Source: Gemmatimonadaceae bacterium
GTDB taxonomy: Bacteria > Gemmatimonadota > Gemmatimonadetes > Gemmatimonadales > Gemmatimonadaceae
Direction of reading: 5' to 3'
Assembly (NCBI GenBank): GCA_036504815.1
Contig: DASXUN010000003.1
Location: 62,001-126,000 of the forward strand
DNA length: 64,000 nucleotides
Position numbers and translations under genes: made by a program. Numbering within the stretch: position 1 is the first letter of the stretch; each line of letters begins with the position of its first letter. The notes below the pieces were generated by a model. The model saw only the letters and a list, made by a program, of their open reading frames with translations. It was not told where the DNA came from and did no database searches. Below, piece after piece: positions 1 through 64,000 of the stretch.

Positions 1-613
1 TCGCTTCCAGCATCACGTTGAAGCGCGGCGTCGCCAGCCAGATGAAGCTCTGGCCGAGCGCGACGGCGCGCAGACTGGTGGACGAGTCCCCGGCGCCGGG
101 TGCCTTCGGAAACCAGGTGGCCCCGGCGTTGGTGTGAGAGACGAGTGAGGTGCCAATCGTCTTGCTCATCGGCAGGTTCGCCTGGACTCCGGTGCCCCCG
201 ACGCCGAGTCCTCTCTTGTAGTCACCGGTCGGCAGACTCAATGAAAGTCTCGGGGAGATGGCGAGCCCGCGGTCCTCGTCTTGGAGGACCTGTAACCGGT
301 AGTTGATCATCACGTCGCCAAGCCCGGTCGTCACCCCATCGCTCGTCTGCGCGAGCGGGACGCTGTAGCTCAGCTGATGGCGTTGACCCCGGACAGGCCA
401 CTCCTGCGTGAACGAGTACGCCCACCCCTTCTGGTCCTTGGTGCGCACGAAACTGGAGATGTGCTGCACGACGCCCGCCTCCTGGTTGTACGCTTCCTCG
501 AGCAAGAAGGAATTGTCGGCGAGCGGTTTCCTGGCGGCGGGTGCGACGTCTTGGGCGGCGAGCGGCGCCGCGCCGAGAGTGGAGAACAACAGGAGCGCGA
601 AAGCCTTTGGCAT
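1..613 (-). CDS. Predicted outer-membrane/transport barrel protein, 3' end cut off by window edge
   Basis: Reading the minus strand from ATG at 613 gives 204 open codons that run off the window. The start MPKAFALLLFSTLGAAPLAA is a clear Sec signal peptide. The mature part alternates polar and hydrophobic residues and has phrases such as LSYSVPLAQ, GLGDVMINYRLQ and ISPRLSLSLPTGDYK. This resembles 'MetA-pathway of phenol degradation' or transporter-type beta barrels. It follows the zinc-ribbon gene on the same strand after a 104-bp gap and may be the last gene of that run. Family assignment is by pattern only; the C-terminal half is unseen. Confidence 0.6.
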   Translation of the reverse strand, partial: MPKAFALLLFSTLGAAPLAAQDVAPAARKPLADNSFLLEEAYNQEAGVVQHISSFVRTKDQKGWAYSFTQEWPVRGQRHQLSYSVPLAQTSDGVTTGLGDVMINYRLQVLQDEDRGLAISPRLSLSLPTGDYKRGLGVGGTGVQANLPMSKTIGTSLVSHTNAGATWFPKAPGAGDSSTSLRAVALGQSFIWLATPRFNVMLEA

Positions 614-717
614 GGGTGTGATGGGCGATGAAGAACGAATGCAGCAGAGCGAGAATGAAGGCCTGGACCGCGGGTATCGGTGCTTCGCACAATTCGGCGT
701 GATCCGGCGCCGATGAG

Positions 718-1254
718 TCACAGCGAACGCAGAGGCCCCCGCGGGCTCGCGCGGTCCCTCGGCAGCACGGTGAGAAGAATGCGAGTCCCGTCGCTCCGCA
801 CCACAACCTTGGCGGCGCAGGTGTCGCACTGTCCGGTGATGGGCGGGGTGCTGGTGAAGCGCTCGATGCGGTAGCTGCACAGCGGGCAGTGGATCGGCGG
901 GAGGTCGCCCGGGTTCAACGTGGTGCGCATGCTGGGCCCAGATAGCCGCTCGTCCGGATCGGCTGCCCGGCTGATGGCGCCGGCCATCGTGCTGAAGAGC
1001 AACCGGCGTTCCGTCTCAGTCATGCTCGCGAGCTGGGCCGGCGTCACCAGGCCGCGGGCCTGCAGCTCCCTCACGATTTGCGACGGCGCCCCGGAGTTCG
1101 GCGCCGGCGGTCCGGACACGCCGCTGCCGCCGTGCAGGCCCATGTCGGCGCGCAAGCGGCGGCCGATCAGCCAAATGGCGATCACGGCGCCCGCCAACAC
1201 CACGATGGCGCCACCGACCAGTCGCAGGTCCATCTGCAGCAACGGCTGGTTCAC
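718..1254 (-). CDS. Membrane-anchored protein with C-terminal zinc ribbon
   Basis: A 178-residue protein of unknown function. Residues about 10-32 form one transmembrane segment (LVGGAIVVLAGAVIAIWLI) followed by basic RRLR. A middle section (VRELQARGLVTPAQLASMTE) looks like a short helical hairpin. The C-terminus carries CPLC and CDTC about 28 residues apart, a typical four-cysteine zinc ribbon, in a small beta-rich unit. Its start overlaps the stop of the upstream methyltransferase by ATGA, so the two are probably translationally coupled. I do not recognise a family; a zinc-ribbon sensor or assembly role would be a guess. Confidence 0.7.
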   Translation of the reverse strand: MNQPLLQMDLRLVGGAIVVLAGAVIAIWLIGRRLRADMGLHGGSGVSGPPAPNSGAPSQIVRELQARGLVTPAQLASMTETERRLLFSTMAGAISRAADPDERLSGPSMRTTLNPGDLPPIHCPLCSYRIERFTSTPPITGQCDTCAAKVVVRSDGTRILLTVLPRDRASPRGPLRSL

Positions 1255-1925
1255 CCGAGCCGCACCTCGTGAATGGTGATCGTGTGCTTCGTCACGCCTT
1301 CCTCATGCCGCGCCGCGCGCCGCTGTCGAACGACGGCACCCAACGCCGCGCACTCGGCGAGGCAGGCGTTGAGCGCCACGCGTCCCGGGTCGGCGATGAG
1401 TGCCACGCCATTCGGCGCCAGCGCGCCCACCACGGCCCGCGCCACGAGCGGCGCATACGGCCTCTCATAGAGTACGTCGGCGGCCAGCACGAGGTCAAAG
1501 GTGCCGACCGACTCGGGGAGTGCGCGCCAGTCCACCAGGCGGGTCGGCAGGTCGCGCCCGCAGTTGCGCAGGGCGTTGCGTCGCGCGAAGAGCAGGGCGT
1601 CCTCATAATAGTCCGTGACGGTGATGTCGAACCCCGCCGACACCGCGGCGAGCGACGGGAGTCCGAGTCCGGCGCCATACTCGATCGCCCGCTGACCCGC
1701 ACCGTCGAGCGCCGCCACCTCGCCGGCGAGCACAATCGCCGATGGCCACAGATCGGCCCAGTAGGGCAGTCGTTCGTCCCGCTCAAAGTCCGCCTCGTTG
1801 ATCAGGTCCTCGGCGCTGCGCGGCAGGTCGAGCGTCCACGTGCGGCCGGCGATGACGACGTCTCGGGTCTGGAGCACGAACCGATCGTCGAGCGCGGCAA
1901 GTTCGCGGGGCAGGGCGACGGTCAT
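1251..1925 (-). CDS. Class I SAM-dependent methyltransferase, lysine-methyltransferase-like
   Basis: The 224-residue protein has a seven-beta-strand methyltransferase core. LPYWADLWPSA precedes the SAM-binding glycine loop EYGAGLGLPSLAA (about residues 82-94), then the acidic VTDYYEDAL, and then DLVLAADVLYE. The YWADLWPSA plus DVLYE combination is typical of the METTL16/21-like 'family 16' protein-lysine methyltransferases and the ETFB methyltransferase group. The substrate is therefore probably a protein, but this is not shown by the sequence. It lies 34 bp behind moeA and overlaps the next gene by 4 bp, within the molybdenum-cofactor run. Confidence 0.8.
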   Translation of the reverse strand: MTVALPRELAALDDRFVLQTRDVVIAGRTWTLDLPRSAEDLINEADFERDERLPYWADLWPSAIVLAGEVAALDGAGQRAIEYGAGLGLPSLAAVSAGFDITVTDYYEDALLFARRNALRNCGRDLPTRLVDWRALPESVGTFDLVLAADVLYERPYAPLVARAVVGALAPNGVALIADPGRVALNACLAECAALGAVVRQRRAARHEEGVTKHTITIHEVRLG

Positions 1926-1959
1926 CGCGTCGCTGCGGCCATTCGGCGTGCCGGTGACG

Positions 1960-3216
1960 TCACAGCACGAACGTCTCGGCCATCTGCGCGGCTGGCGTGA
2001 GCAGCAACGCGGACAGCGTCTCGCCGGCGGCCACGGATGGTCGGTCCTCGGTGACCACGAGCAGGGCGTTGGCGCGCGCCATCGAGGTCAGGATCCCCGA
2101 GCCCTGGGGACCGGTGAGGCGCGCGGTGAGTGCGCCCGTCGGCTGCGTGGTCACGATCGCGCGCAGGAAGTGCGTGAGCTTCGCGCCGATCTTCACGGGC
2201 TCCTCGAGGGTCACCGGGACGGGGCGCCGAAACAGCCGCTTGTTCCCGAGCATCCGCTGGATCGCCGGGCGCGCGAAGAGTTCGAACGTCACCATCACGG
2301 ACACGGGGTTGCCGGGCAGGCCAATCCACGGAATGCCGGCAATCGTGCCGAATCCGATGGGGGCGCCCGGACGCATCCGCACTTTCCAGAACTTGAGGTC
2401 GGCCCCGAGCCAGCCCAGGGCGTCGCGCGTGTAGTCGAACTCACCCACCGAGATACCGGCCGAGCTGATGATGAGGTCGGGCTTCGCCGCGACGGCGCGC
2501 TGAAAGATGTCACGCATCGACTCCGGCGTGTCGAGCGCATTGCCGAGCGGCACCGGCACGCCCCCCGCCATGGTCACCAGTGCCTGCAGCGTGTAGCTGT
2601 TCGACGCGATGATCCGCTCGCCGGCCACGACACGCTCGAACTGGTCGAGGTCCACCAGTTCGTCGCCCGAACCGAGGATCGCCACGCGCGGCGCCCGGTG
2701 CACCGGTACTTGTGCCATGCCGAGCGAGGCGAGGACGCCGATTTGCGCGGCCCCCACCGGCTCGCCCGCGCCAAGCACCACGTCGCCTTCGCGGAAATCC
2801 TCGCCGCGCGGCCGCACGTTCTTGCCGCAGTCGCGGTCGTGCAGGGCACGCACCACCTCGAGGCCCCCATCGGAGTCTTCGACGCGGAGCACGGAGTCGG
2901 CACCCATCGGCAGCGGCGCACCGGTCATGATCCGCGTCGCTTCGCCCGTTCCTATGGCGCGCGTCGGGAACTGCCCGGCAGCCACCGTCTCAACGACGCG
3001 GAAACTTCGTGGCGACTCGGCGTTCGCCCCGGCAAGATCTTCGGCGCGCACGGCATACCCATCCATCGCCGAGTTGTTGCACGCCGGGAGCGTGTAGCTC
3101 GCCCGGACGTCGGCGGCGAGCACACGGCCGAGCGCGTCGTTGAGCGCGACGAACTCGGCATCGAGCATCTCCACGTCACCGACGACGCGCGCCACGGCCT
3201 CCGCGACACTCAGCAT
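1960..3216 (-). CDS. moeA: Molybdopterin molybdenumtransferase MoeA
   Basis: MoeA inserts molybdate into adenylylated molybdopterin, the last general step of molybdenum-cofactor synthesis in the cytoplasm. The 418-residue length is normal. The N-terminus has the family signature LPACNNSAMDGYAVRAEDL. MTGAPLPMGADSVLRVED follows, then the MoCF core IISSAGISVGEFDYTRDAL and the loop GLPGNPVSVMVTFE, and a C-terminal beta barrel. It starts 7 bp after the dacB-like stop, within a run that also holds mobB, mobA and fdhD. The cell is therefore maturing molybdoenzymes such as formate dehydrogenase, though no molybdoenzyme gene is present in this window. Confidence 0.95.
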   Translation of the reverse strand: MLSVAEAVARVVGDVEMLDAEFVALNDALGRVLAADVRASYTLPACNNSAMDGYAVRAEDLAGANAESPRSFRVVETVAAGQFPTRAIGTGEATRIMTGAPLPMGADSVLRVEDSDGGLEVVRALHDRDCGKNVRPRGEDFREGDVVLGAGEPVGAAQIGVLASLGMAQVPVHRAPRVAILGSGDELVDLDQFERVVAGERIIASNSYTLQALVTMAGGVPVPLGNALDTPESMRDIFQRAVAAKPDLIISSAGISVGEFDYTRDALGWLGADLKFWKVRMRPGAPIGFGTIAGIPWIGLPGNPVSVMVTFELFARPAIQRMLGNKRLFRRPVPVTLEEPVKIGAKLTHFLRAIVTTQPTGALTARLTGPQGSGILTSMARANALLVVTEDRPSVAAGETLSALLLTPAAQMAETFVL

Positions 3217-3223
3217 ACGCCGC

Positions 3224-4717
3224 CTACCTCGGAGCGCCGGGCGAAGCGAGCCGGACGAGAATGGCGTCCTGCACCCGCTCCACGTCGCGATTGGGCACGG
3301 TGAAATTGTTGCACAGGAAACTGAAAACGAGCATGCGGCCGCCGGGCGTCGTCACGTAACCCGAGAGACTGCGGGCCTTGTCCACGGTTCCGGTCTTGGC
3401 GTGCACGTTGCCCTGGGCCGGCGTGCCGCGCATCCGTGAGGCGATGGTGCCATCCACGCCGGCAATCGGGAGCGCCTCGTAGAACGCACTGAAGGCTGCG
3501 TGCTGCCGCATGGCGTTGAGCACCTTCACGATCGTCTCGGGCGTCACGTAGTCGTGGCGCGAGAGGCCGCTGCCGTCGCGCACCGCGTGACCCGCCGTGT
3601 CGGCGCCCCAGGCGGCGAGTTGGCGCTCGACCACGCGTCGTCCGCTGTCGGGAGTGCCGACGCCGCTCTTCTCGAGGCCGAGCGTCCGGAAGAGGATCTC
3701 GCCGATCTGGTTCTGCGACGGTTTCTCGAAGAGCGGCATCACGGTGCGGAGCGGCGGCGACGCGAGCGAAAAGAGCGGCGTCAGGCCGACGGTGTCCACG
3801 GCCGGTTCGCTGATCACGTTTCCGCGGAGCACGATGCCGCGCTCGGCCAACGACTCGGCGAACGCCTCCAGCCACGCCTGCGCCGGATTGCGGAGAGCGA
3901 CCGTGACCGTGGCGCTGTCGCGCATCTTCACGAAGCCCGAAAGATTGAGCGCCGGGCGCGCCCCGCGCACATCCGTCTCCCAGCTGATGCGATTCGGCTG
4001 CCGCGCCTCGGGATCCATCATGCCGCCGGTCACCACCGACACCCGGCCGACCTTCGGCACCGTGCGCGCCGGCGCCGTTCGCACCGTCGCTGGTCCACCG
4101 ACCGACTTGGCCGCGTACACGGTGACGTTCGCGATGCCTTCGTTGAAGAACAGTTCGTCCACGCCGGCGGAATAGCCGTAGTCGAGGTCGTCCCACGCCC
4201 AGCCGAAGCCGAGCGTGGAGTCCGGGAACGCGTCACCGCCGCGCACGAGCGCGCCGGCGATCTCCCGCACGCCGAGCGACCACAGCGAGTCGGCCGCCGC
4301 GCGCATCGGCCGCATGGCGTCGCCGAATGCCGCGTCGCTGAACGTCGGGTCGCCGCGCCCGATCACCACCAGGTCGCCGCGCAGCGAGCCGTTCACGAGC
4401 CGGCCGTTGGCCGCGAACTGGGTGCGGAAGCGGAAGTTCGGGCCGAGCTGCGCCAGCGCGGTGGCCCCCGTCAGGATCTTCTGATTCGACGCGGGCATGA
4501 AGAGCTTGCCTGCGTTGTGCGAGTAGAGCGTGTCGCCGCGCACCGGGTCCACCACCAGGATGCCCCAGTTCGCGTTGCGGAAGGCCGGCTGCGTGACCAT
4601 CGAGTCGACGGCGCGCTGGAAGACGGCCCGCTCGCCCGAGGGCGATGGTTGCGACGGCCCGCCCCAGGTGGAGCAGGCAGCGATCAGGAGGATGCCGAGC
4701 ACGATGACGCGGCGCAT
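3224..4717 (-). CDS. dacB: D-alanyl-D-alanine carboxypeptidase/endopeptidase (PBP4 type, S13)
   Basis: A 497-residue peptidase that trims or opens peptidoglycan cross-links in the periplasm. An N-terminal lipoprotein-like signal ends LLIAACS. The nucleophile motif SNQK (SxxK, about residue 77) lies in FMPASNQKILTGATAL. The second active-site block is DGSGLSRHDYVTP, and the third is KTG in HAKTGTVDKARSLSGY. The long segment between motifs 1 and 2 is the domain insertion typical of class C PBP4 enzymes. In SRHD an Asp occupies a position where I would expect Asn in many relatives. It sits between mobB and moeA with gaps of 3 and 7 bp, so it shares their transcript despite an unrelated role. Confidence 0.9.
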   Translation of the reverse strand: MRRVIVLGILLIAACSTWGGPSQPSPSGERAVFQRAVDSMVTQPAFRNANWGILVVDPVRGDTLYSHNAGKLFMPASNQKILTGATALAQLGPNFRFRTQFAANGRLVNGSLRGDLVVIGRGDPTFSDAAFGDAMRPMRAAADSLWSLGVREIAGALVRGGDAFPDSTLGFGWAWDDLDYGYSAGVDELFFNEGIANVTVYAAKSVGGPATVRTAPARTVPKVGRVSVVTGGMMDPEARQPNRISWETDVRGARPALNLSGFVKMRDSATVTVALRNPAQAWLEAFAESLAERGIVLRGNVISEPAVDTVGLTPLFSLASPPLRTVMPLFEKPSQNQIGEILFRTLGLEKSGVGTPDSGRRVVERQLAAWGADTAGHAVRDGSGLSRHDYVTPETIVKVLNAMRQHAAFSAFYEALPIAGVDGTIASRMRGTPAQGNVHAKTGTVDKARSLSGYVTTPGGRMLVFSFLCNNFTVPNRDVERVQDAILVRLASPGAPR

Positions 4718-4720
4718 GGC

Positions 4721-5251
4721 TCAGGTCCGGCCAGGGAGGAAAGTGCCCTCAACCCAGTCGGCTAGCGCATCGAGCCAGCCGTCGTGGTCGAGCCGGAAGA
4801 GGGGGAAGGGGAGGCCATCGACCGCGTGGTCCGAGACCATCGCCCGCCAGGCGGCCGCGTTGCCGAGCGACGGGTCAAAGAGCGGCGCGTCGTGCGCGGC
4901 CCGGCGGAAGACCTCCACCTTGGGCAGGTCTGTCGCCTTGAACCCTTCGCAGAGCACGAGGTCGGCGTCCATCATGTGGCGCTCGACGACCTCCTGCGGC
5001 GTCAGCGGCTGCTCCCAGCGCGCGACGAGCGCGAACTTGTCGGGAGAGATCATCGCGACGCGCTCCGCCTGTCCCTCGTGGTAATGGCGGTACGTGTCGG
5101 TGTTGACCGGGTCCATGTTGAACGTGTGCGACCCGTGCTTGATGGTCATCACGCGCACGCCGCGCCGGGTGAGCGCATCGGCGAGTCGCACGACGAGGGT
5201 GGTCTTGCCGGAGTTCTTCTTCCCGGTGATCGAGAGGAGCGGTGGCGTCAT
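4721..5251 (-). CDS. mobB: Molybdopterin-guanine dinucleotide biosynthesis adaptor MobB
   Basis: MobB is a GTP-binding P-loop protein that assists MobA in making molybdopterin guanine dinucleotide. I start it at the ATG at 5251, which gives MTPPLLSITGKKNSGKTTL with the P-loop GKKNSGKTT near residue 10. A longer reading frame exists upstream but overlaps mobA. The mobA stop and this start share ATGA, so translation is probably coupled. VMTIKHGSHTFNMD follows the P-loop as in MobB relatives, and DADLVLCEGFKATDLPKVEVFR is the family's later motif. Length is 176 residues, normal for MobB. Confidence 0.93.
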   Translation of the reverse strand: MTPPLLSITGKKNSGKTTLVVRLADALTRRGVRVMTIKHGSHTFNMDPVNTDTYRHYHEGQAERVAMISPDKFALVARWEQPLTPQEVVERHMMDADLVLCEGFKATDLPKVEVFRRAAHDAPLFDPSLGNAAAWRAMVSDHAVDGLPFPLFRLDHDGWLDALADWVEGTFLPGRT

Positions 5252-5850
5252 GGGTTGGGCACGGTTGGAAGGTCGTCCGGCGTGTTCACGTTGAAGAAGA
5301 TGTGCGCCGGTTCGCCCCACTGCGACACCTCGGCGGCGCTCAGCCGGGCGGTGCGCACGTCGTCGTGGAACGAGACCACGCGCCGATCCCCCGCGTCGAG
5401 CCGCCGTTCAATGGCGGGCAGGCAGGCCGGGCCGTACCAGGCGCAGAGCGGCTCGACGCCGCGTCCCGACGTCTCGCTCTCCGGGACCACCGCATCGAAC
5501 CCCTGCTCGCCGCGCGCGCGCAGCGCGCGCAGCAAGCCCTCGCTGGCATACGGCATGTCCCACGCGACCACAAGCACGGCCGCGCCGCGCGCGTGCGCGA
5601 GCGACGCGTGGAGCCCGCCCAGCGCGCCTTCGCCACGTCGCACGTCAACCTCCGTGCGCACGCCGGGGAGCCAGAGGCGCGCGTCGGGCGCGTTGGCCAC
5701 GAGCAGGAGTTCGTCGGTCACGGCCCGCAGCGCGGTGGCGACGCGATCGATCATCCGGACGCCATCCACGAGCTGCAGCCCCTTGGGCAGTCCGCCAAAC
5801 CGGGTGGCTCCGCCACCCGCGAGAATCACGCCCACGCAGTGCGTGCTCAT
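5248..5850 (-). CDS. mobA: Molybdenum cofactor guanylyltransferase MobA
   Basis: MobA transfers GMP from GTP to molybdopterin. From ATG at 5850 the 200-residue protein begins MSTHCVGVILAGGGATRFGG, whose LAGGGATRFGGLPKGL is the nucleotidyltransferase signature. GGLHASLAHA and VVAWDMPYASEGLLRALR (metal-binding Asp) follow, and the C-terminus has FFNVNTPDDL, the usual end of MobA. The nucleotide-binding loop lacks the usual Ser of GGxSxRMG, having ATR instead. The gene lies 13 bp behind fdhD and overlaps mobB by 4 bp. Confidence 0.93.
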   Translation of the reverse strand: MSTHCVGVILAGGGATRFGGLPKGLQLVDGVRMIDRVATALRAVTDELLLVANAPDARLWLPGVRTEVDVRRGEGALGGLHASLAHARGAAVLVVAWDMPYASEGLLRALRARGEQGFDAVVPESETSGRGVEPLCAWYGPACLPAIERRLDAGDRRVVSFHDDVRTARLSAAEVSQWGEPAHIFFNVNTPDDLPTVPNP

Positions 5851-5863
5851 CGCGCGGGGGCCA

Positions 5864-6580
5864 TCAGTCGTGCACCGACCAGACCTGTGGCTCGCCCGAC
5901 ACGGCGCGACCGACCAGCACCATCCCCGCGGCCTTGGCGATGTCCACCGCCAATGAACTCGGCACGCTGGGCGTCGCCACCACGGACAGCCGGGCGCGCG
6001 CCGCCTTGAACGCGAGCTCACCGGAGATGCGCCCCGTCACGAGCAGGATCAGGTCATCCGGGCGCGTGCCGGCCATGAGCAGCGCGCCGAGCACCTTGTC
6101 CACCGCATTGTGACGGCCGATGTCCTCGGCATGCGCCAGCAGCGTCTCGCCGTCGGTCAGCGCGGCGGCGTGGATGCCGCCCGTCTCGCTGTACCGCGCC
6201 CCCTTCGCGAAGAGCTCCTTGAAGAGCTTGCGGGTGTGCGCGAGGTCGGGAATCGCCGGCGTCGTCGTGCGGCGCGGCACGCTCGAGAGCGAGCCGAGGA
6301 TGGTCGTGACGGCGCCGCACCCGCTGGCGAGCACGCGGCGCCGCTCCGTTCCCTCCACCGTCTCGTAGCGCTCGCGCGGCACCTGCGCCCAGAATCCGGG
6401 TTCGAACGCGCAGGGACGCAGCGAGAGCAGGTCGGCCCGCGTGTCGATGTACCCCTCGCCGAACAGCCAGCCGACCACCAGCTCGGGGAGCTGGTCGGGC
6501 GTGCACATCCACGTGACGGCACTCTCGCCGTTCACCTCGAGCCAGACCGGCGTCTCCTCCACCGCGTCGAGTCGCGTCAT
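5864..6580 (-). CDS. fdhD: Formate dehydrogenase sulfurtransferase FdhD
   Basis: FdhD passes sulfur from a cysteine desulfurase to the molybdenum cofactor of formate dehydrogenase. The 238-residue protein has the family blocks LVVGWLFGEGYI, ETGGIHAAAL, EDIGRHNAVDKVLG and TGRISGELAFKAARA. The active loop reads SGCGAV. It keeps one cysteine (about residue 89), but valine replaces the second Cys of the CxxC found in E. coli FdhD. The gene is followed by mobA and mobB, so cofactor assembly and sulfuration are encoded together. No formate dehydrogenase subunit lies in the window. Confidence 0.92.
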   Translation of the reverse strand: MTRLDAVEETPVWLEVNGESAVTWMCTPDQLPELVVGWLFGEGYIDTRADLLSLRPCAFEPGFWAQVPRERYETVEGTERRRVLASGCGAVTTILGSLSSVPRRTTTPAIPDLAHTRKLFKELFAKGARYSETGGIHAAALTDGETLLAHAEDIGRHNAVDKVLGALLMAGTRPDDLILLVTGRISGELAFKAARARLSVVATPSVPSSLAVDIAKAAGMVLVGRAVSGEPQVWSVHD

Positions 6581-6596
6581 GGCGCGCGCTCCGTCG

Positions 6597-7019
6597 TCAG
6601 TCCCGCACCCATTCGGCCCACAGCGTCGGACTCTCGGAGAGCCAGACCCGCGTCACCTGGGCGCGTGCGCCGAGGGCTCCCTGCACGCGCTCGGCGATGA
6701 ACGCGGCGAGATTCTCGCAGCTCGGCACCAGCCGTCCCTCGGCGAATTCCGGCACGTCCAGGTTGATGTTGCGATGATCGAACCGCTCCATCACCTCGCG
6801 CGCGAGAATGTCATCGAGGACGGCGAGATCCACGACGAACCCGGTGACCGGATCCACCGCGCCGCCGACGGAGACATCACACGTGTAGGTGTGGCCGTGC
6901 CACGGCAGGCGGGAACACTTGCCGAAGACCTCGAAGTTGCGCTCGTCGCTCCACTCCGGCCGCCGGTAGCGATGCGCGGCGGCGAACGTGACGCGGCGCG
7001 TCAGCGAGAGAGCCGGCAC
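6597..7019 (-). CDS. queD: 6-pyruvoyl-tetrahydropterin synthase / 6-carboxytetrahydropterin synthase (QueD-like)
   Basis: A 140-residue T-fold enzyme using a GTG start at 7019, 4 bp after the upstream stop. Zinc ligands are visible as the His in FAAAHRY and the pair in HGHTY, and the catalytic Cys lies in FGKCSRLPWHGH. FVVDLAVLDDI, FDHRNIN and a late Glu in LWAEW complete the family pattern. The likely product is 6-carboxy-5,6,7,8-tetrahydropterin for queuosine-type deazapurine synthesis. A pterin side reaction cannot be excluded, and queC/queE are not nearby. It sits in the molybdenum-cofactor run, another pterin-related pathway, which may be coincidence. Confidence 0.88.
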   Translation of the reverse strand: MPALSLTRRVTFAAAHRYRRPEWSDERNFEVFGKCSRLPWHGHTYTCDVSVGGAVDPVTGFVVDLAVLDDILAREVMERFDHRNINLDVPEFAEGRLVPSCENLAAFIAERVQGALGARAQVTRVWLSESPTLWAEWVRD

Positions 7020-7023
7020 GGGG

Positions 7024-7710
7024 TCAGCGGAAGAGATGGTAGGCGAGTCCCAGCGACCAGAGATGGTTGCCCATCCACGGCGCCTTGCCGCCACTGACCA
7101 ACGGTTTGCCGCCGTCCGACGGCTTCTCCCGGTACTCGGGCGGGTACTGCAGCTGCCAGATGTAGTTCGTGAAGTCGACACGCGGCTCCCAGCGCCCGTC
7201 GGTGTGGTACCGCACACCGAGGCCATACGTGAACATGAACCGCGTGCCGAAGCGGTAGCCGCCCACGTCCGGGGTGCCCCGGAAGTCACTGGCGACGCCG
7301 ACACCGCCCGACACGACCGGGACCATCCGATGCCAGCTCTTCTGGCCCGTGATGTTCAGCGCGATGCCGAGATCGGCGGTGAGGAGCTGGCTGTTCTGGT
7401 CCCCGACGTAACGCGACGCCGCCGGGTTGAGCGGACGCAGGATCCGCCGTGAGGTGGGCGCCGAACCGAATCGCGCCACCAGCGCCACCGGTCCGCCGAT
7501 GCGCAGGTCGTAGCGCACGCCGGCCAGCCATCCCGGCTGCGGACCCACGCCCGCTTCGTCCTTGCCCGTGTCGAAACCGCCGGTGAAGACGGCCAGCGAC
7601 TGCTTCCACGGCAGGTCACGGTATGGGCTCTTGGCGGGTTCGTACCCCACCTGCGCGACCGCGGGGGCGGCCGCCAGCGTCAGCACAAACAACGCAGCGC
7701 GCAGTCGCAT
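7024..7710 (-). CDS. Secreted, predicted outer-membrane beta-barrel protein
   Basis: An unrecognised protein of about 228 residues with a clean signal peptide (LRAALFVLTLAAAPAVA-Q). The rest is rich in Gly, Tyr and alternating strands (GWLAGVRYDLRIGGPVALVARFG; MFTYGLGVRYHTDGRWEPRVDF) and ends in LAYHLFR, a beta-barrel-like C-terminus with a late aromatic. This fits a small eight-strand outer-membrane barrel. A GTG codon lies directly before the ATG at 7710 and could be the start. It sits between gpmI (about 4 bp upstream) and queD (4 bp downstream), so co-transcription is likely. Function unknown. Confidence 0.72.
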   Translation of the reverse strand: MRLRAALFVLTLAAAPAVAQVGYEPAKSPYRDLPWKQSLAVFTGGFDTGKDEAGVGPQPGWLAGVRYDLRIGGPVALVARFGSAPTSRRILRPLNPAASRYVGDQNSQLLTADLGIALNITGQKSWHRMVPVVSGGVGVASDFRGTPDVGGYRFGTRFMFTYGLGVRYHTDGRWEPRVDFTNYIWQLQYPPEYREKPSDGGKPLVSGGKAPWMGNHLWSLGLAYHLFR

Positions 7711-7714
7711 CACG

Positions 7715-9262
7715 TCAGGCTCCCTGGATTCGAAGGTCCTTGCCGGTCATTTCCGGCGGCTGCGGCACGCCCAGCATGCCCAGCACGGTCGGTCCCACAT
7801 CACACAGCGCGCCGCCCGATCGCAGCGCCAGCTGGGTGTCGTCGTCAACGTATAGCAGCGGCACCGGATTGGTGGTGTGCGCCGTGTGCGGCCCGCCCGT
7901 TGCCGGGTCGAACATCATTTCGCAGTTCCCGTGATCTGCCGTGATCAGCAGGCGGGCCCCCGCCTTCGCCGCGCTCTGCACGACGCGCGTGAGCTGCTGG
8001 TCCACCACCTCGCAGGCCTTGATCGTCGCCTCGAGATTGCCGCTGTGTCCCACCATGTCGCCGTTGGCGTAGTTGCAGAGCGTGAACGGGTGGCGCTTCT
8101 CCTCGATGGCCGCGCAGAGCACGTCGGTGATGCCGGCAGCGCTCATCTCCGGCATCAGGTCGTAGGTCGCCACCTTCTGGCTCGGCACGAGGATGCGCTC
8201 CTCGCCCGCGTACGGCACTTCGTTGCCACCGTTGAAGAAATATGTCACGTGCGGGTATTTCTCGGTCTCCGCGGTGCGCAGCGTCGTCAGGCCATGCTCC
8301 TGCAGCACCTCCGCCACGATCTTCGCCATCGAGAATGGCTCGAATGCGATGGGAAGGCCGAAGGTCTGGTCGTACTGCGTCATGCACGCCACGTGCACCG
8401 GCGGCCGCTTCCCGGTTTCGAAGCCGGAGAACCCCTCGATCGCGATCGCACGGATGATCTGCCGCATGCGGTCGGAGCGGAAGTTCCACATGATCAGCGC
8501 ATCGCCGTCGCGCATCGGCGCCACGGCGGCGCCGTCGGCGCCGAGCACCACGGCCGGTTCCATGAACTCGTCGGTCACGCCGCGGTCGTAGTTCGCCTGG
8601 ATGAATGCCAGCGGATCGGTGGTCGACGGCCCCACGCCCTGCACGGCCGCGCGATACCACGGCTCGATGCGATGCCAGCGCTGGTCGCGATCCATGCCGT
8701 AGTAGCGGCCGCCGATGCTGGCGATCCGTGCCCGCCCCTCGGTGCGCGCCGCGAGGTCGCGCGTGAAGCCCAGCGCGCTCGTCGGCAGCGTGTCGCGTCC
8801 GTCGAGCAGGCAGTGCAGCGCCACGCGCCCCACGCCCTGGCGCGCCGCGAGGTCCACCAGCGCGATGGCATGTTCCTGATGCGCGTGCACGCCGCCGTCG
8901 CCCACCAGCCCCATGAGATGGAGCGTGCCGCCGCTGCGCCGCACCTGCGCGCAGGCGGCAAGGAAGGCGCTGTTCTTGAAGAACGTGCCATCCTCGATGG
9001 CCGCGGTGATCCGCACGAGATCCTGCATCACCACCCGGCCGGCGCCGAGATTCAGGTGGCCGACCTCACTGTTTCCCATCTGGCCGGTCGGGAGGCCCAC
9101 CGCGCGGCCCGACGCCTCCAGCAGGGTGCGGGGCGCCTTCGCCCACAGCCGGTCCCAGGTAGGGGTGTGCGCGAGGCGGACGGCGTTCCCTTCGGTGCTC
9201 TCCCGGTAGCCCCATCCGTCGAGTACCACGAGAACGACCGGACGGTCTATGCGCGACGTCAT
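7715..9262 (-). CDS. gpmI: 2,3-bisphosphoglycerate-independent phosphoglycerate mutase
   Basis: This glycolytic and gluconeogenic enzyme interconverts 3- and 2-phosphoglycerate with two manganese ions. The 515-residue length is typical. VLVVLDGWGYRE gives the first metal Asp. QMGNSEVGHLNLGAGR contains the phosphorylated Ser (about 65). The middle domain has LHCLLDGRDTLP and GRYYGMDRDQRW, and the C-terminal metal cluster shows NYANGDMVGHSGN and ITADHGNCEMM. The ATG at 9262 is the first gene of a long minus-strand run. The 86-bp gap to the divergent SH3-protein start at 9349 must hold its promoter. Confidence 0.96.
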   Translation of the reverse strand: MTSRIDRPVVLVVLDGWGYRESTEGNAVRLAHTPTWDRLWAKAPRTLLEASGRAVGLPTGQMGNSEVGHLNLGAGRVVMQDLVRITAAIEDGTFFKNSAFLAACAQVRRSGGTLHLMGLVGDGGVHAHQEHAIALVDLAARQGVGRVALHCLLDGRDTLPTSALGFTRDLAARTEGRARIASIGGRYYGMDRDQRWHRIEPWYRAAVQGVGPSTTDPLAFIQANYDRGVTDEFMEPAVVLGADGAAVAPMRDGDALIMWNFRSDRMRQIIRAIAIEGFSGFETGKRPPVHVACMTQYDQTFGLPIAFEPFSMAKIVAEVLQEHGLTTLRTAETEKYPHVTYFFNGGNEVPYAGEERILVPSQKVATYDLMPEMSAAGITDVLCAAIEEKRHPFTLCNYANGDMVGHSGNLEATIKACEVVDQQLTRVVQSAAKAGARLLITADHGNCEMMFDPATGGPHTAHTTNPVPLLYVDDDTQLALRSGGALCDVGPTVLGMLGVPQPPEMTGKDLRIQGA

Positions 9263-9348
9263 CTTGGCTGAGCTCAGAGACGGGTGATATGTTCGGCAGT
9301 ATGCGTGACCCAGGGAAAACTAGCCGCGGTCACGCCCCCCTACCAGCG

Positions 9349-10464
9349 ATGCGACCTATTCGTTCCCTCCTGATTCTCCTCTGCGCGGCGCCGCTCTCGG
9401 CGCAGACCGCGCTCATCTCCGATGCCACCGTGCGTTCCGCGCCCGGCGGCAGCGTCATCGCGCTGCTCAAGGAGGGCGCGACCGTGACGGTCGGCCCCAC
9501 GCGGAACGGCGCCGTGGCCGTGACGTTCACGGGCTGGATTGACGGCTCGCGCCTGGGTGGCGCGCGCGATTCGTTCCCGGCGCACCTCTCCGGCAACATC
9601 GCCATGCGCTTGCGCTCGGCGCCGTCGGTCAAGGGCGTGATCCTCGGCGAGGTGCGCCCCAACGCCGGCCTGTTCACCGAAGGCAAGCAGAAGTCGTGGG
9701 TGAACGTGCGGCGCAGCGGCTGGGTGGATGCGAAGGTCCTTCCGGCGGGCGCCGGGGCTAAACGGGACGCGCCCGCCGCGGGGCGAACCACCACACCGCC
9801 CGCGGCCAAGGCGCCTCCGCCCGCCAAGGGAACGACCGCGCGGGAGAAGGCGGCAGCAGCTCCCCCGAAGCCGGTGACGAAGGCGACCGCTCCCCCGCGA
9901 GCGCCCTCGCAGTCTGCGGCGCCGACCACGGAGGAGGCCCCGGCTATCGAGTTGCTTCCGGAGGGCGCGATGCGCGTGGCGCGCACCGCCATCGCGCGCA
10001 ACGCGCCGAACGGCGCGGTGGTGGGTCAGATCGGCGGCGGCACCTACGTGGTCCCGCTGGCGCGGTCGCGCGGCTGGGTGCGCGTGCGCGCCGAAGTGTG
10101 GGTGCAGGAACGCGATGTGGTGCCGGCCGACTCGTCGTTCGGCTCGTCGCTGAGCGCCGCCGACCTGCGGGCCGATCCCGACGGCACCCGCGGCAAGACC
10201 GTGCGCTGGGAAGTGCAGGTGCTGGCTCTCCAGTATGCTGATCCGCTGCGCCGCGACCTCGCCGTCGACGAACCGTACTTCCTGGCGAAGGGCCCCGGCA
10301 CCGAAGATCAGCTGCTCTACCTGGCCATTCCGCCGTCGCTGCTCGCCGAGGCGCGCTCCACGCAGGCGCTGACCCGACTGCTGATCACGGCGCGCGTACG
10401 CACCGGGCGGTCGCAGCCCGTCGGCATTCCCGTCCTCGACATTCTCTCGTTCGCGCGGCAGTGA
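9349..10464 (+). CDS. Secreted SH3-domain-like protein with proline/alanine linker
   Basis: The start is set at the ATG at 9349 because MRPIRSLLILLCAAPLSAQ is a full signal peptide; ATG codons further upstream would bury it. The 371-residue protein has two SH3-like parts before the linker: TVRSAPGGSVIALLKEGATV (about 28-47) and MRLRSAPSVKGVILGEV (about 86-102). A Pro/Ala/Lys linker (about 145-200) precedes a third SH3-like unit, ARNAPNGAVVGQIGGGTYV. A C-terminal domain of unknown type follows. Bacterial SH3 repeats commonly bind peptidoglycan, and the next genes are envelope genes, so a cell-wall role is likely. Its stop overlaps the next GTG by 4 bp. An 8-bp stem (9303-9310 with 9328-9335) lies in the leader. 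Confidence 0.75.
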   Translation: MRPIRSLLILLCAAPLSAQTALISDATVRSAPGGSVIALLKEGATVTVGPTRNGAVAVTFTGWIDGSRLGGARDSFPAHLSGNIAMRLRSAPSVKGVILGEVRPNAGLFTEGKQKSWVNVRRSGWVDAKVLPAGAGAKRDAPAAGRTTTPPAAKAPPPAKGTTAREKAAAAPPKPVTKATAPPRAPSQSAAPTTEEAPAIELLPEGAMRVARTAIARNAPNGAVVGQIGGGTYVVPLARSRGWVRVRAEVWVQERDVVPADSSFGSSLSAADLRADPDGTRGKTVRWEVQVLALQYADPLRRDLAVDEPYFLAKGPGTEDQLLYLAIPPSLLAEARSTQALTRLLITARVRTGRSQPVGIPVLDILSFARQ

Positions 10465-11048
10465 TTCCGGTCGAGACCGGCTGGCGGTCGTTGTGGCGTG
10501 AGCACCCGCGGCTTATGCGGCTCCTCTGGTGGACGTTTGCGGCGTCGCTGGCCGCGGCGGCGGTCTTCACGTGGCGGACGTCAGAATACCGGCGCGAGGT
10601 GCGTGCGCTGCGCGTGGGGATGAGTGGCATCGAGCAGGTGAAGACCGATCTCGCGCTGTCCTCCGACGCCAAGCGCCTGCAGGTGATGATGGCGCTCGCC
10701 GTCCGGCAGGCGCGCACCGCCGGCGATCTCCACATCGCCGTCTCGGTGGACAGCGGCATGCTCCACCTCGAACAGCACGGCGCGGTGCTGCGCAGCGCCG
10801 CTGTGGCCGTCGGAGCCGATGGCTGGGAGCGCGCGGCCGGCGACTCCATCCCCATCGCCTCGCCGCGGGGCGTGCGACGCGTGGAAGAGGTGCGCGGTGA
10901 CTCGCTCGTCGTGCTCTCGGGCGGAGCGACCATCTATCGCGGCGATGCGTCGCGGCCGGCACGCGCCGGCAGCGTGCGCATCGGCGCCGCCGACCTGAAG
11001 TCGATCCTGCCCAACCTGAAGGCCGGTTTGCCGGTGTACTTCTACTGA
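10461..11048 (+). CDS. Single-pass membrane protein upstream of the L,D-transpeptidase
   Basis: An unrecognised 195-residue protein starting at GTG, overlapping the previous stop (GTGA). A cytoplasmic N-terminus (WREHPRLMR) precedes one membrane helix, LLWWTFAASLAAAAVFTW (about 20-37). A predicted periplasmic section follows with an amphipathic stretch and beta-rich units (DLHIAVSVDSGMLHLEQHGAV). The C-terminus, LPNLKAGLPVYFY, closely resembles the ending of the downstream L,D-transpeptidase (VPVGTPVYIY). Both genes end in a '(T/L)PVY(F/I)Y' tail, so this may be a catalytically dead YkuD-like fold or a partner of that enzyme. No cysteine motif SHGC is present. Confidence 0.72.
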   Translation: MIPVETGWRSLWREHPRLMRLLWWTFAASLAAAAVFTWRTSEYRREVRALRVGMSGIEQVKTDLALSSDAKRLQVMMALAVRQARTAGDLHIAVSVDSGMLHLEQHGAVLRSAAVAVGADGWERAAGDSIPIASPRGVRRVEEVRGDSLVVLSGGATIYRGDASRPARAGSVRIGAADLKSILPNLKAGLPVYFY

Positions 11049-11917
11049 TGATGACCGAGCAGCGAGCGTCTCGCGGGTTCTTCGCCAGTGGAGGTCCGGT
11101 CGCCTGGTTGAGCGTGGCCGCTGCCATTGCAGCGGTCGTGCTCGCGGTCGCGCAGTTCGAGGAAGCGCGCGCGGCGAAGCGTGAACGCGACCTCACGCAG
11201 GCGGTCTACAACGACAACGCCGACATCCTCGCGACGGTGCGCGCACAGGCGGCTTCGGCCGGAGATTCACTCGACCGTGTGCTCGCGGCCTCCCCCGACT
11301 CACTCGGCGACCAGCCGTACATCGTGATCAGCATCTCCGAGAACCGGCTCTGGTACAAGCGCGGTCCGACGGTGCTGTTCAGCACGCGCGTCGCGACCGG
11401 GACCGGCAAGTACCTCGAGCGCGCCGGCGGGTCGCGGTGGAAGTTCGAGACGCCGCGCGGACGGCTGGTGGTGCTCCGCAAGGACGTGGATCCCGCGTGG
11501 GTCCCCCCCGACTGGCATTACATCGAGGCCGCGCGCAAGGCGGGCAAGCGGCTGCGCCGGCTGGAGCGCGGCCAGCAGATTTCCGCCGCCGGTGGCGCGG
11601 TGATCACCGTTACGGGCAATGACGTAGTCACGCGCTATCCCGACGGGCACGAAGTCCCCTTCGAGGTCATGGAGGGGAAGGAGATCGTCGTGGGTCGCGA
11701 CCTGATCATCCCGCCAATGAACACCAACCAGCGCCGGTATGCCGGGGTGCTCGGGGTGAACCGTCTCTACCTCGGAGACGGATACGGCATCCATGGCACG
11801 GATGCGCCCGCGAGCATCGGACGCGGGGCGAGTCACGGCTGCGTGCGGGTGCGGAACGAGGACATCGAGACCCTTTTCCGGATCGTGCCGGTGGGGACGC
11901 CGGTGTACATCTACTAG
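11048..11917 (+). CDS. L,D-transpeptidase (YkuD fold)
   Basis: A 289-residue enzyme expected to form 3-3 peptidoglycan cross-links or to attach proteins to the wall. The N-terminal helix VAWLSVAAAIAAVVLAVAQ anchors it, with the catalytic domain outside. The YkuD domain begins YIVISISENRLWYKRG and ends with HGTDAPASIG and SHGCVRVRNEDI. Cys265 is the predicted nucleophile and His249 belongs to the conserved HGT. Its ATG shares one base with the previous TGA (TGATG). The neighbouring SH3 protein and the two M15 peptidases make this a wall-remodelling locus. Confidence 0.92.
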   Translation: MMTEQRASRGFFASGGPVAWLSVAAAIAAVVLAVAQFEEARAAKRERDLTQAVYNDNADILATVRAQAASAGDSLDRVLAASPDSLGDQPYIVISISENRLWYKRGPTVLFSTRVATGTGKYLERAGGSRWKFETPRGRLVVLRKDVDPAWVPPDWHYIEAARKAGKRLRRLERGQQISAAGGAVITVTGNDVVTRYPDGHEVPFEVMEGKEIVVGRDLIIPPMNTNQRRYAGVLGVNRLYLGDGYGIHGTDAPASIGRGASHGCVRVRNEDIETLFRIVPVGTPVYIY

Positions 11918-11929
11918 CTCGGACAAGAC

Positions 11930-12066
11930 GGAACGGGGAGGGGGTGGAGGCTCAGGGACGGGGTACGAGAGGCGGAACGAGGATGGAAATCACCGCGCCC
12001 CGCGCTCGTCCACTCTCGTTCCTGCACTCGTCCCCCCTCGCCAAGCCTCTACCCCCTCCCCGTTCC
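11930..12066. repeat. Intergenic inverted repeat with 22-nt arms (G-rich core, copy 1)
   Basis: The left arm, 11930-11951, begins GGAACGGGGAGGGGG. The right arm, 12045-12066, is its reverse complement with one mismatch in 22. They enclose 93 bp that hold weaker inverted matches (CGGAACGAG against CTCGTTCC). The same 22-nt core recurs at 22146, identical to the reverse of the right arm. It fills the 269-bp gap between the L,D-transpeptidase and the first M15 gene; the rest of that gap (12067-12186) shows no gene. Confidence 0.8.
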
Positions 12067-12186
12067 ACAGCAGTTTCGGGAACCCATAGCCGTAGGGTCG
12101 GGTAGGGACTATTTTCCGGAGTCCCACGTCCCGCCGCAGGCGCCCCCCGCGCGCCGCGGCGCAGTCGTCTCCCGTCCCGAGCATCA

Positions 12187-13092
12187 GTGATCAGTCCGCG
12201 CCGCCTGCTTCCTGCCTCCCTCGTCGTTGCCTCGCTCCTGGCAACGGCGGGCGTGGCGTCGGGACAGATGGCCGGAGCGACTCCGCCAGCGACGGTAGAG
12301 GCGACCGCGGCCGACACGATCTTCGGCCGCAGCGGGCGCCTCCTGGCCCGGTTCTTCGCGCCGCCGCGCTCCATGGAAGTGGAGCCCATTGCCCGGCTGT
12401 TCGGCCGTCGCGAGCAGAAGAGCAGTTCGACGCTGGCCGTCACCGATTCCACCAGCGGCCGCAACCTGTCGCTCATCACGCTGCTCCCCTTCACGGAGAA
12501 GAAGAACGGCCGCGTGGGCGACTACCACATCGGCCGCTTCCCGCAGGAGAAGGGACGCCTCCGCTCGGCGTCGTACGTGAACCCCGATGGCTTCATCGAG
12601 GTCACGGCCGAGAACAAGGACACGCCGGTCTCCGAGCATTTCCGGCTGGGGGACTTCCTCACGCATGACCAGCAAAATGTCTGGCCCAAGTACCTCGTGC
12701 TGCGCGAGGATCTGGTGGACAAGCTGGAGCTCGTGCTGGTGGAGCTGCAGCGCCGCGGGGTTGATGCGCAGCACCTGCGCGTCATGAGCGGCTTCCGGTC
12801 GCCGCAGTACAACCGCCGCACGCGGGGGACCGCGCAGGACAGCCGGCATCAGTTCGGCGACGCCGCGGACATCCTGGTGGACAACGACGGCGACGGCCGT
12901 CTCGACGACCTCAATCACGATGGCCGCGTGAACTCCAAGGACATCCGCATCATGGCCGATGCGGTCGAGTCGGTCGAGCGCCAGTACCCAGAACTGGTCG
13001 GCGGACTCGGTGTCTATCGAGCGACGCGAGCGCGGCAGCCCTTCATCCATGTGGACACGCGCGGGGTGCGTGCGCGCTGGGGGCGGTTCTAG
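12187..13092 (+). CDS. Secreted M15/DUF882-type (YcbK-like) peptidase with calcium-type loop, paralogue 1
   Basis: The 301-residue protein starts at GTG 12187 and has a signal peptide ending LLATAGVASG-Q. The C-terminal half has the M15-like zinc-peptidase signature: SGFRSPQYNRR, then DSRHQFGDAADI, and a final HVD in PFIHVDTRG. Between these lies DNDGDGRLDDLNHDGRVN, two adjacent DxDxDG-style loops like a dockerin or EF-hand. HFRLGDFLTHDQ is shared with the next gene. The family is thought to act on peptidoglycan peptides, though substrate specificity is unknown. The neighbouring L,D-transpeptidase supports a wall role. Confidence 0.85.
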   Translation: MISPRRLLPASLVVASLLATAGVASGQMAGATPPATVEATAADTIFGRSGRLLARFFAPPRSMEVEPIARLFGRREQKSSSTLAVTDSTSGRNLSLITLLPFTEKKNGRVGDYHIGRFPQEKGRLRSASYVNPDGFIEVTAENKDTPVSEHFRLGDFLTHDQQNVWPKYLVLREDLVDKLELVLVELQRRGVDAQHLRVMSGFRSPQYNRRTRGTAQDSRHQFGDAADILVDNDGDGRLDDLNHDGRVNSKDIRIMADAVESVERQYPELVGGLGVYRATRARQPFIHVDTRGVRARWGRF

Positions 13093-13094
13093 CA

Positions 13095-14108
13095 GTGACC
13101 ACACCCGGCCAGTCCGCCGACGGCGGATTTCGGGCCGGATGGTGGGCGCTGCTGCTCGGGGCGCTGGCGCTCGTCGGTGCCATTGTCCTGATGCTCCATC
13201 CGCCGAACCTCCTGCTCGCCTCGCCGTTCGCTCGCGAGGAACGCGCGCCGTCGGTCTCGGCGTCGCCCGCCGTCTTCGGGCGCAGCGGGCAAGTGCGGGT
13301 GCAGCTCGTCCTTCCCAGCGAGCGCTTCGACTTTCCCCTCGAAGTCCGCGGCGATCCCGGCGGCCTCGGGTATAGCTGGGTACGGGCGCAGGACAGCGCC
13401 GTCGTCACGCCGTCGCAGCCGCTGTTCGGTGCCACCGTGGTCGCCCCCGGCTTCTCCGGCTTCTACCGGCTCGAGGTCGAGAGTGAGACCGGACACCGCA
13501 TCGTGGACTCGGTCCTCGTCGCGGTGATGGTGCCGTACTCCGCCAAGATTGGGCAGGCGCTCAACGGCTACCGCATCGGCAACTATCGGTCAGGGATCGA
13601 CGGCGACGCGCCGCCGCCCCCGCGCGGCTTCGTCGAGGTCACCCCGCAGTCGGTCGACCTCGCCGTGAGCAAGCACATGCGCCTGTCCGACTTCGTCACC
13701 CACGACGAGCAGCAGGACCAATGGCCCAAGTACGTGGCGCTCGATCCTCGCGTGCTCGACAAGGTGGAGCTCGTGATTGCCTATGTCGGGGCGTTCCGCG
13801 GCGGGCGCGACCAGAAGGTGAATGTCGACGTGCACTCCGGCTTCCGGTCGCCAGTCTACAATCGACGCGTGCCGCGCGCGGCGCGCGACAGCCGCCACCA
13901 ATACGGCGATGCCGCTGACCTCGCCATCGACGCCGACGGCGATGGACGCGTCACCTGGCGCGATGGCATGTTGGTCTCGCTGCAGGTGGAGCAGGTCGAA
14001 CGCGATTTCCCGCAGTACGTCGGCGGCCTCGGCCTCTACGGTAACCAGAATGGCGTGCCGTACGTACACATTGATGTGAGGGGGAAACGGGTGCGTTGGA
14101 AGCAGTGA
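13095..14108 (+). CDS. Membrane-anchored M15/DUF882-type peptidase, paralogue 2
   Basis: GTG at 13095, 2 bp after the first paralogue. This one has a membrane helix (WWALLLGALALVGAIVLML, about 16-34) instead of a cleaved signal. It also carries an extra Ig-like N-terminal domain (SGFYRLEVESETGHRIVDSVL). The catalytic part repeats its neighbour's motifs: HMRLSDFVTHDEQ, SGFRSPVYNRR, DSRHQYGDAADL and HIDVRG. The calcium-like insert is shorter (DADGDGRVTWRD). The pair is a tandem duplication that diverged in anchoring and accessory domain. The stop at 14106-14108 overlaps the first unit of a heptad repeat array. Confidence 0.85.
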   Translation: MTTPGQSADGGFRAGWWALLLGALALVGAIVLMLHPPNLLLASPFAREERAPSVSASPAVFGRSGQVRVQLVLPSERFDFPLEVRGDPGGLGYSWVRAQDSAVVTPSQPLFGATVVAPGFSGFYRLEVESETGHRIVDSVLVAVMVPYSAKIGQALNGYRIGNYRSGIDGDAPPPPRGFVEVTPQSVDLAVSKHMRLSDFVTHDEQQDQWPKYVALDPRVLDKVELVIAYVGAFRGGRDQKVNVDVHSGFRSPVYNRRVPRAARDSRHQYGDAADLAIDADGDGRVTWRDGMLVSLQVEQVERDFPQYVGGLGLYGNQNGVPYVHIDVRGKRVRWKQ

Positions 14109-14220
14109 TGGCAGATGGCAGATGGCGGATGGCAGAAGTAGGAGGCCTCAAGCTGTCAGCCATTCGTCCCCTGCTGCACCGCCCGCCGTATCCGCCCTCC
14201 GCCATCTGCCCTCTGCCATC
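14107..14220. repeat. Heptad repeat element with inverted arms (unit GATGGCR)
   Basis: The left arm at 14107-14134 holds four 7-bp units (GATGGCA twice, GATGGCG, GATGGCA) and starts inside the TGA stop of the preceding gene. The right arm at 14193-14220 holds four units of the same family on the opposite strand (GATGGCA, GAGGGCA, GATGGCG, GAGGGCG). Transcribed, the arms could pair over three to four units, so the element may act as a 3' hairpin. It fills most of the 132-bp gap before the next gene. Confidence 0.85.
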
Positions 14221-14240
14221 TCTATCCGCCACACCGATCC

Positions 14241-16315
<2,075 letters not shown>

Positions 16316-16322
16316 GCCGGGT

Positions 16323-16350
16323 GATGGCAGATGGCGGATGGCGGGTGGCA
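16323..16350. repeat. Heptad repeat array behind guaB (GATGGCR)
   Basis: Four 7-bp units (GATGGCA, GATGGCG, GATGGCG, GGTGGCA) start 7 bp after the guaB stop and run into the terminator stem at 16354. No obvious inverted arm is seen; the terminator hairpin takes that place. It is one of four loci of this family in the window. Confidence 0.85.
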
Positions 16351-16353
16351 GAG

Positions 16354-16391
16354 GCGGGGCGACACCCACGGGTGCCGCCCCGCGCATTTTT
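16354..16391 (+). terminator. Rho-independent terminator of guaB
   Basis: A 13-bp stem, GCGGGGCGACACC (16354-16366) with GGTGCCGCCCCGC (16371-16383), has one mismatch and a CACG loop. TTTTT follows at 16387-16391. This is the clearest intrinsic terminator in the window. Confidence 0.85.
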
Positions 16392-16563
16392 CGGTTCGAT
16401 GCCGCTTCGGCCCAGCGTCCAGGTTCCGTCGCGCGTACATTAACGTCCTACATCACGCATTGACGCAGGCCGATGCGTGACCACAGCTTGTTCCGGTTGC
16501 ATTGTCGATTCCACCGCGGAGCCCAGTGGCATCCGCCGTGCCTTACTACCCACGGAGAACCGC

Positions 16564-18030
16564 ATGGGCCTTCTCGTCAAGAAGCCGATGTCCATCCTGA
16601 TGCAGGAAGCGAGCAGCGAGGGCGAAGATTCCCTCAAGCGCTCGCTCTCGGCACTCAACCTGACAGCCCTCGGCATCGGGGCGATCATCGGCGCGGGCAT
16701 CTTCGTGCTGACCGGAACCGCGGCCGCGACGCACGCGGGCCCGGCCATCGTCCTTTCGTTCGTCTTCGCCGGCCTCGGCTGCGCCTTCGCGGGCCTGTGC
16801 TACGCCGAGTTCGCCTCGATGATCCCGATCGCCGGCTCCGCGTATACCTACGGGTATGCGACGCTGGGCGAGTTCTTCGCGTGGATCATCGGATGGGACC
16901 TGATCCTCGAGTACCTGTTCGCCGCGTCCACCGTGGCGGTGGGCTGGGCGGGCTACTTCTCGCGCATCATGAATGACCTCGGCTTCCCGATTCCGGCGGC
17001 GCTGGCCAACGCGCCGTACCGGGTGGAAGGGACGCACACGCTGGTTCGGACGGGCGCGATCATCAACCTGCCCGCGGTGGTGCTCGTGCTGGCGCTGACG
17101 GCGCTGCTGGTGGTCGGCATCAAGGAGTCGGCGCGGTTCAACAACTTCATCGTCGCGGTGAAGCTGGGGATCGTGCTGCTCGTGATCGGCTTCGGCTTCA
17201 TGTTCGTGAACCAGGCCAACTGGCATCCGTTCATTCCGGCCAAGGAAGTCGTTGACGCCGCCACCGGCGCCACCCGCTTCGGCTGGTCCGGCATCTTTGC
17301 CGGCGCGGGCGTGATCTTCTTCGCGTATATCGGTTTCGATGCGGTCTCGACGGCCGCGCAGGAAGCCAAGAATCCCCAGCGCGACCTGCCCATCGGCATC
17401 ATGGCGTCGCTGGTCATCTGCACCATTCTCTACATCCTGATGGCGCTCGTGATGACCGGCCTGACGCCGTTCAAGAACCTGGCGGTGCCGGATCCGGTGT
17501 ACGTGGCGCTCGACGCCGCGGGGCCGGGGCTCGCCTGGCTCAAGTACCTCACGACCATCGGTGCGGTTGCCGGCCTGGCGTCGGTGGTGCTGGTGATGCT
17601 CATGGGCCAGCCGCGCATCTTCTTCGCGATGTCGCGCGACGGCCTGCTCCCGCAGCTGTTCGGCAAGGTGCATCCCAAGTTCCGCACGCCGTACCTCTCG
17701 ACGATCATCACCGGCATCGTAGCCGCCGCGGTTGCCGGCGCCTTCCCGATCGGCCTGCTCGGCGAGCTCGTTTCGATCGGCACGCTGCTGGCGTTCGTCA
17801 TCGTGTGCGCCGGCATCCTCGTGCTTCGGTACGTGCAGCCCGAGCTGCATCGTCCGTTCCGCACGCCGCTGGTGCCGTTCGTGCCGGTCGGTGGCGTGCT
17901 GGTCTGCGGCTGGCTGATGTGGAACCTCCCCCGCGACACGTGGGCCCGCCTGCTCATCTGGATGGGCCTCGGCCTGGTGATCTACTTCACCTACGGACGC
18001 AAGCATTCCAAGCTGCAACAGGCCCAGTAG
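16564..18030 (+). CDS. APC-family amino-acid permease (YfnA/CAT-like)
   Basis: A 488-residue inner-membrane transporter with about 12 hydrophobic segments. The ATG at 16564 follows GGAGAACC, a usable ribosome site, and longer starts have none. TALGIGAIIGAGIFVLTG is the conserved first helix of the amino acid-polyamine-organocation family. Other hallmarks are IPIAGSAYTYGYATLGE, FFAYIGFDAVSTAAQEAKNPQRDLP and FFAMSRDGLLP. This matches the cationic amino-acid transporter/YfnA branch, so Lys, Arg or branched amino acids are possible substrates. It stands alone between the guaB terminator and a 14-bp hairpin. Confidence 0.92.
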   Translation: MGLLVKKPMSILMQEASSEGEDSLKRSLSALNLTALGIGAIIGAGIFVLTGTAAATHAGPAIVLSFVFAGLGCAFAGLCYAEFASMIPIAGSAYTYGYATLGEFFAWIIGWDLILEYLFAASTVAVGWAGYFSRIMNDLGFPIPAALANAPYRVEGTHTLVRTGAIINLPAVVLVLALTALLVVGIKESARFNNFIVAVKLGIVLLVIGFGFMFVNQANWHPFIPAKEVVDAATGATRFGWSGIFAGAGVIFFAYIGFDAVSTAAQEAKNPQRDLPIGIMASLVICTILYILMALVMTGLTPFKNLAVPDPVYVALDAAGPGLAWLKYLTTIGAVAGLASVVLVMLMGQPRIFFAMSRDGLLPQLFGKVHPKFRTPYLSTIITGIVAAAVAGAFPIGLLGELVSIGTLLAFVIVCAGILVLRYVQPELHRPFRTPLVPFVPVGGVLVCGWLMWNLPRDTWARLLIWMGLGLVIYFTYGRKHSKLQQAQ

Positions 18031-18051
18031 GCGGCGGGATCGGTTATCTTT

Positions 18052-18083
18052 GCGGCGGCGCCCGGGACTCCGGGCGCCGCCGC
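18052..18083 (+). terminator. 14-bp perfect hairpin after the permease gene
   Basis: GCGGCGGCGCCCGG (18052-18065) pairs with its exact complement at 18070-18083 around a GACT loop, 21 bp after the permease stop. No T tract follows, so it is a hairpin terminator without the classical tail, or a 3' stabiliser. Its position argues against starting the next gene upstream of it. Confidence 0.55.
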
Positions 18084-18148
18084 GTCGCATCACGAGATGC
18101 CGGCGCCCCTGTCGTTCTCCGTCGTCTTCTGTCGTCCTCCGCCTCACC

Positions 18149-19174
18149 GTGCTCTCAGATCTCTTCAACGTACCCGCCGGCCGCCGCGCCGACATCGAGC
18201 GCCTGATCGCCGAGCTGGTGCCGGGCGAGGTCGTCGCGCTATCGACGCACATCAACGCCGATGGCGACGGCTGCGGCTCCGAGGCAGCGCTGGCCGGGCT
18301 GCTCGCGCAGCGCGGGATCACGGCGTATGTGGTGAACCCCACGCCGTGGCCGGCGATGTTCCGCTTCCTGCTGGAGGAGGGCGGCATCGAGGATCGCAGC
18401 GCGAAGGGGACCAAGGCAATTGCGGCCGCCGACCGGTTGATCGTGCTCGACATCAGCGACGTGAAGCGGCTGGGCGTCCTCGCGGACGCGGTGCGCGCCC
18501 TCGCCCGGCCGCCGCTGGTGATCGATCACCACCTGCCAGGCGATGAGCCGCCGGGGACACTGCACGTCACCGACATCAGCGCCTGCGCGACCGGCGAGAT
18601 CGTCTACGACGTGGCCTGCGTGATGAACGCCGAGCTCACGCCGCCCATCGCCACGGCCATCTACACGGCCATGCTCACCGACACCGGCGGCTTCCGGTTC
18701 GCCAACACCTCGCCCCGCTGCCATGCCGTGGCGGCCGGATTGCTGGCCGCCGGGGTGGATCCCGAGAAGATGTACCAGCGCATCTACGCCTCGGTCCCCC
18801 GCGGGCGCCTCTCGCTCATCCGTGACGCGCTCGAGACGCTCGGCGTCGATGAAGGGTACGGATTGTCCTGGGTTGATGTGCACAATGGACTACTGGACCG
18901 TCACAATGTGACGGCCGAAGATCTTGACGGGGTGGCGGAGTACCCCCGATCTATAGAGGGTACACGGCTCGCGCTGCTCTTCCGTGACCTTGGCCACGGC
19001 AAGGTGAAGGTGTCCTTCCGCAGCGTGGGGGACGTGGACAGCAACGCCCTCGCCCGTCGCTTTGGCGGTGGGGGGCATGCGCGGGCGTCCGGCGCCCTCA
19101 TCGCCGGGTCGCTCGATGAGGTGAAGGCGCGGGTGCTCGACGAGGCTCGTGCGTTCATCGGCCGTCGCAGCTGA
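18149..19174 (+). CDS. nrnA: DHH/DHHA1 phosphoesterase, NrnA-like (nano-RNase / pAp phosphatase)
   Basis: A phosphoesterase expected to degrade short RNA oligonucleotides and 3'-phosphoadenosine 5'-phosphate. I start it at GTG 18149, giving 341 residues beginning MLSDLFNVPAGRR; a longer frame exists but runs through the hairpin. ALSTHINADGDGCGSE holds the first metal ligands. DISD (about 101) and VIDHH (DHH 126-128) follow, then LTDTGGFRFANTS. The C-terminal DHHA1 domain ends FGGGGHARASG. All catalytic motifs are intact. No clear ribosome site is seen; the upstream 50 bp is a degenerate purine/pyrimidine repeat. Confidence 0.88.
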   Translation: MLSDLFNVPAGRRADIERLIAELVPGEVVALSTHINADGDGCGSEAALAGLLAQRGITAYVVNPTPWPAMFRFLLEEGGIEDRSAKGTKAIAAADRLIVLDISDVKRLGVLADAVRALARPPLVIDHHLPGDEPPGTLHVTDISACATGEIVYDVACVMNAELTPPIATAIYTAMLTDTGGFRFANTSPRCHAVAAGLLAAGVDPEKMYQRIYASVPRGRLSLIRDALETLGVDEGYGLSWVDVHNGLLDRHNVTAEDLDGVAEYPRSIEGTRLALLFRDLGHGKVKVSFRSVGDVDSNALARRFGGGGHARASGALIAGSLDEVKARVLDEARAFIGRRS

Positions 19175-19229
19175 CGGCCGAGTCGGAAGGGCGGGCGGCC
19201 CGTTTCGCCCCGGGAAGCGGAGGCCACGA

Positions 19230-19694
19230 ATGACTAGACTGACGATGCGTCGTCGCATCGCGCGCGATGGCTTCACGGCCATCGAAATGCTGATCGTGAT
19301 GGTCATCATCGGCATCATGGCGGCCGCGGTGATGCCGCGCATCAGCCGCATCGTGGCGGAGGAACGCATCCGCAAGCTGCAGGCGGCCATCGCCACCGAC
19401 TTCGAGCTGGCCTTCGCACTCTCCAGCCGGGAGCGCAAGCCGGTGACGGTCACGTACAACAGCAGCGCGAAGACCCTGGATATCACCGACCGCGGCACGA
19501 ACACGGTCCTCAAGTCACGCTATCTGGGCCAGAACCAGGCCTTCTCGACCACGGCCGTCACGTTTTCGCCGTCTGGCGGGATCACGATCTTCCCGGCGGG
19601 GCTCGCCACGGCGGCGGTGACCGTGACGGTCAGCAATGGCAACTTCACGCGGACCGTCTCCGTGACGCGCGCCGGACAGGTGACCAAATCATGA
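19230..19694 (+). CDS. Type IV pilin-like / pseudopilin (FimT/GspH type)
   Basis: A 154-residue prepilin. RDGFTAIEMLIVMVIIGIMA (about 13-32) has the prepilin peptidase site G|F with the conserved Glu at +5 and the N-terminal hydrophobic helix. The C-terminal part is Thr/Val-rich and beta-like. The ATG at 19230 is preceded by GGAAGCGGAGG. It is first of four overlapping genes that all look like minor pilins or type II secretion pseudopilins. No ATPase, platform or prepilin peptidase gene lies nearby. Confidence 0.85.
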   Translation: MTRLTMRRRIARDGFTAIEMLIVMVIIGIMAAAVMPRISRIVAEERIRKLQAAIATDFELAFALSSRERKPVTVTYNSSAKTLDITDRGTNTVLKSRYLGQNQAFSTTAVTFSPSGGITIFPAGLATAAVTVTVSNGNFTRTVSVTRAGQVTKS

Positions 19695-20134
19695 TTCGGC
19701 TGAACCTGCGACCCGTCATCGCGGCGCGCGCCGCCGGCGCGGCGCCACGTCGCACGCGTCGTCGCCGCGGCGCCGGCCTCGCGGAGATCCTGCTCGCCAT
19801 GGTCATCTTCTCGCTCCTCGCCACCTCGTACGCGGCCGTGACGCTGCGCTACGCGACGCGCATGAGGACCATCAGCGCGGGCGCCGCGCGATCCGCCGCG
19901 CTGACCGAGTACATCAATCGCCTGATGGCGCTTCCGGTGGACTCGCTCCCCGGGCGCGCCGGCACGTTCACGACCACGACCGGGGCGTTCCCCAACACGC
20001 GCACGATCACCGTCAACGTCGTCGGCACCACCTACACCGTGCGGCTCGTTCTCACGCCCACCTTCACCGCCATCAAGCCGGACACCGTGACGCTGACGCG
20101 CATCAAGAAGTACGTCGGGAACCCACTCACATGA
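19691..20134 (+). CDS. Minor pilin-like protein (PilV type)
   Basis: A 147-residue protein. A basic leader (PRRTRRRRG) precedes RGAGLAEILLAMVIFSLLA, with prepilin-type G-A-G-L-A-E processing sequence and hydrophobic helix at about 28-45. The remainder is Thr-rich with NTRTITVNVVGTTY. It overlaps the previous gene by ATGA, so expression is coupled. The +1 residue would be Ala or Leu instead of Phe, as in several minor pilins. Assignment as PilV-like rests on gene order and size. Confidence 0.78.
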   Translation: MIRLNLRPVIAARAAGAAPRRTRRRRGAGLAEILLAMVIFSLLATSYAAVTLRYATRMRTISAGAARSAALTEYINRLMALPVDSLPGRAGTFTTTTGAFPNTRTITVNVVGTTYTVRLVLTPTFTAIKPDTVTLTRIKKYVGNPLT

Positions 20135-20970
20135 CCAACGCCCGTGCGCCACGCCGCGCCCGCGGCGGCTTTTCGCTGGTGGAGCTCATCATCACGCTCG
20201 TCCTGGTCGCCATCATCGGCGCGGCGGCGGGACGGCTGCTGATGAGCCAGACGCGCTTCTATGCCCGGATCGCCAGCCAGAAGGACGCCCGTTCGGTGAC
20301 GCGCGCGGCCCGCAATATCATCCAGACCGAACTGTCGATGGTCGAGGCGGGCGGCGGCGTGGTGGCGGCCTCCAACGACTCCATCCGGGTGCGCATGCCG
20401 ATCGCGTGGGGTGTCTTCTGCTCGAGCAGCACGATCATGCGCCTGCCCGTGGACTCCGCCATGCGGGCGATGGCGACGTACGAGGGGTACGCCATCAAGG
20501 ACACGACCGTCACCGGGACGTACACCTATACCACCGCGAGCAGTGCGCCGACGACGGGCTCGTCCTCCGATTGCACCAACGCGCCGATGAACATCACGGC
20601 GCCCCCCAACGGCGTCTACCTGCAGCTCTCGCCGACCGCGACCGCCACCACCGGGTCGCCGGTCTTCCTCTACCAGACCGTGACCTACCGGTTCGGCACG
20701 TCCGGCATCGTGCCCGGCAAACGCGGGCTCTTCCGCCGGATCGGCACGGGCACCGCCGAGGAACTGCTGGCCCCGTTCGACACGTCGGCGAAGTTCCGGT
20801 ACTACCAGCTTTATAGCGACACGGCGCAGACCACGGTGCCGGCGCTGGCCAATATCCGCGGTGTCGAGCTCAAGCTCGACGCGCTGAGTCCCAACCGGGC
20901 GAGCGGCCAGGCGAACCCGGAATCGGTGCAGATCAAGACGGCGATCTTCTTCCGCAACAGGGTGGACTAA
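20131..20970 (+). CDS. Minor pilin-like protein (PilW type)
   Basis: A 279-residue prepilin with ATGA overlap with the previous gene. RGGFSLVELIITLVLVAIIG (about 11-30) is a textbook prepilin N-terminus: cleavage between G and F, Glu at +5. The long C-terminal domain has two Cys (GVFCSSST and SSSDCTN), possibly a disulfide, and Thr/Ser-rich stretches. Gene order and length match PilW-like minor pilins, which prime pilus or pseudopilus assembly. Confidence 0.82.
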   Translation: MTNARAPRRARGGFSLVELIITLVLVAIIGAAAGRLLMSQTRFYARIASQKDARSVTRAARNIIQTELSMVEAGGGVVAASNDSIRVRMPIAWGVFCSSSTIMRLPVDSAMRAMATYEGYAIKDTTVTGTYTYTTASSAPTTGSSSDCTNAPMNITAPPNGVYLQLSPTATATTGSPVFLYQTVTYRFGTSGIVPGKRGLFRRIGTGTAEELLAPFDTSAKFRYYQLYSDTAQTTVPALANIRGVELKLDALSPNRASGQANPESVQIKTAIFFRNRVD

Positions 20971-22134
20971 ATGATCGGGCTCCCCAATCCGATGCAGTCC
21001 CGCGCGCGCCGTGGCATGGCGCTGCCGATGGTCATCGTGGTCCTGCTGGTCCTCACGGCGAGCTTCGCCGGCGGGGTGGCGCTGGCGCGCGGTGAACGCG
21101 CCCTCGACGACGCGGGGAAAGCGTCGGTGCTTGCCCAGACGTACGCCGAGTCGGGGCTGGAGCGCATCGCGTCGGACCGCACGGCGCTTGGTCTCTCGGG
21201 TCAGCCCGGGGCGTCCGATTCCACGCGCGTGACCTTTACGGGCGGGTACTACGATCTCATCACGACGCGCATCCGTCCGTCGAGCGGCACCACCATTCCG
21301 GCGCTCTACTACCTGCGGTCGCACGCGGTCGTGACGCGCGCAAGCGTGGCCGGAGCGCCGGCGGCGGAGTACACGGTCACAACGATCGCCACCTGGCTGA
21401 ATGGCAGCATGACCGTGCAGAGCGCGCTGACCGGCTATAACGGCACCGACAAGGCCGGCGCGGCCGGCGCAATCAGTGGCGTGGACCAGTGCGCGGTCGT
21501 GGACGGCGGGACGGGCTCGACGCTGCCGGCGGTAGCCGTGCCGACGACGGCGTCCGACGGCGGTCCCGGCTACGACGGTTCGCTCGCTCCGCTGGAAGGT
21601 TCGCCGCTGGTGCAGAGCATCGGGGCCAATCCGTTTGCGGCGGCCGCGGCGTCACCCATCGACTGGCCCGCCATCTACAATGGCACGGCGATCATTCCCC
21701 AGTTCACCTCCGACTACCAGGGGAACGGCTTTCCGACGCAGGCCTGGTTCGACGCAAACCCGACGGTATTCCCGGTCATCTTCGTCGCGAACGGTCCGCC
21801 AAACAGCGGCCACGAGTTCATTCTCAACCACTTCGGGCGCGGCATGCTGATCGTGCAGGACGACATCCTCCTGAACGGCAACACCGCCGGCTGGGATGGC
21901 GTCCTCCTCGTGGGTGGCCGCATTCGCACCAACGGCTCCAACCGGGTGGCCGGTGCGACGGTGGCCGGGCTCAATACGCAGTTCGGCGTGACGCCGCAGC
22001 CGTCGGACATCAACGACCTCAACGGCACCAAGGCCTTCCTCTACAACTCGTGCACGGTCTCGCGCGCAGTCGCCGGGCTCGGCTCGATGCGCATCTACAA
22101 GAACACGTGGGCGAACAACTTCAAGACGTATTAG
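20971..22134 (+). CDS. PilX/GspK-like pilus-tip protein
   Basis: A 387-residue protein directly after the PilW-like gene with no gap. SRARRGMALPMVIVVLLVLTASF (split over about 10-32) has a prepilin-like start, and an Ala replaces the usual Phe after the Gly region. The Glu at +5 is absent, as is known for GspK/PilX-type tip proteins. GKASVLAQTYAESGLERIASDR is the long helix typical of PilX N-termini. The rest is Gly/Asn-rich beta structure (FILNHFGRGMLIVQDDILLNG resembles other PilX-like surface proteins). Role: probably the tip component of this minor-pilin set. Confidence 0.75.
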   Translation: MIGLPNPMQSRARRGMALPMVIVVLLVLTASFAGGVALARGERALDDAGKASVLAQTYAESGLERIASDRTALGLSGQPGASDSTRVTFTGGYYDLITTRIRPSSGTTIPALYYLRSHAVVTRASVAGAPAAEYTVTTIATWLNGSMTVQSALTGYNGTDKAGAAGAISGVDQCAVVDGGTGSTLPAVAVPTTASDGGPGYDGSLAPLEGSPLVQSIGANPFAAAAASPIDWPAIYNGTAIIPQFTSDYQGNGFPTQAWFDANPTVFPVIFVANGPPNSGHEFILNHFGRGMLIVQDDILLNGNTAGWDGVLLVGGRIRTNGSNRVAGATVAGLNTQFGVTPQPSDINDLNGTKAFLYNSCTVSRAVAGLGSMRIYKNTWANNFKTY

Positions 22135-22145
22135 AGGAGCGGGGC

Positions 22146-22217
22146 GGAACGGGGAGGGGGTAGAGGCGTAGGGACGAGACTAGAGTGCAGGAACGGGGGG
22201 AGCCTAGGCGCTCCCCC
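22146..22217. repeat. G-rich 22-nt core repeat (copy 2) plus hairpin after the pilin operon
   Basis: 22146-22167 repeats the 22-nt core found at 11930/12045, exact against the reverse of the right arm there. A second shared block, AGTGCAGGAACG, lies at 22184-22195, as on the reverse of 12020-12035. GGGGGAGC (22196-22203) then pairs with GCTCCCCC (22210-22217), giving an 8-bp hairpin that may end the pilin transcript; no strong T run follows. Confidence 0.75.
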
Positions 22218-22227
22218 TCTCTCGTTG

Positions 22228-22270
22228 CTGCGTCTTCCGTCTCCCGTCACTCGCCCACCCGCCTACCATC
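22228..22270. repeat. Degenerate heptad array upstream of mrp
   Basis: On the minus strand this reads GATGGTA, GGCGGGT, (one base), GGCGAGT, GACGGGA, GACGGAA, GACGCAG. These are six 7-bp units of the GAYGGNR type, with one extra base breaking the phase. It forms most of the gap before the mrp ATG at 22323. It links the GATGGCR and GACGGNA repeat types. Confidence 0.6.
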
Positions 22271-22322
22271 CGCCGCCCCCACTCAGGTATCCTTCAAGGT
22301 CCACTCTCCCGACCCAGCACCT

Positions 22323-23420
22323 ATGTCGCAAGCCCTCACCGCGCGTGTCTCCGCCGCGCTGCAGCAGATCGTCAACCCGCGCACCGGCGAAGACCTGGTG
22401 TCGAGCGATCAGGTTGCCAACATCGGCGTCACGCTGGACGGCAAGGTCCGGCTTGAGCTGCGGCTCGCCGCCGCCGATGATGCCACGCTGGCCCGCACCG
22501 TTCGGCAGGCCGTCGAGCGGGTGGACGGCGTCACCGACGTCCGGGTGGACGTGCGCGACGCCATGCAGGTGGCCGTGACCGAGAACGCGCCGGCGGCTCG
22601 CGCCCCCAAGTCGCTCCCGGTGATGAGCCAGCCGGGGGCGCCGTCGCAGCCGTCGGCGCCGCAGCCGGTAGTCTATCCGCACCTGGGCCGCATCGTCGCG
22701 GTCTCGTCGGGCAAGGGTGGCGTCGGGAAGTCCACGGTCACCGTGAATCTCGCCGTCGCACTCGCGCAGCAGGGCAAGCGCGTGGGCATTCTCGACGCCG
22801 ACATCTACGGTCCGAATCTCCCCATCATGCTCGGCGTCAACGCGCCGCCGATGGTGGAGAACGAGCAGATCATCCCGCTCGAGGCGCACGGCGTGAAGGT
22901 CATCTCGCTCGGCTTTCTCATCGAACGGGACCAGCCCGCCATCTGGCGCGGTCCCATCGTGATGAAGATCGTCACGCAGTTCCTGCGCGACGTCGCGTGG
23001 GGCCAGCTCGACTACCTCTTCGTGGACATGCCGCCGGGCACCGGTGACGCGCAGTTGTCGCTCGTCCAGGCCGCGAAGATCGAGGGCGCCGTCATCGTCA
23101 CCACGCCGCAGGAAGTGGCGGTGGGTGATGCCCTGCGTGGCGCCAAGATGTTCGAGCGTGTCGGCGTGCCGGTGCTCGGCATCGTCGAGAACATGAGCTG
23201 GTTCGAGTCGCCGGAGACGGGCAAGCCGATGGCGATCTTCGGGTCGGGCGGCGGGCAGCGACTCGCCGACGAACTCGGCGTCGCGCTGCTCGGACAGGTG
23301 CCGCTGTATCCCCCCGTGGGCGAGGGCGGCGACAGCGGACAACCGATCGTCGTTGCCGATCCGCAGTGCAGCGCGGCGAAGACGCTCAACGCGGTGGCCA
23401 CAAAGCTCGCCGCGCGCTGA
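22323..23420 (+). CDS. mrp: Mrp/ApbC-family iron-sulfur cluster carrier ATPase
   Basis: A 365-residue P-loop ATPase with an N-terminal MIP18/DUF59 domain (about 1-90), a short Pro/Ala linker and an ATPase domain. Walker A is SSGKGGVGKSTVT (about 128-140), the deviant type with an early Lys. LDADIYGPNLP and VDMPPGTGDAQL follow. Family members hold and deliver Fe-S clusters. The usual CxxC after 'ENMS' is absent: the sequence reads ENMSWFESPETGK (about 289-301), with no cysteine. The ATG at 22323 is chosen because the N-terminal domain starts there; the region upstream is repeat. Confidence 0.93.
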   Translation: MSQALTARVSAALQQIVNPRTGEDLVSSDQVANIGVTLDGKVRLELRLAAADDATLARTVRQAVERVDGVTDVRVDVRDAMQVAVTENAPAARAPKSLPVMSQPGAPSQPSAPQPVVYPHLGRIVAVSSGKGGVGKSTVTVNLAVALAQQGKRVGILDADIYGPNLPIMLGVNAPPMVENEQIIPLEAHGVKVISLGFLIERDQPAIWRGPIVMKIVTQFLRDVAWGQLDYLFVDMPPGTGDAQLSLVQAAKIEGAVIVTTPQEVAVGDALRGAKMFERVGVPVLGIVENMSWFESPETGKPMAIFGSGGGQRLADELGVALLGQVPLYPPVGEGGDSGQPIVVADPQCSAAKTLNAVATKLAAR

Positions 23421-23513
23421 CGCGCGCGGTCCCCTCCGCAGCGGGGAGTCCAAAGGCACAGATGTTTGCCCGGCGGCCCTTGTGCAGGGGCCGCTCCGGC
23501 GCAATTTGCGCCC

Positions 23514-24263
23514 ATGCCCCTCGTCACTCTCCTGACCGATTTCGGCACGGCGGACGGCTACGTCGCGGAAATGAAGGGCGTCCTGCTGACCGGGGCGCCC
23601 GCCGCACAGCTGGTGGATGTCTCGCACGACGTGCCCGCGCAGGATGTGGAGATCGCGCGCCTGACCTTTGCCCGGTACTGGCGGCGATTTCCGGTGGGGA
23701 CGGTGCACGTGGTCGTCGTCGACCCCGATGTGGGGACGGCGCGCAAGGCGCTGGCGATCGAGAGTGACGGCCGTTTTGCCGTCGGGCCGGACAATGGCGT
23801 GCTCTCCCCCGCCATGCTCGTTCCCGGCGCGCGCGCCGTGGCGCTCGAGATTCCAATGGGCGCCGCGCCCACCTTCCACGGACGCGACGTGTTCGCTCCC
23901 GCGGCCGTGCGCCTGCTCAACGGCACGCCGCTCGACGAGCTGGGTACGGCGTACAGCGACGCGGCCCTTCGCCGCACGCCCGAGGCGCAGCGCCGTTTCG
24001 ACGGCGGACAGGATGGACTGGTGCTGGGCGTGGACCGCTTCGGCAACCTCATCACCAACCTCACCGGGCGCGGCGAGGGGACGGTGGAGATTGCGGGCCG
24101 GCTGCTGCGCATCGTGCGCACCTACGGCGATGTCGGCGAAGGCGACTTGCTGGCGCTCGTCGGCTCACACGGGCTGATCGAAGTGGCGCTGCGCGGTGGC
24201 AACGCCGCGCGCACCCTCGGCATCGGCCGCGGCGAGCCAGTGACGCTGCGCCGCGAAGTCTAG
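23514..24263 (+). CDS. SAM hydroxide adenosyltransferase (DUF62 family)
   Basis: A 249-residue protein of the fluorinase/chlorinase superfamily, most members of which hydrolyse S-adenosylmethionine to adenosine and methionine. LLTDFGTADGYVAEMKGVLL opens the N-terminal domain. VVVVDPDVGTARKALAIE and NGVLSPAM carry the conserved Asp and Asn residues, FHGRDVFAPAAV is the interdomain motif, and DRFGNLITN starts the C-terminal domain. The cellular purpose is unknown. It follows mrp by 93 bp that include a GC hairpin (about 23480-23505). Confidence 0.88.
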   Translation: MPLVTLLTDFGTADGYVAEMKGVLLTGAPAAQLVDVSHDVPAQDVEIARLTFARYWRRFPVGTVHVVVVDPDVGTARKALAIESDGRFAVGPDNGVLSPAMLVPGARAVALEIPMGAAPTFHGRDVFAPAAVRLLNGTPLDELGTAYSDAALRRTPEAQRRFDGGQDGLVLGVDRFGNLITNLTGRGEGTVEIAGRLLRIVRTYGDVGEGDLLALVGSHGLIEVALRGGNAARTLGIGRGEPVTLRREV

Positions 24264-24287
24264 CGTTCGCGGCGCAGCGACCTTCGC

Positions 24288-25427
24288 CTAGTGCGACGAG
24301 CCGGCGGGCGTTGACGGCGTCGCCGTCGGTCGGCGTGCCGCCACGATGCCGCCAATCGGCGTCGGCGTCTGCCAGCCCGCCGGCGAGACCTCGGCGCTGG
24401 CCACATGCACCTGCACGTGCCGCACGCCGCCGCGCGCCATCAGCGCCGCGCCGAGTCCGGCGGAGGCCGCCACCCAGGTGACCGCGATCGCGAGAATGCG
24501 CGCGAGCATGCCACCCCACGTGCTGTTCACCAGCAGCGCATTGGCGAGCCATGGCAGGAGCAATATCGACGTGCCGATCATCAGCGACCGCACTGCGCGC
24601 ACGCGCACATTCGGCCCCTGGCCGACCAGCGCGTGCCCCGCGACCGACGCGGCCGCCAGGCCGCCCAGCGTCACGAGCCCGGCCGCGCCGAGAATGAAGG
24701 CGACGACGGCAAACGGGATGAGCAGGATGCCAACGAGGGTGAGCGTCAGCGCGAGACAGAGCAGCGCGAGCAGCGGGATCATGCCAATTTGCGCGGCAAT
24801 GCCGAGGAAGAACGCCATCGTAAAGCGATTCTCGAGGGCCTGGACCACCGCCTCGAGTTGCGCGCCCGAGAAGATGATGACGCCAAGTCCGACGAGCAGG
24901 ACGATGGCGAACCAGGCGGCGGTGATCTTGAGGGCATGCGCCACGGCGGCTGGGCCGGTCAGCGGCGGCGCACCCGCCGTCGCCGCGCCGAGGGGCGCCA
25001 CGGCCTTCATGTCGCCGCCGACGTGCCCGCCGTTCACGATGACCTTGCCCTGCAGCGCGAGCGCGGAGCCCGTGATCTCGCCCCCCGAATGCACGACGAC
25101 GTCGCCACCGATGGTGTAGACGTCGCCCTTCACCACTCCCCGCACATCCACCGTGCCCCGAGCTGCGGCCACGGGGCCGTCCACCGTCGCACCCGCCGGG
25201 ATGCTCAGGTTCCCCCAGGCGAAGCGGTCGATGGACGGCAGCGTCCGCCCGGCGCTGGTGCGGCGGGCACTATCAAGCGTCTGCGCCACCGAGTCGCGCG
25301 CGGCGGGCGACGCGACCATGGCCGGCGCGGCGCCGGGGGCCGGGCTGGTGGCCTGCTGCGCTGCCAAACGAGTGGCGCCACCGATCGCGACAACGGTCGC
25401 GACGGCGGCCATTGTGAGGCCGCGCAT
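24288..25427 (-). CDS. Membrane protein with signal peptide and bactofilin-like beta region
   Basis: A 379-residue protein. After a signal peptide (MAAVATVVAIGGATRLAAQ), residues about 70-140 form a regular run of short beta turns (VDGPVAAARGTVDVRGVVKGDVYTIGG split; VVVHSGGEITGSALALQGKV). This is like the polymer-forming bactofilin domain. From about 165 to 335 it has five or six membrane helices. It is last in a sigma/anti-sigma/this-gene run, 2 bp after the anti-sigma stop. A role in envelope stress is inferred only from that context. Confidence 0.72.
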   Translation of the reverse strand: MRGLTMAAVATVVAIGGATRLAAQQATSPAPGAAPAMVASPAARDSVAQTLDSARRTSAGRTLPSIDRFAWGNLSIPAGATVDGPVAAARGTVDVRGVVKGDVYTIGGDVVVHSGGEITGSALALQGKVIVNGGHVGGDMKAVAPLGAATAGAPPLTGPAAVAHALKITAAWFAIVLLVGLGVIIFSGAQLEAVVQALENRFTMAFFLGIAAQIGMIPLLALLCLALTLTLVGILLIPFAVVAFILGAAGLVTLGGLAAASVAGHALVGQGPNVRVRAVRSLMIGTSILLLPWLANALLVNSTWGGMLARILAIAVTWVAASAGLGAALMARGGVRHVQVHVASAEVSPAGWQTPTPIGGIVAARRPTATPSTPAGSSH

Positions 25428-25429
25428 GG

Positions 25430-26020
25430 TCAGCTCCCGCGCTGGCGGGAGACGGTGGCGAGGGCGCGGAATCCGAACGCCGCAGCGCCAACCGCCACCA
25501 CCGAAGCCACGGCCGCGACGGCCAGCGTCACGGAACCGTTGGTTCGCATCGCCGCCGCCGCGCCTTCGCCGAAGACCGTCGCCAGGCCGGTCTGCACACT
25601 GCCGACGAGCGCCTCCCTCGCACGGCCGGCCAGAACGGTAGCCGAGCCGAAGGTCAGGTTGGCGCTCAGGGCAATCCAGACGGCGCTGGCGGAGAGCGTC
25701 ACCGACGCCAGTCCCGCTCCGGCCAGCGCGAGCACGCGCAGCGGCCGCGACTCAGGGACGAAGCGCCGCGCGGTGCCGAGGGCGGCCACGTGCCACGGTT
25801 CGACGATCTGCACCTGGCTGAGCACGCGGTCGGTGAAACCGGTCCGCGGCGCAAAGTGCGGGAGGCGCTCCAACGCGTCGGCCACCACCCGCGCCTCATC
25901 GAGGCGGGTGCGGCAGTCGGCGCACTCATCGACATGCGCGTGCAACGGGGCGGCGCCGAAGCCGGCGTCGCCGTCGAGCAGCAGGTCGATTTCGTTGGGT
26001 AGCAGATGGCGGTGTTGCAC
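25430..26020 (-). CDS. Zinc-finger anti-sigma factor
   Basis: A 196-residue membrane anti-sigma factor. The N-terminal cytoplasmic domain holds the zinc motif HAHVDECADC (H-x3-C-x2-C), about residues 27-36. One or two hydrophobic segments follow (VLALAGAGLASVTLSASAVW and VTLAVAAVASVVAVGAAAF). The GTG start at 26020 has a strong ribosome site, AGGAGG, on the minus strand at about 26025-26030. It lies 69 bp behind the ECF sigma gene and presumably binds that sigma factor until a signal releases it. Confidence 0.88.
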   Translation of the reverse strand: MQHRHLLPNEIDLLLDGDAGFGAAPLHAHVDECADCRTRLDEARVVADALERLPHFAPRTGFTDRVLSQVQIVEPWHVAALGTARRFVPESRPLRVLALAGAGLASVTLSASAVWIALSANLTFGSATVLAGRAREALVGSVQTGLATVFGEGAAAAMRTNGSVTLAVAAVASVVAVGAAAFGFRALATVSRQRGS

Positions 26021-26089
26021 TGGTCCTCCTGTCGTGCCTTACGGGGTCAACGCAATGCGGGTTTCAGGGGTGGGGTACCGGGGCGGAAC

Positions 26090-26692
26090 TCACTCCCTGA
26101 GGTGCTCCAGGGCCTCCCGGAGCTGGTGCCGGGCGCGGTGGATGTACGTCTTGACGGTCCCCAGCGGGAGGTCGAGGGTGGCCGCGATCTCCTCGTAGGA
26201 ACGCCCCTCCACGTGGCGCAGCATGATGCACGACCGGTACTCGGGGCGGAGGGAGCCGATGGCCTGTTCGATGGCCGACCCCAGCTCCTTGGCCTCCATC
26301 AGGTCCAGGGCTGACTCCGATCGGTCCGCGATGTCGAACGACGTCGCCTCGATGTCGGCCGCCGTGGCGGCATTGGGGGCGCCATCCATCGAGATGGTGT
26401 CCAGGTGCCGGCGCCGCAGGTGATCGATGGCGACGTTGTTCGCAATCTTGAACAGCCAGCTCGAGAACTTGAACTCGGGGCGGTATTTGTCGATGTGGTT
26501 CAGGACCTTGATGAACGTGTCCTGCGCCAGGTCCTCGGCGGTGGCGCTGTCGCGCACCATGCGGAAAACCAGCGAAAAGACCGGCCGTTCATAGCGGCGC
26601 ACGAGCTCCCGGAAGGCCGCCTCGCGCCCTCGTTGGGCGAGTCGGGCGACGTCCGCGTCGGGAAGGTTGGGGAGATCGAGAGCCGGAGGCAT
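26090..26692 (-). CDS. ECF RNA polymerase sigma factor (RpoE-like)
   Basis: From ATG 26692 it is 200 residues. Region 2 contains FRELVRRYERPVFSLVFRMV, AEDLAQDTFIKVLNHIDKY and FSSWLFKIANNVAIDHLRRR. Region 4 contains LRPEYRSCIMLRHVEGRSYEEIA and the helix-turn-helix LDLPLGTVKTYIHRARHQL. A GTG at 26788 would add 32 residues with no known domain, so I prefer the shorter start. The target promoters probably include its own, as is usual for ECF operons, but I could not identify one. Confidence 0.92.
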   Translation of the reverse strand: MPPALDLPNLPDADVARLAQRGREAAFRELVRRYERPVFSLVFRMVRDSATAEDLAQDTFIKVLNHIDKYRPEFKFSSWLFKIANNVAIDHLRRRHLDTISMDGAPNAATAADIEATSFDIADRSESALDLMEAKELGSAIEQAIGSLRPEYRSCIMLRHVEGRSYEEIAATLDLPLGTVKTYIHRARHQLREALEHLRE

Positions 26693-26834
26693 GCGCAGGG
26701 GCGGAAAAGTAGCCGCCGCGCGCGCGAGCGACCAGCGCTCGCGGCCGCTGTTTGAGCGAAACTGAGGCGCTGATGCCTCCGTCGACACGGGTTCTGCGCT
26801 TGCTCCGGTGCTCCACCCCGGCGAGTTTTCAAGG

Positions 26835-27620
26835 GTGAATCAGACGACCGACCTCGAGGCGCGAGAGGCGAGCGCCGCGGCGGCCGGCGCCGCGGGGAAG
26901 CGCGCCTATGTCCAGCGGATGTTCTCGGACATCGCGCCCCGATACGACCTGCTCAACCGCGTGCTCAGCCTGGGCATCGATCGCTACTGGCGGCGGTTTG
27001 CACTCGCGAGGTTGGGCTGGGAGCGCGATCCGGCCGGCACCTTTCTCGATCTCTGCGCCGGCACGCTCGACGTCGCGTCGGCCTTGAGTGCGCGGACGGG
27101 CTTCCGGGGGCGGGTGGTCGGCGCTGATTTTGCGGAACCGATGTTGCGGGCGGGACGTTCGAAGCTGGCGGGGCGACCGATCACCCCGGTGGTGGCCGAT
27201 GCGTTGGCACTTCCGATGGCCGGCAGCAGTCTCTCCGGGGCGATCGTGGCCTTCGGCATCCGCAACGTTGCCGACCTTGACGCCTGCCTGCGTGAAGTGC
27301 GGAGAGCGTTGAAACCCGGGGCGCGGTTCGTCATCCTCGAGTTCTCCACGCCGCGGGTCTCGCTGGTGCGGAGGGTCTATCATGCGTACTTCCACCACGT
27401 GCTCCCGAAGATCGGCGGACTGGTGAGCGGGCATCGCACCGCGTACACGTACCTGCCGGATTCGGTGAAGAACTTCCCGGAGACGACGGAACTGGCGGCC
27501 CGGATGGAAGCGGCGGGCTATGTGGACGTAAGGTGGCGGACACTAACGTTTGGAATTGCCGCAGTGCATGTCGGGACTAACCCGGCTGATGGCGGATGGC
27601 AGAAGGCGGAGGGCAGATAG
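26835..27620 (+). CDS. menG: Demethylmenaquinone methyltransferase (UbiE/MenG)
   Basis: The 261-residue C-methyltransferase finishes menaquinone by methylating demethylmenaquinone. VQRMFSDIAPRYDLLNRVLSLGID and YWRRFALARL are UbiE signatures. The SAM loop is FLDLCAGTLDVASAL, where T replaces the common G after AG. FGIRNVADLDACLREVRRALKPG and YTYLPDSVKNFPE complete the family pattern. GTG at 26835 follows AAGG. The last 11 or so residues (ADGGWQKAEGR) are encoded by a heptad repeat array that also supplies the stop. It leads the menaquinone run, with the UbiD-type gene starting 2 bp after its stop. Confidence 0.93.
   Translation: MNQTTDLEAREASAAAAGAAGKRAYVQRMFSDIAPRYDLLNRVLSLGIDRYWRRFALARLGWERDPAGTFLDLCAGTLDVASALSARTGFRGRVVGADFAEPMLRAGRSKLAGRPITPVVADALALPMAGSSLSGAIVAFGIRNVADLDACLREVRRALKPGARFVILEFSTPRVSLVRRVYHAYFHHVLPKIGGLVSGHRTAYTYLPDSVKNFPETTELAARMEAAGYVDVRWRTLTFGIAAVHVGTNPADGGWQKAEGR
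27588..27615. repeat. Heptad repeat array inside the 3' end of menG
   Basis: Four 7-bp units (GATGGCG, GATGGCA, GAAGGCG, GAGGGCA) overlap the last codons of menG. They are read in frame as Asp-Gly-Gly-Trp and so on, and the stop follows at once. GGAGGGCAG in the last unit also lies just before the ATG of the next gene and may serve as its ribosome site. Confidence 0.85.
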
Positions 27621-27622
27621 GC

Positions 27623-29101
27623 ATGGCGATTGACTCAGTAGCCGAATTCATTGAGGCCATCGACGGCATCGGGGAACTGGTGCGCGTGACGGAGCCGGTG
27701 TCGGTGCATCTCGAGATGTGCGAGATCGCCGACCGCGCGATGAAGCTCCCCGGCGGCGGGCCGGCCCTGCTCTTCGAGCATCCCGTGCTGCGCGACGGCA
27801 CGCGTTCCGGCTATCCGGTTGCCATCAACCTGTTCGGTTCGATGAAACGGATGGCGCTCGCCCTCAACGTTGAATCACTCGACGAGCACGGCGCGCGCAT
27901 CACGCAGCTGCTGGACCTCAAGGTCCCCGAGGGGCTGGTCGGCAAGCTCTCGCTCCTCCCGCGGCTGTTCGAGGTCTCCAAGTTCCCGCCGCGCATGAAG
28001 AGCGGCGCCGCGCCGTGCCAGGAGATTGTCTGGCAGGGCGACGAGGTGGATCTCGACAAGATCCCGGTGCTCACGACGTGGCCGGAGGATGGCGGACCGT
28101 TTTTCACGATGACCGCCGTCATCAGCAAGGACCCGGCGCGCGGCATCCGCAACGTCGGGATGTACCGCGTGCAGCAGATGGGGAAGCGCGAGGTGGCGAT
28201 GCACTGGCAGCGCCACAAGACGGGGGCCGCGCACTGGCGCGAGATGGCCGAGCGCGGCGAGAAGATGCCGGTCTGCATCGTCATCGGTGCCGACCCGGCG
28301 TCGATGTACAGCGCGAGCGCGCCGCTGCCGCCGGGGATCGACGAGTTCATCTTCGCGGGCTTCCTGCGCCGTGATCCGGTGAAGCTGGTGAAGGCGGTGA
28401 CGAACGACCTCGAGGTGCCGTGGGATGCGGATCTCGTCCTCGAGGGGTACATCGACCCGGCGGAGGACCTCGTCGTCGAGGGGCCGTTCGGCGATCACAC
28501 GGGCTACTACTCCGAAGCCGACCTGTACCCCAAGGTGCACGTCACCGCCGTCACCATGCGGCGCGACATGACCTATGTGGCCACCATCGTCGGGCGCCCG
28601 CCGATGGAGGACTTCTACCTCGGCCATGCGACCGAGCGGATCTTCCTGCCGCTGATGAAGCTCACGACGCCGGAGATCGTCGACTACCACATGCCGGCCG
28701 AGGGCGGCTTCCACAATCTCGTCTTTGTTTCGATCAGGAAGAGTTACCCCGGACAGGCGTACAAGGTGATGAACGCACTGTGGGGGATGGGCCTGATGTC
28801 GCTCGCCAAGGTCCTCGTCGTGGTGGATGACTGGGTGAACGTGCGCAACACGCAGGAAGCGTGGTGGGTGGCGCTGAACAACATCGACCCCGAGCGCGAC
28901 GTCCGTTTCACGCTGGGGCCGGTGGACGTGCTCGACCATTCGAGCCGCGCCTTCACGTTCGGGTCCAAGATGGGACTCGACGCGACGAAGAAGATGCCGG
29001 AGGAGGGCTTCACGCGATCATGGCCGAAGGTCATTGAGATGGACGAGGCGACGAAGGCCAGGATGGAGGCCGTCTGGTCTCGGCTGGGGCTTGGCCAGTG
29101 A
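27623..29101 (+). CDS. mqnL: UbiD-family decarboxylase (menaquinone, MqnL-type)
   Basis: A 492-residue prenylated-FMN decarboxylase. Family features include RNVGMYRVQQMGKREVAMHWQRHK, which holds the cofactor/Mn-binding residues. PLPPGIDEFIFAGFLR and EGPFGDHTGYYSEADLYPKVHV contain the E-x..-E catalytic region. The ATG at 27623 is chosen over a start inside the repeat array. With a UbiX-type gene (cofactor maker) and a UbiA-type prenyltransferase in the same operon it fits the late futalosine-type menaquinone pathway (MqnL/MqnP/MqnM), since the classical Men route uses no UbiD. The pathway choice is inference; no mqnA-E gene is in view. Confidence 0.9.
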   Translation: MAIDSVAEFIEAIDGIGELVRVTEPVSVHLEMCEIADRAMKLPGGGPALLFEHPVLRDGTRSGYPVAINLFGSMKRMALALNVESLDEHGARITQLLDLKVPEGLVGKLSLLPRLFEVSKFPPRMKSGAAPCQEIVWQGDEVDLDKIPVLTTWPEDGGPFFTMTAVISKDPARGIRNVGMYRVQQMGKREVAMHWQRHKTGAAHWREMAERGEKMPVCIVIGADPASMYSASAPLPPGIDEFIFAGFLRRDPVKLVKAVTNDLEVPWDADLVLEGYIDPAEDLVVEGPFGDHTGYYSEADLYPKVHVTAVTMRRDMTYVATIVGRPPMEDFYLGHATERIFLPLMKLTTPEIVDYHMPAEGGFHNLVFVSIRKSYPGQAYKVMNALWGMGLMSLAKVLVVVDDWVNVRNTQEAWWVALNNIDPERDVRFTLGPVDVLDHSSRAFTFGSKMGLDATKKMPEEGFTRSWPKVIEMDEATKARMEAVWSRLGLGQ

Positions 29102-30000
29102 CCACGCCGGTGCGCGAAGGGCAGACCTACGGCGGCGCGTCGCGGTTCGTCCGCTACGTGAACTTCGTCAAGCTGCCGCACACCGTCTTCGCGCTCCCCT
29201 TCGCGCTGGTCGGGGTGACGCTGGCGAGCTGGCTGGCGCCGGTGACGCTGCCGACGGTTCTCTGGGTGGTGATCGCCTTCACCGCGGCGCGCTTTGCCGC
29301 GATGGGCTTCAACCGGATCGCCGACCGCCATTACGACGCGCTCAACCCGCGCACCGCGATGCGTGAACTGCCGATGGGCGCCATGAGCGTGGTGGAGGCG
29401 GCGACGAGCGTCGCCGTTGCCTCGCTGGTCTTCCTGTTCGCGGCGTGGCGCATCAACCCGCTCTGCCTGGCGCTCGCGCCGCTCGCGCTCGGTTGGGTGC
29501 TCTTCTACAGCTACACCAAGCGATTCACGCGCTGGGCGCACCTCGTGCTCGGGCTGGGACTCGGCATCGCGCCCGCCGGCGGGTATCTCGCCGTGACCGG
29601 GGCGTGGAGTGATCCATGGTGGCTGCTCCCCGCGCTGGCCGTGGCGGTGATGAGCTGGGTGGGGGGCTTCGACATCCTGTATGCGTTGCCCGACGCCGAG
29701 TTCGATCGCGCACAGGGACTCTATTCGATTCCCTCGACGATGGGGGTCACGACGGCGCTCCGCTTGGCACGTGCCCTGCACGCGCTCACCGTGGTTTCCC
29801 TGCTCGTGGCCGGCCTGGGGTCGGGCTCGGGCGCGCTCTATTTTGCCGGGGTCGTGGTGGCGGCGGGGATCCTCGGGTGGGAACATTCCCTGGTATCGTC
29901 CGATGACCTCTCGAAGCTCGACGCCGCGTTCTTCAGCGTGAACGGCGTGCTGAGCGTCACCTTCTTCCTCTTCGTGCTCGCCGAGCGGGTGTTCGCATGA
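29098..30000 (+). CDS. mqnP: UbiA-family prenyltransferase (menaquinone, MqnP-type)
   Basis: A 300-residue integral-membrane prenyltransferase with about eight helices. The first Asp-rich motif is NRIADRHYDALNPRTAMRELP (split), of NxxxDxxxD type. The second lies in DAEFDRAQGLYSIPSTMG. GTG at 29098 overlaps the previous TGA (GTGA). It would attach the polyprenyl chain to the aromatic menaquinone precursor. The downstream UbiX-type gene overlaps by ATGA, so all three are translationally coupled. Confidence 0.9.
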   Translation: MTTPVREGQTYGGASRFVRYVNFVKLPHTVFALPFALVGVTLASWLAPVTLPTVLWVVIAFTAARFAAMGFNRIADRHYDALNPRTAMRELPMGAMSVVEAATSVAVASLVFLFAAWRINPLCLALAPLALGWVLFYSYTKRFTRWAHLVLGLGLGIAPAGGYLAVTGAWSDPWWLLPALAVAVMSWVGGFDILYALPDAEFDRAQGLYSIPSTMGVTTALRLARALHALTVVSLLVAGLGSGSGALYFAGVVVAAGILGWEHSLVSSDDLSKLDAAFFSVNGVLSVTFFLFVLAERVFA

Positions 30001-30593
30001 GTGCACAACGCCCGATCATCATGGCCGTGACCGGCGCCTCGGGCGCGCCTTATGGCGTGCGGTTGCTGCAGGCGCTGGTGCAGGCCGAGCAGAAGGTGTC
30101 GCTGATCATAAGCGTTCACGGCTTGCGGCTGATCCAGACCGAGACGTCACTCGGCTCCATGGAAGGGCTGCGCGCGCATGTCGGCGCCGCGGCCTGGGAC
30201 CGGTGGGTGACGGTCTACGACGATGGCGACCGCGGCGCCGGGCCGGCGAGCGGTTCGCACCGCGCGCGCGCGATGGTGGTCTGCCCGTGTTCGATGGGAA
30301 CGCTGGCGGCGATTGCCGCGGGGACGAGCCGGTCGCTGGTGGAACGCGCCGCCGACGTGACGCTCAAGGAACGGCGCCCGCTGGTGCTCGTGACGCGCGA
30401 GACGCCGTTGTCGAGCATCCACCTGGAGAACATGTTGCGCGTCACCCAGGCGGGCGCGGTGGTGATGCCGGCGTCGCCGGGCTTCTACAACAAGCCATCC
30501 ACAATTGATGAACTGGTGGATTTCGTCGTCGCGCGGGTGCTCGATCACTTGGGTGTGGAGAACGGGCTGGCGCCGAGGTGGGGAGAGGGCTGA
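29997..30593 (+). CDS. mqnM: UbiX-family flavin prenyltransferase (MqnM-type)
   Basis: A 198-residue enzyme that makes prenylated FMN, the cofactor of the UbiD-type decarboxylase encoded two genes upstream. MAVTGASGAPYGVRLLQAL is the FMN-binding Ser/Gly loop. CPCSMGTLAAIAAGTSRSLVERAADVTLKERRPLVLVTRETPLS (in parts) and MPASPGFYNKPSTIDELVDFVVARVLDHLG are family signatures. The ATG overlaps the UbiA stop by 4 bp. A heptad array and a hairpin terminator follow. Confidence 0.93.
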   Translation: MSAQRPIIMAVTGASGAPYGVRLLQALVQAEQKVSLIISVHGLRLIQTETSLGSMEGLRAHVGAAAWDRWVTVYDDGDRGAGPASGSHRARAMVVCPCSMGTLAAIAAGTSRSLVERAADVTLKERRPLVLVTRETPLSSIHLENMLRVTQAGAVVMPASPGFYNKPSTIDELVDFVVARVLDHLGVENGLAPRWGEG

Positions 30594-30608
30594 GTGGTGG
30601 TGGCTAGC

Positions 30609-30664
30609 GATGGCGGATGGCGGATGGCAGATGGCGGATGGCAGATGGCGGATGGCGGATGGCG
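30609..30664. repeat. Eight perfect-phase GATGGCR heptads behind the menaquinone operon
   Basis: Eight consecutive 7-bp units, all GATGGCG or GATGGCA with no other change (A units at positions 3 and 5), start 15 bp after the ubiX-type stop. A degenerate ninth unit (GACGGGG) runs into the terminator stem. This is the longest and cleanest array of the family in the window. Confidence 0.95.
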
Positions 30665-30667
30665 GAC

Positions 30668-30698
30668 GGGGCCAGCGTGCGCTGGCCCTTTGTGTATT
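30668..30698 (+). terminator. Hairpin terminator of the menaquinone operon
   Basis: GGGCCAGC (30669-30676) pairs with GCTGGCCC (30681-30688) around a GTGC loop. TTTGTGTATT follows, a weak T-rich tail. It ends the menaquinone transcript before the MFS gene. Confidence 0.6.
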
Positions 30699-30739
30699 CG
30701 GGGGTCATCTTCGTGCGACTCGCGTGCGGACGCCGCTCT

Positions 30740-30794
30740 CGCCGTAATCGCCAATCGCCATCCTGATTCGCGATCCTGAATCGCAATCCGAATT
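30740..30794. repeat. Degenerate inverted arm of the heptad element before the MFS gene
   Basis: On the minus strand this reads as imperfect 6-8 bp units built on GATTGCG, GATCGCG, GATGGCG and GATTGGCG. It is therefore the opposite-strand partner of the array at 30609, 75 bp away. No gene is seen between the arms other than the terminator. Confidence 0.5.
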
Positions 30795-30817
30795 CCAAGT
30801 CCTCAGTCGTCCCTTTC

Positions 30818-31993
30818 GTGAGCCATCCCTCCCTCTTCGGCATCCTCTACTTCCCGTACGGCCTGATGATCGGCGTGCCGGCGGTGATGCTGGGCTGGCT
30901 GGCGACGCGCTCGGGGCTGCCAGTGAGCGCTGCGGCGACGATCGTGGGAACGGCCTTCGCGCCGGCGGCCTTCAAGTTCCTGTGGGCGCCCATCGGCGAC
31001 CTGACGCTGACGCGCAAGCGGTGGTACGTGATCGCCAACGCCATCTGCGCGGTCGTCTTCTTCGGGATGTGCACCATCCCGATGAGCGCGCGCACGCTCC
31101 CGCTGCTCACCGCCCTTGTCTTCACGGGGGCAGTCTCCGCCACCTTCATCGCCTTCTCCCTACAGGGGCTGCTGCTCTTCAACTGCGATCCGTCGCAGTT
31201 GGGGCGGGCGGCTGGCTTCTACCAGACCGGAAACATGCTGGGCCAGACGCTGGGCGGCGGCGTGGCGCTCTACCTCGTGCGGCACATGCCTTCGCCGTGG
31301 ATGGGCGGCATCGCGCTCGCGCTCGTCGTGCTCTGCTGCAACGGGCCGCTGCTCGCGCTTCGCGAACCGCCGCGTGTGGGGACGGGAAGTCTCGGTGCGC
31401 GGGTGCGGGAAGTGTGGGGCGAACTGCGCGACATGATCGCAAAGGTGGACGGACGGCTCGCGCTCCTGCTCGCCTTCCTTCCCATCGGCACCGGCAACGC
31501 GCAATTCCTCTTCTCCGCCGTCGCGTCCGAGTGGAAGGCGTCGGCCGACTTCGTCTCGCTGGTGCTCGGCATCGTGGCGGGGATCGCCATCACCCTCGGG
31601 ACGCTCGGGGGCGGCTGGTTCACGGATCGCGTGCCGCACCGCCGCGCCTACTTCTGGGCCTGTGCCGCGCAGGGCTTCCTGGCGCTGTTGCTGCTCTACT
31701 CGCCACGCGAACCGTGGGCCTTTGCCGTGCTCACCGCGACGTACACGGCAACCCTCGGCTCGTGCACGGCGGCGCTCACGGGGATGGCGCTTGCGCTCGC
31801 GAAGGGCGGCGCGGCCTCCACCAAGGTGAGCCTCTTCATCGCCTTCAACACGCTCGGATCGCTGGGACTCGTGAAAGGCGCCGGTTGGGCGCACGACCAG
31901 TGGGGCATGACGGGAATGCTCGGCGTCGAGATCGTCACTGTCGCCGTCGCGCTGATCGTCTTCACCGGCGTCTCACGGCGGGTGCTCGCGTGA
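30818..31993 (+). CDS. Major facilitator superfamily transporter
   Basis: A 391-residue membrane protein with about 12 helices. The start is GTG at 30818. FAPAAFKFLWAPIGDLTLTRKRWYV fits the cytoplasmic loop 2-3 region (DxxxRKRW) of AmpG-like MFS proteins. LGTLGGGWFTDRVPHRRAYFWA repeats the loop in the second half. The resemblance to muropeptide or siderophore-type exporters is only general, and the substrate is unknown. Its TGA overlaps the GTG of the next gene by 4 bp. Confidence 0.82.
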   Translation: MSHPSLFGILYFPYGLMIGVPAVMLGWLATRSGLPVSAAATIVGTAFAPAAFKFLWAPIGDLTLTRKRWYVIANAICAVVFFGMCTIPMSARTLPLLTALVFTGAVSATFIAFSLQGLLLFNCDPSQLGRAAGFYQTGNMLGQTLGGGVALYLVRHMPSPWMGGIALALVVLCCNGPLLALREPPRVGTGSLGARVREVWGELRDMIAKVDGRLALLLAFLPIGTGNAQFLFSAVASEWKASADFVSLVLGIVAGIAITLGTLGGGWFTDRVPHRRAYFWACAAQGFLALLLLYSPREPWAFAVLTATYTATLGSCTAALTGMALALAKGGAASTKVSLFIAFNTLGSLGLVKGAGWAHDQWGMTGMLGVEIVTVAVALIVFTGVSRRVLA

Positions 31994-32463
31994 CCGAGAT
32001 CGGGCTCATCTCCGACACGCACGGGATGCTGCGCAACGAGGTGCACGAGGCGCTCGCCGGGGTCTCGATGATCCTGCATGCCGGCGACGTGGGCGGCGAG
32101 ACAATCCTGGGCGAACTCGCGCTGATTGCTCCGGTGCAGGCCGTGTACGGCAACTGCGACGCGCCCTGGGATGCGTCGCTCGCTCCGGAACGGATCGTCG
32201 AAGTCGACGGCGTGCGCATTCACGTCTCGCACGGACACGAGGTCGGCCGGCCAAGTGCGGAACGCCTGATCACGAAGTACCCCGGCTTCGATGTGCTGGT
32301 CTACGGCCACTCGCACATTCAGAAGGTCGAACGCGTGGGCTCGGTGCTCGTGGTGAATCCAGGGGCGGCGGGCCCACGCCGTTTTGACCTGCACGCGAGC
32401 GTGGCGCGCCTGACGATTCACGAAGGCGAGGCTTCCGTGGCGCTGGTGTCGTTGCCGGACTGA
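31990..32463 (+). CDS. YfcE/MJ0936-type metallophosphoesterase
   Basis: A 157-residue phosphodiesterase, GTG start overlapping the MFS stop (GTGA). IGLISDTHGML has the first metal motif DxH. LHAGDVGG (GDxxx), VYGNCDAPWD (GNCD), VSHGHEVG (GH) and VYGHSHIQKVERVGSVLVVNPGA (GHSH, NPGS-like) follow in the order expected for the two-metal phosphoesterase fold. Family members cleave small phosphodiesters. The fusion-like reading frame upstream is out of frame with the MFS protein, so no real fusion exists. Confidence 0.9.
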   Translation: MTEIGLISDTHGMLRNEVHEALAGVSMILHAGDVGGETILGELALIAPVQAVYGNCDAPWDASLAPERIVEVDGVRIHVSHGHEVGRPSAERLITKYPGFDVLVYGHSHIQKVERVGSVLVVNPGAAGPRRFDLHASVARLTIHEGEASVALVSLPD

Positions 32464-32476
32464 CGCCCGGCCGTGC

Positions 32477-35275
32477 TTGACGGTCCCACCGTGCGGTCGC
32501 CATGTTCTGAAAACCTCAACAAGGGTCCCGCGCCTGTCGACGAATTGCAGGAACTGCGGCGCCGAGATTGCCGACGGATCCAATTTCTGCAATCACTGCG
32601 GCCTCAACCTGACGCAGGAGTACGCGGTGCACGCCACGCTGGCGGTGCCCGTCCCTGCGAACAACGGGGCTGCGCTGGCGCGCGCGTCGGGAGACGCGTT
32701 CCAGCGGCTGAGCGTGTCGCTCGGTGAACGCTATGCGGTCGAGCGCGAACTCGGCCGGGGCGGCATGGCGACGGTTTACCTGGCCCGCGACACCAAGCAC
32801 GATCGCGAGGTCGCCATCAAGGTGCTCCTGCCCGAGCTGTCGGCATCGATCGGCGCCGAGCGGTTCGAGCGCGAGATCCGCATGGCGGCGAAGCTGCAGC
32901 ATCCGCACATCCTCAGCCTCTACGACTCAGGTGAGGCGGATGGGCTGCTGTTCTACGTGATGCCCTTCGTGCGGGGCGAGTCGCTGCGCGACCGCATCGA
33001 GCGCGAGGGGATGCTCCCCATTGACGACGCGATTGGCATCACGCTCGAGGTCGCGGACGCGTTGGGGCATGCGCACGACCTCGGCATCGTGCACCGCGAC
33101 ATCAAGCCCGAGAACATCCTGCTGCAGGGCGGCCACGCCCTCGTGGCCGACTTCGGGATCGCGCGCGCGGTCAGCGAGGCCGGTGCGCAGAAGCTGACGC
33201 AGACGGGCATGGCCGTTGGCACGCCCGTGTACATGGCGCCGGAGCAGTCGCTCGGACAGAGCGTCGGCCCGACCGCCGATCTTTACAGTCTTGGCTGCGT
33301 GCTGTACGAGATGCTGGCGGGGGAACCGCCATTCACCGGCAAGAACGCCGCGCAGATCATGGCGCGGCACGCCATGGAGGCCGTGCCGAGCATCCGGATC
33401 GTGCGGAATACGGTGCCGGAGGAGATCGAGGAGGCGATCTTCCGCGTGCTCGCGAAGGTGCCCGCGGATCGCCCGCAGAACGCCGCGGCGTTCGCGGAGT
33501 CGCTCGGCGTGATGCTCGGTGCCACCGCATCCATGCGCGTGCTGACGGGCGCGACAGCGACGCGCCGTGCCATTGGGAGTGTGCCGACGAGCAGCGGGCG
33601 CCGCTCGCAGGAATCGCTCTTTGCGCTGGAGACCCGGCCGCCCACGCCGGCGTGGAAGCGACCGCGCGTGCTGGCGACTGCGCTCACGACTGTTGCCGTC
33701 GCGGCCGGCGCCTGGTGGTTCGGCCCGTTTCACGGTCCGCGGGTGACCGTGGGCGGACCCGATGCCCGCCGAATCGCCGTGCTGTACTTCCGCGATGTCA
33801 GCAAGGACTCGAGTCTCGGCCCACTGGCCGACGGCCTCACCGAAGGGCTCATTCGCACCCTCAATACGTCATCGAGCCTGACGGTCATCTCGCAGAACGG
33901 TGTCGAACGGTTTCGCGCGTCCACGGCGTCCGACGACAGCATCGCCCGCGCCTTGCGGGCGGGTTACCTGGTGCGCGGGGAGGTCGAACCGCAGGGCGAG
34001 CGCGTCAGCGTCAGCGTCAACCTCCTCGATGCCAGCGGTGCGCCGCTCAGTCGCGCCGCCTTCGCGATGCCGGCCGGGAATCCGCTGGCGATGCGCGACA
34101 CGCTGACGGTGGTTGTGTCGGACCTGGTTCGGCAACAGATCGGCTCGGACCTGAAGCTCAGGGAACAGCGCGGAAGCACCAACTCCGAAGCGTGGCTGCT
34201 GCTCCAGCGCGGCGTGCAGCGGCAGAAGCGGGGTGACGTGCTCCACGCCAGCGGTGACGCGGAGGGGCGCGAACGGGAGTTCGCGGCCGCCGATTCGCTT
34301 TATGCGGAGGCGGAGAAAGCTGACCACGGGTGGTCGGAGCCGGCCGCACGGCAGGCGGCGCTCGCCTATCGCCGGTCACGCCTGGCGGGAAACGACGCGG
34401 CGGCGATCAGGAAATGGGTCGAGATCGGCATGGGACACGCCAACCGCGCGCTCGGGATCGACGCGAACGACGCGGATGCGTGGGAAGTGCGCGGCAATCT
34501 GCGCTACTTCCCACTCGTGATGTCGCTCGAGCCCGACGAGGCGCGGCGTCGCCAGGAGCTCGACTCGGCGCGCGCGGACCTGGAGCGCGCGACCACGATC
34601 AACACGAGACAGGCCGGCGCCTACGCCACGCTGTCGCATCTCTACTACCAGATCCCGTCGCTCACCGAGACCGACGTGTATCTCGCGGCGCAGAGCGCAT
34701 TGAACGCCGATGAGTTTCTGGCGAACGCCAACCTGATCCTGTCACGGCTTTTCTACGCCTCCTACGACCTGGGCCAGTTTGACCGGGCGCAGCAGTGGTG
34801 CGACCAGGCGCGGCAGCGGTTCCCGGGTTTTCCGCGCGCCGAGAGCTGCCGGTTGTACATGCTGACCGCACCGGGTGCGACCCCCAACATCGACGAAGCC
34901 TGGCGGCTCGCCGACACCTCCGTGGCGCTGTATCCGCCGGCGGCGCGGCCCGCCGAGCGACTGGTGCACGACATGCTCGTGGCGGCCGTGATTGCGAAGG
35001 CCAGCCGGCAGCGGCCGGCGCTGGCTGACAGCGCGCGCCACGTTGCCAAGCGCTCCGAAGGAACCGCTGAGCTGCACAAGACGCGCGATCCTGCCTTCTA
35101 CGGCGCCCGCGTCTACACGATCCTTGGGGACAAGGTCGAAGCGGTTCGCCTGCTCAAGGAGTACTTGGCGGCGAATCCCGGAAAGGATCAGGGCTTTCGC
35201 GAGAATGCCGGATGGTGGTTCCGCGAGATCGAAACCGATCCCGGCTTCCGCCGCGCCGTGGGCGCGACACGCTGA
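32477..35275 (+). CDS. Zinc-ribbon Ser/Thr protein kinase with FlgO-like and TPR-type tail
   Basis: A large transmembrane kinase of up to 932 residues. A zinc ribbon (CRNCGAEIADGSNFCNHCG, CxxC twice, about 24-42) leads. The Hanks-type kinase domain follows (about 80-350), with GRGGMATVYLARD, VAIKVL, HRDIKPENILL, DFGIA and GTPVYMAPEQ, and all catalytic residues are present. A membrane helix near 395-411 precedes an extracellular FlgO/TolB-like domain (RRIAVLYFRDVSKDSSLGPL split) and an alpha-helical repeat region to the end. The recorded start is TTG at 32477. CTG at 32534, preceded by AAGGGT, would begin right at the zinc ribbon and cannot be ruled out. It probably senses an envelope condition. 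Confidence 0.9.
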   Translation: MTVPPCGRHVLKTSTRVPRLSTNCRNCGAEIADGSNFCNHCGLNLTQEYAVHATLAVPVPANNGAALARASGDAFQRLSVSLGERYAVERELGRGGMATVYLARDTKHDREVAIKVLLPELSASIGAERFEREIRMAAKLQHPHILSLYDSGEADGLLFYVMPFVRGESLRDRIEREGMLPIDDAIGITLEVADALGHAHDLGIVHRDIKPENILLQGGHALVADFGIARAVSEAGAQKLTQTGMAVGTPVYMAPEQSLGQSVGPTADLYSLGCVLYEMLAGEPPFTGKNAAQIMARHAMEAVPSIRIVRNTVPEEIEEAIFRVLAKVPADRPQNAAAFAESLGVMLGATASMRVLTGATATRRAIGSVPTSSGRRSQESLFALETRPPTPAWKRPRVLATALTTVAVAAGAWWFGPFHGPRVTVGGPDARRIAVLYFRDVSKDSSLGPLADGLTEGLIRTLNTSSSLTVISQNGVERFRASTASDDSIARALRAGYLVRGEVEPQGERVSVSVNLLDASGAPLSRAAFAMPAGNPLAMRDTLTVVVSDLVRQQIGSDLKLREQRGSTNSEAWLLLQRGVQRQKRGDVLHASGDAEGREREFAAADSLYAEAEKADHGWSEPAARQAALAYRRSRLAGNDAAAIRKWVEIGMGHANRALGIDANDADAWEVRGNLRYFPLVMSLEPDEARRRQELDSARADLERATTINTRQAGAYATLSHLYYQIPSLTETDVYLAAQSALNADEFLANANLILSRLFYASYDLGQFDRAQQWCDQARQRFPGFPRAESCRLYMLTAPGATPNIDEAWRLADTSVALYPPAARPAERLVHDMLVAAVIAKASRQRPALADSARHVAKRSEGTAELHKTRDPAFYGARVYTILGDKVEAVRLLKEYLAANPGKDQGFRENAGWWFREIETDPGFRRAVGATR

Positions 35276-35325
35276 CGCTTGCGAACTGCGTGGTGACGTA
35301 GGGGTTTCGCCGTGTCGGGCTTGAT

Positions 35326-35357
35326 GAAACACCTTACGAAACTTGGTGGAAACACCT
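35326..35357 (+). repeat. Direct repeat GAAACACCT upstream of the Ig-repeat lipoprotein gene
   Basis: GAAACACCT occurs at 35326 and again at 35349, 23 bp apart, in the AT-richer 152-bp gap before the gene at 35428. It may be a two-site operator; no promoter hexamers of good quality are seen nearby. The rest of the gap shows nothing further. Confidence 0.35.
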
Positions 35358-35427
35358 GCTAGACCGACTCTTGCACGCGAGGTCTGGAGGCGTGGAATTG
35401 AAAGATCTCCTTCGATAGGGTGTCGCC

Positions 35428-38097
35428 TTGCTACGCCCACGCAGTCTGTTGGTTGCCCTGACCTCAACGCTCGTCGTCGCGGTCGCCTGCACCGACCAGC
35501 CAGTTCCCACCGAGGGTAGTCGACTGCTATCGCGACACGCGAGCGCGGCGACCTACACGGAGATCACAGCGCAAATCATGGTGGTGTTCGGCACGACCGA
35601 AGTGAAGATGCCGAACACCAACTCCGCGCTGCAGAAGTTCGATCTCATCACCAAGAAGCTGCAGCGCAACACGGCCATCGACTCCGTCGACGCGCGGGTG
35701 CACACGTTCGATCTCATCGACTTCATTCGGGTGAAGGCCTACGAACTTGCCGATCAGACGCAAGTGCAGGCATTGATCGATGCCCTCGAGACCTTCGCCG
35801 GCATCACGAGTGACAGCTTCCTGGTATATCCGTCGGATCAACCGCAGACCCTCCTGACCGACAACGGCCATGCCGGGCTGCAGTTGCCCGTCAATCCCGT
35901 GACGTTTCCGACGCTGTTCACGATCACGCCGCTGGACAGCACGGTGCCTCCGCTCACGACGAAGCTCGACCAGTATCCGGGCTACATCGAAGTCGGCCAG
36001 CAGTCAGCTGATCCCGACGGCAATCCGCTCACGGGTCCGGTCACGGTGGCCGTTTGTGCGAAGACCGGCATTCCCGATTCCATTGCGACTCGTCTGCGGC
36101 TCGGGCATCAGACGCCCGCCGGCTTCGTGGTGACGCCGAACGCCGACGCCAGTTTCCTGCGCTGCCAGCAGCCCACCGGCGTCACAGGTATGCTCCCCAG
36201 CTGGATGCGTACCGTGGCAAGCTTTGTTCTGCCCAGATCGGCGTACGCTGACGTCGTGTTCAGCGGAGGCGTCGGCGGCACGGCCGAGGCGTTCAGTCCG
36301 TTCGCTCCCGTGGACCCGCTGCTGGCGCTCTCAGGCGGCGTGGGCGGGACGGCCGAGGCGTTCATTCGGACGTTGGCGCCGTCGGATGTCACGGCGACAA
36401 GGCCTTCTGGCAGCGAGGGAATATCGAAGCGCACGCCGCGGGCGAACACGGTGGAATCGGCAGTGCTCGTTTCGGGGTGCGATGCAGCCGTCATCGGATC
36501 GGCGCTGACGCCCGAATGCCGCCCGCGCGTGGAGCTTCGTACGGCGCTGGGCACGGTGCTCAAGAATGTCCCGGTTGGCTGGGCGATTGGAGCGGGTGAT
36601 GGATCGACGGCGGCAGATGATCCCGTGACGCGCGCGTGCGGCACGTTTGGGACAACGGCCGAGACGACCACCAACGACCGCGGCAAGGCTGGTGCCTGCT
36701 GGACGCTCGGAATGACGGCGGGATCGAATACGCTGGTCGCCACGCCGCGTCCCGGGGGCGATGCACCAGCTGGGACGACGTTCTCGCCCTCGTCCTGGAC
36801 GTTCACCGTGACGGCACTGAAGGCCGCGGCGACGGTGACGGTGGATTGCGGCGTCGGTCCGTTCGTCTACACGGGCGCGCCGCTGGCTCCGTGCACCGCC
36901 GTAGCCACTGGCATTGGCGGACTCTCGCAGCCGCTCACGCCCGTCTATCTCAACAACACGAATGCGGGAACCGCGGCCGTCGCCGCGACCTTCGCGGGTG
37001 ATGCCAACCACACTGCCGCCACCGGCACGGCAAGCTTCACGATTGCGCCGGCGTCGTCCGTGGTCACGGTGTCGTGCGGCGGCTCCTACGTCTATACCGG
37101 CGCGCCGCTGACGCCTTGCACGGCGACCGCGACGGGTGTCGGCGGTCTCTCCCAGCCGCTCACGCCCGACTACAGCAGCAACACGGCGGTGGGGACGGCC
37201 GGCGTCATCGCGACGTTTGCGGGCGATGCCAACCACACCGCGTCCAGCAGCTCGACGACCTTCACCATCACGAAGGCGTCGTCTGCGATAGCCGTTGTTT
37301 GCGGCGGTCCGTACACGTACACCGGTGGGCCGCTGACGCCGTGCACGGCGTCGGCGACGGGAGCCGGTAGTTTGGTCGCGCCGCTCACCCCGGTCTATAG
37401 CGGCAATACCGACGCGGGAACGGCGACGGTCACTGCGAGCTTTGCGGGCGATGCCAATCACTTCAGCTCTAGTGGCGCGGGCAGCTTCATCATCAGTCCC
37501 GCGACACCGGTGCTCACGTGGGCAAGTCCGGCCCCGATTCAGCTTGGCACGCCACTCAGCGGCACGCAGTTGAACGCCTCGGCGAGCTACCCAAACATCA
37601 ATCCGGTCGCCGGCGCTTTCGCCTACACGCCGCCCGCCGGGACCGTACTGCCGGCCGGCACCAGCACGCTGTCGGTGCTCTTCACGCCGACGAGTGCGAA
37701 CTTCACGTCGACGTCCGCCATCGTAAGCTTGGCGGTGCGCTTCGTCCAGGTCGGCTGCTTCGCGTCCCCGGTGTACAGCGAGATGCCGATCACGAAGTCG
37801 TACCAGAGGAAAGGCTCGATTGTGCCGATCAAGTGCACGCTGACCAATGCCTTCGGAGCCGGCGTGCTGAATGCCAGGGGCGACCTGCGGGTCGACGACA
37901 TGGGTATGGTCTTCGGTGCCGACGTGACGCCGATCACGGTCTTCTCGGGCGCCAACGTGTTCAAGGTGTCAGGCAGCGGCAATTACGCGTATGGCCTCGA
38001 CACCTCGCCGTCCGGATTCCTGATCGGCCATTACTACCACGTGACCGCGACGTGGAGCGACGGATCGCGCACACTCGGATGGTTCTACGTCAAGTGA
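35428..38097 (+). CDS. Large surface lipoprotein with three MBG/Ig-like repeats and PxKF-like end
   Basis: An 889-residue exported protein starting at TTG 35428. The signal ends VVAVAC, a lipobox with Cys21. Residues about 24-150 are helical and conserved-looking (LQKFDLITKKLQ). Around 270-312 the phrase SGGVGGTAEAF occurs twice, 33 residues apart. Three consecutive repeats of about 75 residues cover roughly 465-695. Each contains YTGAPL-PCTA and FAGDANH and a Cys pair. The C-terminus (KGSIVPIKCTLTNAFG to TLGWFYVK) resembles the PxKF domain of secreted actinobacterial and gemmatimonad-type proteins, with Cys in place of Phe. Likely a cell-surface or adhesion protein; function not shown. Confidence 0.8.
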   Translation: MLRPRSLLVALTSTLVVAVACTDQPVPTEGSRLLSRHASAATYTEITAQIMVVFGTTEVKMPNTNSALQKFDLITKKLQRNTAIDSVDARVHTFDLIDFIRVKAYELADQTQVQALIDALETFAGITSDSFLVYPSDQPQTLLTDNGHAGLQLPVNPVTFPTLFTITPLDSTVPPLTTKLDQYPGYIEVGQQSADPDGNPLTGPVTVAVCAKTGIPDSIATRLRLGHQTPAGFVVTPNADASFLRCQQPTGVTGMLPSWMRTVASFVLPRSAYADVVFSGGVGGTAEAFSPFAPVDPLLALSGGVGGTAEAFIRTLAPSDVTATRPSGSEGISKRTPRANTVESAVLVSGCDAAVIGSALTPECRPRVELRTALGTVLKNVPVGWAIGAGDGSTAADDPVTRACGTFGTTAETTTNDRGKAGACWTLGMTAGSNTLVATPRPGGDAPAGTTFSPSSWTFTVTALKAAATVTVDCGVGPFVYTGAPLAPCTAVATGIGGLSQPLTPVYLNNTNAGTAAVAATFAGDANHTAATGTASFTIAPASSVVTVSCGGSYVYTGAPLTPCTATATGVGGLSQPLTPDYSSNTAVGTAGVIATFAGDANHTASSSSTTFTITKASSAIAVVCGGPYTYTGGPLTPCTASATGAGSLVAPLTPVYSGNTDAGTATVTASFAGDANHFSSSGAGSFIISPATPVLTWASPAPIQLGTPLSGTQLNASASYPNINPVAGAFAYTPPAGTVLPAGTSTLSVLFTPTSANFTSTSAIVSLAVRFVQVGCFASPVYSEMPITKSYQRKGSIVPIKCTLTNAFGAGVLNARGDLRVDDMGMVFGADVTPITVFSGANVFKVSGSGNYAYGLDTSPSGFLIGHYYHVTATWSDGSRTLGWFYVK
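36828..37510 (+). repeat. Three tandem ~225-bp coding repeats (Ig/MBG-like)
   Basis: Three adjacent copies, beginning near 36828, 37060 and 37285, each encode about 75 residues. Every copy has Cys near position 6 and a second at PC near position 20, then a QPLTP or APLTP turn, an NT-AGTA strand and FAGDANH. The DNA has diverged while the protein stays similar, so the duplication is old. Confidence 0.85.
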
Positions 38098-38122
38098 TGC
38101 GACTGGGTGATCACGCAGCACG

Positions 38123-38150
38123 ACGGGCCCCGGCATCCGCCGGGGCCCGT
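38123..38150. terminator. Bidirectional hairpin between convergent genes
   Basis: ACGGGCCCCGGC (38123-38134) and GCCGGGGCCCGT (38139-38150) form a perfect 12-bp stem with a four-base loop ATCC. It lies 25 bp after the Ig-repeat gene and 58 bp after the minus-strand oxidoreductase gene. T tails are weak on both sides. Confidence 0.6.
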
Positions 38151-38208
38151 TGCGTTACGGCGCAAGGTACGCGGACCTTGCGGCAGGCCTGTCAGGTTGC
38201 CGTCTCGC

Positions 38209-39870
38209 TCACTCCGGCTCCAGGAACCCGCAGGGGCACAGGTCGATGCACTTGCCGCACGCCACGCACCGCTCCGCGGACAGCTCGAAGTACTGACCCC
38301 GCGCCGGATGATCGAGCCGCTGTAGCCCCGCGTTGTTGCAGTACATGAAGCATTGCTCGCAGCCGAAGCAGAGGCCGCACGAGAGGCAGCGCTCCGCTTC
38401 CGCAAGGAACTCCGCCTCCGTGATGGTCTGCGCCAACTCGAGATCGGGTTCGGCGCGCCACGCGTCGGGGCCGCGTCGAGACAGGGGGACTGGCGCGCGG
38501 CCGGCATAGAAGTCTGTCCGGACGGCGCGCTCGGCAAGCGGGGGACGAGCATCGGTGGGAGGAAGTGGGAGGCCGCGCAGGCGGGCATGCGCGAGTTCCG
38601 CCGCCTGTCGGCCCTGGCGAATCGCCCCTCCTGCCAAGCCGAGGCCACGCGAGTCGCCCCCCGCCCAGACATGGTCGGTCAGCGGATGGTCCGCGTTGGA
38701 CTCGAGCCACGGCGTCGTCGGCGCGAGCGCCCCGAGTCCATCCCAGTCGGGCTGCTGGGACACGGCCGCGATGACGGAATCCACGGCGATCACTTGCTCG
38801 GAACCGGGAATTGCAATCGGTGAGCGGCGTCCCGAACGGTCGGGCTCGCCGAGTGCCATGCGCTGCACGACGAGGGAGCAGATCCGGGAGTTCTCGCGCA
38901 CGATCTCAACGGGCGCCGTGAGGAACTCGATGCGCACGCCCTCGGCCAGCGCGTCGTCGACCTCGGCGTCGATTGCGGGCATCTCGTGCCGCGTGCGCCG
39001 GTAGAGCAGCGTCACGTCAGCGCCGGTGCGGCGGGCGCAGCGTGCCGCATCAATGGCGGTGTTGCCGCCGCCCACCACCGCGACGCGTCGTCCGAGCGCC
39101 ACGCCGATGCCGCGATTCACTTGCGACAGGTAACCGGTTCCCGTCCACGTGCCGGATCCCTCCTCTCCGGGAATCCCCAGCGTGAGGCCGCGGTTGGCGC
39201 CGATGCCGAGGAAAAGCGTGCGATGACGGTCACGCAGCAGGTCCAGCGAGACGTCGCGCCCCACCGCGGTGCCGAGGTGCAGGGTGACCCCGAGATCGAG
39301 GATCCGACGCACCTCGGCCGCCAGCACGTCCTCGGGCAGGCGATACTGGGGAATGCCGAACTGCAGCATCCCGCCCGGCACCGATTCGCGCTCGTAAATG
39401 CTGACGGCATAACCGCGCCGGGCCATTTGGTATGCAAAGGAGAATCCGGCGGGGCCGGCGCCGATCACGCCGACAGACTCCGGCTGGCTTCCCGCCGCGG
39501 CGAGGCGCGGCAATGACAGTCCGCGGGCGAGCGCCCAGTCGCCAAGGAAACGTTCCAGCGCGTTGACGGCGACCGCGTCGTCCTTCTGCGCGCGGGTGCA
39601 ATGGTCCTGACAGGGATGCGGGCAGACGCGTCCGAGCGTTGCCGGGAACGGATTCACCGCCGTCAGCATGTACCACGCGTTTTCGAGTGCCTCAGGAACG
39701 GACAACCCGAGCTTGCGGCGCTGGGCGACGATGCCGATCCACGCGCGCGCGTCGCCACCGCCGACGCAGTCCCCGCCGCAGGGGGCGCGTTTCTCCCTCC
39801 GGGAAGGGAAGAGCCGGGCCGCGGCCAGCGAGGTCGCGTCCGGCACCTGGTCCGAGGGCTTCGCTGTCAC
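38209..39870 (-). CDS. GltD-like NAD(P)H oxidoreductase with C-terminal two-cluster ferredoxin
   Basis: A 553-residue flavo-iron-sulfur protein. The N-terminal GltD-type cluster is CGGDCVGG with NPFPATLGRVCPHPCQDHC (about 31-91). The FAD loop is GVIGAGPAGFSFAYQ (about 134). The NAD(P)H loop is VAVVGGGNTAIDAARCARRTG (in parts). The tail carries CLSCGLCFGCEQC and CVACGKCIDLCPC, a 2[4Fe-4S] ferredoxin, and ends LEPE. Such proteins move electrons between NAD(P)H and ferredoxin or a partner enzyme. GTG at 39870 overlaps the stop of the cyclic-nucleotide-binding gene (GTGA). It is the last gene of the cyclase operon. Confidence 0.9.
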   Translation of the reverse strand: MTAKPSDQVPDATSLAAARLFPSRREKRAPCGGDCVGGGDARAWIGIVAQRRKLGLSVPEALENAWYMLTAVNPFPATLGRVCPHPCQDHCTRAQKDDAVAVNALERFLGDWALARGLSLPRLAAAGSQPESVGVIGAGPAGFSFAYQMARRGYAVSIYERESVPGGMLQFGIPQYRLPEDVLAAEVRRILDLGVTLHLGTAVGRDVSLDLLRDRHRTLFLGIGANRGLTLGIPGEEGSGTWTGTGYLSQVNRGIGVALGRRVAVVGGGNTAIDAARCARRTGADVTLLYRRTRHEMPAIDAEVDDALAEGVRIEFLTAPVEIVRENSRICSLVVQRMALGEPDRSGRRSPIAIPGSEQVIAVDSVIAAVSQQPDWDGLGALAPTTPWLESNADHPLTDHVWAGGDSRGLGLAGGAIRQGRQAAELAHARLRGLPLPPTDARPPLAERAVRTDFYAGRAPVPLSRRGPDAWRAEPDLELAQTITEAEFLAEAERCLSCGLCFGCEQCFMYCNNAGLQRLDHPARGQYFELSAERCVACGKCIDLCPCGFLEPE

Positions 39871-40280
39871 AGGCGCCGGCGCTCCGGGCCGTCGGTGCGC
39901 GGGCCCTGGGGGCCGACGCGCCGCTCCCCGACGCCCAAGGTGAGGTGGCGAATCCGCTGCGACATCATCTTCACGAGGGTGAACGCGAGCGTGGGATCTT
40001 CCTGGATGCGCCGCAGGAAGTTCTTCTTGTCGATGGTGAGCACGCGCGCCTCGCCAAGCGCGCGCACGGTGGCCGAGCGCACCTCGCGTTCGAAGATGGC
40101 CATCTCCCCGAAGATCGCCCCCTTCTCCATCACCGCGACCCGTTTCGGCGGACGGCCCGGCAGAGTGACCAGCACCTCCAGCCGGCCTTCCTGCAGCGTG
40201 AACATGCAGTCCCCGGCTTCACCCTGCGTGACAATGGTCTCGCCGTCGGCGTAGACGCGGCCGAGTGCGTTACTCGCCAT
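39867..40280 (-). CDS. Stand-alone cyclic-nucleotide-binding domain protein
   Basis: A 137-residue protein that is nearly all a CAP/CRP-type cNMP-binding domain. The phosphate-binding cassette is intact: IFGEMAIFEREVRSATVRA, with Gly-Glu and the Arg-Ser-Ala core. There is no helix-turn-helix, so it is not a CRP-type transcription factor; it must act on a partner protein. ATG at 40280 starts 11 bp inside the end of the flavoprotein gene, and its stop overlaps the oxidoreductase start. A cyclase in the same operon suggests the ligand is made locally. Confidence 0.9.
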   Translation of the reverse strand: MASNALGRVYADGETIVTQGEAGDCMFTLQEGRLEVLVTLPGRPPKRVAVMEKGAIFGEMAIFEREVRSATVRALGEARVLTIDKKNFLRRIQEDPTLAFTLVKMMSQRIRHLTLGVGERRVGPQGPRTDGPERRRL

Positions 40281-41688
40281 GGTTTCTTCCTCTCCGCGAG
40301 GCGCCGCCGAACGGCAGGCTGCCCGCAATCACGTTCCATGCCAGCATGACGGGGAACTGCGGCCGCATGGTGCGCTTCAGGATGTCGCGGTACGGCGCGC
40401 TCCCCGTGAAGGTGTCCCACAGGACGCTGCTCATCTGGCCGTCGCTGCCCGCTTGCGCCTGCTCCCGTGCCGTCATGCGCACCACGCCCCGCCGCAGCAC
40501 GCTGGAGTGCTGGATCAGGTGCGTGACGCCGAAGACGACCCTGGCGATCATGTTGTCGACGTCGAGCGCGCGGCACGCCGGCCAGAAGTGCCGGCGAAAA
40601 TCCTCCGTCGAGACGCCCGAAAAGACGGCGGTCTTGGCGGCGGCCTTGGCGGTCCGGTAGGCCGAGCCGATGCCATCCTTGTACAGGCGCGCGACGCCGC
40701 TGTCGCCGATCCAGACGATCCGGTCACCGAACGGACGCGTCGCGGCCTCCACGTTGATGCGCGGATAGCAGTGACACGCCAGCGGCGGGATCGTGCCGCC
40801 CGGGAAGCACCGCTGCACTTCCGCCGACCGGAGAAAGTTCTCCACCAGCGTTTCGTCGAGGTCGTCACCGAGCAGGCAGAGCGTCACGAACTCTCCCTTC
40901 GGGACGATGGCGGCGAATCCGAGGCGCGGAATGTCAAGCAGGAAGACATGCATCGACGTGCCGAACGTCGCGCGCACGACGTCGGCGCCGAGCCGAAACT
41001 CGCAGATGAACGTGCGTTGCGTGGCCGGCGCCGCGAACCGGTGCGCGGCATCGCTGAACAGGTTCATCGCCTGGGAGTTGACGCCGGTCGCCACCACGAG
41101 CAGGTCGAAGTCGGTCGCCGATCCGTCGGGGCAGGTCACGCGCGGCCGGCCGTCGATCCACTCGACGGATTGCGCCATCTTCCGAACGACCCTGGCGCCC
41201 TGCGACGCCGAGAGGTCCAGCAGGTGGCGGTCGAAACCGGCGACCTCGACGGGTTCGGACTCCCGCGGTCCGTTGCCGCGATAGACTGCCGCGATGCGCT
41301 TCTCGTCGCGCGGCGACTGAATGCGCACGTCGCCCACATCGGTGTGCAGGATGTACGAATCGATGCCCTGCTGCACGACCGACGGCGGGAGATTGATGCC
41401 TTCCGCGGCGAGCATCTGCACGAGCGATTCGGAGACGATGCCGCCGCAGTGGTTGCAGCCCGCGGGGCCGCGGTGCGTGAAGAAGCGCGGCTCGAAGATG
41501 TCCACGCGCAGGTCAAGGCCGAGCGAGTCGGCCATTGCCAGCAGGAAGATGGTGAAGAACGAGCCGGCGGGTCCGCCTCCAATGACGCCAACGCGGGACC
41601 CGTCCTGGAGCGCAAGCGATCCGTCGCGGCGAGCGGCCCTGCCGCGGAGCCGGGCGAGTGGCCCAAGGAACGACGACGGGGCGGTCAC
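40270..41688 (-). CDS. FAD-dependent oxidoreductase (geranylgeranyl-reductase-like)
   Basis: A 472-residue flavoprotein starting at GTG 41688 in overlap with the cyclase stop. The dinucleotide loop is GVIGGGPAGSFFTIFLL (about 33-49). HRGPAGCNHCGGIVSESLV holds a CxxC (about 79-82) that could be redox-active or bind metal. FDLLVVATG and RIVWIGDSGVARLYKDGIGSAYRTA are the later FAD motifs, of the geranylgeranyl reductase/phenol-hydroxylase superfamily. No membrane segment is clear. The substrate is unknown; a polyprenyl, quinone or carotenoid-like lipid is possible. Between the cyclase and the cNMP receptor it is a likely target of that signal. Confidence 0.85.
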   Translation of the reverse strand: MTAPSSFLGPLARLRGRAARRDGSLALQDGSRVGVIGGGPAGSFFTIFLLAMADSLGLDLRVDIFEPRFFTHRGPAGCNHCGGIVSESLVQMLAAEGINLPPSVVQQGIDSYILHTDVGDVRIQSPRDEKRIAAVYRGNGPRESEPVEVAGFDRHLLDLSASQGARVVRKMAQSVEWIDGRPRVTCPDGSATDFDLLVVATGVNSQAMNLFSDAAHRFAAPATQRTFICEFRLGADVVRATFGTSMHVFLLDIPRLGFAAIVPKGEFVTLCLLGDDLDETLVENFLRSAEVQRCFPGGTIPPLACHCYPRINVEAATRPFGDRIVWIGDSGVARLYKDGIGSAYRTAKAAAKTAVFSGVSTEDFRRHFWPACRALDVDNMIARVVFGVTHLIQHSSVLRRGVVRMTAREQAQAGSDGQMSSVLWDTFTGSAPYRDILKRTMRPQFPVMLAWNVIAGSLPFGGASRRGRNHGE

Positions 41689-42764
41689 GGGCCCTCCGGC
41701 AGCCGCAGGGCGAAGATCTTGTCGGGGCGATCGAAGCCCTTCGCTTGGTGGACACCCCGGTCGAGAAACTCCAGCGGCGCTCCCGGTGAGGCGCGCTGTG
41801 CCTGCTGCACCATCTGGCGCGTGCCAGGACAGGCCAGAATCCTGCCGATCTCGTCATTGGCGAACTTCTCGAGGCGGCATGCCAGCACGACGGGCTCGCC
41901 GACCATCGAGAGTCCGACCGGGGTGTCCCCGCCGAAGGAGTCGATGACCACGCCGCCGGAGGCGAGCGCCCAGTCCATCCTCAGCGGAAATCCTCGCAAC
42001 GTCCAGATCGCGTTGTCCGTGGCCAGCTGCCGCGCGAGCGCGTCCAGCGCGATGGCGGCGTGGCAGGCGGCAACGGCCTGTGCACCGTCGATGCCGCCCT
42101 CCCAGAAGGCCAGCACGGCGTCGCCCGGAAACTCCTTCAGCGTGCCGCCGTGCGCCTCGACCATGGCGGTCAGGCGCTGGAAGACCCGGCTGACGCAACG
42201 CTGCAACTCCGCCGAGGGCGCTTCGCGCACCATCACCGTGTAGTCGCGAATGTCGCCCACCAGCACGGTCGCCAACGTCAGCTGCGTCTGGACGCTCGTA
42301 CGCTTGCGCGGCGCGTCGACCGCCACCGGCGGTGCCACGTCGCCCTGCAGCTGGAGCAGCAGGCCGCTGCCGAGATCCAGCATCTGGCCGACCAGCAATT
42401 CCGCCTCAACGTTTGGCATCAGACGACGCCCATCCAGCCGAGTGCCGTTGCGGCTCACGTCGCGCACGAAGCAGCGGCCGTCGGCGTGCTGGGTGATGAT
42501 GCAGTGGCGACTCGACACGTGCGCCGCGCGCACGAGGAGTTGTCCAGGAGTCACGGCACGACCGTCGTCGAGGCGACCGATCTCGAGTTGGTCGAAGAAC
42601 TCGTACATGCCGTTCGGTTCGGCTCCGCCGACGAAGACGAGCCGCTTGGACGGCGGACCATTCGGGCGTGCCGCCTGGGGTTCGAACCGCACGACGTGCA
42701 CCGCCGCGAGGGTGTCCTCACCCCGCGATTCCGATAAATGCGCGCCTGCGTCGGGCAGCGTCAC
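41685..42764 (-). CDS. FHA-domain class III nucleotide cyclase
   Basis: GTG at 42764, with GGGGG just upstream, gives 359 residues. An FHA phosphothreonine-binding domain (about 45-125) shows LEIGRLDDGR, SSRHCIITQH and VSRNGTRLDGR. The class III cyclase domain (about 165-335) has the first metal Asp in VLVGDIRDYT and the second in EFPGDAVLAFWEG. In the transition-state segment GEPVVLACRLEKFA the Arg is kept, but Val stands where Asn is usual (VNxAxRL). Activity is therefore likely but not certain, and cAMP or cGMP cannot be told apart. The FHA domain suggests control by Ser/Thr kinases such as the one at 32477. Confidence 0.88.
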   Translation of the reverse strand: MTLPDAGAHLSESRGEDTLAAVHVVRFEPQAARPNGPPSKRLVFVGGAEPNGMYEFFDQLEIGRLDDGRAVTPGQLLVRAAHVSSRHCIITQHADGRCFVRDVSRNGTRLDGRRLMPNVEAELLVGQMLDLGSGLLLQLQGDVAPPVAVDAPRKRTSVQTQLTLATVLVGDIRDYTVMVREAPSAELQRCVSRVFQRLTAMVEAHGGTLKEFPGDAVLAFWEGGIDGAQAVAACHAAIALDALARQLATDNAIWTLRGFPLRMDWALASGGVVIDSFGGDTPVGLSMVGEPVVLACRLEKFANDEIGRILACPGTRQMVQQAQRASPGAPLEFLDRGVHQAKGFDRPDKIFALRLPEGP

Positions 42765-42940
42765 ACGAAACCCCCAAGATCGCCGGTGCCAGCTGACGGC
42801 CGCCGGCGATGGATCTTCGGAGACACAACAACACGAACATACAGCGGCAAGCGGCATCCGCCAGAGGAGAATCGCGCCGCGCGTGTGAGGCATCGAATAG
42901 TCACGCTTGCCCGCGCGCGCCCGGGCAGGGCGATCGATGG

Positions 42941-42969
42941 TTGACCGTTGGCCAACGGCGGCGTAAGGT
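42941..42969 (+). promoter_or_regulatory. Promoter with overlapping 14-bp palindrome, upstream of the SDR gene
   Basis: TTGACC (42941-42946) and TAAGGT (42964-42969) are 17 bp apart. The perfect palindrome CCGTTGGCCAACGG (42945-42958) overlaps the -35 and spacer, where a repressor would act. The rest of the 253-bp gap (42765-43017) shows no gene. Confidence 0.4.
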
Positions 42970-43017
42970 CTCCGGCGTCGCACAGCACTGCGAACCACTC
43001 GCGCGTTTCCTATCACT

Positions 43018-44469
43018 ATGAAGATTCTGGTCACTGGCGCAACTGGCTATGTCGGCGGGCGGCTCGTTCCCCGCCTGCTCGCGCTTGGCCATGACGTCCA
43101 CTGCTTCGCGCGCGATCCCTCCCACCTCGCCGGACGTGGATGGCAGGGCGTCACCGTGCACCGCGGCGACGCCTTGAGCGCCGGCAGCTTCCTCCCGGTG
43201 ATGGAGGGGGTAGATGTCGCCTACTACCTCATCCACTCCATGTCGCAGCCGGAGGGCCGGTTCGAGGATCATGACCGCTTCGCCGCCGAGCACTTTGGCA
43301 TGACGGCGGCGGCGGCCGGCGTTCGGCGGATCATCTATCTGGGGGGGCTCGGCAAGGCCGACGAGCGGCTCTCGCCACATCTGGCCTCACGTCATGAGGT
43401 CGGCCACATCCTCCGCTCCTCCGGCGTACCGGTCACGGAATTCCGTGCGGCCGTCATCGTCGGTTCCGGGAGCATCTCGTTCGAGATCATCCGCTACCTG
43501 ACGGAAGGACTTCCCGCGATGATGACGCCGCGCTGGATGTCCACCCGCTGCCAGCCGATCTCTATCGCCGACGTGCTGGACTACCTGGTGCAGGCCCTCG
43601 CCGAGCAGGCATCGGTCGGGCGCATCCTGGAGATCGGTGGTCCGGATGTCCTGACGTACCGCGAGATGATCCTGGGCTATGCCGCGGAACGGGCGCTGAA
43701 ACGCGTCGTCGTGCCGATTCCACTCCTGACGCCGTGGCTGTCGTCACAGTTCCTGCACTGGCTCACCCCCATTCCGGCGTCGATCTCGCGCGCGCTCATC
43801 GATGGCATGCGCAACGAGGTCGTGGTCAACGATCACGCCGCCGAGCAGATGTTCAGCGTGCAGCACGTCCCGTATCGCGAGGCGGTGTGGCGGGCGCTGC
43901 GCCGCATTCAGTCCGGCAGCGTCGATACGTACTGGTCCGGGGCGGTGCAGGGGCTCAAGACCGGTACGTCGCTGACGGTCACGGAGGGCATGATCATCGA
44001 TGACCGGCGGGTCGAGTCGGCGGCGACGCCGGATGCCGTGTTCCGGACCTTCGCCGGCATTGGCGGGGACCGGGGATGGTTCTACGGCGACTGGGGATGG
44101 CGGCTGCGCGGGGCGATGGACCGCGCGATCGGCGGCGTCGGGCTGCGGCGCGGCCGCCGCAATCCCAATGAGCTGCGCACTGGCGATGCCCTTGATTTCT
44201 GGCGAGTCGAGGAGGTGATCCCCGGCCGCCTAGTGCGATTGCGTGCCGAGATGAAGCTGCCCGGCCGGGCGTGGCTGCAGTTCGAGGTCGCCGAGATGCC
44301 CAACGGACGCTCGCTGCTCGTGCAACGGGCCTTCTTCGAGCCTCACGGCTTGGCCGGGCTGCTCTACTGGTATGGGTTGTACGCCATCCACGAGTTCTTC
44401 TTCGAAGGCATGTCGCGTGCCATCGCACGGCGGGCGGAAGCTCTGCCGCCCTCCGCGCAGGCCCGATAA
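43018..44469 (+). CDS. NAD(P)-binding SDR-like protein fused to DUF2867
   Basis: A 483-residue two-part protein. The N-terminal atypical short-chain dehydrogenase (about 1-300) starts KILVTGATGYVGGRLVPRLL, has GVDVAYYLIHSM, and RIIYLGGLGKADERLSPHLASR, all typical of the NAD(P)H-binding family near complex I NDUFA9. The C-terminal part from about 320 (LTVTEGMIIDDRRVESAA, FWRVEEVIPGRLVRLRAEMKLPGRAWLQFEV in parts) matches DUF2867-type SRPBCC-like domains that follow such SDRs. Substrate unknown. The DNA just upstream holds a good promoter with a palindrome. Confidence 0.85.
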   Translation: MKILVTGATGYVGGRLVPRLLALGHDVHCFARDPSHLAGRGWQGVTVHRGDALSAGSFLPVMEGVDVAYYLIHSMSQPEGRFEDHDRFAAEHFGMTAAAAGVRRIIYLGGLGKADERLSPHLASRHEVGHILRSSGVPVTEFRAAVIVGSGSISFEIIRYLTEGLPAMMTPRWMSTRCQPISIADVLDYLVQALAEQASVGRILEIGGPDVLTYREMILGYAAERALKRVVVPIPLLTPWLSSQFLHWLTPIPASISRALIDGMRNEVVVNDHAAEQMFSVQHVPYREAVWRALRRIQSGSVDTYWSGAVQGLKTGTSLTVTEGMIIDDRRVESAATPDAVFRTFAGIGGDRGWFYGDWGWRLRGAMDRAIGGVGLRRGRRNPNELRTGDALDFWRVEEVIPGRLVRLRAEMKLPGRAWLQFEVAEMPNGRSLLVQRAFFEPHGLAGLLYWYGLYAIHEFFFEGMSRAIARRAEALPPSAQAR

Positions 44470-44498
44470 GCCGTCGCGCCCGGCGGCACGAGCCAGCT

Positions 44499-45128
44499 TC
44501 AGCGAGGTCGCGGCTTGATGGGTTGCGCCAGGCGCCGCTGCAAGGCATGCGCCCGCGCCGCGGCCGGTCCTGGCGAACGCGGGCCAACGGCCCCCGGCAC
44601 CGGCTGGACATCGAGCAGGACGAAGTTCGGCCCTTCCGTGGCCAGCACCCGCGTGATCTCGCGTGCCCACTGTTCCGCGTCGGTGAAGTGGAAGATCGAG
44701 CGGAAGCCGCACGCCCGCGCCATCCCGACGAAGTCCACGCTGCCCCCGTCGGCGCGGGCCGGGGCGGCGCCGGGCGTCGGCTGGGCGCCGGTCACCTCGT
44801 AAATGCCGTTGTCCTGCAGGATGAGCGTCAGGTTGGGCGGAGCGGCGGCGGTGATGGTCACCAGCGCGCCCAGGTGCATCAGCATCGCCCCGTCGCCATT
44901 GACGACGATCACGCGACGTTCGGGCTGCGCGAGCGCGACGCCGAGTGCAATCGACGGCGCGGTCCCCATGCTCGAGGGGACGAGCGGCAGGTCGAGCGGA
45001 CCCGCGCCGAGCACCATCCACTCGCGGGCGGCTCCCATGCTGGTGATGATCACGTCTTCGGCACCGCGACCCCGGTGCAGGGGGAGGAGCGCCTCATGGA
45101 GTGTCATGCGCGGATCGTGGGTGGTCAT
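44499..45128 (-). CDS. TPP-dependent decarboxylase, TPP-binding subunit (sulfopyruvate/phosphonopyruvate decarboxylase type)
   Basis: The 209-residue C-terminal half of a split thiamine-diphosphate enzyme. GDGAMLMHLGALVTI and PNLTLILQDNGIYEVTG form the Mg/TPP-binding GDG...N motif, and SSMGTAPSIALGVALAQP precedes it. ATG at 45128 overlaps the stop of the partner subunit by ATGA. The sulfopyruvate or phosphonopyruvate decarboxylase families have this two-chain layout, but no phosphoenolpyruvate mutase or comDE-pathway gene is nearby. The substrate is open. Confidence 0.85.
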   Translation of the reverse strand: MTTHDPRMTLHEALLPLHRGRGAEDVIITSMGAAREWMVLGAGPLDLPLVPSSMGTAPSIALGVALAQPERRVIVVNGDGAMLMHLGALVTITAAAPPNLTLILQDNGIYEVTGAQPTPGAAPARADGGSVDFVGMARACGFRSIFHFTDAEQWAREITRVLATEGPNFVLLDVQPVPGAVGPRSPGPAAARAHALQRRLAQPIKPRPR

Positions 45129-45613
45129 GCCTTGCCCTCCGCGATCAGCGCGACGCCGGGCCGCATGGTGCGGTGGCACTCCTCGTAGTGCTCACGAATC
45201 TCCCCCAACTGCGCGGGTGACTTGATGAGCCGGAAGTCGAGGTTCCACGCGTCGAGCACCGGTTCGGTGAAGACCAGGCAGGTGTCGCCCGGCAGCGTGT
45301 CCTGGTTGAGGTAGCTGCGATACCCGATGACGGCGAAGATCGGCATTCGCCAATCGTGGAGGATGTTGCGCAGCGAGTCCCCCGACTCGAAGAGCCCCGT
45401 GCACTGGATCAGGACGAGCGGGGTGGCGCCGCCCAGGTAGAGGCCGCCGGCCACGGCCCACGCCTCGCCCTCGCGACAGACGCGCACCAGGCGAATCCCC
45501 GGTGCGGCCTCGATTTCGGGATGCCATCGGCCGATCGTGCTGTCCGCGACGGTCACCACGTGGGTGATGCCCATCGACGTGAACAGCGAGACGATCTCGA
45601 CACCAGAAAACAT
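45125..45613 (-). CDS. TPP-dependent decarboxylase, PYR subunit
   Basis: The 162-residue N-terminal half of the same split enzyme. VEIVSLFTSMGITHVVTVADS opens the PYR domain. RLVRVCREGEAWAVAGGLYLGG contains the conserved Glu that activates TPP, and ECHRTMRPGVALIAEG ends it. The ATG at 45613 is the natural start; upstream in-frame sequence is basic low-complexity. It heads this two-gene operon. The 224-bp gap to 45838 is shared with the divergent M48 gene and shows nothing else recognisable. Confidence 0.83.
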   Translation of the reverse strand: MFSGVEIVSLFTSMGITHVVTVADSTIGRWHPEIEAAPGIRLVRVCREGEAWAVAGGLYLGGATPLVLIQCTGLFESGDSLRNILHDWRMPIFAVIGYRSYLNQDTLPGDTCLVFTEPVLDAWNLDFRLIKSPAQLGEIREHYEECHRTMRPGVALIAEGKA

Positions 45614-45837
45614 CTTGGCTCCATCGCTAGCGCGGCGATGCCGCGCGGAATTACCGACGTTGCGCTCGCCCGGAATCTCGCTCTTGCGTCGCGGCCGCCG
45701 CAACGGTGGCCCAATGCGGCGGCGGGCTCACCCGGAAGCATTAGGCAATTCGGCCGAGTGCATTCTCGCCGGGAACGGCTAACGTGAGAGGAACTTGAGC
45801 GTCCGCTCGACGCGTCCTCTGTCACGGAAGCGCTGCC

Positions 45838-46677
45838 ATGTCGTCATTTCCCGTTCTCCCCCCGCGTGCCGTTCGCATCGTAGCGCTCCTCAGCGTCACC
45901 GTCGCCAGCATCTCCTGTGCGATATCCCAGCAGCAGGAAGTGCAGCTCGGAGCGTCCTACGCCGCGCAGATCGACACGCAACTGCCGCTGATCCGCGATG
46001 CCCGCGTTGTCACGTACATCACGGCGCTCGGCAACCAGCTGGCCGCCGTCACCGACTCGCGCGGACTCACCTGGCACTTTGCGGTGGTGGACAGCAAGGA
46101 AGTGAACGCCTTTGCGGTACCGGGCGGTTGGGTCTACGTGAACCGGGGACTCATCGCGCGAGCGCCGACGATGAACCAGCTGGCGGGTGTGCTCGGACAC
46201 GAGATTGGGCACGTGACGCGCCGTCACAGCGTGCAGCAGATGCAACAAGCGCAAGAGATGAAGGGTGGCTTGATGGCCCTCTGCACCCTCACCAAGGTCT
46301 GCGACAGTGGGGCCGGCCAGACCGCCATCAATCTCGGCGGGACCGCGCTGTTCGCGAAATTCAGCCGAGCGGATGAGGCGCAGGCGGATGAAGAGGGGGT
46401 GGCGACGCTGGTCAAGGCCGGCATCAACCCCAGCGGCATCCCGGAGATGTTCCGGATCCTGCTGGCTGAGCGCCGGTCCAATCCCTCTGCCGTGGACGCG
46501 TTCTTCGCCACGCACCCGCTGGAGGAGTCCCGCATCGTCTCGACCGAGCAGCAGATCGCGAGGTACTCACCCGCCCAGCTGCGAAACCTGCAGGTGGATT
46601 CGGACGCGTATCAGCAGATGCGGCGGCGGCTGAACGCATTGCCGCCCTCCCCGACGCCGAAGCCGCCGGCGAAGTAG
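45838..46677 (+). CDS. M48-family metalloprotease lipoprotein
   Basis: A 279-residue lipoprotein with lipobox SISC (Cys27). The zinc motif HEIGH (121-125) lies in LGHEIGHVTRRHS, and ADEAQADEEGV gives the distal Glu ligand. FAVPGGWVYVNRGLI is the M48 signature region. The protein resembles BepA/YcaL-like outer-membrane assembly proteases, which clear misfolded outer-membrane proteins. C-terminal TPR-like sequence (AEEDR..) is limited and BepA's TPR half is missing. It is transcribed alone. Confidence 0.88.
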   Translation: MSSFPVLPPRAVRIVALLSVTVASISCAISQQQEVQLGASYAAQIDTQLPLIRDARVVTYITALGNQLAAVTDSRGLTWHFAVVDSKEVNAFAVPGGWVYVNRGLIARAPTMNQLAGVLGHEIGHVTRRHSVQQMQQAQEMKGGLMALCTLTKVCDSGAGQTAINLGGTALFAKFSRADEAQADEEGVATLVKAGINPSGIPEMFRILLAERRSNPSAVDAFFATHPLEESRIVSTEQQIARYSPAQLRNLQVDSDAYQQMRRRLNALPPSPTPKPPAK

Positions 46678-46742
46678 CGCTCCGACAAGCGACGGCAGGC
46701 GGCGCGTGGGTCGCCGCGGCTTGGTGGCGCGGCGGTCCGCTG

Positions 46743-47876
46743 CTATGCCGTCCGCGAGATCGGTGACGGCGCGAGGGCGGTGGTGCGCTCCAGTTCTTTC
46801 GGGAAGCGCGTGAACCAGCTCGTGACCAGCAGCAGTTCGTCAATCTCGTGCGAGGGGACCGTGCCATCGGTGCGTTCGATGGGGGCAAAGATGCTCGTCA
46901 CCTTGGCGTCGAAGGCGCGACGCTCGTCAGCGGATCGCGGCGCCGGCAGGGTGGCGCGCACCCGCCCGCGACGGATCACGTAGCTGATCTCGTCGCCGGT
47001 GAGGGCGGGCGGGGTGTAGACGAACGACAGCGACTCCACCGCAAACCGCAGCCGCGCGAACTGCGCGCGCAGCGACTCGAGCCGCGTGATCTTGTCGCGC
47101 AGCGCGGCGGCCCGCTCGAACTCCAGCCGGTCGCTCGCCGCCTCCATCGCGCCGCGCAGCGCCGCCACCGGCACGTCGTTTGCCCCTTCGAGAAAGGCCC
47201 GCGCCAGGGCGAAGCGCGCCGCGTACTCATCGCGCCGCACGGCGGCCACACACGGCCCGAGGCACTTCCCGATCTCGTGCCGGATGCATCCCGGCGTGCG
47301 GGGGGCGGGGAAGAGGTCGGGTTGGTCCGCGAAGTGCATCGGCGTGTCGAGCGCGCAGTCGCGCAGCCCCAGCGCGTCATTCAGCTCGCGCAGAGCTTCC
47401 GTGAGCTGGATGGCGCCGTGGAACGGCCCGAAGAAGATGCCGCCCTCATCGCTCCCCTCGCTGCGCACCACCCGGAACGACTCCGCGGCGCCGCGGGCGA
47501 CGCGAATGAACGCGAAATGCCGGGCGTCTCGCTTGCCCGCGACATTGTGCCGCGGACGGTAGCGCTTGATGCGCTTCAGTTCCTCGAGCAACGAGGCGAA
47601 CTCGCTGGGCACGTACTCCCACTGGATTTCCGCCGCCTCGCGCAAGATGCGCGCTCCCTTGTCGGCGGGGTATTCGGCGCGGAAGTAGCTCAGGAGGCGC
47701 GTGCGCAGTTTCTTCGACTTGCCCACATAGATGATCTCGCCGTCGGCCGATCGCATCTCGTAGACGCCTGGCAGGTCGCGCGCCTCCCCCTTCACGCGCG
47801 CCAGCATCTCGGCGGCGCTGGCCCTGGCGTCGGCCACGGAGGGGAGAAACGGCGCACGCGGCCGGCGCCGGCTCAT
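46743..47876 (-). CDS. GIY-YIG nuclease, UvrC N-terminal-half-like
   Basis: A 377-residue protein equal to the front half of UvrC. The GIY-YIG domain (about 35-115) has LPGVYEM, EIIYVGKSKKLRTRLLSYF, and KRIKRYRPRHNV. An interdomain cysteine region (CIRHEIGKCLGPCVAAV) follows. A UVR motif (MEAASDRLEFERAAALRDKI) comes next, then a stretch with no RNase H nuclease fold. It may act like the E. coli Cho nuclease, making 3' incisions at bulky lesions. ATG at 47876 overlaps the mutM stop by 4 bp, making a DNA-repair pair. Confidence 0.88.
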   Translation of the reverse strand: MSRRRPRAPFLPSVADARASAAEMLARVKGEARDLPGVYEMRSADGEIIYVGKSKKLRTRLLSYFRAEYPADKGARILREAAEIQWEYVPSEFASLLEELKRIKRYRPRHNVAGKRDARHFAFIRVARGAAESFRVVRSEGSDEGGIFFGPFHGAIQLTEALRELNDALGLRDCALDTPMHFADQPDLFPAPRTPGCIRHEIGKCLGPCVAAVRRDEYAARFALARAFLEGANDVPVAALRGAMEAASDRLEFERAAALRDKITRLESLRAQFARLRFAVESLSFVYTPPALTGDEISYVIRRGRVRATLPAPRSADERRAFDAKVTSIFAPIERTDGTVPSHEIDELLLVTSWFTRFPKELERTTALAPSPISRTA

Positions 47877-48733
47877 CGCTGACACCCGCCACACCAGACG
47901 GTGGCGCGTCCATCAATGGCGTGGCTCGACTTCAGCGTGGCGCCGCAGCGCGAGCAGGGCTTCCCCGCGCGACCGTAGGCCTGCAGCTGCGCCGCAAACC
48001 CGCCGCGCGCACCGAAGGCATCGCGATAGTCGCGGAATGAGGTGCCGCGGGCGGCAACGGCGTCACGGAGGACGCCCGTCAGTTCGCCATGAAGCAGTGC
48101 CTTCTCGTGACGCGTCAGCGACGCGGCCCGCCGCGACGGGCGGATCCCCGCACGCCAGAGCGCCTCGTTGGCGTAAATGTTCCCCACACCTGCCAGCCGC
48201 GTCTGGTCCATGAGCACCGCTTTGATGGCCCGCTTCGAACCCCGAAGACACTCCGAGAATCGCTCGACGGTGAACGCCGGGTCAAGCGGTTCGGGGCCGA
48301 GGGCCTCGCTCCATTCGGCAAACGCTTCGGCCGAGAAAAAGGCAACGGTGCCCAACCGGCGCACGTCGGAGTAGCGCAGCTCTCGTCCATCGCCAAGTCG
48401 CAGGCGCACGCAGGCGTATGCATCCGGCGTGCCGGGGGCGTCGATGAGGAGGGCGCCGGTGAACCGCGGCGTGACCACGAGATGAGACTCGTTGTCGAGC
48501 GAAAGCACGACACTCTTCGCCCGGCGCCAGGCCCGCACGATGCTTCGGTTGCTAACGGAGCGCGCGAATGGAAGTTCGGCAGCTTCGGCGGGTCGGCCGC
48601 GGCCGGCTGCACCCAGGAACGTGAGTCCGCGCAACACGTCGGTGCGCAGGACTTTCACCGCCACGATGTTCGCGCCGGCGATCGCCGCGTCGAGGTCGCG
48701 GGCGATCGTCTCGGTCTCAGGAAGCTCCGGCAC
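47873..48733 (-). CDS. mutM: Formamidopyrimidine-DNA glycosylase (MutM/Fpg family)
   Basis: A base-excision-repair glycosylase and AP lyase that removes oxidised purines. The GTG start at 48733 gives PELPETETIA after removal of the first residue; Pro2 is the catalytic base and Glu3 is conserved. A longer open frame begins earlier and would ruin this N-terminus. H2TH-region sequence is RLAGVGNIYANEALWRAGIRP, and a C-terminal zinc finger CSRCG...CGGCQ is present. 286 residues is close to normal. The start lies inside the last 17 bp of purD, and its stop overlaps the GIY-YIG gene by ATGA. Fpg versus Nei specificity is not settled. Confidence 0.92.
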   Translation of the reverse strand: MPELPETETIARDLDAAIAGANIVAVKVLRTDVLRGLTFLGAAGRGRPAEAAELPFARSVSNRSIVRAWRRAKSVVLSLDNESHLVVTPRFTGALLIDAPGTPDAYACVRLRLGDGRELRYSDVRRLGTVAFFSAEAFAEWSEALGPEPLDPAFTVERFSECLRGSKRAIKAVLMDQTRLAGVGNIYANEALWRAGIRPSRRAASLTRHEKALLHGELTGVLRDAVAARGTSFRDYRDAFGARGGFAAQLQAYGRAGKPCSRCGATLKSSHAIDGRATVWCGGCQR

Positions 48734-50003
48734 CGCGGGCAAGCTCGCGCCAGCCGATGTCGCGGCGCAGCTGCCGCCCCGCGAACTGCACGCTCGCGGC
48801 GAACTCGGCGCTCTTTTCGCGCGCGGCGGCAAGGGTACGAGCGAGCGCGGTCACGGCGAGCACCCGTCCGCCGGAGGTGACCAGGCGGCCGTCGGCGTCA
48901 TGCTTCGTCCCCGCATGGAAGACGAGCACATCGGCGGGCACCGCGGGCACCGTAATGACGTCGCCGCTCTTTACCGTTCCCGGATAGCCGGCCGCGGCGA
49001 CGACCGTGGTGATGGCGGCCTGCGTCTTCCACCGAAGCGGGGCGTGTCCCGCGAGCGACTCGCCACGCCCGATCGCGAGCATGGGCTCCAGCAACGATGA
49101 ATCGAGCAGCGGAAGGATGGCCTGCGTCTCGGGATCGCCGAAGCGGCAGTTGAACTCCACCACCTTGATCCCCTGCGGCGTGAGCATCAGTCCCGCGTAG
49201 AGGAGTCCGGTGAACGGCCGTCCCGCCTCGCGCATCGCCCGCAGCGTGGGCTCGAACACCCGCGTGACGGTTTCGTCAATCAACGATGGAGGAGCGATGG
49301 AGACGGGGCAGTACGCCCCCATGCCGCCCGTGTTCGGGCCGGTGTCACCCTCGCCGATGCGCTTGTGGTCCTGCGCCGCGATCATCGGCAGCGCGACAGT
49401 ACCATCCGTGAGGGCGAAGACCGACAGCTCCTCGCCCGTCATGAACTCCTCGACGAGCACTTCAGCTCCCGCGGCGCCGAATGCATTGTCCACCAGCATG
49501 CTGTCGACGGCCGCTTCGGCTTCGGCGATGGTCGGCGCAACAATCACACCCTTTCCTGCGGCGATTCCCGAGGCCTTCACCACGATCGGGGCGCCGAGCC
49601 GACGCACCTCGCCCTTTGCGGCCTCGGCGTCCGTGAAGGTGCGCGCCATCGCCGTCGGCACGCCGGCGGCGAGCATCAACTCCTTGGCGAAGCGCTTGCT
49701 GGTCTCAATCTCGGCGGCGGCTTTCGTCGGTCCGAAGGCGGGGATGCCGAGCGTGCGCAGGCGGTCCACGAGTCCCAGTTCGAGCGGCGCTTCCGGGCCC
49801 ACGACCACGAGATCGGCGCGTTCACGCTGCGCAAGGGCGCAGATGCCATCGACGTCAGTGGCCGAGACCGGTTCGCAGCGTCCGAGCACGGCGATACCGG
49901 GATTGCCGGGGGCGGCGACCAGCTCGAGGCGCGGCTCGTCCTGCAGGAGCTTCCACGCCAGCGCATGCTCGCGTCCGCCGCCGCCGACAACCAGGACCTT
50001 CAT
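48717..50003 (-). CDS. purD: Phosphoribosylamine-glycine ligase
   Basis: PurD joins glycine to phosphoribosylamine with ATP, an early step of purine synthesis. The 428-residue ATP-grasp protein begins MKVLVVGGGGREHALAWKL. Motifs include LVVVGPEAPLELGLVDRL, VVKASGIAAGKGVIVA, EEFMTGEELSVFALTDG, DHKRIGEGDTGPNTGGMGAY and EFNCRFGDPETQ, all diagnostic of PurD. Its ATG overlaps the M48 peptidase stop by ATGA, and its 3' end overlaps the mutM start by 17 bp, so the four genes form one compact operon. Confidence 0.97.
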   Translation of the reverse strand: MKVLVVGGGGREHALAWKLLQDEPRLELVAAPGNPGIAVLGRCEPVSATDVDGICALAQRERADLVVVGPEAPLELGLVDRLRTLGIPAFGPTKAAAEIETSKRFAKELMLAAGVPTAMARTFTDAEAAKGEVRRLGAPIVVKASGIAAGKGVIVAPTIAEAEAAVDSMLVDNAFGAAGAEVLVEEFMTGEELSVFALTDGTVALPMIAAQDHKRIGEGDTGPNTGGMGAYCPVSIAPPSLIDETVTRVFEPTLRAMREAGRPFTGLLYAGLMLTPQGIKVVEFNCRFGDPETQAILPLLDSSLLEPMLAIGRGESLAGHAPLRWKTQAAITTVVAAAGYPGTVKSGDVITVPAVPADVLVFHAGTKHDADGRLVTSGGRVLAVTALARTLAAAREKSAEFAASVQFAGRQLRRDIGWRELARGAGAS

Positions 50004-50983
50004 CGCGAACCGGTCTTGAAGGCGTCCGTGAACGCGTTCTTGGCCCGGCCGAGAATCTCCGTCGCCTTGGCCGCCGCGGCCTTCGCCTGCTCGCCGTAGT
50101 ACTCGCCGGCCGCGCGGAAGTCGGCGCCGACCTCCTGCGCCGACGGGCGCGCATCGCTGCGCTTCTCGTACTCGCCAGCCATCACCTTGTCATACCGGCC
50201 GGCGTCGATGTAGCGCTGCAGCTCGCCGGCGCGCACGGTGTTGAACGGATGCTCGCGGAAGGCGGTGTTGAGCACTTGCAGCACCTTGTCCCAGGCGTCG
50301 CCCTGCGTCTCGTATTCGGCGGCCTGTTCCATGAAGGCGTCGAGGTCGATGGTGTGCCCGTGCGCCGGGCCGCCCGCGACCTTGAGGAAGGTCATCATCA
50401 CCGTGCGGCGGTCCTGCACGGCGAGCAGCGACGCGCGGTCCGACGACAGCTCGCTCTTCCGGTACCACTCGAGGAAGGCCATCTGGAACGGGAACATCAC
50501 CGCCACCGCCACGAACGGCAGCGCCCCGAGGCCGAACGTCATGAGAATGGTGGCGACCGTGCGGTACAGCACGTGCCCGCTCATGATGTGCCCCACCTCG
50601 TGCGCAATGAGCACTTTCTGCTCGTCGCGCTCGAGGTGCTCGAGCGTCCCCGAGTTGATGACGATGAATGGCCTGTCGAAGCCGAGCGCCGCCGCGTTCA
50701 CCATCGGCGACTGCGTGACGTACAGCTCGGGACGCTCCTTCCAGTCGAGCGCCTCCAGCACCTCGGTGAGCATCGCGTCCAGCTCGGGGCGCTGCTTCGG
50801 GCCGCATCGCACGGCGTTGGCCAGGAAGAGCTGCCGCAGGCCGCGCTCCCCAAAGAAGGCGGCAATCTTGCGCACCACCTGGTCGAAACCGGGAATGGCG
50901 CGCAGCGCGTTCAGTGCGGCGCGGTCGGCAGGGTGTTCCCACGTCGTGGGAGCGATGTCGGTCAGGATCACGCGGGTGGCCAT
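50000..50983 (-). CDS. M48-family peptidase, cytoplasmic/membrane-associated
   Basis: A 327-residue protein without a signal peptide. The metalloprotease motif is HEVGH (128-132) in LIAHEVGHIMSGH. A hydrophobic hairpin (VATILMTFGLGALPFVAVAVMF) follows, then KSELSSDRASLLAV with the distal Glu/Asp of the third zinc ligand. It resembles the peptidase-M48 proteins that keep the zinc site but are of unknown target. A helical, Ala-rich tail from about 290 to the end is unusual. Its stop overlaps the purD ATG. Confidence 0.85.
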   Translation of the reverse strand: MATRVILTDIAPTTWEHPADRAALNALRAIPGFDQVVRKIAAFFGERGLRQLFLANAVRCGPKQRPELDAMLTEVLEALDWKERPELYVTQSPMVNAAALGFDRPFIVINSGTLEHLERDEQKVLIAHEVGHIMSGHVLYRTVATILMTFGLGALPFVAVAVMFPFQMAFLEWYRKSELSSDRASLLAVQDRRTVMMTFLKVAGGPAHGHTIDLDAFMEQAAEYETQGDAWDKVLQVLNTAFREHPFNTVRAGELQRYIDAGRYDKVMAGEYEKRSDARPSAQEVGADFRAAGEYYGEQAKAAAAKATEILGRAKNAFTDAFKTGSR

Positions 50984-50999
50984 GGGTTCTCCTCGATGT

Positions 51000-51038
51000 G
51001 CGGCGGGGATGACTGCCCTACCTACGGGTCCCCGCCGC
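51000..51038 (-). terminator. Possible hairpin between the transsulfuration gene and the M48 gene
   Basis: GCGGCGGGGA (51000-51009) and TCCCCGCCGC (51029-51038) form a perfect 10-bp stem with a 19-base loop, 14 bp after the upstream stop on the minus strand. No T tract is present, so termination is uncertain. Confidence 0.4.
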
Positions 51039-51052
51039 GCGAAGTTCCGCTG

Positions 51053-52222
51053 CTACAGCCCCTTGAACGCCTGCTCGAGGTCGGCGATCAGGTCATCGCT
51101 GTCCTCGACGCCCGTCGAGAGGCGGATGAGTCCGTCCGTGATCCCCATCTCGTTGCGCCGTTCCGGCGGCACCGAGGCGTGCGTCATCGACGCGGGATGA
51201 CTGATCAGGCTCTCGACGCCGCCCAGCGACTCGGCGAGCGAGTAGACGTGCGTGCGGCCCAGCACCGTCGCCGCCTTCTCCTTGCTCCCCATCTCGACGC
51301 TGATCATCCCGCCAAAGCCGGCCATCTGCTTATTGGCGAGGGCGTGCTGCGGATGCGACGGAAGCCCCGGATAGATCACCCGCTCGGCGCCCCAGCGGTT
51401 CGCCAGCCATTCCGACACGCGCTTGCCGTTGGCGTCGTGCGCCTTCATGCGCAGGGCCAGCGTCTTGGTGCCGCGCAGGGTGAGCCAGGCGTCCATCGGT
51501 CCCGGCACCGCTCCCGCCGCATTGGCGATGAACTGCAGCCGCTCGGCCAGGCCGTCGTCCACCGTGACGGCGATGCCGCCGACCATGTCCGAGTGGCCGT
51601 TCAGGTACTTGGTGCTCGAGTGGTAGACGATGTGCGCGCCGTGCTCGATGGGGCGCTGGAAGGCCGGCGTCGCGAAGGTGTTGTCGACGATGAACAGGAT
51701 CCCGTGGCGCTTGGCGATCTGGCCAATCGCCGAGAGATCGGAGATCCACATCATCGGGTTCGTCGGCGTCTCCACCAGCACGGCCTTCGTCTTCGGCGTG
51801 ATGGCGTCCTCGATGCGCTGCGGATCGCGCGTGTCCACGAAGGTGAACGTCATCCCCATCCGCCGCAGGATCTTGTCGAACAGCCGGAAGGTGCCGCCGT
51901 AGACGTTCTCGCCGCTGACGATGTGGTCGCCCGCGTCGAACAGCTTCATGATCGAGTCGAGGCAGCCCATCCCGCTCGAGAAGGCGAAGCCATGGCGGGC
52001 CCCCTCGAGGGCGGCCACGTTGCGCTCGAGCGCCTCGCGTGTGGGATTCTTGCCGCGGGCATACTCGTAGCCCTTGTTGACGCCGAGCGCTTCCTGTACG
52101 TAGGTGGACGTCTGGTAGATCGGCGGCATGATGGCGCCGGTCGTGGGATCAGGGCGCTGCCCCGCGTGAATGCTCCGCGTCGCAAAGCGCGCATTGAGGT
52201 CTTCGTCGAACACCCGCGTCAT
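51053..52222 (-). CDS. Cystathionine gamma-synthase/lyase-type PLP enzyme
   Basis: A 389-residue PLP enzyme of the Cys/Met metabolism family. MPPIYQTSTYVQEALG and YEYARGKNPTREALE bind the cofactor phosphate. The Schiff-base Lys lies in YHSSTKYLNGHSDMVGG, and VSRVIYPGLPSHPQH-like sequence follows (ERVIYPGLPSHPQH). The family covers cystathionine gamma-synthase, gamma-lyase and relatives, and the sequence alone does not choose. A second member (metZ-like) at 58022 suggests this one may be the synthase or lyase of transsulfuration. Confidence 0.9.
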   Translation of the reverse strand: MTRVFDEDLNARFATRSIHAGQRPDPTTGAIMPPIYQTSTYVQEALGVNKGYEYARGKNPTREALERNVAALEGARHGFAFSSGMGCLDSIMKLFDAGDHIVSGENVYGGTFRLFDKILRRMGMTFTFVDTRDPQRIEDAITPKTKAVLVETPTNPMMWISDLSAIGQIAKRHGILFIVDNTFATPAFQRPIEHGAHIVYHSSTKYLNGHSDMVGGIAVTVDDGLAERLQFIANAAGAVPGPMDAWLTLRGTKTLALRMKAHDANGKRVSEWLANRWGAERVIYPGLPSHPQHALANKQMAGFGGMISVEMGSKEKAATVLGRTHVYSLAESLGGVESLISHPASMTHASVPPERRNEMGITDGLIRLSTGVEDSDDLIADLEQAFKGL

Positions 52223-52267
52223 GCCATCTCCAAGGGCGAAGTGGATGCCGGGAAAGATAGCCGCGGG

Positions 52268-53458
52268 CTAGGTTGCCCGCTCGAAGGCTCCATCAGGACG
52301 CTCACGCACCTGCACCGCGGTCGGCAGCCAACCGTCAGCGCGGCGTGCGGCCGTCGCGGGAGCGTTCAAGTGCCAGCTGCACATCGGGTCGCCGCGCAGC
52401 CACAACTCACCGGCCTTCCCACTCGGCACAGGCTCGCCGTTCTGCGTATTTCGCACCGAAACCTGCATCCCAGGGAAGGGAACGCCCAAGGTGCCGCGCC
52501 GATTCGGGAAGTGCGGGGCATTGAAGCAGGCGAACGGCGCGTCGGGTGTGCCGAACGCGAATCGGAGTTCGATGCCGGTGCGACGGTGCCACTCGTCCTG
52601 CAGGGCGATGTCGACTTCGGCGCCGAGGCAGACGCAGACGCGCAGGGTCGGGGCGGCGAGCCCGTGGCCGCGCGTTTCGAGCGCCGCGGCCATCGCCGCG
52701 AACATTGCGGACTCGCCGACAAGGATGGTCACGCCGTGGCCTTCAATGGCCTGCAGTGCGGCCTGCGCGTCGAACCGGGGGAGCGTGATGACATGCGCGC
52801 CCGCGAGCAGCGGACCGGCGATGGTCAGCGCGAACCCCGCGAAATTGGCGGGCGGTAGCGCGGCGAGCACCACGTCGCCCTTGAGCAGTGAAACCGCATC
52901 CACCGCGCCGCGCGCCAGCGCCAACAGATTGCGGTGCGTGAAGACGGCGCCGATGGCCGGACTTGCGGGTGAGTCGCCGTAGCTGATCACGCACTCCTCA
53001 TCGCGTCCCGCTTCTTCCTCGCCCTCCAGGTCGAGCCCGAAGTGCGAACCGAGGTCCACCACCGTCTCGGTGCCACGCGCGATCACCGTCGCGGCATGCG
53101 GCGCGTCGTCGAGCAGCACGACCGCGTGCCGCCCGACGGGCAGGTGCGCCGCCAGCGCGTGCGTGGTGAAGACCGCGCCGACGTCAGCATCCGCGAGCAT
53201 GGACGCCATCGTCTGCTCGTCAGCGGACGGCGGCAGGAAGACGCAGCCTCGCCCGTCGCTCGCCGCGAGCGCCGTCATCACCGCCGCAGACGGCGGCAGG
53301 AGGACGGCGCTGCGGACGCCAGCCATCGCGCGCACCAGCGGCGCCGAACGCTGGAGCAGCGTGAAGCCCGCGGCGACCGCCCCGGTGGCCGGAAGGTCGT
53401 CCACGCGGCCGCCGCCGGCGGCGAGGGCGATGGGGAAGAGGCTGAGGGGGTTGGACAA
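52268..53458 (-). CDS. Degenerate AMP-binding (ANL-family) protein, probably non-catalytic
   Basis: A 396-residue protein with the shape of the N-terminal domain of acyl-CoA/aryl-CoA ligases. VFTHRNLLALARGAV, LPPANFAGFALTIAGPLLAGAHVI and GELWLRGDPMCSWH are recognisable family phrases. The ATP-binding P-loop (usually SGTTGxPKG) is replaced by ISYGDSPASPAIGAV. The motif after it (YG.TE) reads FAFGTPDAPF, and the whole C-terminal domain is absent. The start is TTG 53458 without a ribosome site, near a repeat. It is probably a pseudoenzyme or decaying gene. Confidence 0.7.
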   Translation of the reverse strand: MSNPLSLFPIALAAGGGRVDDLPATGAVAAGFTLLQRSAPLVRAMAGVRSAVLLPPSAAVMTALAASDGRGCVFLPPSADEQTMASMLADADVGAVFTTHALAAHLPVGRHAVVLLDDAPHAATVIARGTETVVDLGSHFGLDLEGEEEAGRDEECVISYGDSPASPAIGAVFTHRNLLALARGAVDAVSLLKGDVVLAALPPANFAGFALTIAGPLLAGAHVITLPRFDAQAALQAIEGHGVTILVGESAMFAAMAAALETRGHGLAAPTLRVCVCLGAEVDIALQDEWHRRTGIELRFAFGTPDAPFACFNAPHFPNRRGTLGVPFPGMQVSVRNTQNGEPVPSGKAGELWLRGDPMCSWHLNAPATAARRADGWLPTAVQVRERPDGAFERAT

Positions 53459-53465
53459 GGAGACA

Positions 53466-53578
53466 GACGGGAGACGGAGGACGGACGGCAGCTGGTTGGC
53501 GCTTCGTGCGGACCGCCCGTCTCGCGCAAATTGAGAGCCGAACCTTCTCCCGTCTACCGTCCCCCGCCTCCCGTCTGC
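53466..53578. repeat. Heptad element with inverted arms (unit GACGGNR) before the glmM-like gene
   Basis: The left arm at 53466-53486 holds GACGGGA, GACGGAG and GACGGAC. The right arm at 53548-53578 on the minus strand holds GACGGGA, GGCGGGG, GACGGTA and GACGGGA, exact 7-bp phase throughout. It fills the gap between the divergent genes at 53458 and 53590, so it overlaps their promoters. Confidence 0.75.
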
Positions 53579-53589
53579 ACTTTTCCCTC

Positions 53590-54957
53590 ATGCCTGATCC
53601 AAGACTCATGATCTCCGTCTCCGGCATCCGGGGACGCGTGGGCTTCGGCCTGTCACCCGAAGTGGTCGCGCGCTACGCCGCCGCCTTCGGCGCCTGGGCG
53701 CTGCAGCAGGGACACGGCCGCACCGTCGTCCTCGGCCGCGACTCGCGCGTGTCGGGGCCGCTCTTCCATCAAGTGGCCCGCGCGACGCTCGAATCGGTGG
53801 GCGCGGACGTCATCGACCTCGGCATCACCACCACGCCCACGCTGCAGATGGCGGTCGAGCACCATCACGCGGCGGGCGGGCTCAACATCACGGCGAGCCA
53901 CAATCCCATCGAATGGAACGCGCTGAAGTTCATCGGGCACGATGGCCTCTTCTTGAATGCCACCGCGAATGCGGCGATGCGCGCCCTCATCGACGACATC
54001 CCGTACGCCACCTACGACAAGCTCGGCGTCACGCGCTTTGACGGCGATGCGGTGGCGCGACACCTCGACGCGGTCCTCGCGCTGCCGATGATTGACGTCG
54101 CCGCGATCCGCGCGCGGCAGTTCCGCGTGGCGTACGACGCATGCCGTGGCGCGGGCGGGATCATCATTACGCGACTGCTCGACCTGCTCGGTTGCACCGT
54201 TGAGGCCATCGAGCTCGAGACCGACGGCCGCTTCCCGCGTCCGCCCGAGCCCGTGGCGGAAAACCTTGGCCCCCTGGGCGCCCTGGTGAAGAAGACCGGC
54301 GCCGACATCGGATTTGCCACGGACCCCGACGTGGACCGCCTGTCGCTGGTGGATGAGACCGGCCGCCCCATTGGCGAGGACTACACGCTCGCGCTCGCCT
54401 CGCGCGTGGTGCTCAAGCACCGCCGGGGCGTCGTGGTGACGAACCTGTCCACGAGCCTCGTCGTCGATGACCAGGCGATGGAGTTCGGCGCCGTGGTCAC
54501 GCGCGCGCCGGTGGGTGAGGTGAACGTCGCACTCGCCATGCGCGCGGCTGGTGCCGTGGTTGGCGGTGAAGGCAACGGCGGGGTCATTCTCCCCGAGCTG
54601 CATCTCGGCCGCGACGCGCCGCTCGGCGTGGCGCTCATCCTCCAGATGCTCGTCAACGCCGACGAGCCGCTGTCGGCGATCGTCGCGCGCTATCCGCGCT
54701 ACACGATCATCAAGGACAAGCTCGATCGCCCTGCCGCGCCGCTCGATGCCGTCTATGCCGCGCTCAAGGATGCCTTCCCGGACGCGGCCGCGGATACGCA
54801 GGACGGCTTGCGGCTCGGCTGGCCCGGGCGGTGGGTGCACATCAGGCCGTCGGGCACCGAGCCAATTGTGCGCGTCATCGCCGAAGCGAACTCGGCGGCT
54901 GAGGCGCGTGTACTGATTGACCGCGCGCGCGAACTGCTCGCGACGCTCGCGAAATAA
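53590..54957 (+). CDS. glmM: Phosphohexomutase, probable phosphoglucosamine mutase
   Basis: A 455-residue alpha-D-phosphohexomutase. Active-site Ser103 lies in TASHNP. The metal loop is ATDPDVDRLSLVDETG, the sugar loop is GGEGNGGVI, and the phosphate-binding end is HIRPSGTEPIVRV. Adjacency to glmS, 25 bp downstream, makes glucosamine-6-phosphate to glucosamine-1-phosphate the likely reaction for peptidoglycan and lipid A precursors. Phosphomanno- or phosphoglucomutase activity is not excluded by sequence. The start is the ATG at 53590; longer frames run into the heptad element. Confidence 0.88.
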   Translation: MPDPRLMISVSGIRGRVGFGLSPEVVARYAAAFGAWALQQGHGRTVVLGRDSRVSGPLFHQVARATLESVGADVIDLGITTTPTLQMAVEHHHAAGGLNITASHNPIEWNALKFIGHDGLFLNATANAAMRALIDDIPYATYDKLGVTRFDGDAVARHLDAVLALPMIDVAAIRARQFRVAYDACRGAGGIIITRLLDLLGCTVEAIELETDGRFPRPPEPVAENLGPLGALVKKTGADIGFATDPDVDRLSLVDETGRPIGEDYTLALASRVVLKHRRGVVVTNLSTSLVVDDQAMEFGAVVTRAPVGEVNVALAMRAAGAVVGGEGNGGVILPELHLGRDAPLGVALILQMLVNADEPLSAIVARYPRYTIIKDKLDRPAAPLDAVYAALKDAFPDAAADTQDGLRLGWPGRWVHIRPSGTEPIVRVIAEANSAAEARVLIDRARELLATLAK

Positions 54958-54982
54958 CTTCCAGGCCTGCAGGGAGCCCTCC

Positions 54983-56809
54983 ATGTGCGGCATCATCGGC
55001 TACATCGGCGGCAAGGAAGCCGTTCCGTTCCTGCTGGAAGGGTTGAAGCGGATGGAGTACCGCGGCTACGACTCGGCCGGCGTTGCGGTGCTCAACGGCA
55101 GCGGTGTGGAGATTCGCCGCGCCGCGGGCAAGATTGCGCGGCTCGAGCAGGCGCTCAGCGCGGCGCCCGTCAACGGTCATTGCGGCGTCGGGCACACGCG
55201 CTGGGCGACGCACGGTCCGCCCACCGAGCGCAACGCGCACCCGCACCTGAGCGCGGACGGCACGGTGGCCGTGGTGCACAACGGCATCATCGAGAACGCC
55301 AATGCCCTGCGGGCGGCGCTCAAGGAATCGGGCTTCGAATTCCGCAGCGACACCGACACGGAAGTCGTGGCGCACCTCGTGCAGGCGGTCTTCAACGGCT
55401 CGCTCGAAGATGCCGTGCTGGCCGCGCTCGCCAAGATCGAGGGGACCTACGGCCTGGCCATCATCAGCAGCCGCGATCCCGGCAAGATCGTCGCGGCGCG
55501 CAAGGGCAGCCCGCTGCTCGTTGGCATTGGCAACGGCGAGCACTTCGTCGCCTCCGACGCCTCGGCCATTCTCGCCCACACGCGCCAGGTGGTCTACCTC
55601 GACGACGGGGACGTGGCGGTCGTCGAGGCCGGCGGCTACCGCGTGATCGACGCCAACTCCGCGCCGCTCTCGCGCACCGTCAACCGGATTGACTGGGACC
55701 TCGGCGCGATCGAGCGCGGCGGGTACCCGCACTTCATGCTCAAGGAGATCTTCGAGCAGCCGCAGACGGTGGAGAACACCATGCGCGGCCGCCTGATCGT
55801 CGAGGACGGCACGTCGAAGCTCGGCGGCCTCAACCTGTCGCACGAACAGCTGATGGCCATCGACAATGTCATCATCACCGCCTGCGGCACGTCGTGGCAC
55901 TCGGCGCTGATCGGCGAGATGATGATCGAGGAGCTGTGCCGCATCCCGGTGGAGGTGGAGTACGCCTCCGAGTTCCGCTACCGGAACCCGATCATCACCG
56001 AGAACACGCTCTGCATCGTGATGTCGCAGTCAGGCGAGACGGCCGATACGCTGGCGGCGATGCGCGAGGCCAAACGGCGCGGCGCGCGCACGCTGGGGCT
56101 GGTGAACGTCGTCGGCTCGACCATCGCCCGCGAGGACGACGGCGGCATCTACCTGCACGCCGGTCCGGAGATTGGCGTCGCGTCAACGAAGGCGTTCACC
56201 AGCCAGGTGGTGGCGCTGGCGCTCTTCACGCTCAAGCTGGCCCGCAAGCGCGGGCTCAGCGTCACGCGCGGAATGGAAATCGCGCGGGCCCTGCACGCCC
56301 TCCCCGACCAGATCCGCGAGGTGCTGAGCCGGGCGGAGCAGGTGGAGCACATCGCTGAGGAGTTCAAGCGCGCGCCCAACTTCTTGTACCTCGGCCGCGG
56401 CGTGAACTTCCCGGTGGCGCTCGAGGGGGCGCTGAAGCTCAAGGAAATTTCGTACATCCACGCCGAGGGCTATCCCGCGGCGGAGATGAAGCACGGGCCG
56501 ATTGCGCTCATCGACGAGATGATGCCGGTGGTCTTCGTGGCGCCGCACGACGCGGTGTTCGACAAGGTCGTGTCGAACGTGCAGGAGGTGAAGGCGCGCA
56601 AGGGGAACATCATCGCCATCACCTCGCGCGACGAGCCGGCGCTCAAGGGGCTGCTTGATTACGAGTTCCGCATCCCGGAGACGGTGGATCTGCTGATGCC
56701 GGTGCTCGCGTCCATCCCGCTGCAACTGCTCGCGTACTACATCGCGGTGAAGCGCGGGTCAAACGTGGACCAGCCGCGAAACCTCGCGAAGAGCGTGACG
56801 GTGGAGTAG
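54983..56809 (+). CDS. glmS: Glutamine-fructose-6-phosphate aminotransferase
   Basis: GlmS makes glucosamine-6-phosphate from fructose-6-phosphate and glutamine. The ATG at 54983 gives MCGIIGYIGG with Cys2 as N-terminal nucleophile, and 608 residues is normal. The glutaminase half shows GHTRWATHG and VHNGIIEN. Two SIS domains follow (ACGTSWHSALIGE, SQSGETADTLAA and the second set around FLYLGRGVNFPVALEGALKLKE), ending NLAKSVTVE. It follows glmM, so both steps to UDP-GlcNAc are encoded together. The 25-bp gap leaves no room for a glmS ribozyme. Confidence 0.97.
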   Translation: MCGIIGYIGGKEAVPFLLEGLKRMEYRGYDSAGVAVLNGSGVEIRRAAGKIARLEQALSAAPVNGHCGVGHTRWATHGPPTERNAHPHLSADGTVAVVHNGIIENANALRAALKESGFEFRSDTDTEVVAHLVQAVFNGSLEDAVLAALAKIEGTYGLAIISSRDPGKIVAARKGSPLLVGIGNGEHFVASDASAILAHTRQVVYLDDGDVAVVEAGGYRVIDANSAPLSRTVNRIDWDLGAIERGGYPHFMLKEIFEQPQTVENTMRGRLIVEDGTSKLGGLNLSHEQLMAIDNVIITACGTSWHSALIGEMMIEELCRIPVEVEYASEFRYRNPIITENTLCIVMSQSGETADTLAAMREAKRRGARTLGLVNVVGSTIAREDDGGIYLHAGPEIGVASTKAFTSQVVALALFTLKLARKRGLSVTRGMEIARALHALPDQIREVLSRAEQVEHIAEEFKRAPNFLYLGRGVNFPVALEGALKLKEISYIHAEGYPAAEMKHGPIALIDEMMPVVFVAPHDAVFDKVVSNVQEVKARKGNIIAITSRDEPALKGLLDYEFRIPETVDLLMPVLASIPLQLLAYYIAVKRGSNVDQPRNLAKSVTVE

Positions 56810-56824
56810 CTAGTCGTCGTTGCG

Positions 56825-57454
56825 CTACGCCTGATGGGTCTTGATGCGCGCAATCGCCGCCCGCGCCCCGTCCGCCTCGCGCCCCTCGGGGAATAGCGTA
56901 ATAAACCGGCGCAGCTCCACGAGCGCCCGCCCTTCGTCGCCGCCCGGGAGGAGGTGGATGTCGATGATCTTCTGCGACGCGTAGCGCACGTGCTCCTCGC
57001 GGATGCCGGGCATGCGGCGCACCTGCTCGTAAATCTCCAGCGCGGCCGCCGGTTCGTTGAGTTGGCGCAGCTTCAGGTCGGCGGCGCGTAGCAAGGGCGA
57101 CGGGTTGCCGGGCCGCGCCGCCGCCACCTGCATCCAGGCGTCAAAAGCCTCGGCGTGCTTCTCCTGCACCTCGAGCGCCTGGATGTGCGAATATTGCGGA
57201 GCGTACGTCCCCTCGGCGTCGGGGAAGACGAGCTGTTTGGCGAGCTTCTCCCCGCCGCCAAAGAGCGCGCGCATCACCGCCCGGCCGCCAAAGAAACCGG
57301 CCGCGCCCCCGCCGATCGCTGCCAGCCAGACCGGGCCGCCGATCATCCCCGCGATGCGCAGCAGCACGCCAAAGCCGGCGCCGACCACGGCGATGTAGCT
57401 GGCCTGGACGTTGCCGCTGTGGATGGCCCGCAGGGAAGGGTTCTCATGCGTCAT
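56825..57454 (-). CDS. TPR-like membrane protein
   Basis: A 209-residue unrecognised protein. Two hydrophobic helices come first ([20 protein letters not shown] and [16 protein letters not shown], about 20-60). Then come TPR-like helical hairpins: [27 protein letters not shown] and [25 protein letters not shown] (in parts). It faces glmS end to end with a 15-bp gap and stands divergent to dtd with 74 bp between. A scaffold role is possible; nothing more can be said. Confidence 0.72.
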
Positions 57455-57528
57455 GGCGCAATCTTATCGTCCGCAAGGAGCGCGAACCAGCCGTGCCGCG
57501 CGCCGGGCAAGCCGCTAGTTTACCCGCC

Positions 57529-57966
57529 ATGCGAGTGCTCCTGCAGCGGGTATCGCGCGCCGAGGTGCGCGTGGGTGAACGCATCACCGGTGCCATCGGC
57601 CGGGGACTCCTCCTCCTCGTCGGCTTCACACATGCCGACAGCGAGGCGAATGCCGCGTGGATGGCCGAGAAGGTGGCCGGCCTGCGGCTCTTTGGCGACG
57701 CCGAGGGGAAGATGAACCTCGGCCTCGACGACGTGAACGGCGCCGTCCTCGTCGTCAGCCAGTTCACGCTCTACGGCGACGCGCAGAAGGGACGCCGCCC
57801 GAGTTTCATCGACGCCGCGCGCCCCGATCAGGCCATTCCATTGTACGAGCGCTTCGTCGCGCTGCTGCGCGAGGGCGGCCTGCGGGTGGAGACCGGCGAG
57901 TTCGGCGCGATGATGGACGTGGAGCTCGTGAACGACGGACCCGTGACGCTCTGGCTGGAGCGTTAG
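57529..57966 (+). CDS. dtd: D-aminoacyl-tRNA deacylase
   Basis: Dtd removes D-amino acids (and Gly from tRNA-Ala) from mischarged tRNA. The ATG at 57529 gives 145 residues, the usual size. The two Dtd motifs are present: VSQFTLYGD (about 78-86) and the C-terminal [11 protein letters not shown] (N-x-GPVT). [14 protein letters not shown] is also conserved. It stands alone, between a divergent TPR protein and the convergent metZ-like gene. Confidence 0.95.
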
Positions 57967-58021
57967 CCGCGCCGGTACGCCGACGCGGCGCACGGTTGGC
58001 CGACGCCCGCGAGCCGCGCCG

Positions 58022-59203
58022 CTACGCCGAGGCGGCCAGCGCCTGCTCGATATCGCCGATGACGTCGTCGATGTGTTCCAGGCCCGCTGAGATGCGAACG
58101 AGGCCGGGCACGATGCCCACGGCCTGACGCTCCTCCTCCGTCAGCTTGGAATGCGTGGTCGACGTCGGATGTGTGACGATGGTGCGCGTATCGCCCAGGT
58201 TCGGCGAATGGGAACAGAGCTGCAGCGCATCGATGAACCGCCGACACCGCGCGTAGCCCCCGCTGAGCACCAGCACCACGATGCCGCCGCCCTGCGTCAT
58301 CTGCCGGCGCGCGAGCGCGTGCCGCGGGTGCGACGGAAGGAACGGGTACCGCACCTCCTCGAGCGCGGCGTGCCCCTCGAAGTGCGTGGCCAGCGCCATG
58401 GCATTGGCGCAGTGCCGGTCCATGCGGACGGCGAGCGTCTCGAGGCTCTTGGAGAGCACCCACGCGTTGAATGGCGACAGCGCCGGCCCTGTGTGCCGCG
58501 CGAAGTACCGCGCCTCGGCCACCAGCGCGCGGTCGCCGACGATGGCGCCGCCCAGCGTACGCCCCTGGCCGTCAATCCACTTGGTGGCGGAGTGCACCAC
58601 GAGCGAGGCGCCCATTGCCAGCGGGCGCTGCAGGTAGGGCGTCGCGAAGCAGTTGTCCACGATCAGGGGAATGCCGCGCGACTTGGCAAGGACGCCGAGC
58701 ATCTCGAGGTCGAGCACATCGAGGCCCGGGTTCGACGGTGACTCCGCGAACAGCAGTCGCGTCTCCGGGCGAATCGCGGCCTGCCATCCCGCATCATCGC
58801 TCGCATCCACGTAGGTGAACGTGATGCCCCACCGGGGGAACAGCCGCGTGAGGATCTGGTGCGTCGAACCGAAGAGCGAACGCGCCGCGACCACATGGTC
58901 GCCGCTCTTCAGCAGGGCCGCCATCGCCACGTACACCGCCGCCATCCCCGACGCGGTGGCGATGCCGTCCTCGCCCCCTTCGAGCAGGCAGAGCTTGCGC
59001 ACGAACTCGTCGGTGTTGGGATTCGAGTAGCGGCTGTAGACGGCGCCCTCGATCTCGTCGGCGAAGAGGGCGCGCGCCTGCTCGGCGTCGTCAAAGACGA
59101 ACGACGAGGTGAGAAAGAGCGGCACCGAGTGTTCGCGGGCGGCCGACTGCGGCGCCTGCGTGCGGATGGCGGCCGTCTCGAAATGCGGGGGCTGGTTGGT
59201 CAT
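58022..59203 (-). CDS. metZ: O-succinylhomoserine sulfhydrylase-type PLP enzyme
   Basis: A 393-residue PLP enzyme. ATG at 59203 gives MTNQPPHFETAAIRTQAPQS; the longer frame overlaps the maf gene. Family features: VPLFLTSSFVFDDAEQA, VYSRYSNPNTDEFVRKL (phosphate and substrate loop), the Lys in HSATKWIDGQGRTLGG, and THPTSTTHSKLTEEER near the C-terminus. The GQG after the Lys and the THPxSTTHSK phrase are typical of MetZ, which makes homocysteine directly from O-succinylhomoserine and sulfide. It diverges from maf with only 34 bp between starts. Confidence 0.9.
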   Translation of the reverse strand: MTNQPPHFETAAIRTQAPQSAAREHSVPLFLTSSFVFDDAEQARALFADEIEGAVYSRYSNPNTDEFVRKLCLLEGGEDGIATASGMAAVYVAMAALLKSGDHVVAARSLFGSTHQILTRLFPRWGITFTYVDASDDAGWQAAIRPETRLLFAESPSNPGLDVLDLEMLGVLAKSRGIPLIVDNCFATPYLQRPLAMGASLVVHSATKWIDGQGRTLGGAIVGDRALVAEARYFARHTGPALSPFNAWVLSKSLETLAVRMDRHCANAMALATHFEGHAALEEVRYPFLPSHPRHALARRQMTQGGGIVVLVLSGGYARCRRFIDALQLCSHSPNLGDTRTIVTHPTSTTHSKLTEEERQAVGIVPGLVRISAGLEHIDDVIGDIEQALAASA

Positions 59204-59237
59204 GGGCGTGGGGAAGGGGCCACTATATTCTAGCGAC

Positions 59238-59858
59238 ATGAACTCCGCCCCGGTCGTCATCCTCGCCTCGCAATCGCCCCGCCGCCGCGACCTGCTCGAC
59301 CTCATCGGCATCGCGCACGAGGTCCGGCCGGCCGACATCGACGAATCCGTGCTGCCGGCCGAGGCGCCCGCGCCGCACGCCGAGCGCCTCGCCCGCGCCA
59401 AGGCGCACGCGCTGGCGGAGGCGCACCCGCACGCGGTGGTCATCGCCGCCGACACCATCGTCGTGGTGGACGGCGACATCCTGGGCAAGCCGCGCGACGC
59501 CGCGCACGCCGCGCAGATGCTGCGCCGGCTCGCCGGGCGCGAGCACACCGTGTTCACGGCCATCGCCGTGGCGCGCGACGCGCGCACGGAGAGCGCGGTG
59601 GAGGACGTGCGCGTGACCTTTCGCGCGCTGACCGACGCGGAGATCCGCGCCTACATCGCCACCCGCGAGCCGATGGACAAGGCCGGGGCGTACGGCATCC
59701 AGGGGTACGGCGCGACCATCGTCGAGCGGGTCGACGGCGACTACTTCAGCGTGATGGGGCTCGGGCTGCGGCGGCTCGTCGAGCTGCTCGCCCGCGTCGG
59801 CGTGCACTACGCCTTCGCGGACGGCCTCATCGACGGCGCTACGCGATCAGGAGCTTGA
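59238..59858 (+). CDS. maf: Maf-family nucleoside triphosphate pyrophosphatase
   Basis: A 206-residue house-cleaning pyrophosphatase acting on non-canonical or excess dNTPs such as dTTP/UTP. ILASQSPRRRDLLDLIGI is the Maf signature (SxSPRR). VIAADTIVVVDGDILGKP holds the catalytic Asp-Thr, and MDKAGAYGIQGYG the substrate loop. The start is ATG 59238, 34 bp from the metZ-like ATG on the other strand. Its last 20 bp overlap the end of nsrR in convergent orientation. Confidence 0.94.
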   Translation: MNSAPVVILASQSPRRRDLLDLIGIAHEVRPADIDESVLPAEAPAPHAERLARAKAHALAEAHPHAVVIAADTIVVVDGDILGKPRDAAHAAQMLRRLAGREHTVFTAIAVARDARTESAVEDVRVTFRALTDAEIRAYIATREPMDKAGAYGIQGYGATIVERVDGDYFSVMGLGLRRLVELLARVGVHYAFADGLIDGATRSGA

Positions 59859-60270
59859 GCAGCTTGCGCTGTGCCTTCGTGAAGTCGGCGAGCGTGTAGC
59901 GGTCGAGCACGTCGAGAAAGGCCTTGAGCGCCTCATCGAGCGCCGGGGCCATCCCGCACGACGGCGCGATGGGACAGGTGTTCTGCGCCGGATCGAAGCA
60001 CTCGACGAGCCGGAAGTTCTCCTCGGTCTGCCGCACGACCGCCCCGATATTGATCTTGGCCGGTTCGACGATGAGGCGAACGCCGCCCCCGCGCCCGCGC
60101 ATCGTCTCCACGTAGCCCAGGTGGGCGAGCCGCTGGACGACCTTCACGAGGTGGTCCTCGGACAGCGCCATGCGCCGCGCGATGGTGCCGACCGTCTCCG
60201 TCTCGCCCGGATGCAGGGCGAGATAGGTGAGGCAGCGCAGGGCGTTATCAGTGAACCGGGTCAGGTGCAT
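59839..60270 (-). CDS. nsrR: Rrf2-family nitric-oxide-sensing repressor NsrR
   Basis: A 143-residue winged-helix repressor. ATG at 60270 gives MHLTRFTDNALRCL. Cysteines at 91, 99 and 105 (ECF...NTCPIAPSCGM) match the three cluster-binding Cys of NsrR. Asp8 sits where Streptomyces NsrR uses an Asp as fourth ligand. NFRLVECF and ALEAFLxVLDRYTLADFT-like sequence (AFLDVLDRYTLADFT) support NsrR over IscR. It is divergent from nosZ, and the shared 253-bp region has a 23-bp site of NsrR-box layout. It should loosen from DNA when NO damages its cluster. Confidence 0.9.
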   Translation of the reverse strand: MHLTRFTDNALRCLTYLALHPGETETVGTIARRMALSEDHLVKVVQRLAHLGYVETMRGRGGGVRLIVEPAKINIGAVVRQTEENFRLVECFDPAQNTCPIAPSCGMAPALDEALKAFLDVLDRYTLADFTKAQRKLLKLLIA

Positions 60271-60391
60271 GCGGTGCGGCCTCGCAACGTGCGGTGGAAA
60301 GACGCCGGAAGGATACCGGATTGCCCGCCGTGCTTGGATCGGACTTCTTCCTGACAAACCAGAAGGCGAATCCCGACACGATTTCAGTACC

Positions 60392-60421
60392 TTGCCTGAC
60401 TTTTCAAGTGGAATCTAGTAT
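60392..60421 (+). promoter_or_regulatory. Candidate nosZ promoter
   Basis: TTGCCT (60392-60397) and TAGTAT (60416-60421) are separated by 18 bp, in an AT-rich island about 100 bp before the nosZ ATG. The -10 lies inside the NsrR-box candidate. Other hexamers are possible. Confidence 0.45.
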
Positions 60422-60428
60422 ACCACTT
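60406..60428. promoter_or_regulatory. Candidate NsrR operator
   Basis: AAGTGG-N11-CCACTT, a 23-bp site in which 8 of 11 base pairs are symmetric. The 11-1-11 spacing and AAG/CTT ends match the described NsrR box layout (AAG-ATG-type half sites). It covers the -10 of the nosZ promoter candidate and sits between nsrR and nosZ. A further half-site-like AAGATACA is at 60443-60450. Confidence 0.6.
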
Positions 60429-60523
60429 TACCACCGCAGCGTAAGATACACCACATTAGGCGGACAGGCTGTCCGCGGCCCCGGCAGCCCTGGTCTCCCC
60501 ACCTGTTTCGAAGAGGCACCTCC

Positions 60524-62536
60524 ATGGCAACGTTCCCGAAGTTCCGCACTCTCGCCGGCGCTGGCGTGATCGCGTCGGCGGCCCTGCTCGCCTTTGCCTG
60601 CGCCAAGCGGCCGTCCAGCGGCGGCCTCATCAGCGCGGACGCCGCCAAGGCGGTGTACGTGGCGCCGGGGCAGTATGACGAGTTCTACGCCTTCATGTCC
60701 GGCGGTTTCAACGGGCAGATCGGCGTCTACGGGCTCCCGTCCGGCCGGCGCCTCAAGACGATCCCCGTCTTCTCGCAGTACCCCGAGAACGGCTACGGCT
60801 ACAGCGAAGAGACCAAGCCGATGCTCAACACGAGCTACGGCTTCGTGCCCTGGGACGACACGCACCACCCGGCGCTGTCGCAGACCAACGGCGAAGACGA
60901 CGGACGCTGGCTCTTCATCAACGCCAACAACACCCCGCGCATCGCGCGCATCGACCTCACCCGCTTCGAGACCGAGGAGATCCTCGAGATCCCGAATGCC
61001 GGCGGCAACCACGGCTCGCCGTACATCACGCAGAACAGCGAGTATGTGATGTCGGCCACGCGCTTCAGCGTGCCGGTGCCGAACAGCGACGTCCCGATCA
61101 GCGACTTCAAGAAGCGCTTCAAGGGGCAGATCTCGTTCATCCGCGCCGACCAGCCGGGGAAGATGGCGATCGCGTTCCAGATGATCGTGCCGGGCTTCAA
61201 CTATGACCTGGCGCGCGCCGGAAAGGGGCCGAGCAACGGCTGGGTCTTCTTCTCGATGTACAACACCGAGCAGGCCAACTCGCTGCTCGAGGTGAACGCC
61301 TCGCAGAACGACAAGGACTTCGTCGCCGCCGTCAACTGGAAGGCGATCGAGGGCTGCGCGAAGGCGGGCAAGACGAAGAACGTCGCCGCCAGCTACGTGC
61401 ACAACTTCACCGACGAGTTCACGCGCGTGGCGAAGTCCGAGACCGTCACTTCGGTGCCGCAGTTCGAGGCCAAGGACTGCCCGGGCGCGATCTACTTCCT
61501 CCCGACGCCCAAGTCGCCGCACGGCGCCGACGTGGACCCGACGGGCGAGTACATCGTCGCCGGCGGCAAGCTGGCCTCCGTCATCCCGGTGCACTCGTTC
61601 TCCAAGATGATCAAGGCCATCGAGGCCAAGGCCTTCGAAGGCAACATTGATGGCATCCCGGTGCTGAAGTACGACGCGACGCTTGCCGGCGAGGTCAAGA
61701 ACCCCGGCCTCGGCCCCCTGCACACCGAGTTCGACGGCAAGGGCTACGCGTACACCTCGTTCTTCATCTCGTCGGAAGTCGTGAAGTGGAAGCTCGGCAC
61801 GTGGGAAGTCGTGGACCGCGTCCCGACGTACTACTCGGTGGGCCACCTGATGATTCCGGGCGGCGGCACGATGAAGCCGAACGCCAAGTACATGGTGGCG
61901 ATGGACAAGATCACCAAGGACCGCTACCTGCCCACGGGTCCCGAGCTCACGCAGAGCGCGCAGCTCTATGACATCTCGGGCGACAAGATGAAGCTCCTGC
62001 TCGACTTCCCCACTGAGGGCGAGCCGCACTACGCCCAGGCCATCGAGGCGAAGAAGATCAAGGACAAGCAGATCAAGTTCTTCAAGCTGGCCGACAGCAA
62101 GGCGCCGCACGTCTCGCGCTCGGAGAAGGAGACGGGGATCAGCCGCGAAGGGAAGAAGGTGCACGTGCGCATGACCGCCATCCGCTCGCACTTCTCGCCG
62201 GACAACATCGAAGGGGTCCAGGTGGGTGACACGGTGCTGTTCCACGTCACCAACCTCGAGCAGGACTGGGACGTCCCGCATGGCTTCGCCGTGATGGGCG
62301 CCACCAACGGCGAGCTGCTCATCATGCCGGGTGAGACCCGCACGCTGCAGTGGACCCCGAAGAAGCCCGGCGTCTACCCGATGTATTGCACCGACTTCTG
62401 CTCGGCGCTGCACCAGGAAATGCAGGGGTACGTCCGCGTCTCGCCGGCCGGCAGTTCGGTGGCGCTGAGCGGTGTCACCTCCAGAGGTCCGCAGTCCCTG
62501 CCCAAGGCCGAGGCCGGCCCGAAGCAGCAGCAGTAG
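60524..62536 (+). CDS. nosZ: Nitrous-oxide reductase, Sec-type (clade II-like) lipoprotein
   Basis: NosZ reduces N2O to N2 in the periplasm. 670 residues. The N-terminus (VIASAALLAFAC, Cys26) is a lipoprotein/Sec signal without a twin-Arg motif, as in clade II enzymes. CuZ ligands start at DDTHHP (about 111-116) and continue with GNHGSPY, and YVHNFTDEFTRV. The CuA domain at the C-terminus has HFSPDNIEGVQVGD, the His in WDVPHGFAVMG, and CTDFCSALHQEMQG with Cys622, Cys626, His630 and Met633. All copper ligands I can check are present. It is first in the nos gene set and faces nsrR. Confidence 0.97.
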   Translation: MATFPKFRTLAGAGVIASAALLAFACAKRPSSGGLISADAAKAVYVAPGQYDEFYAFMSGGFNGQIGVYGLPSGRRLKTIPVFSQYPENGYGYSEETKPMLNTSYGFVPWDDTHHPALSQTNGEDDGRWLFINANNTPRIARIDLTRFETEEILEIPNAGGNHGSPYITQNSEYVMSATRFSVPVPNSDVPISDFKKRFKGQISFIRADQPGKMAIAFQMIVPGFNYDLARAGKGPSNGWVFFSMYNTEQANSLLEVNASQNDKDFVAAVNWKAIEGCAKAGKTKNVAASYVHNFTDEFTRVAKSETVTSVPQFEAKDCPGAIYFLPTPKSPHGADVDPTGEYIVAGGKLASVIPVHSFSKMIKAIEAKAFEGNIDGIPVLKYDATLAGEVKNPGLGPLHTEFDGKGYAYTSFFISSEVVKWKLGTWEVVDRVPTYYSVGHLMIPGGGTMKPNAKYMVAMDKITKDRYLPTGPELTQSAQLYDISGDKMKLLLDFPTEGEPHYAQAIEAKKIKDKQIKFFKLADSKAPHVSRSEKETGISREGKKVHVRMTAIRSHFSPDNIEGVQVGDTVLFHVTNLEQDWDVPHGFAVMGATNGELLIMPGETRTLQWTPKKPGVYPMYCTDFCSALHQEMQGYVRVSPAGSSVALSGVTSRGPQSLPKAEAGPKQQQ

Positions 62537-62618
62537 CAGGATCGGTCCGGGGGCGCGGCGGTCCCGTCGCCCGCCCCCTGGCCGCCCCCGCGTCTCCGTC
62601 TCCCCACGCGAGTCCACA

Positions 62619-63218
62619 GTGCCCAAGTCCGCCCGAATCCTCGTCGCCGTCGCCGCGTTGCTCATGTGCGCCGGCTTCGTCCTGCCGCTCTGGCGCGTCG
62701 ATCTCGTCGCGCCGCAGTATCCCGAGGGGCTGGGAATGCTCATCCGCGTCAACACGGTTGTGGGCGTGAAGGAGCAGGACCTCAACAGCATCAACAACCT
62801 GAACCACTACATCGGGATGAAGCGCATCGAGCCGGATGCGATTCCCGAGCTGAAGTACATGCCGGCGATCCTCGGCGTGCTGGTCGTGTCCGCGCTCGGC
62901 GTGGCCGCGCTCGGCAAGCGCGGCGTGCTCTCCGCCTGGACGGCGGCGTTCGGTGCCGTGCTGGCCGCCGGGCTCTACGACTACTGGAAGTGGGGCTACG
63001 AGTACGGGCACGACCTCGACGTCGAGACGGCGATCATCAAGATCCCGGACATGACGTACCAGCCGCCGCTCATCGGCTCCAAGCAGTTGCTGAACTTCAC
63101 GGCCACCTCCTGGCCCGCCTCTGGCGGGTGGCTCCTCGTGATCGCGACGGCGCTTGTCGCGGTCGCCGTCTGGCAATCGTACCGCCGGGCGCCGATTTCC
63201 CCCGACCGCGTCGCATAG
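62619..63218 (+). CDS. NosB-like membrane protein of the nos cluster
   Basis: A 199-residue membrane protein starting at GTG 62619, 82 bp after nosZ. Four helices are visible: ILVAVAALLMCAGFVLPLW, MPAILGVLVVSALGVAAL, AAFGAVLAAGLYDYWKW and GGWLLVIATALVAVAVW. A large loop between helices 1 and 2 holds INNLNHYIGMKRIEP, and between 3 and 4 GHDLDVETAIIKIPDMTYQPPLIG. Its position directly after nosZ and its size fit NosB, a membrane protein of clade II nos clusters with no proven function. An imperfect GC-rich hairpin lies at about 62545-62580 in the gap. Confidence 0.75.
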   Translation: MPKSARILVAVAALLMCAGFVLPLWRVDLVAPQYPEGLGMLIRVNTVVGVKEQDLNSINNLNHYIGMKRIEPDAIPELKYMPAILGVLVVSALGVAALGKRGVLSAWTAAFGAVLAAGLYDYWKWGYEYGHDLDVETAIIKIPDMTYQPPLIGSKQLLNFTATSWPASGGWLLVIATALVAVAVWQSYRRAPISPDRVA

Positions 63219-63243
63219 CGCCGGTCACAGCTCCCAGACTCCC

Positions 63244-63705
63244 ATGCGCCGACTCGTCCCCCCGTGTCGTCCCGCCCTCCTCGCGCTGGCGCTGCTCCTT
63301 GGCGCCTGCCGTGGACGCGAACCTGAACCCGTGGTTCTCAACGAGGACCAGTGCGGCTACTGCCGCATGACCATCTCCGACGCGCGTTTTGGCGGCGAAG
63401 CGGTGCTTCCCACCGGGCGCGTGCTCAAGTTCGACGCCGCCGAGTGCCTGCTGTCGTGGGCGCGCGCCACGCCCGCCGACCAGCGGGGCGACATCTACAT
63501 CATCGACCTGCAGCACCCGGGAAGCTTCGTCCCGGTGACCGCCGCGGGCTTCCTGCAGGGTGGCATGCTGCAGGGTCCGATGGGTGGCTCCGTGGTCGGT
63601 TTTGCGAGCGCCGCGAAGGCCGAGGAGCAGCGCACGATGCTCGGCGGCCGCGTGACGACGTGGGCCGAGCTGCTCGCCGACACGGCGAGCATGGGGCAGC
63701 ACTAA
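63244..63705 (+). CDS. nosL: NosL copper-binding lipoprotein
   Basis: NosL is an outer-face lipoprotein that binds Cu(I) and helps build the NosZ copper sites. 153 residues, signal ending LLLGAC (Cys about 21). NEDQCGYCRMTISDARFGGEAV carries the CxxCxM copper motif in the right place. VLKFDAAECLLSW and the later VVGFASAAKAEEQRTMLGG are typical. The TAA stop shares its last base with the nosD ATG, so nosL and nosD are coupled. Confidence 0.93.
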   Translation: MRRLVPPCRPALLALALLLGACRGREPEPVVLNEDQCGYCRMTISDARFGGEAVLPTGRVLKFDAAECLLSWARATPADQRGDIYIIDLQHPGSFVPVTAAGFLQGGMLQGPMGGSVVGFASAAKAEEQRTMLGGRVTTWAELLADTASMGQH

Positions 63706-64000
63706 TGCGTCGTCTGCTGCTCACGGCGTTGCTCACCGTCGGCCTGGTTCGCGTGGCGCACGCGACCGACCTCACCGTCGGCAAGGGCGGACAGTTCGCG
63801 ACCATCACCGCCGCGCTGGCTGCGGCGCAGCCGGGTGATCGCGTGCTGGTCCGGGCCGGCACGTATCGTGAGCCGACCCTCGTCGTGCGCACGCCGCGCC
63901 TGCTCGTCGAAGGGCAGGGATGGCCGGTGCTCGATGGCCAGGGGGCGCGCGAGGTGCTCGTCATCGCGGCCGACGACGTCACGGTGCGCGGCCTCGTGGC
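63705..64000 (+). CDS. nosD: NosD copper-site maturation protein, 5' part only
   Basis: The first 98 codons of a periplasmic protein that runs off the window. After a signal peptide (LLTALLTVGLVRVAHA) the sequence FATITAALAAAQPGDRVLVRAGTYREP is the start of a right-handed parallel beta-helix (CASH/PbH1 type). DDVTVRGLV continues it. Position after nosL and this opening match NosD, which works with NosF and NosY in NosZ copper delivery; those genes should follow beyond the edge. Confidence 0.9.
   Translation, partial: MRRLLLTALLTVGLVRVAHATDLTVGKGGQFATITAALAAAQPGDRVLVRAGTYREPTLVVRTPRLLVEGQGWPVLDGQGAREVLVIAADDVTVRGLV

Follow-up and report, generated by a model that had tools for sequence, protein, structure and literature searches.

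What does a tandem array of heptads do at the edge of a bacterial gene? The question is raised by positions 30609-30664 of the window (the whole stretch of 64 kb analysed here, C3:62001-126000), where eight exact GATGGCR units follow the UbiX gene (29997-30593). The window comes from a 3.5 Mb Gemmatimonadaceae genome (G000) of a genus covered here by 11 genomes, and the nearest relatives of its UbiX are likewise found in Gemmatimonadaceae MAGs.

Heptad arrays in the window

A preliminary description of this DNA had proposed a dispersed GATGGCR family at gene ends, and this is confirmed by 13 exact dimer matches (GATGGCRGATGGCR), all on the + strand and located at 14107, 16323, 27588 and 30609, compared to a mean of 0.01 in dinucleotide shuffles, none of 100 of which reached 13. 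A genome-wide count, as had been proposed there, gave 75 overlapping matches to the exact three-unit pattern (54 on the + and 21 on the - strand) and one match for the reversed control. The genes near the arrays encode IMP dehydrogenase (14783-16315), MenG (26808-27620), UbiD, a UbiA-like prenyltransferase and UbiX.

As previously stated, all four arrays adjoin or overlap a stop codon. The array at 14107..14136 (+) overlaps the stop of 13095-14108 and represents the left, purine arm of an inverted pair, the right arm of which (14190..14221, - strand, pyrimidine on +) ends 19 bp before the next start; together, both arms are predicted to form a long stem (-68.3 kcal/mol, z -5.5). The array at 16323..16352 (+) starts 7 bp past the IMP dehydrogenase stop (16315) and is followed by a GC-rich hairpin with a T-run, which by sequence and fold resembles an intrinsic terminator (16354..16391, +). 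A degenerate array at 27584..27618 (+) lies in frame within the last codons of MenG, whose stop is the TAG at 27618-27620, and ends immediately ahead of the probable UbiD start (27623). Together with in-frame arrays in MnmG, a gamma-glutamyltranspeptidase and a xanthine-dehydrogenase-like gene, it contradicts the earlier argument that coding cannot explain a 7-bp period.

The longest array (30609..30666, +, 8.3 units, 92% matches in TRF) starts 15 bp past the UbiX stop (30593). This purine arm has no matching heptad arm downstream, and the surrounding region shows no folding excess (z -0.4). Taken alone, it hence lacks the inverted arm that a bidirectional terminator would have, and lone arms of this kind are not accounted for by a hairpin of their own. 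Directly 3' of the array, the sequence GGGCCAGCG/CGCTGGCCC followed by TTT has the appearance of an intrinsic-terminator hairpin (30669..30691, +), and a like hairpin is present in several congeners with a different array unit; 3' of UbiX, congeners carry other purine-rich repeats or none, followed by a similar terminator hairpin. Further downstream, the gene after UbiX is preceded by a degenerate arm with a period of ~13 bp (about 30746-30793, - strand, pyrimidine-rich on +; AATCGCAATCCTG-like, AATCGC-type), which is similar in several congeners with a different post-UbiX array. The reverse arm at 14190-14221, the degenerate 13-bp arm (~30755-30789) and the terminator-like hairpins right after the 16323 and 30609 arrays are additions to the preliminary description.

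In arrays picked out by a seed of two exact GATGGCR units, 148 inner units show 98.6-100% invariance at positions 1, 2, 4, 5 and 6, a T in 83% at position 3 and free variation at position 7; near-exact seeding inflates these invariance values, while the contrast between positions persists. The earlier remark that units vary almost only at their last base thus holds to the extent that this base is mostly free.

Polarity at gene edges and inverted pairs

The wider survey covered 864 kb, about a quarter of the window's genome, with CDSs from a home-made ORF caller, which is why start-side distances are rough. Short-period arms occur in 63 of 386 intergenic gaps of at least 40 bp. Short-period arrays are dominated by period 7, and the majority of arms are noncoding. 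The 86 arms in these gaps have periods of 7 (n=42, mostly GATGGCR), 11 (n=20, ACAACAGAGAR), 10 (n=16, ACGACAGAGT) and others (n=8). The 10-mer and 11-mer families, ACGACAGAGT and ACAACAGAGAR, were observed in contig C21 (L031-L050) with the same gene-edge geometry as GATGGCR. In the 11-mer, positions 7 and 9 are variable and the remainder is 97-100% constant.

The rule that emerges is one of short-period repeat arms at CDS edges, at stops as well as at starts, with the purine-rich strand pointing outward. An outward direction relative to the nearer CDS holds for 72 of the 86 arms (p=1.4e-10), which bears on the question of position and strand raised in the preliminary description, and for 100 of 107 arms of an earlier genus-wide set. 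In the latter, the median distance from the CDS edge to the 5' end of the arm was 6 bp. The initial view that arrays sit behind stop codons is borne out by the 62 stop-side arms in this first genus-wide sample, most of which begin -6 to +15 bp from the stop; it is too narrow with regard to the 45 start-side arms, whose distances are less tight, so that polarity away from the CDS is the more general description. Arms are found in 16 of 66 convergent gaps (24%), in 42 of 228 co-directional gaps (17-20%) and in only 5 of 92 divergent gaps (5%) of the 864 kb. A genome from another family of the order (G175) follows the same rule, with 24 of 27 arms polar and arms in 8 of 10 convergent gaps; in G111, a polarity of 7 out of 10 arms was not significant. 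Gene ends without arrays are only weakly skewed in purine/pyrimidine content, with no more than 54% purine past stops, which means that the arrays are more than the extreme of an overall bias. The sequence AGTGATGGC is visible as a fixed 5' junction in the window's genome; when the whole genus is considered it is only a weak consensus, and it was dropped as a candidate.

The arms are frequently paired. Across 13 sampled genomes, inverted neighbouring arms occur with the purine arm first in 48 cases and with the pyrimidine arm first in one. Of the arms in G000, 64% are followed by a complementary partner, and of those in G175, 81%; both values exceed the 99th percentile of controls, so that inverted arms can be folded in the transcripts from both sides. 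Some loci have a GC-rich terminator-like stem of which the arms are a direct extension. In G000, 19 of 20 pairs have both arms in one period class, and the sharing of a unit class in the first 11 pairs has a permutation p of about 2e-5. In G175, the mean unit mismatch between paired arms is 0.69 and rises to 2.34 upon shuffling, with none of 20000 shuffles as low. Since paired arms nearly always come from one unit family, a hairpin can form. Within one class, an arm is no more like its own partner than like arms from other loci, which speaks against base-by-base compensation within the class and led to the rejection of local copying from one arm to the other. Behind single stop-side arms, hairpins are not significantly stronger than behind control stops (p=0.16), and the idea that such arms are regular partners of strong terminators was accordingly discarded. 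As a separate observation, G175 (L286-L295) contains several heptads, namely GAAGGGA, GATGGAT, ACAGATG and ACTAGAG, which are mostly common to both arms and mostly located in convergent gaps.

Dialects and retained slots in relatives

Every one of the 11 genus members carries arrays of the general form GAYGGNN. In the family as a whole their distribution is patchy (43 of 148 genomes), and beyond the order they are almost completely missing. Absence from close relatives, which the preliminary description would have taken as evidence against the family, is thus not what we find: the family is there, with its unit often replaced. The genomes differ in their dialect at unit positions 3, 6 and 7, with GATGGCR in G000 and G008, GACGGTA in G010, GACGGTG in G004 and mixtures elsewhere, and their distribution does not simply mirror a four-protein tree. 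The 11-mer was detected in five of eight genus members searched, a count that includes the window's own genome; the other 110 family members lacked it.

At the MenG-UbiD junction, most congeners retain an array in a different spelling. A second slot of this kind was noticed in the xanthine-dehydrogenase-like gene (L048:12419-14728; L253-L262), where heptads lie in frame between MoCoBD domains and their spelling changes by species; heptads of the same length occupy it in most of ten congeners and are decayed in G008, G009 and G010. Over 22 slot-species pairs, slots fit the dialect of their own genome better than a permuted one (p=0.01), although some, as in G008, clearly depart from this. That a slot is kept and respelt among close relatives suggests a fast-evolving boundary or terminator element. 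It is also conceivable, although improbable from our point of view, that the units of dozens of dispersed gene-edge hairpins are rewritten together, either by homogenisation across the genome or by a trans-acting factor that co-evolves with them. Were this the case, dialects would be species-specific against a background of persistent slots, period, polarity and arm complementarity, and transcription-boundary elements evolving in concert would constitute a class so far unknown. In addition, an in-frame heptad array (MADGGWRMADGG) was observed in a variable loop of MnmG/GidA (L034:12084-14048), which among five genomes with a match is found only in G000.

Possible functions and known parallels

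Our favoured reading, which we hold with slightly less than even confidence, is that the GATGGCR arrays are arms of dispersed polar gene-edge elements that act as bidirectional terminator or insulator hairpins. We infer termination or insulation from complementarity, the excess in convergent gaps and the order of the arms. A transcript from either gene would carry the purine arm, any native GC stem and then the pyrimidine arm, and these could fold into one long hairpin. A hybrid of pyrimidine RNA with purine DNA is weak, and with the purine arm first, either strand would have such a hybrid at its 3' arm, where, lying under the polymerase, it might aid release. The element could thereby serve as a bidirectional terminator or insulator; protection of the mRNA 3' end is also possible. 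Lone arms such as that at 30609 may separate the stop, as purine spacers, from an ordinary terminator, or may have lost their partner to decay. The arrays would expand by slippage and be copied between loci, and one dialect per genome would be the expected result. Against this reading stand the roughly one third of arms that have no complementary partner, the frequent start-side arms, which termination does not obviously explain, the absence of stronger hairpins behind single stop-side arms and the lack of compensation between partners within a class.

One could also imagine, as a somewhat unlikely alternative, that these are neutral simple repeats that grow by slippage, are occasionally copied between loci and are tolerated only at gene edges, without any function; polarity and pairing would then originate from a mutational mechanism such as slippage or template switching at hairpins. 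The rapid unit turnover between species, the arms within variable loops of coding genes, as in the MnmG of G000, and an over-alternation of A and G units consistent with 14-bp slippage are in line with neutrality. However, neutrality by itself does not yield polarity at both stops and starts, the slots in the xanthine-dehydrogenase-like gene and at the MenG-UbiD junction are retained in most congeners, and five of seven unit positions are nearly invariant next to free positions 3 and 7, even if seeding inflates the degree of invariance. The invariant core beside free positions would also fit a nucleic-acid-binding protein or uptake machinery that reads the unit, with the dialect following the factor as for DNA uptake sequences, and so would the species dialects, the better match of slots to their own dialect, the single 11-mer core in five species and the inverted pairs near terminators, which are also a feature of uptake sequences (PMC3630211). 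We nevertheless consider such recognition decidedly improbable, as the arrays, at roughly 70 per Mb, are sparser than uptake sequences, are strongly intergenic and comprise three unit lengths in one genome, as some slots mismatch the genome dialect (G008) and as no candidate factor was found.

Two further explanations were considered. If the pyrimidine strand were a Rho-loading site, untranslated transcripts entering a CDS by antisense transcription or read-through would carry (NGCCNTC)n and be stopped by Rho; this accords with polarity at both gene ends and with arm frequencies that decrease from convergent over co-directional to divergent gaps, yet leaves unexplained why both arms of a gap have a common unit, and we regard it as very improbable. 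We give hardly any credence to G-quadruplex elements, as proposed for the GGGNATC heptads: geometry and period agree with the Xanthomonas/Nostoc family, but GATGGCR offers only GG tracts instead of the GGG tracts of that kind, which also favours arrays of four units, and the 10-mer and 11-mer families follow the same rule with consensus units devoid of GG. Polarity, the unit class shared by pairs and the dialects together point to the hairpin rather than to the unit sequence or a quadruplex.

Cyanobacterial STRR heptamers are likewise dispersed 7-bp tandem repeats that are mainly intergenic. The preliminary description had named them as the nearest parallel; by description the likeness stands, with a different sequence, whereas a closer published parallel is provided by the 7-bp intergenic arrays GGGNATC and GGGGA(C/T)T of Xanthomonas and Nostoc (Rehm et al., 2015; PMC4692102). 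In these, the G-rich strand is the coding strand after stops and the non-coding strand before starts, arrays are rarer between divergent genes, occur as singles and inverted pairs and mostly retain their gene context in a relative, and their function was left open (PMC4692102). The 7-bp, mainly intergenic unit, the outward G-rich strand (72/86), the divergent deficit and the inverted pairs are common to both, while phylum and unit differ and GGG tracts are missing here. The Gemmatimonadaceae arrays further add 10- and 11-mer siblings, congeners that respell the same slot and a pair-shared unit class. The GATGGCR family hence belongs with the polar heptads of Xanthomonas and Nostoc, though it is not clearly a quadruplex repeat.

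DNA uptake sequences are single copies and denser than roughly 70 per Mb; the tandem arrangement sets GATGGCR apart from them. With those of the Neisseriaceae, whose spelling is species-specific and whose inverted pairs are associated with terminators (PMC3630211), it shares inverted pairs and a species dialect, given that positions 3, 6 and 7 vary by genome and slots fit their own dialect (p=0.01). The TAACTGA repeats of Beggiatoaceae (PMC4679880) are likewise numerous at gene edges, as short direct arrays of a heptad, but lie mostly just 5' of start codons, have almost no inverted copies and use a single fixed unit that is found in distant lineages as well. REP/REPIN elements resemble the present family as dispersed extragenic inverted pairs, whereas the loops of GATGGCR pairs are not visibly common to different loci. 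A RAYT (Y1_Tnp) was matched only in G001 and G004 of the 11 genomes and in neither G000 nor the other eight congeners, and a REP/RAYT origin was rejected given the lack of a Y1 transposase in G000. A literature search of limited reach returned nothing relevant on repeats in Gemmatimonadota.

Gene-edge heptads have been described in a few bacterial lineages without a known function. Polarity, pair-shared unit class and species dialects provide three quantitative handles on them, which make function testable by RNA 3'-end mapping, and persistent slots with changing spelling represent a natural system for the concerted evolution of dispersed short repeats in bacteria.

The window contains two further repeats of a different kind. 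A tandem repeat with a period of 225 bp (36851-37461, 2.7 copies) lies within an 889-aa ORF (35428-38097), whose repetitive product has no Pfam match, and a perfect 12-bp repeat (CACCCGCCGCGC, 14668-14713, 3.8 copies) is located near the 3' end of the ORF at 14241-14738.

Follow-up and report, generated by a model that had tools for sequence, protein, structure and literature searches.

Genes and features of the locus

The locus lies within a window of 64,000 nucleotides, which is the whole stretch of DNA that was analysed, from a 3.5 Mb genome assembly that is 99% complete. Four open reading frames on the minus strand, with consecutive overlaps of 4, 11 and 4 bp, encode in the direction of reading a nucleotidyl cyclase (CYC), a flavoprotein, a cyclic-nucleotide-binding protein (CNB) and a GltD-like oxidoreductase (GLTD). 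Open reading frame coordinates together with Pfam and structure matches confirmed the four genes, their domains and the overlaps of 4-11 bp that a preliminary description of this DNA had reported. The features are as follows.

38209..39870, minus strand: GLTD, GltD-like NAD(P)H oxidoreductase with a C-terminal 2[4Fe-4S] module, 553 aa, core gene 3 (PRK12771 model; Pfam)
38230..38388, minus strand: 2[4Fe-4S] module of GLTD, Cys 495-547, two CxxCxxCxxxC motifs (cysteines invariant in five relatives)
39867..40280, minus strand: CNB, stand-alone cyclic-nucleotide-binding protein, 137 aa from the ATG at 40280, core gene 2 (Pfam PF00027)
40077..40109, minus strand: phosphate-binding cassette of CNB, G58-E59 ... 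R68 (conservation; aligned with PKG cassettes)
40270..41688, minus strand: flavoprotein of the GGR/FixC fold, 472 aa, core gene 1 (AlphaFold; structural matches)
40768..40776, minus strand: C305-x-C307 motif of the flavoprotein, invariant (may form a metal or Fe-S site together with the CxxC)
41446..41457, minus strand: C78-N-H-C81 motif of the flavoprotein (C81 aligns with a conserved Cys of a GGR paralogue)
41685..42764, minus strand: CYC, FHA plus class III nucleotidyl cyclase, 359 aa (Pfam FHA; CyaB/Cya2 structure matches)
41811..42272, minus strand: cyclase domain of CYC, residues 165-318 (alignment with class III cyclase structures)
42369..42557, minus strand: FHA domain of CYC, residues 70-132 (Pfam PF00498)
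43018..44469, plus strand: divergent SDR-DUF2867 protein (neighbour families; membership of the module uncertain)

Rfam gave zero matches within the window. A plasmid or phage origin of the module was rejected, as no flavoprotein match was found in plasmid or phage records. Elsewhere in the window, genes for a UbiE/MenG-like protein (by eye), UbiD, UbiA and a UbiX-like flavoprotein, apparently of late quinone biosynthesis, lie on the plus strand at 26835-30593, 8 kb from the module, and an Rrf2/NsrR-like regulator (by eye), a nitrous oxide reductase (nos propeller) and then NosL- and NosD-like genes occupy 59839-63998.

A flavoprotein of the geranylgeranyl reductase/FixC fold group

No Pfam family matches the flavoprotein, and its match to TIGR02032 (GG-red-SF) is weak (E=1.6e-7, 31.3 bits, cut-off 158.8). 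Its AlphaFold model (pLDDT 85) has as its best structural match the archaeal geranylgeranyl reductase (GGR) 3oz2 (Z 31.3, rmsd 3.0 over 361 residues), followed by FixC 7koe_C (Z 29.4) and GGR 3atq (Z 28.2), while hydroxylases and halogenases that share this fold rank lower (Z 25-27 for the wider hydroxylase fold group). By its predicted structure, the flavoprotein is a member of the geranylgeranyl reductase/FixC fold group. The earlier designation as an FAD oxidoreductase with a CxxC stands for the motif, which is C78-N-H-C81, while the membership of this fold group had gone unrecognised.

Cysteines 78, 81, 305 and 307 are present in 83/83 sequences, three of them from outgroup relatives with identities of about 32%; C78 and C81 were part of one scan pattern, C305 and C307 of none, and no pattern was used in finding the outgroup. 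A paralogue encoded beside the outgroup proteins scores better as a GGR and keeps only the equivalent of C81. That the four cysteines are jointly present or absent suggests that they may belong to one common site, for instance an Fe-S cluster. In the alignment, the invariant C81 falls on the Cys that precedes the GG motif in the GGR paralogue, and it matches the Cys47-type feature, as a cysteine near the flavin at that position is characteristic of GGRs (PMC10821996). PxxxWxFP, the catalytic motif of GGRs (PMC10821996), is absent from the flavoprotein, in which the likely equivalent stretch, PRLGFAAIVPKG, has no Trp, so the substrate may not be an isoprenoid. Because of this absence and the TIGR02032 score under the cut-off, the protein was rejected as a bona fide GGR and is referred to as GGR-like.

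The same features bear on whether the flavoprotein might instead be FixC/ETF-QO-like, passing electrons from NAD(P)H and GLTD to the quinone pool, so that the cyclic nucleotide would tune respiration and not lipid saturation. The second rank of FixC among the structural matches, at Z 29.4 compared with 31.3 for GGR, the missing PxxxWxFP and the origin of carriers from sediments and other redox-variable habitats, as given in record titles, would fit such a role, but the alignment of C81 with the GGR cysteine (PMC10821996) and the lack of ETF genes among the neighbours with families checked speak against it, and we regard it as rather unlikely.

Other flavoproteins of this kind were observed in different settings. 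Tandem flavoproteins, with no CNB beside them, occur in loci L025-L029 and L016 (another class of the phylum), where one member of the pair has the four cysteines and the other is closer to classical GGR; pyridine-nucleotide transhydrogenase-like genes (by eye) lie near three of these tandems. In two Acidobacteriota (L048, 1560-2729, and L079), the module is flanked by a divergently oriented paralogue of the classical GGR-like type.

The cyclic-nucleotide-binding protein and the GltD-like oxidoreductase

The sole Pfam domain in the 137 aa of CNB is cNMP_binding (PF00027, E=4e-21), and Pfam found no DNA-binding (helix-turn-helix) domain, in agreement with the preliminary description; a role as a CRP/FNR transcription factor was rejected on these grounds. 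The phosphate-binding cassette is intact, with Gly58 in 72/72, Glu59 in 71/72 and Arg68 in 72/72 sequences and Ser or Thr at position 69 in 70/72. The best PDB matches of the CNB profile are cGMP- and cAMP-dependent kinases, then Bd1971 and the SthK channel. Judged from these residues, CNB can probably bind a cyclic nucleotide.

GLTD matches Pyr_redox_2 (E=1.3e-23), Fer4_20 (8e-13) and Fer4_7 (5e-6), the last a 4Fe-4S dicluster domain. Its full-length match to PRK12771 scores 459.6 bits, just under the cut-off of 516, and it has the Fer4_20 domain, the FAD/NAD(P)H domains and the 2[4Fe-4S] tail over its full length, as in the PRK12771 type. A DsrL role for GLTD was rejected, as the genome has no dsrA.

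Three genes recur as a unit across phyla

When 84,980 species genomes were scanned with the flavoprotein as the sole query, 86 relatives were obtained, of which 80 were kept; since neither partner was used as a query, the counts of adjacent CNB and GLTD genes are not biased towards them. Genes outside the core were called by an in-house script. The loci come mostly from metagenome-assembled genomes, some probably misbinned, and by record title they represent about nine phyla: Proteobacteria, Gemmatimonadota, Acidobacteriota, Bacteroidota, Desulfobacterota, Chlorobiota, Planctomycetota (Scalindua), Neomarinimicrobiota and Sumerlaeota. Of the 80 loci, 72 have a CNB that directly follows the flavoprotein (50), directly precedes it (17) or is fused to it (5), and in 54 a GltD-like gene is a direct neighbour. 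Gene order varies, as in the 17 loci where CNB comes first, while the same gene set is kept. This recurrence of gene content and order across phyla is far above chance.

The five fusions of CNB to the flavoprotein are from Desulfobacterota, Neomarinimicrobiota, Scalindua and one genome labelled Pseudomonadota, and one of them was modelled with a pTM of 0.85; in one further locus CNB is fused to GLTD. These fusions argue for protein contact and for control of electron flow by CNB, and thus support the earlier proposal that CNB acts by protein contact.

Several observations count against the reading that we propose below. GLTD is non-adjacent in 26/80 loci, although in some of these the contig ends too early to show a neighbour, and none was found near the five CNB-flavoprotein fusions, in whose genomes only more distantly related GltD-like copies were found. 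CNB is missing beside the flavoprotein in 7-8 relatives, mostly Bacteroidota. In two Acidobacteriota that have no adjacent GLTD, a full-length GltD-like protein with 48-49% identity is encoded elsewhere in the genome.

The module is patchily distributed. A flavoprotein relative was found in 13/150 Gemmatimonadota genomes and in 1/4 sampled genomes of the window's genus, which makes it an accessory element. The trio of flavoprotein, CNB and GltD-like genes occurs together in five genomes belonging to the same order or class, just one of which has the FHA-cyclase. In the flavoprotein tree, the window groups with locus L030, next to Betaproteobacteria and apart from the other Gemmatimonadota, a position that suggests transfer of the module between phyla.

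The conserved unit is the last three genes, not all four. Of the four-gene unit in the preliminary description, a widely conserved unit across about nine phyla is upheld, but only the trio is constant and the FHA-cyclase is exchangeable. It is very likely, to judge from the comparative sequence data, that the three genes function together. An operon may be maintained even when its products do not interact physically, and the patchy occurrence of the module and its apparent movement between phyla would also be expected if unrelated functions were co-transcribed and kept together by chance or co-transfer; fusions in two different pairings, a shuffled order of otherwise unchanged gene content and an occurrence in about nine phyla make this highly improbable.

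The cyclase is exchangeable

The FHA domain of CYC is recognised by Pfam (E=6e-9). Its cyclase domain has no match to PF00211 at 1e-3, and the C-terminal half matches the solved class III cyclases CyaB (3r5g, E=3e-13) and Cya2 (2w01, E=1.8e-8). In the class III cyclase alignment, both metal-binding aspartates and the transition-state Arg are kept. The site of the ATP-specifying Lys is occupied by a Glu in CYC and in its one full-length relative, aligned with the Glu that sets base specificity in Cya2 (PMC5995499), and the second base-specifying site has a Ser, which is listed among guanylyl cyclase residues (PMC4215837). The Glu in place of the ATP-specific Lys predicts cGMP as the product of CYC. 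The transition-state Asn is replaced by Val in the window and its relative, so activity is not assured; Ma1120 is active with Ala at this position (PMC4215837). Several other cyclases neighbouring the module keep the Lys, and the ligand may thus differ between lineages.

A cyclase lies near the module in 14 loci, with differing sensor parts: FHA, TPR, FecR-TPR-GAF, RyR plus TPR-S, TPR-S, CHASE2, receiver and AAA-TPR. The cyclase domain in L068 was detected by a local class III cyclase model and is unreported by Pfam. By this model, cyclases account for 13/261 genes within two places of the module and 1/596 further out (Fisher p=1.6e-6), or 10/258 within two places when the three seed sequences are left out (p=4.5e-5). 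The presence or absence of a cyclase changes at least 11 times on the flavoprotein tree, and at least one class III cyclase is encoded in 32/34 tested carrier genomes. The full-length FHA-cyclase was found in 2/150 genomes of the phylum, the window genome and one other, which rules it out as a constant part of the module. The place beside the trio is filled by several interchangeable cyclases, of which the FHA-cyclase is one; the earlier inclusion of a cyclase in the module is borne out by the enrichment, but not for this particular form.

Most loci are without an adjacent cyclase, which also counts against the reading proposed below. This absence, together with the divergence of the window cyclase, would be accounted for if CNB were a structural scaffold or a sensor of a different ligand and the enzyme were not regulated by a cyclic nucleotide. 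Given the phosphate-binding Arg, invariant in 72/72 sequences, the Glu in 71/72, the enrichment of cyclases beside the module and their presence in 32/34 carrier genomes, we consider this improbable, and regulation of the enzyme by a ligand of CNB likely.

Other putative signalling genes were observed near the module. A gene at 32477-35275 on the plus strand of the window, 3 kb from the module, encodes a Ser/Thr protein kinase that has a zinc ribbon at its N-terminus and might serve the FHA domain of CYC as a phosphorylation partner. Sensor histidine kinases lie beside the module in L050 (PAS type), L053, L093 and L094. A family of about 215 aa without a Pfam match (c10) is found near it in L046 (7674-8321), L049, L050, L053, L067 and L096, from Woeseiaceae and relatives; its match to the cyclase model is weak (about 1e-5) and it was left out of the cyclase counts.

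Neighbouring genes point to a hydrophobic substrate

SRPBCC (Polyketide_cyc2) proteins adjoin the module in 17 loci, and 16 loci, with the window among them, have an SDR-DUF2867 protein in its vicinity; START-like SRPBCC and SDR-DUF2867 neighbours are found in 33 loci altogether. Near the outgroup genes lies either an SDR with a fused SRPBCC domain or an SDR by itself. SRPBCC is a fold for hydrophobic ligands. Such neighbours point to a hydrophobic substrate without naming one.

Proposed mechanism

The best explanation of these results, to which we assign a probability of about 0.6, is that the three proteins are one functional unit in which electrons pass from NAD(P)H through GLTD and the flavoprotein to a hydrophobic substrate under cyclic-nucleotide control via CNB. 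The three core proteins probably form one complex. GLTD would take hydride from NAD(P)H onto its FAD, from which electrons would pass to the C-terminal 2[4Fe-4S] module and on to the GGR/FixC-type flavoprotein, possibly through a cluster held by its four invariant cysteines. This direction, from NAD(P)H to the flavoprotein, is fairly likely. A GGR that requires a ferredoxin encoded beside it is known, and the feeding of GGR and FixC by ferredoxin or partner proteins (PMC10821996) supports a partner-fed flavoprotein. The flavoprotein would reduce a hydrophobic substrate, most likely of the isoprenoid type, although we hold an isoprenoid or lipid substrate to be somewhat short of an even chance. 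The small CNB would contact both GLTD and the flavoprotein, and cAMP or cGMP would switch electron delivery. A class III cyclase, its sensor part recruited per lineage, would supply the ligand; here this would be the FHA-cyclase. A more far-reaching version, in which the cyclic nucleotide gates flow from NAD(P)H through the ferredoxin clusters to a GGR-like flavoprotein with an Fe-S cluster of its own and thereby alters membrane isoprenoids or quinones on a signal, is tentative and, taken as a whole, less likely than not.

Bacterial targets of cyclic nucleotides are mostly transcription factors, with few channels and enzymes. The module looks like an undescribed route by which cAMP or cGMP controls the electron supply of an enzyme directly and not via gene expression. 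If so, a second messenger would directly control electron flow via a three-protein redox unit in many phyla, and a function could be assigned to genes annotated as oxidoreductase, cyclic-nucleotide-binding protein or glutamate synthase subunit. The natural fusions allow testing with a single polypeptide.

Comparison with known systems

Literature searches of open-licence papers found no description of the gene set and nothing relevant to it, in keeping with the earlier statement that no named system has this exact set. Parts of the module have known counterparts. Archaeal GGRs (3oz2, 3atq and the GGR of Methanosarcina acetivorans with its ferredoxin) share with the flavoprotein the fold and the cysteine near the flavin, and likewise take electrons from a neighbouring Fe-S protein, whereas the flavoprotein of the module is without PxxxWxFP and has three further invariant cysteines, and the module has a cyclic-nucleotide-binding subunit and a GltD-like donor in place of a small ferredoxin. 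The DsrL/PRK12771 family (relatives in PDB 9bov and 8oh5) has in common with GLTD the Fer4_20 domain, the FAD/NAD(P)H domains and the 2[4Fe-4S] tail, and thus the design of an NAD(P)H:acceptor oxidoreductase, but the partner of GLTD is a GGR-like flavoprotein instead of DsrAB, and GLTD is linked or fused to CNB. The FixABCX system shares the FixC (FixC/ETF-QO) fold and a flavoprotein that receives electrons from Fe-S or flavin partners, while the module is without ETF or FixX and has the GltD-like donor, the cysteine motifs and CNB. Cya2, a guanylyl cyclase of Synechocystis, has in common with CYC the Glu at the base-specifying site, and differs from it in that CYC has FHA and not CHASE2, Ser and not Gly at the second site, and Val instead of the transition-state Asn. 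In the EAL enzyme Bd1971 and the mycobacterial acetyltransferase Pat, a CNB domain controls an enzyme directly without DNA binding; in contrast to this phosphodiesterase and this acetyltransferase, the module is a redox chain, and its CNB is usually a separate subunit.
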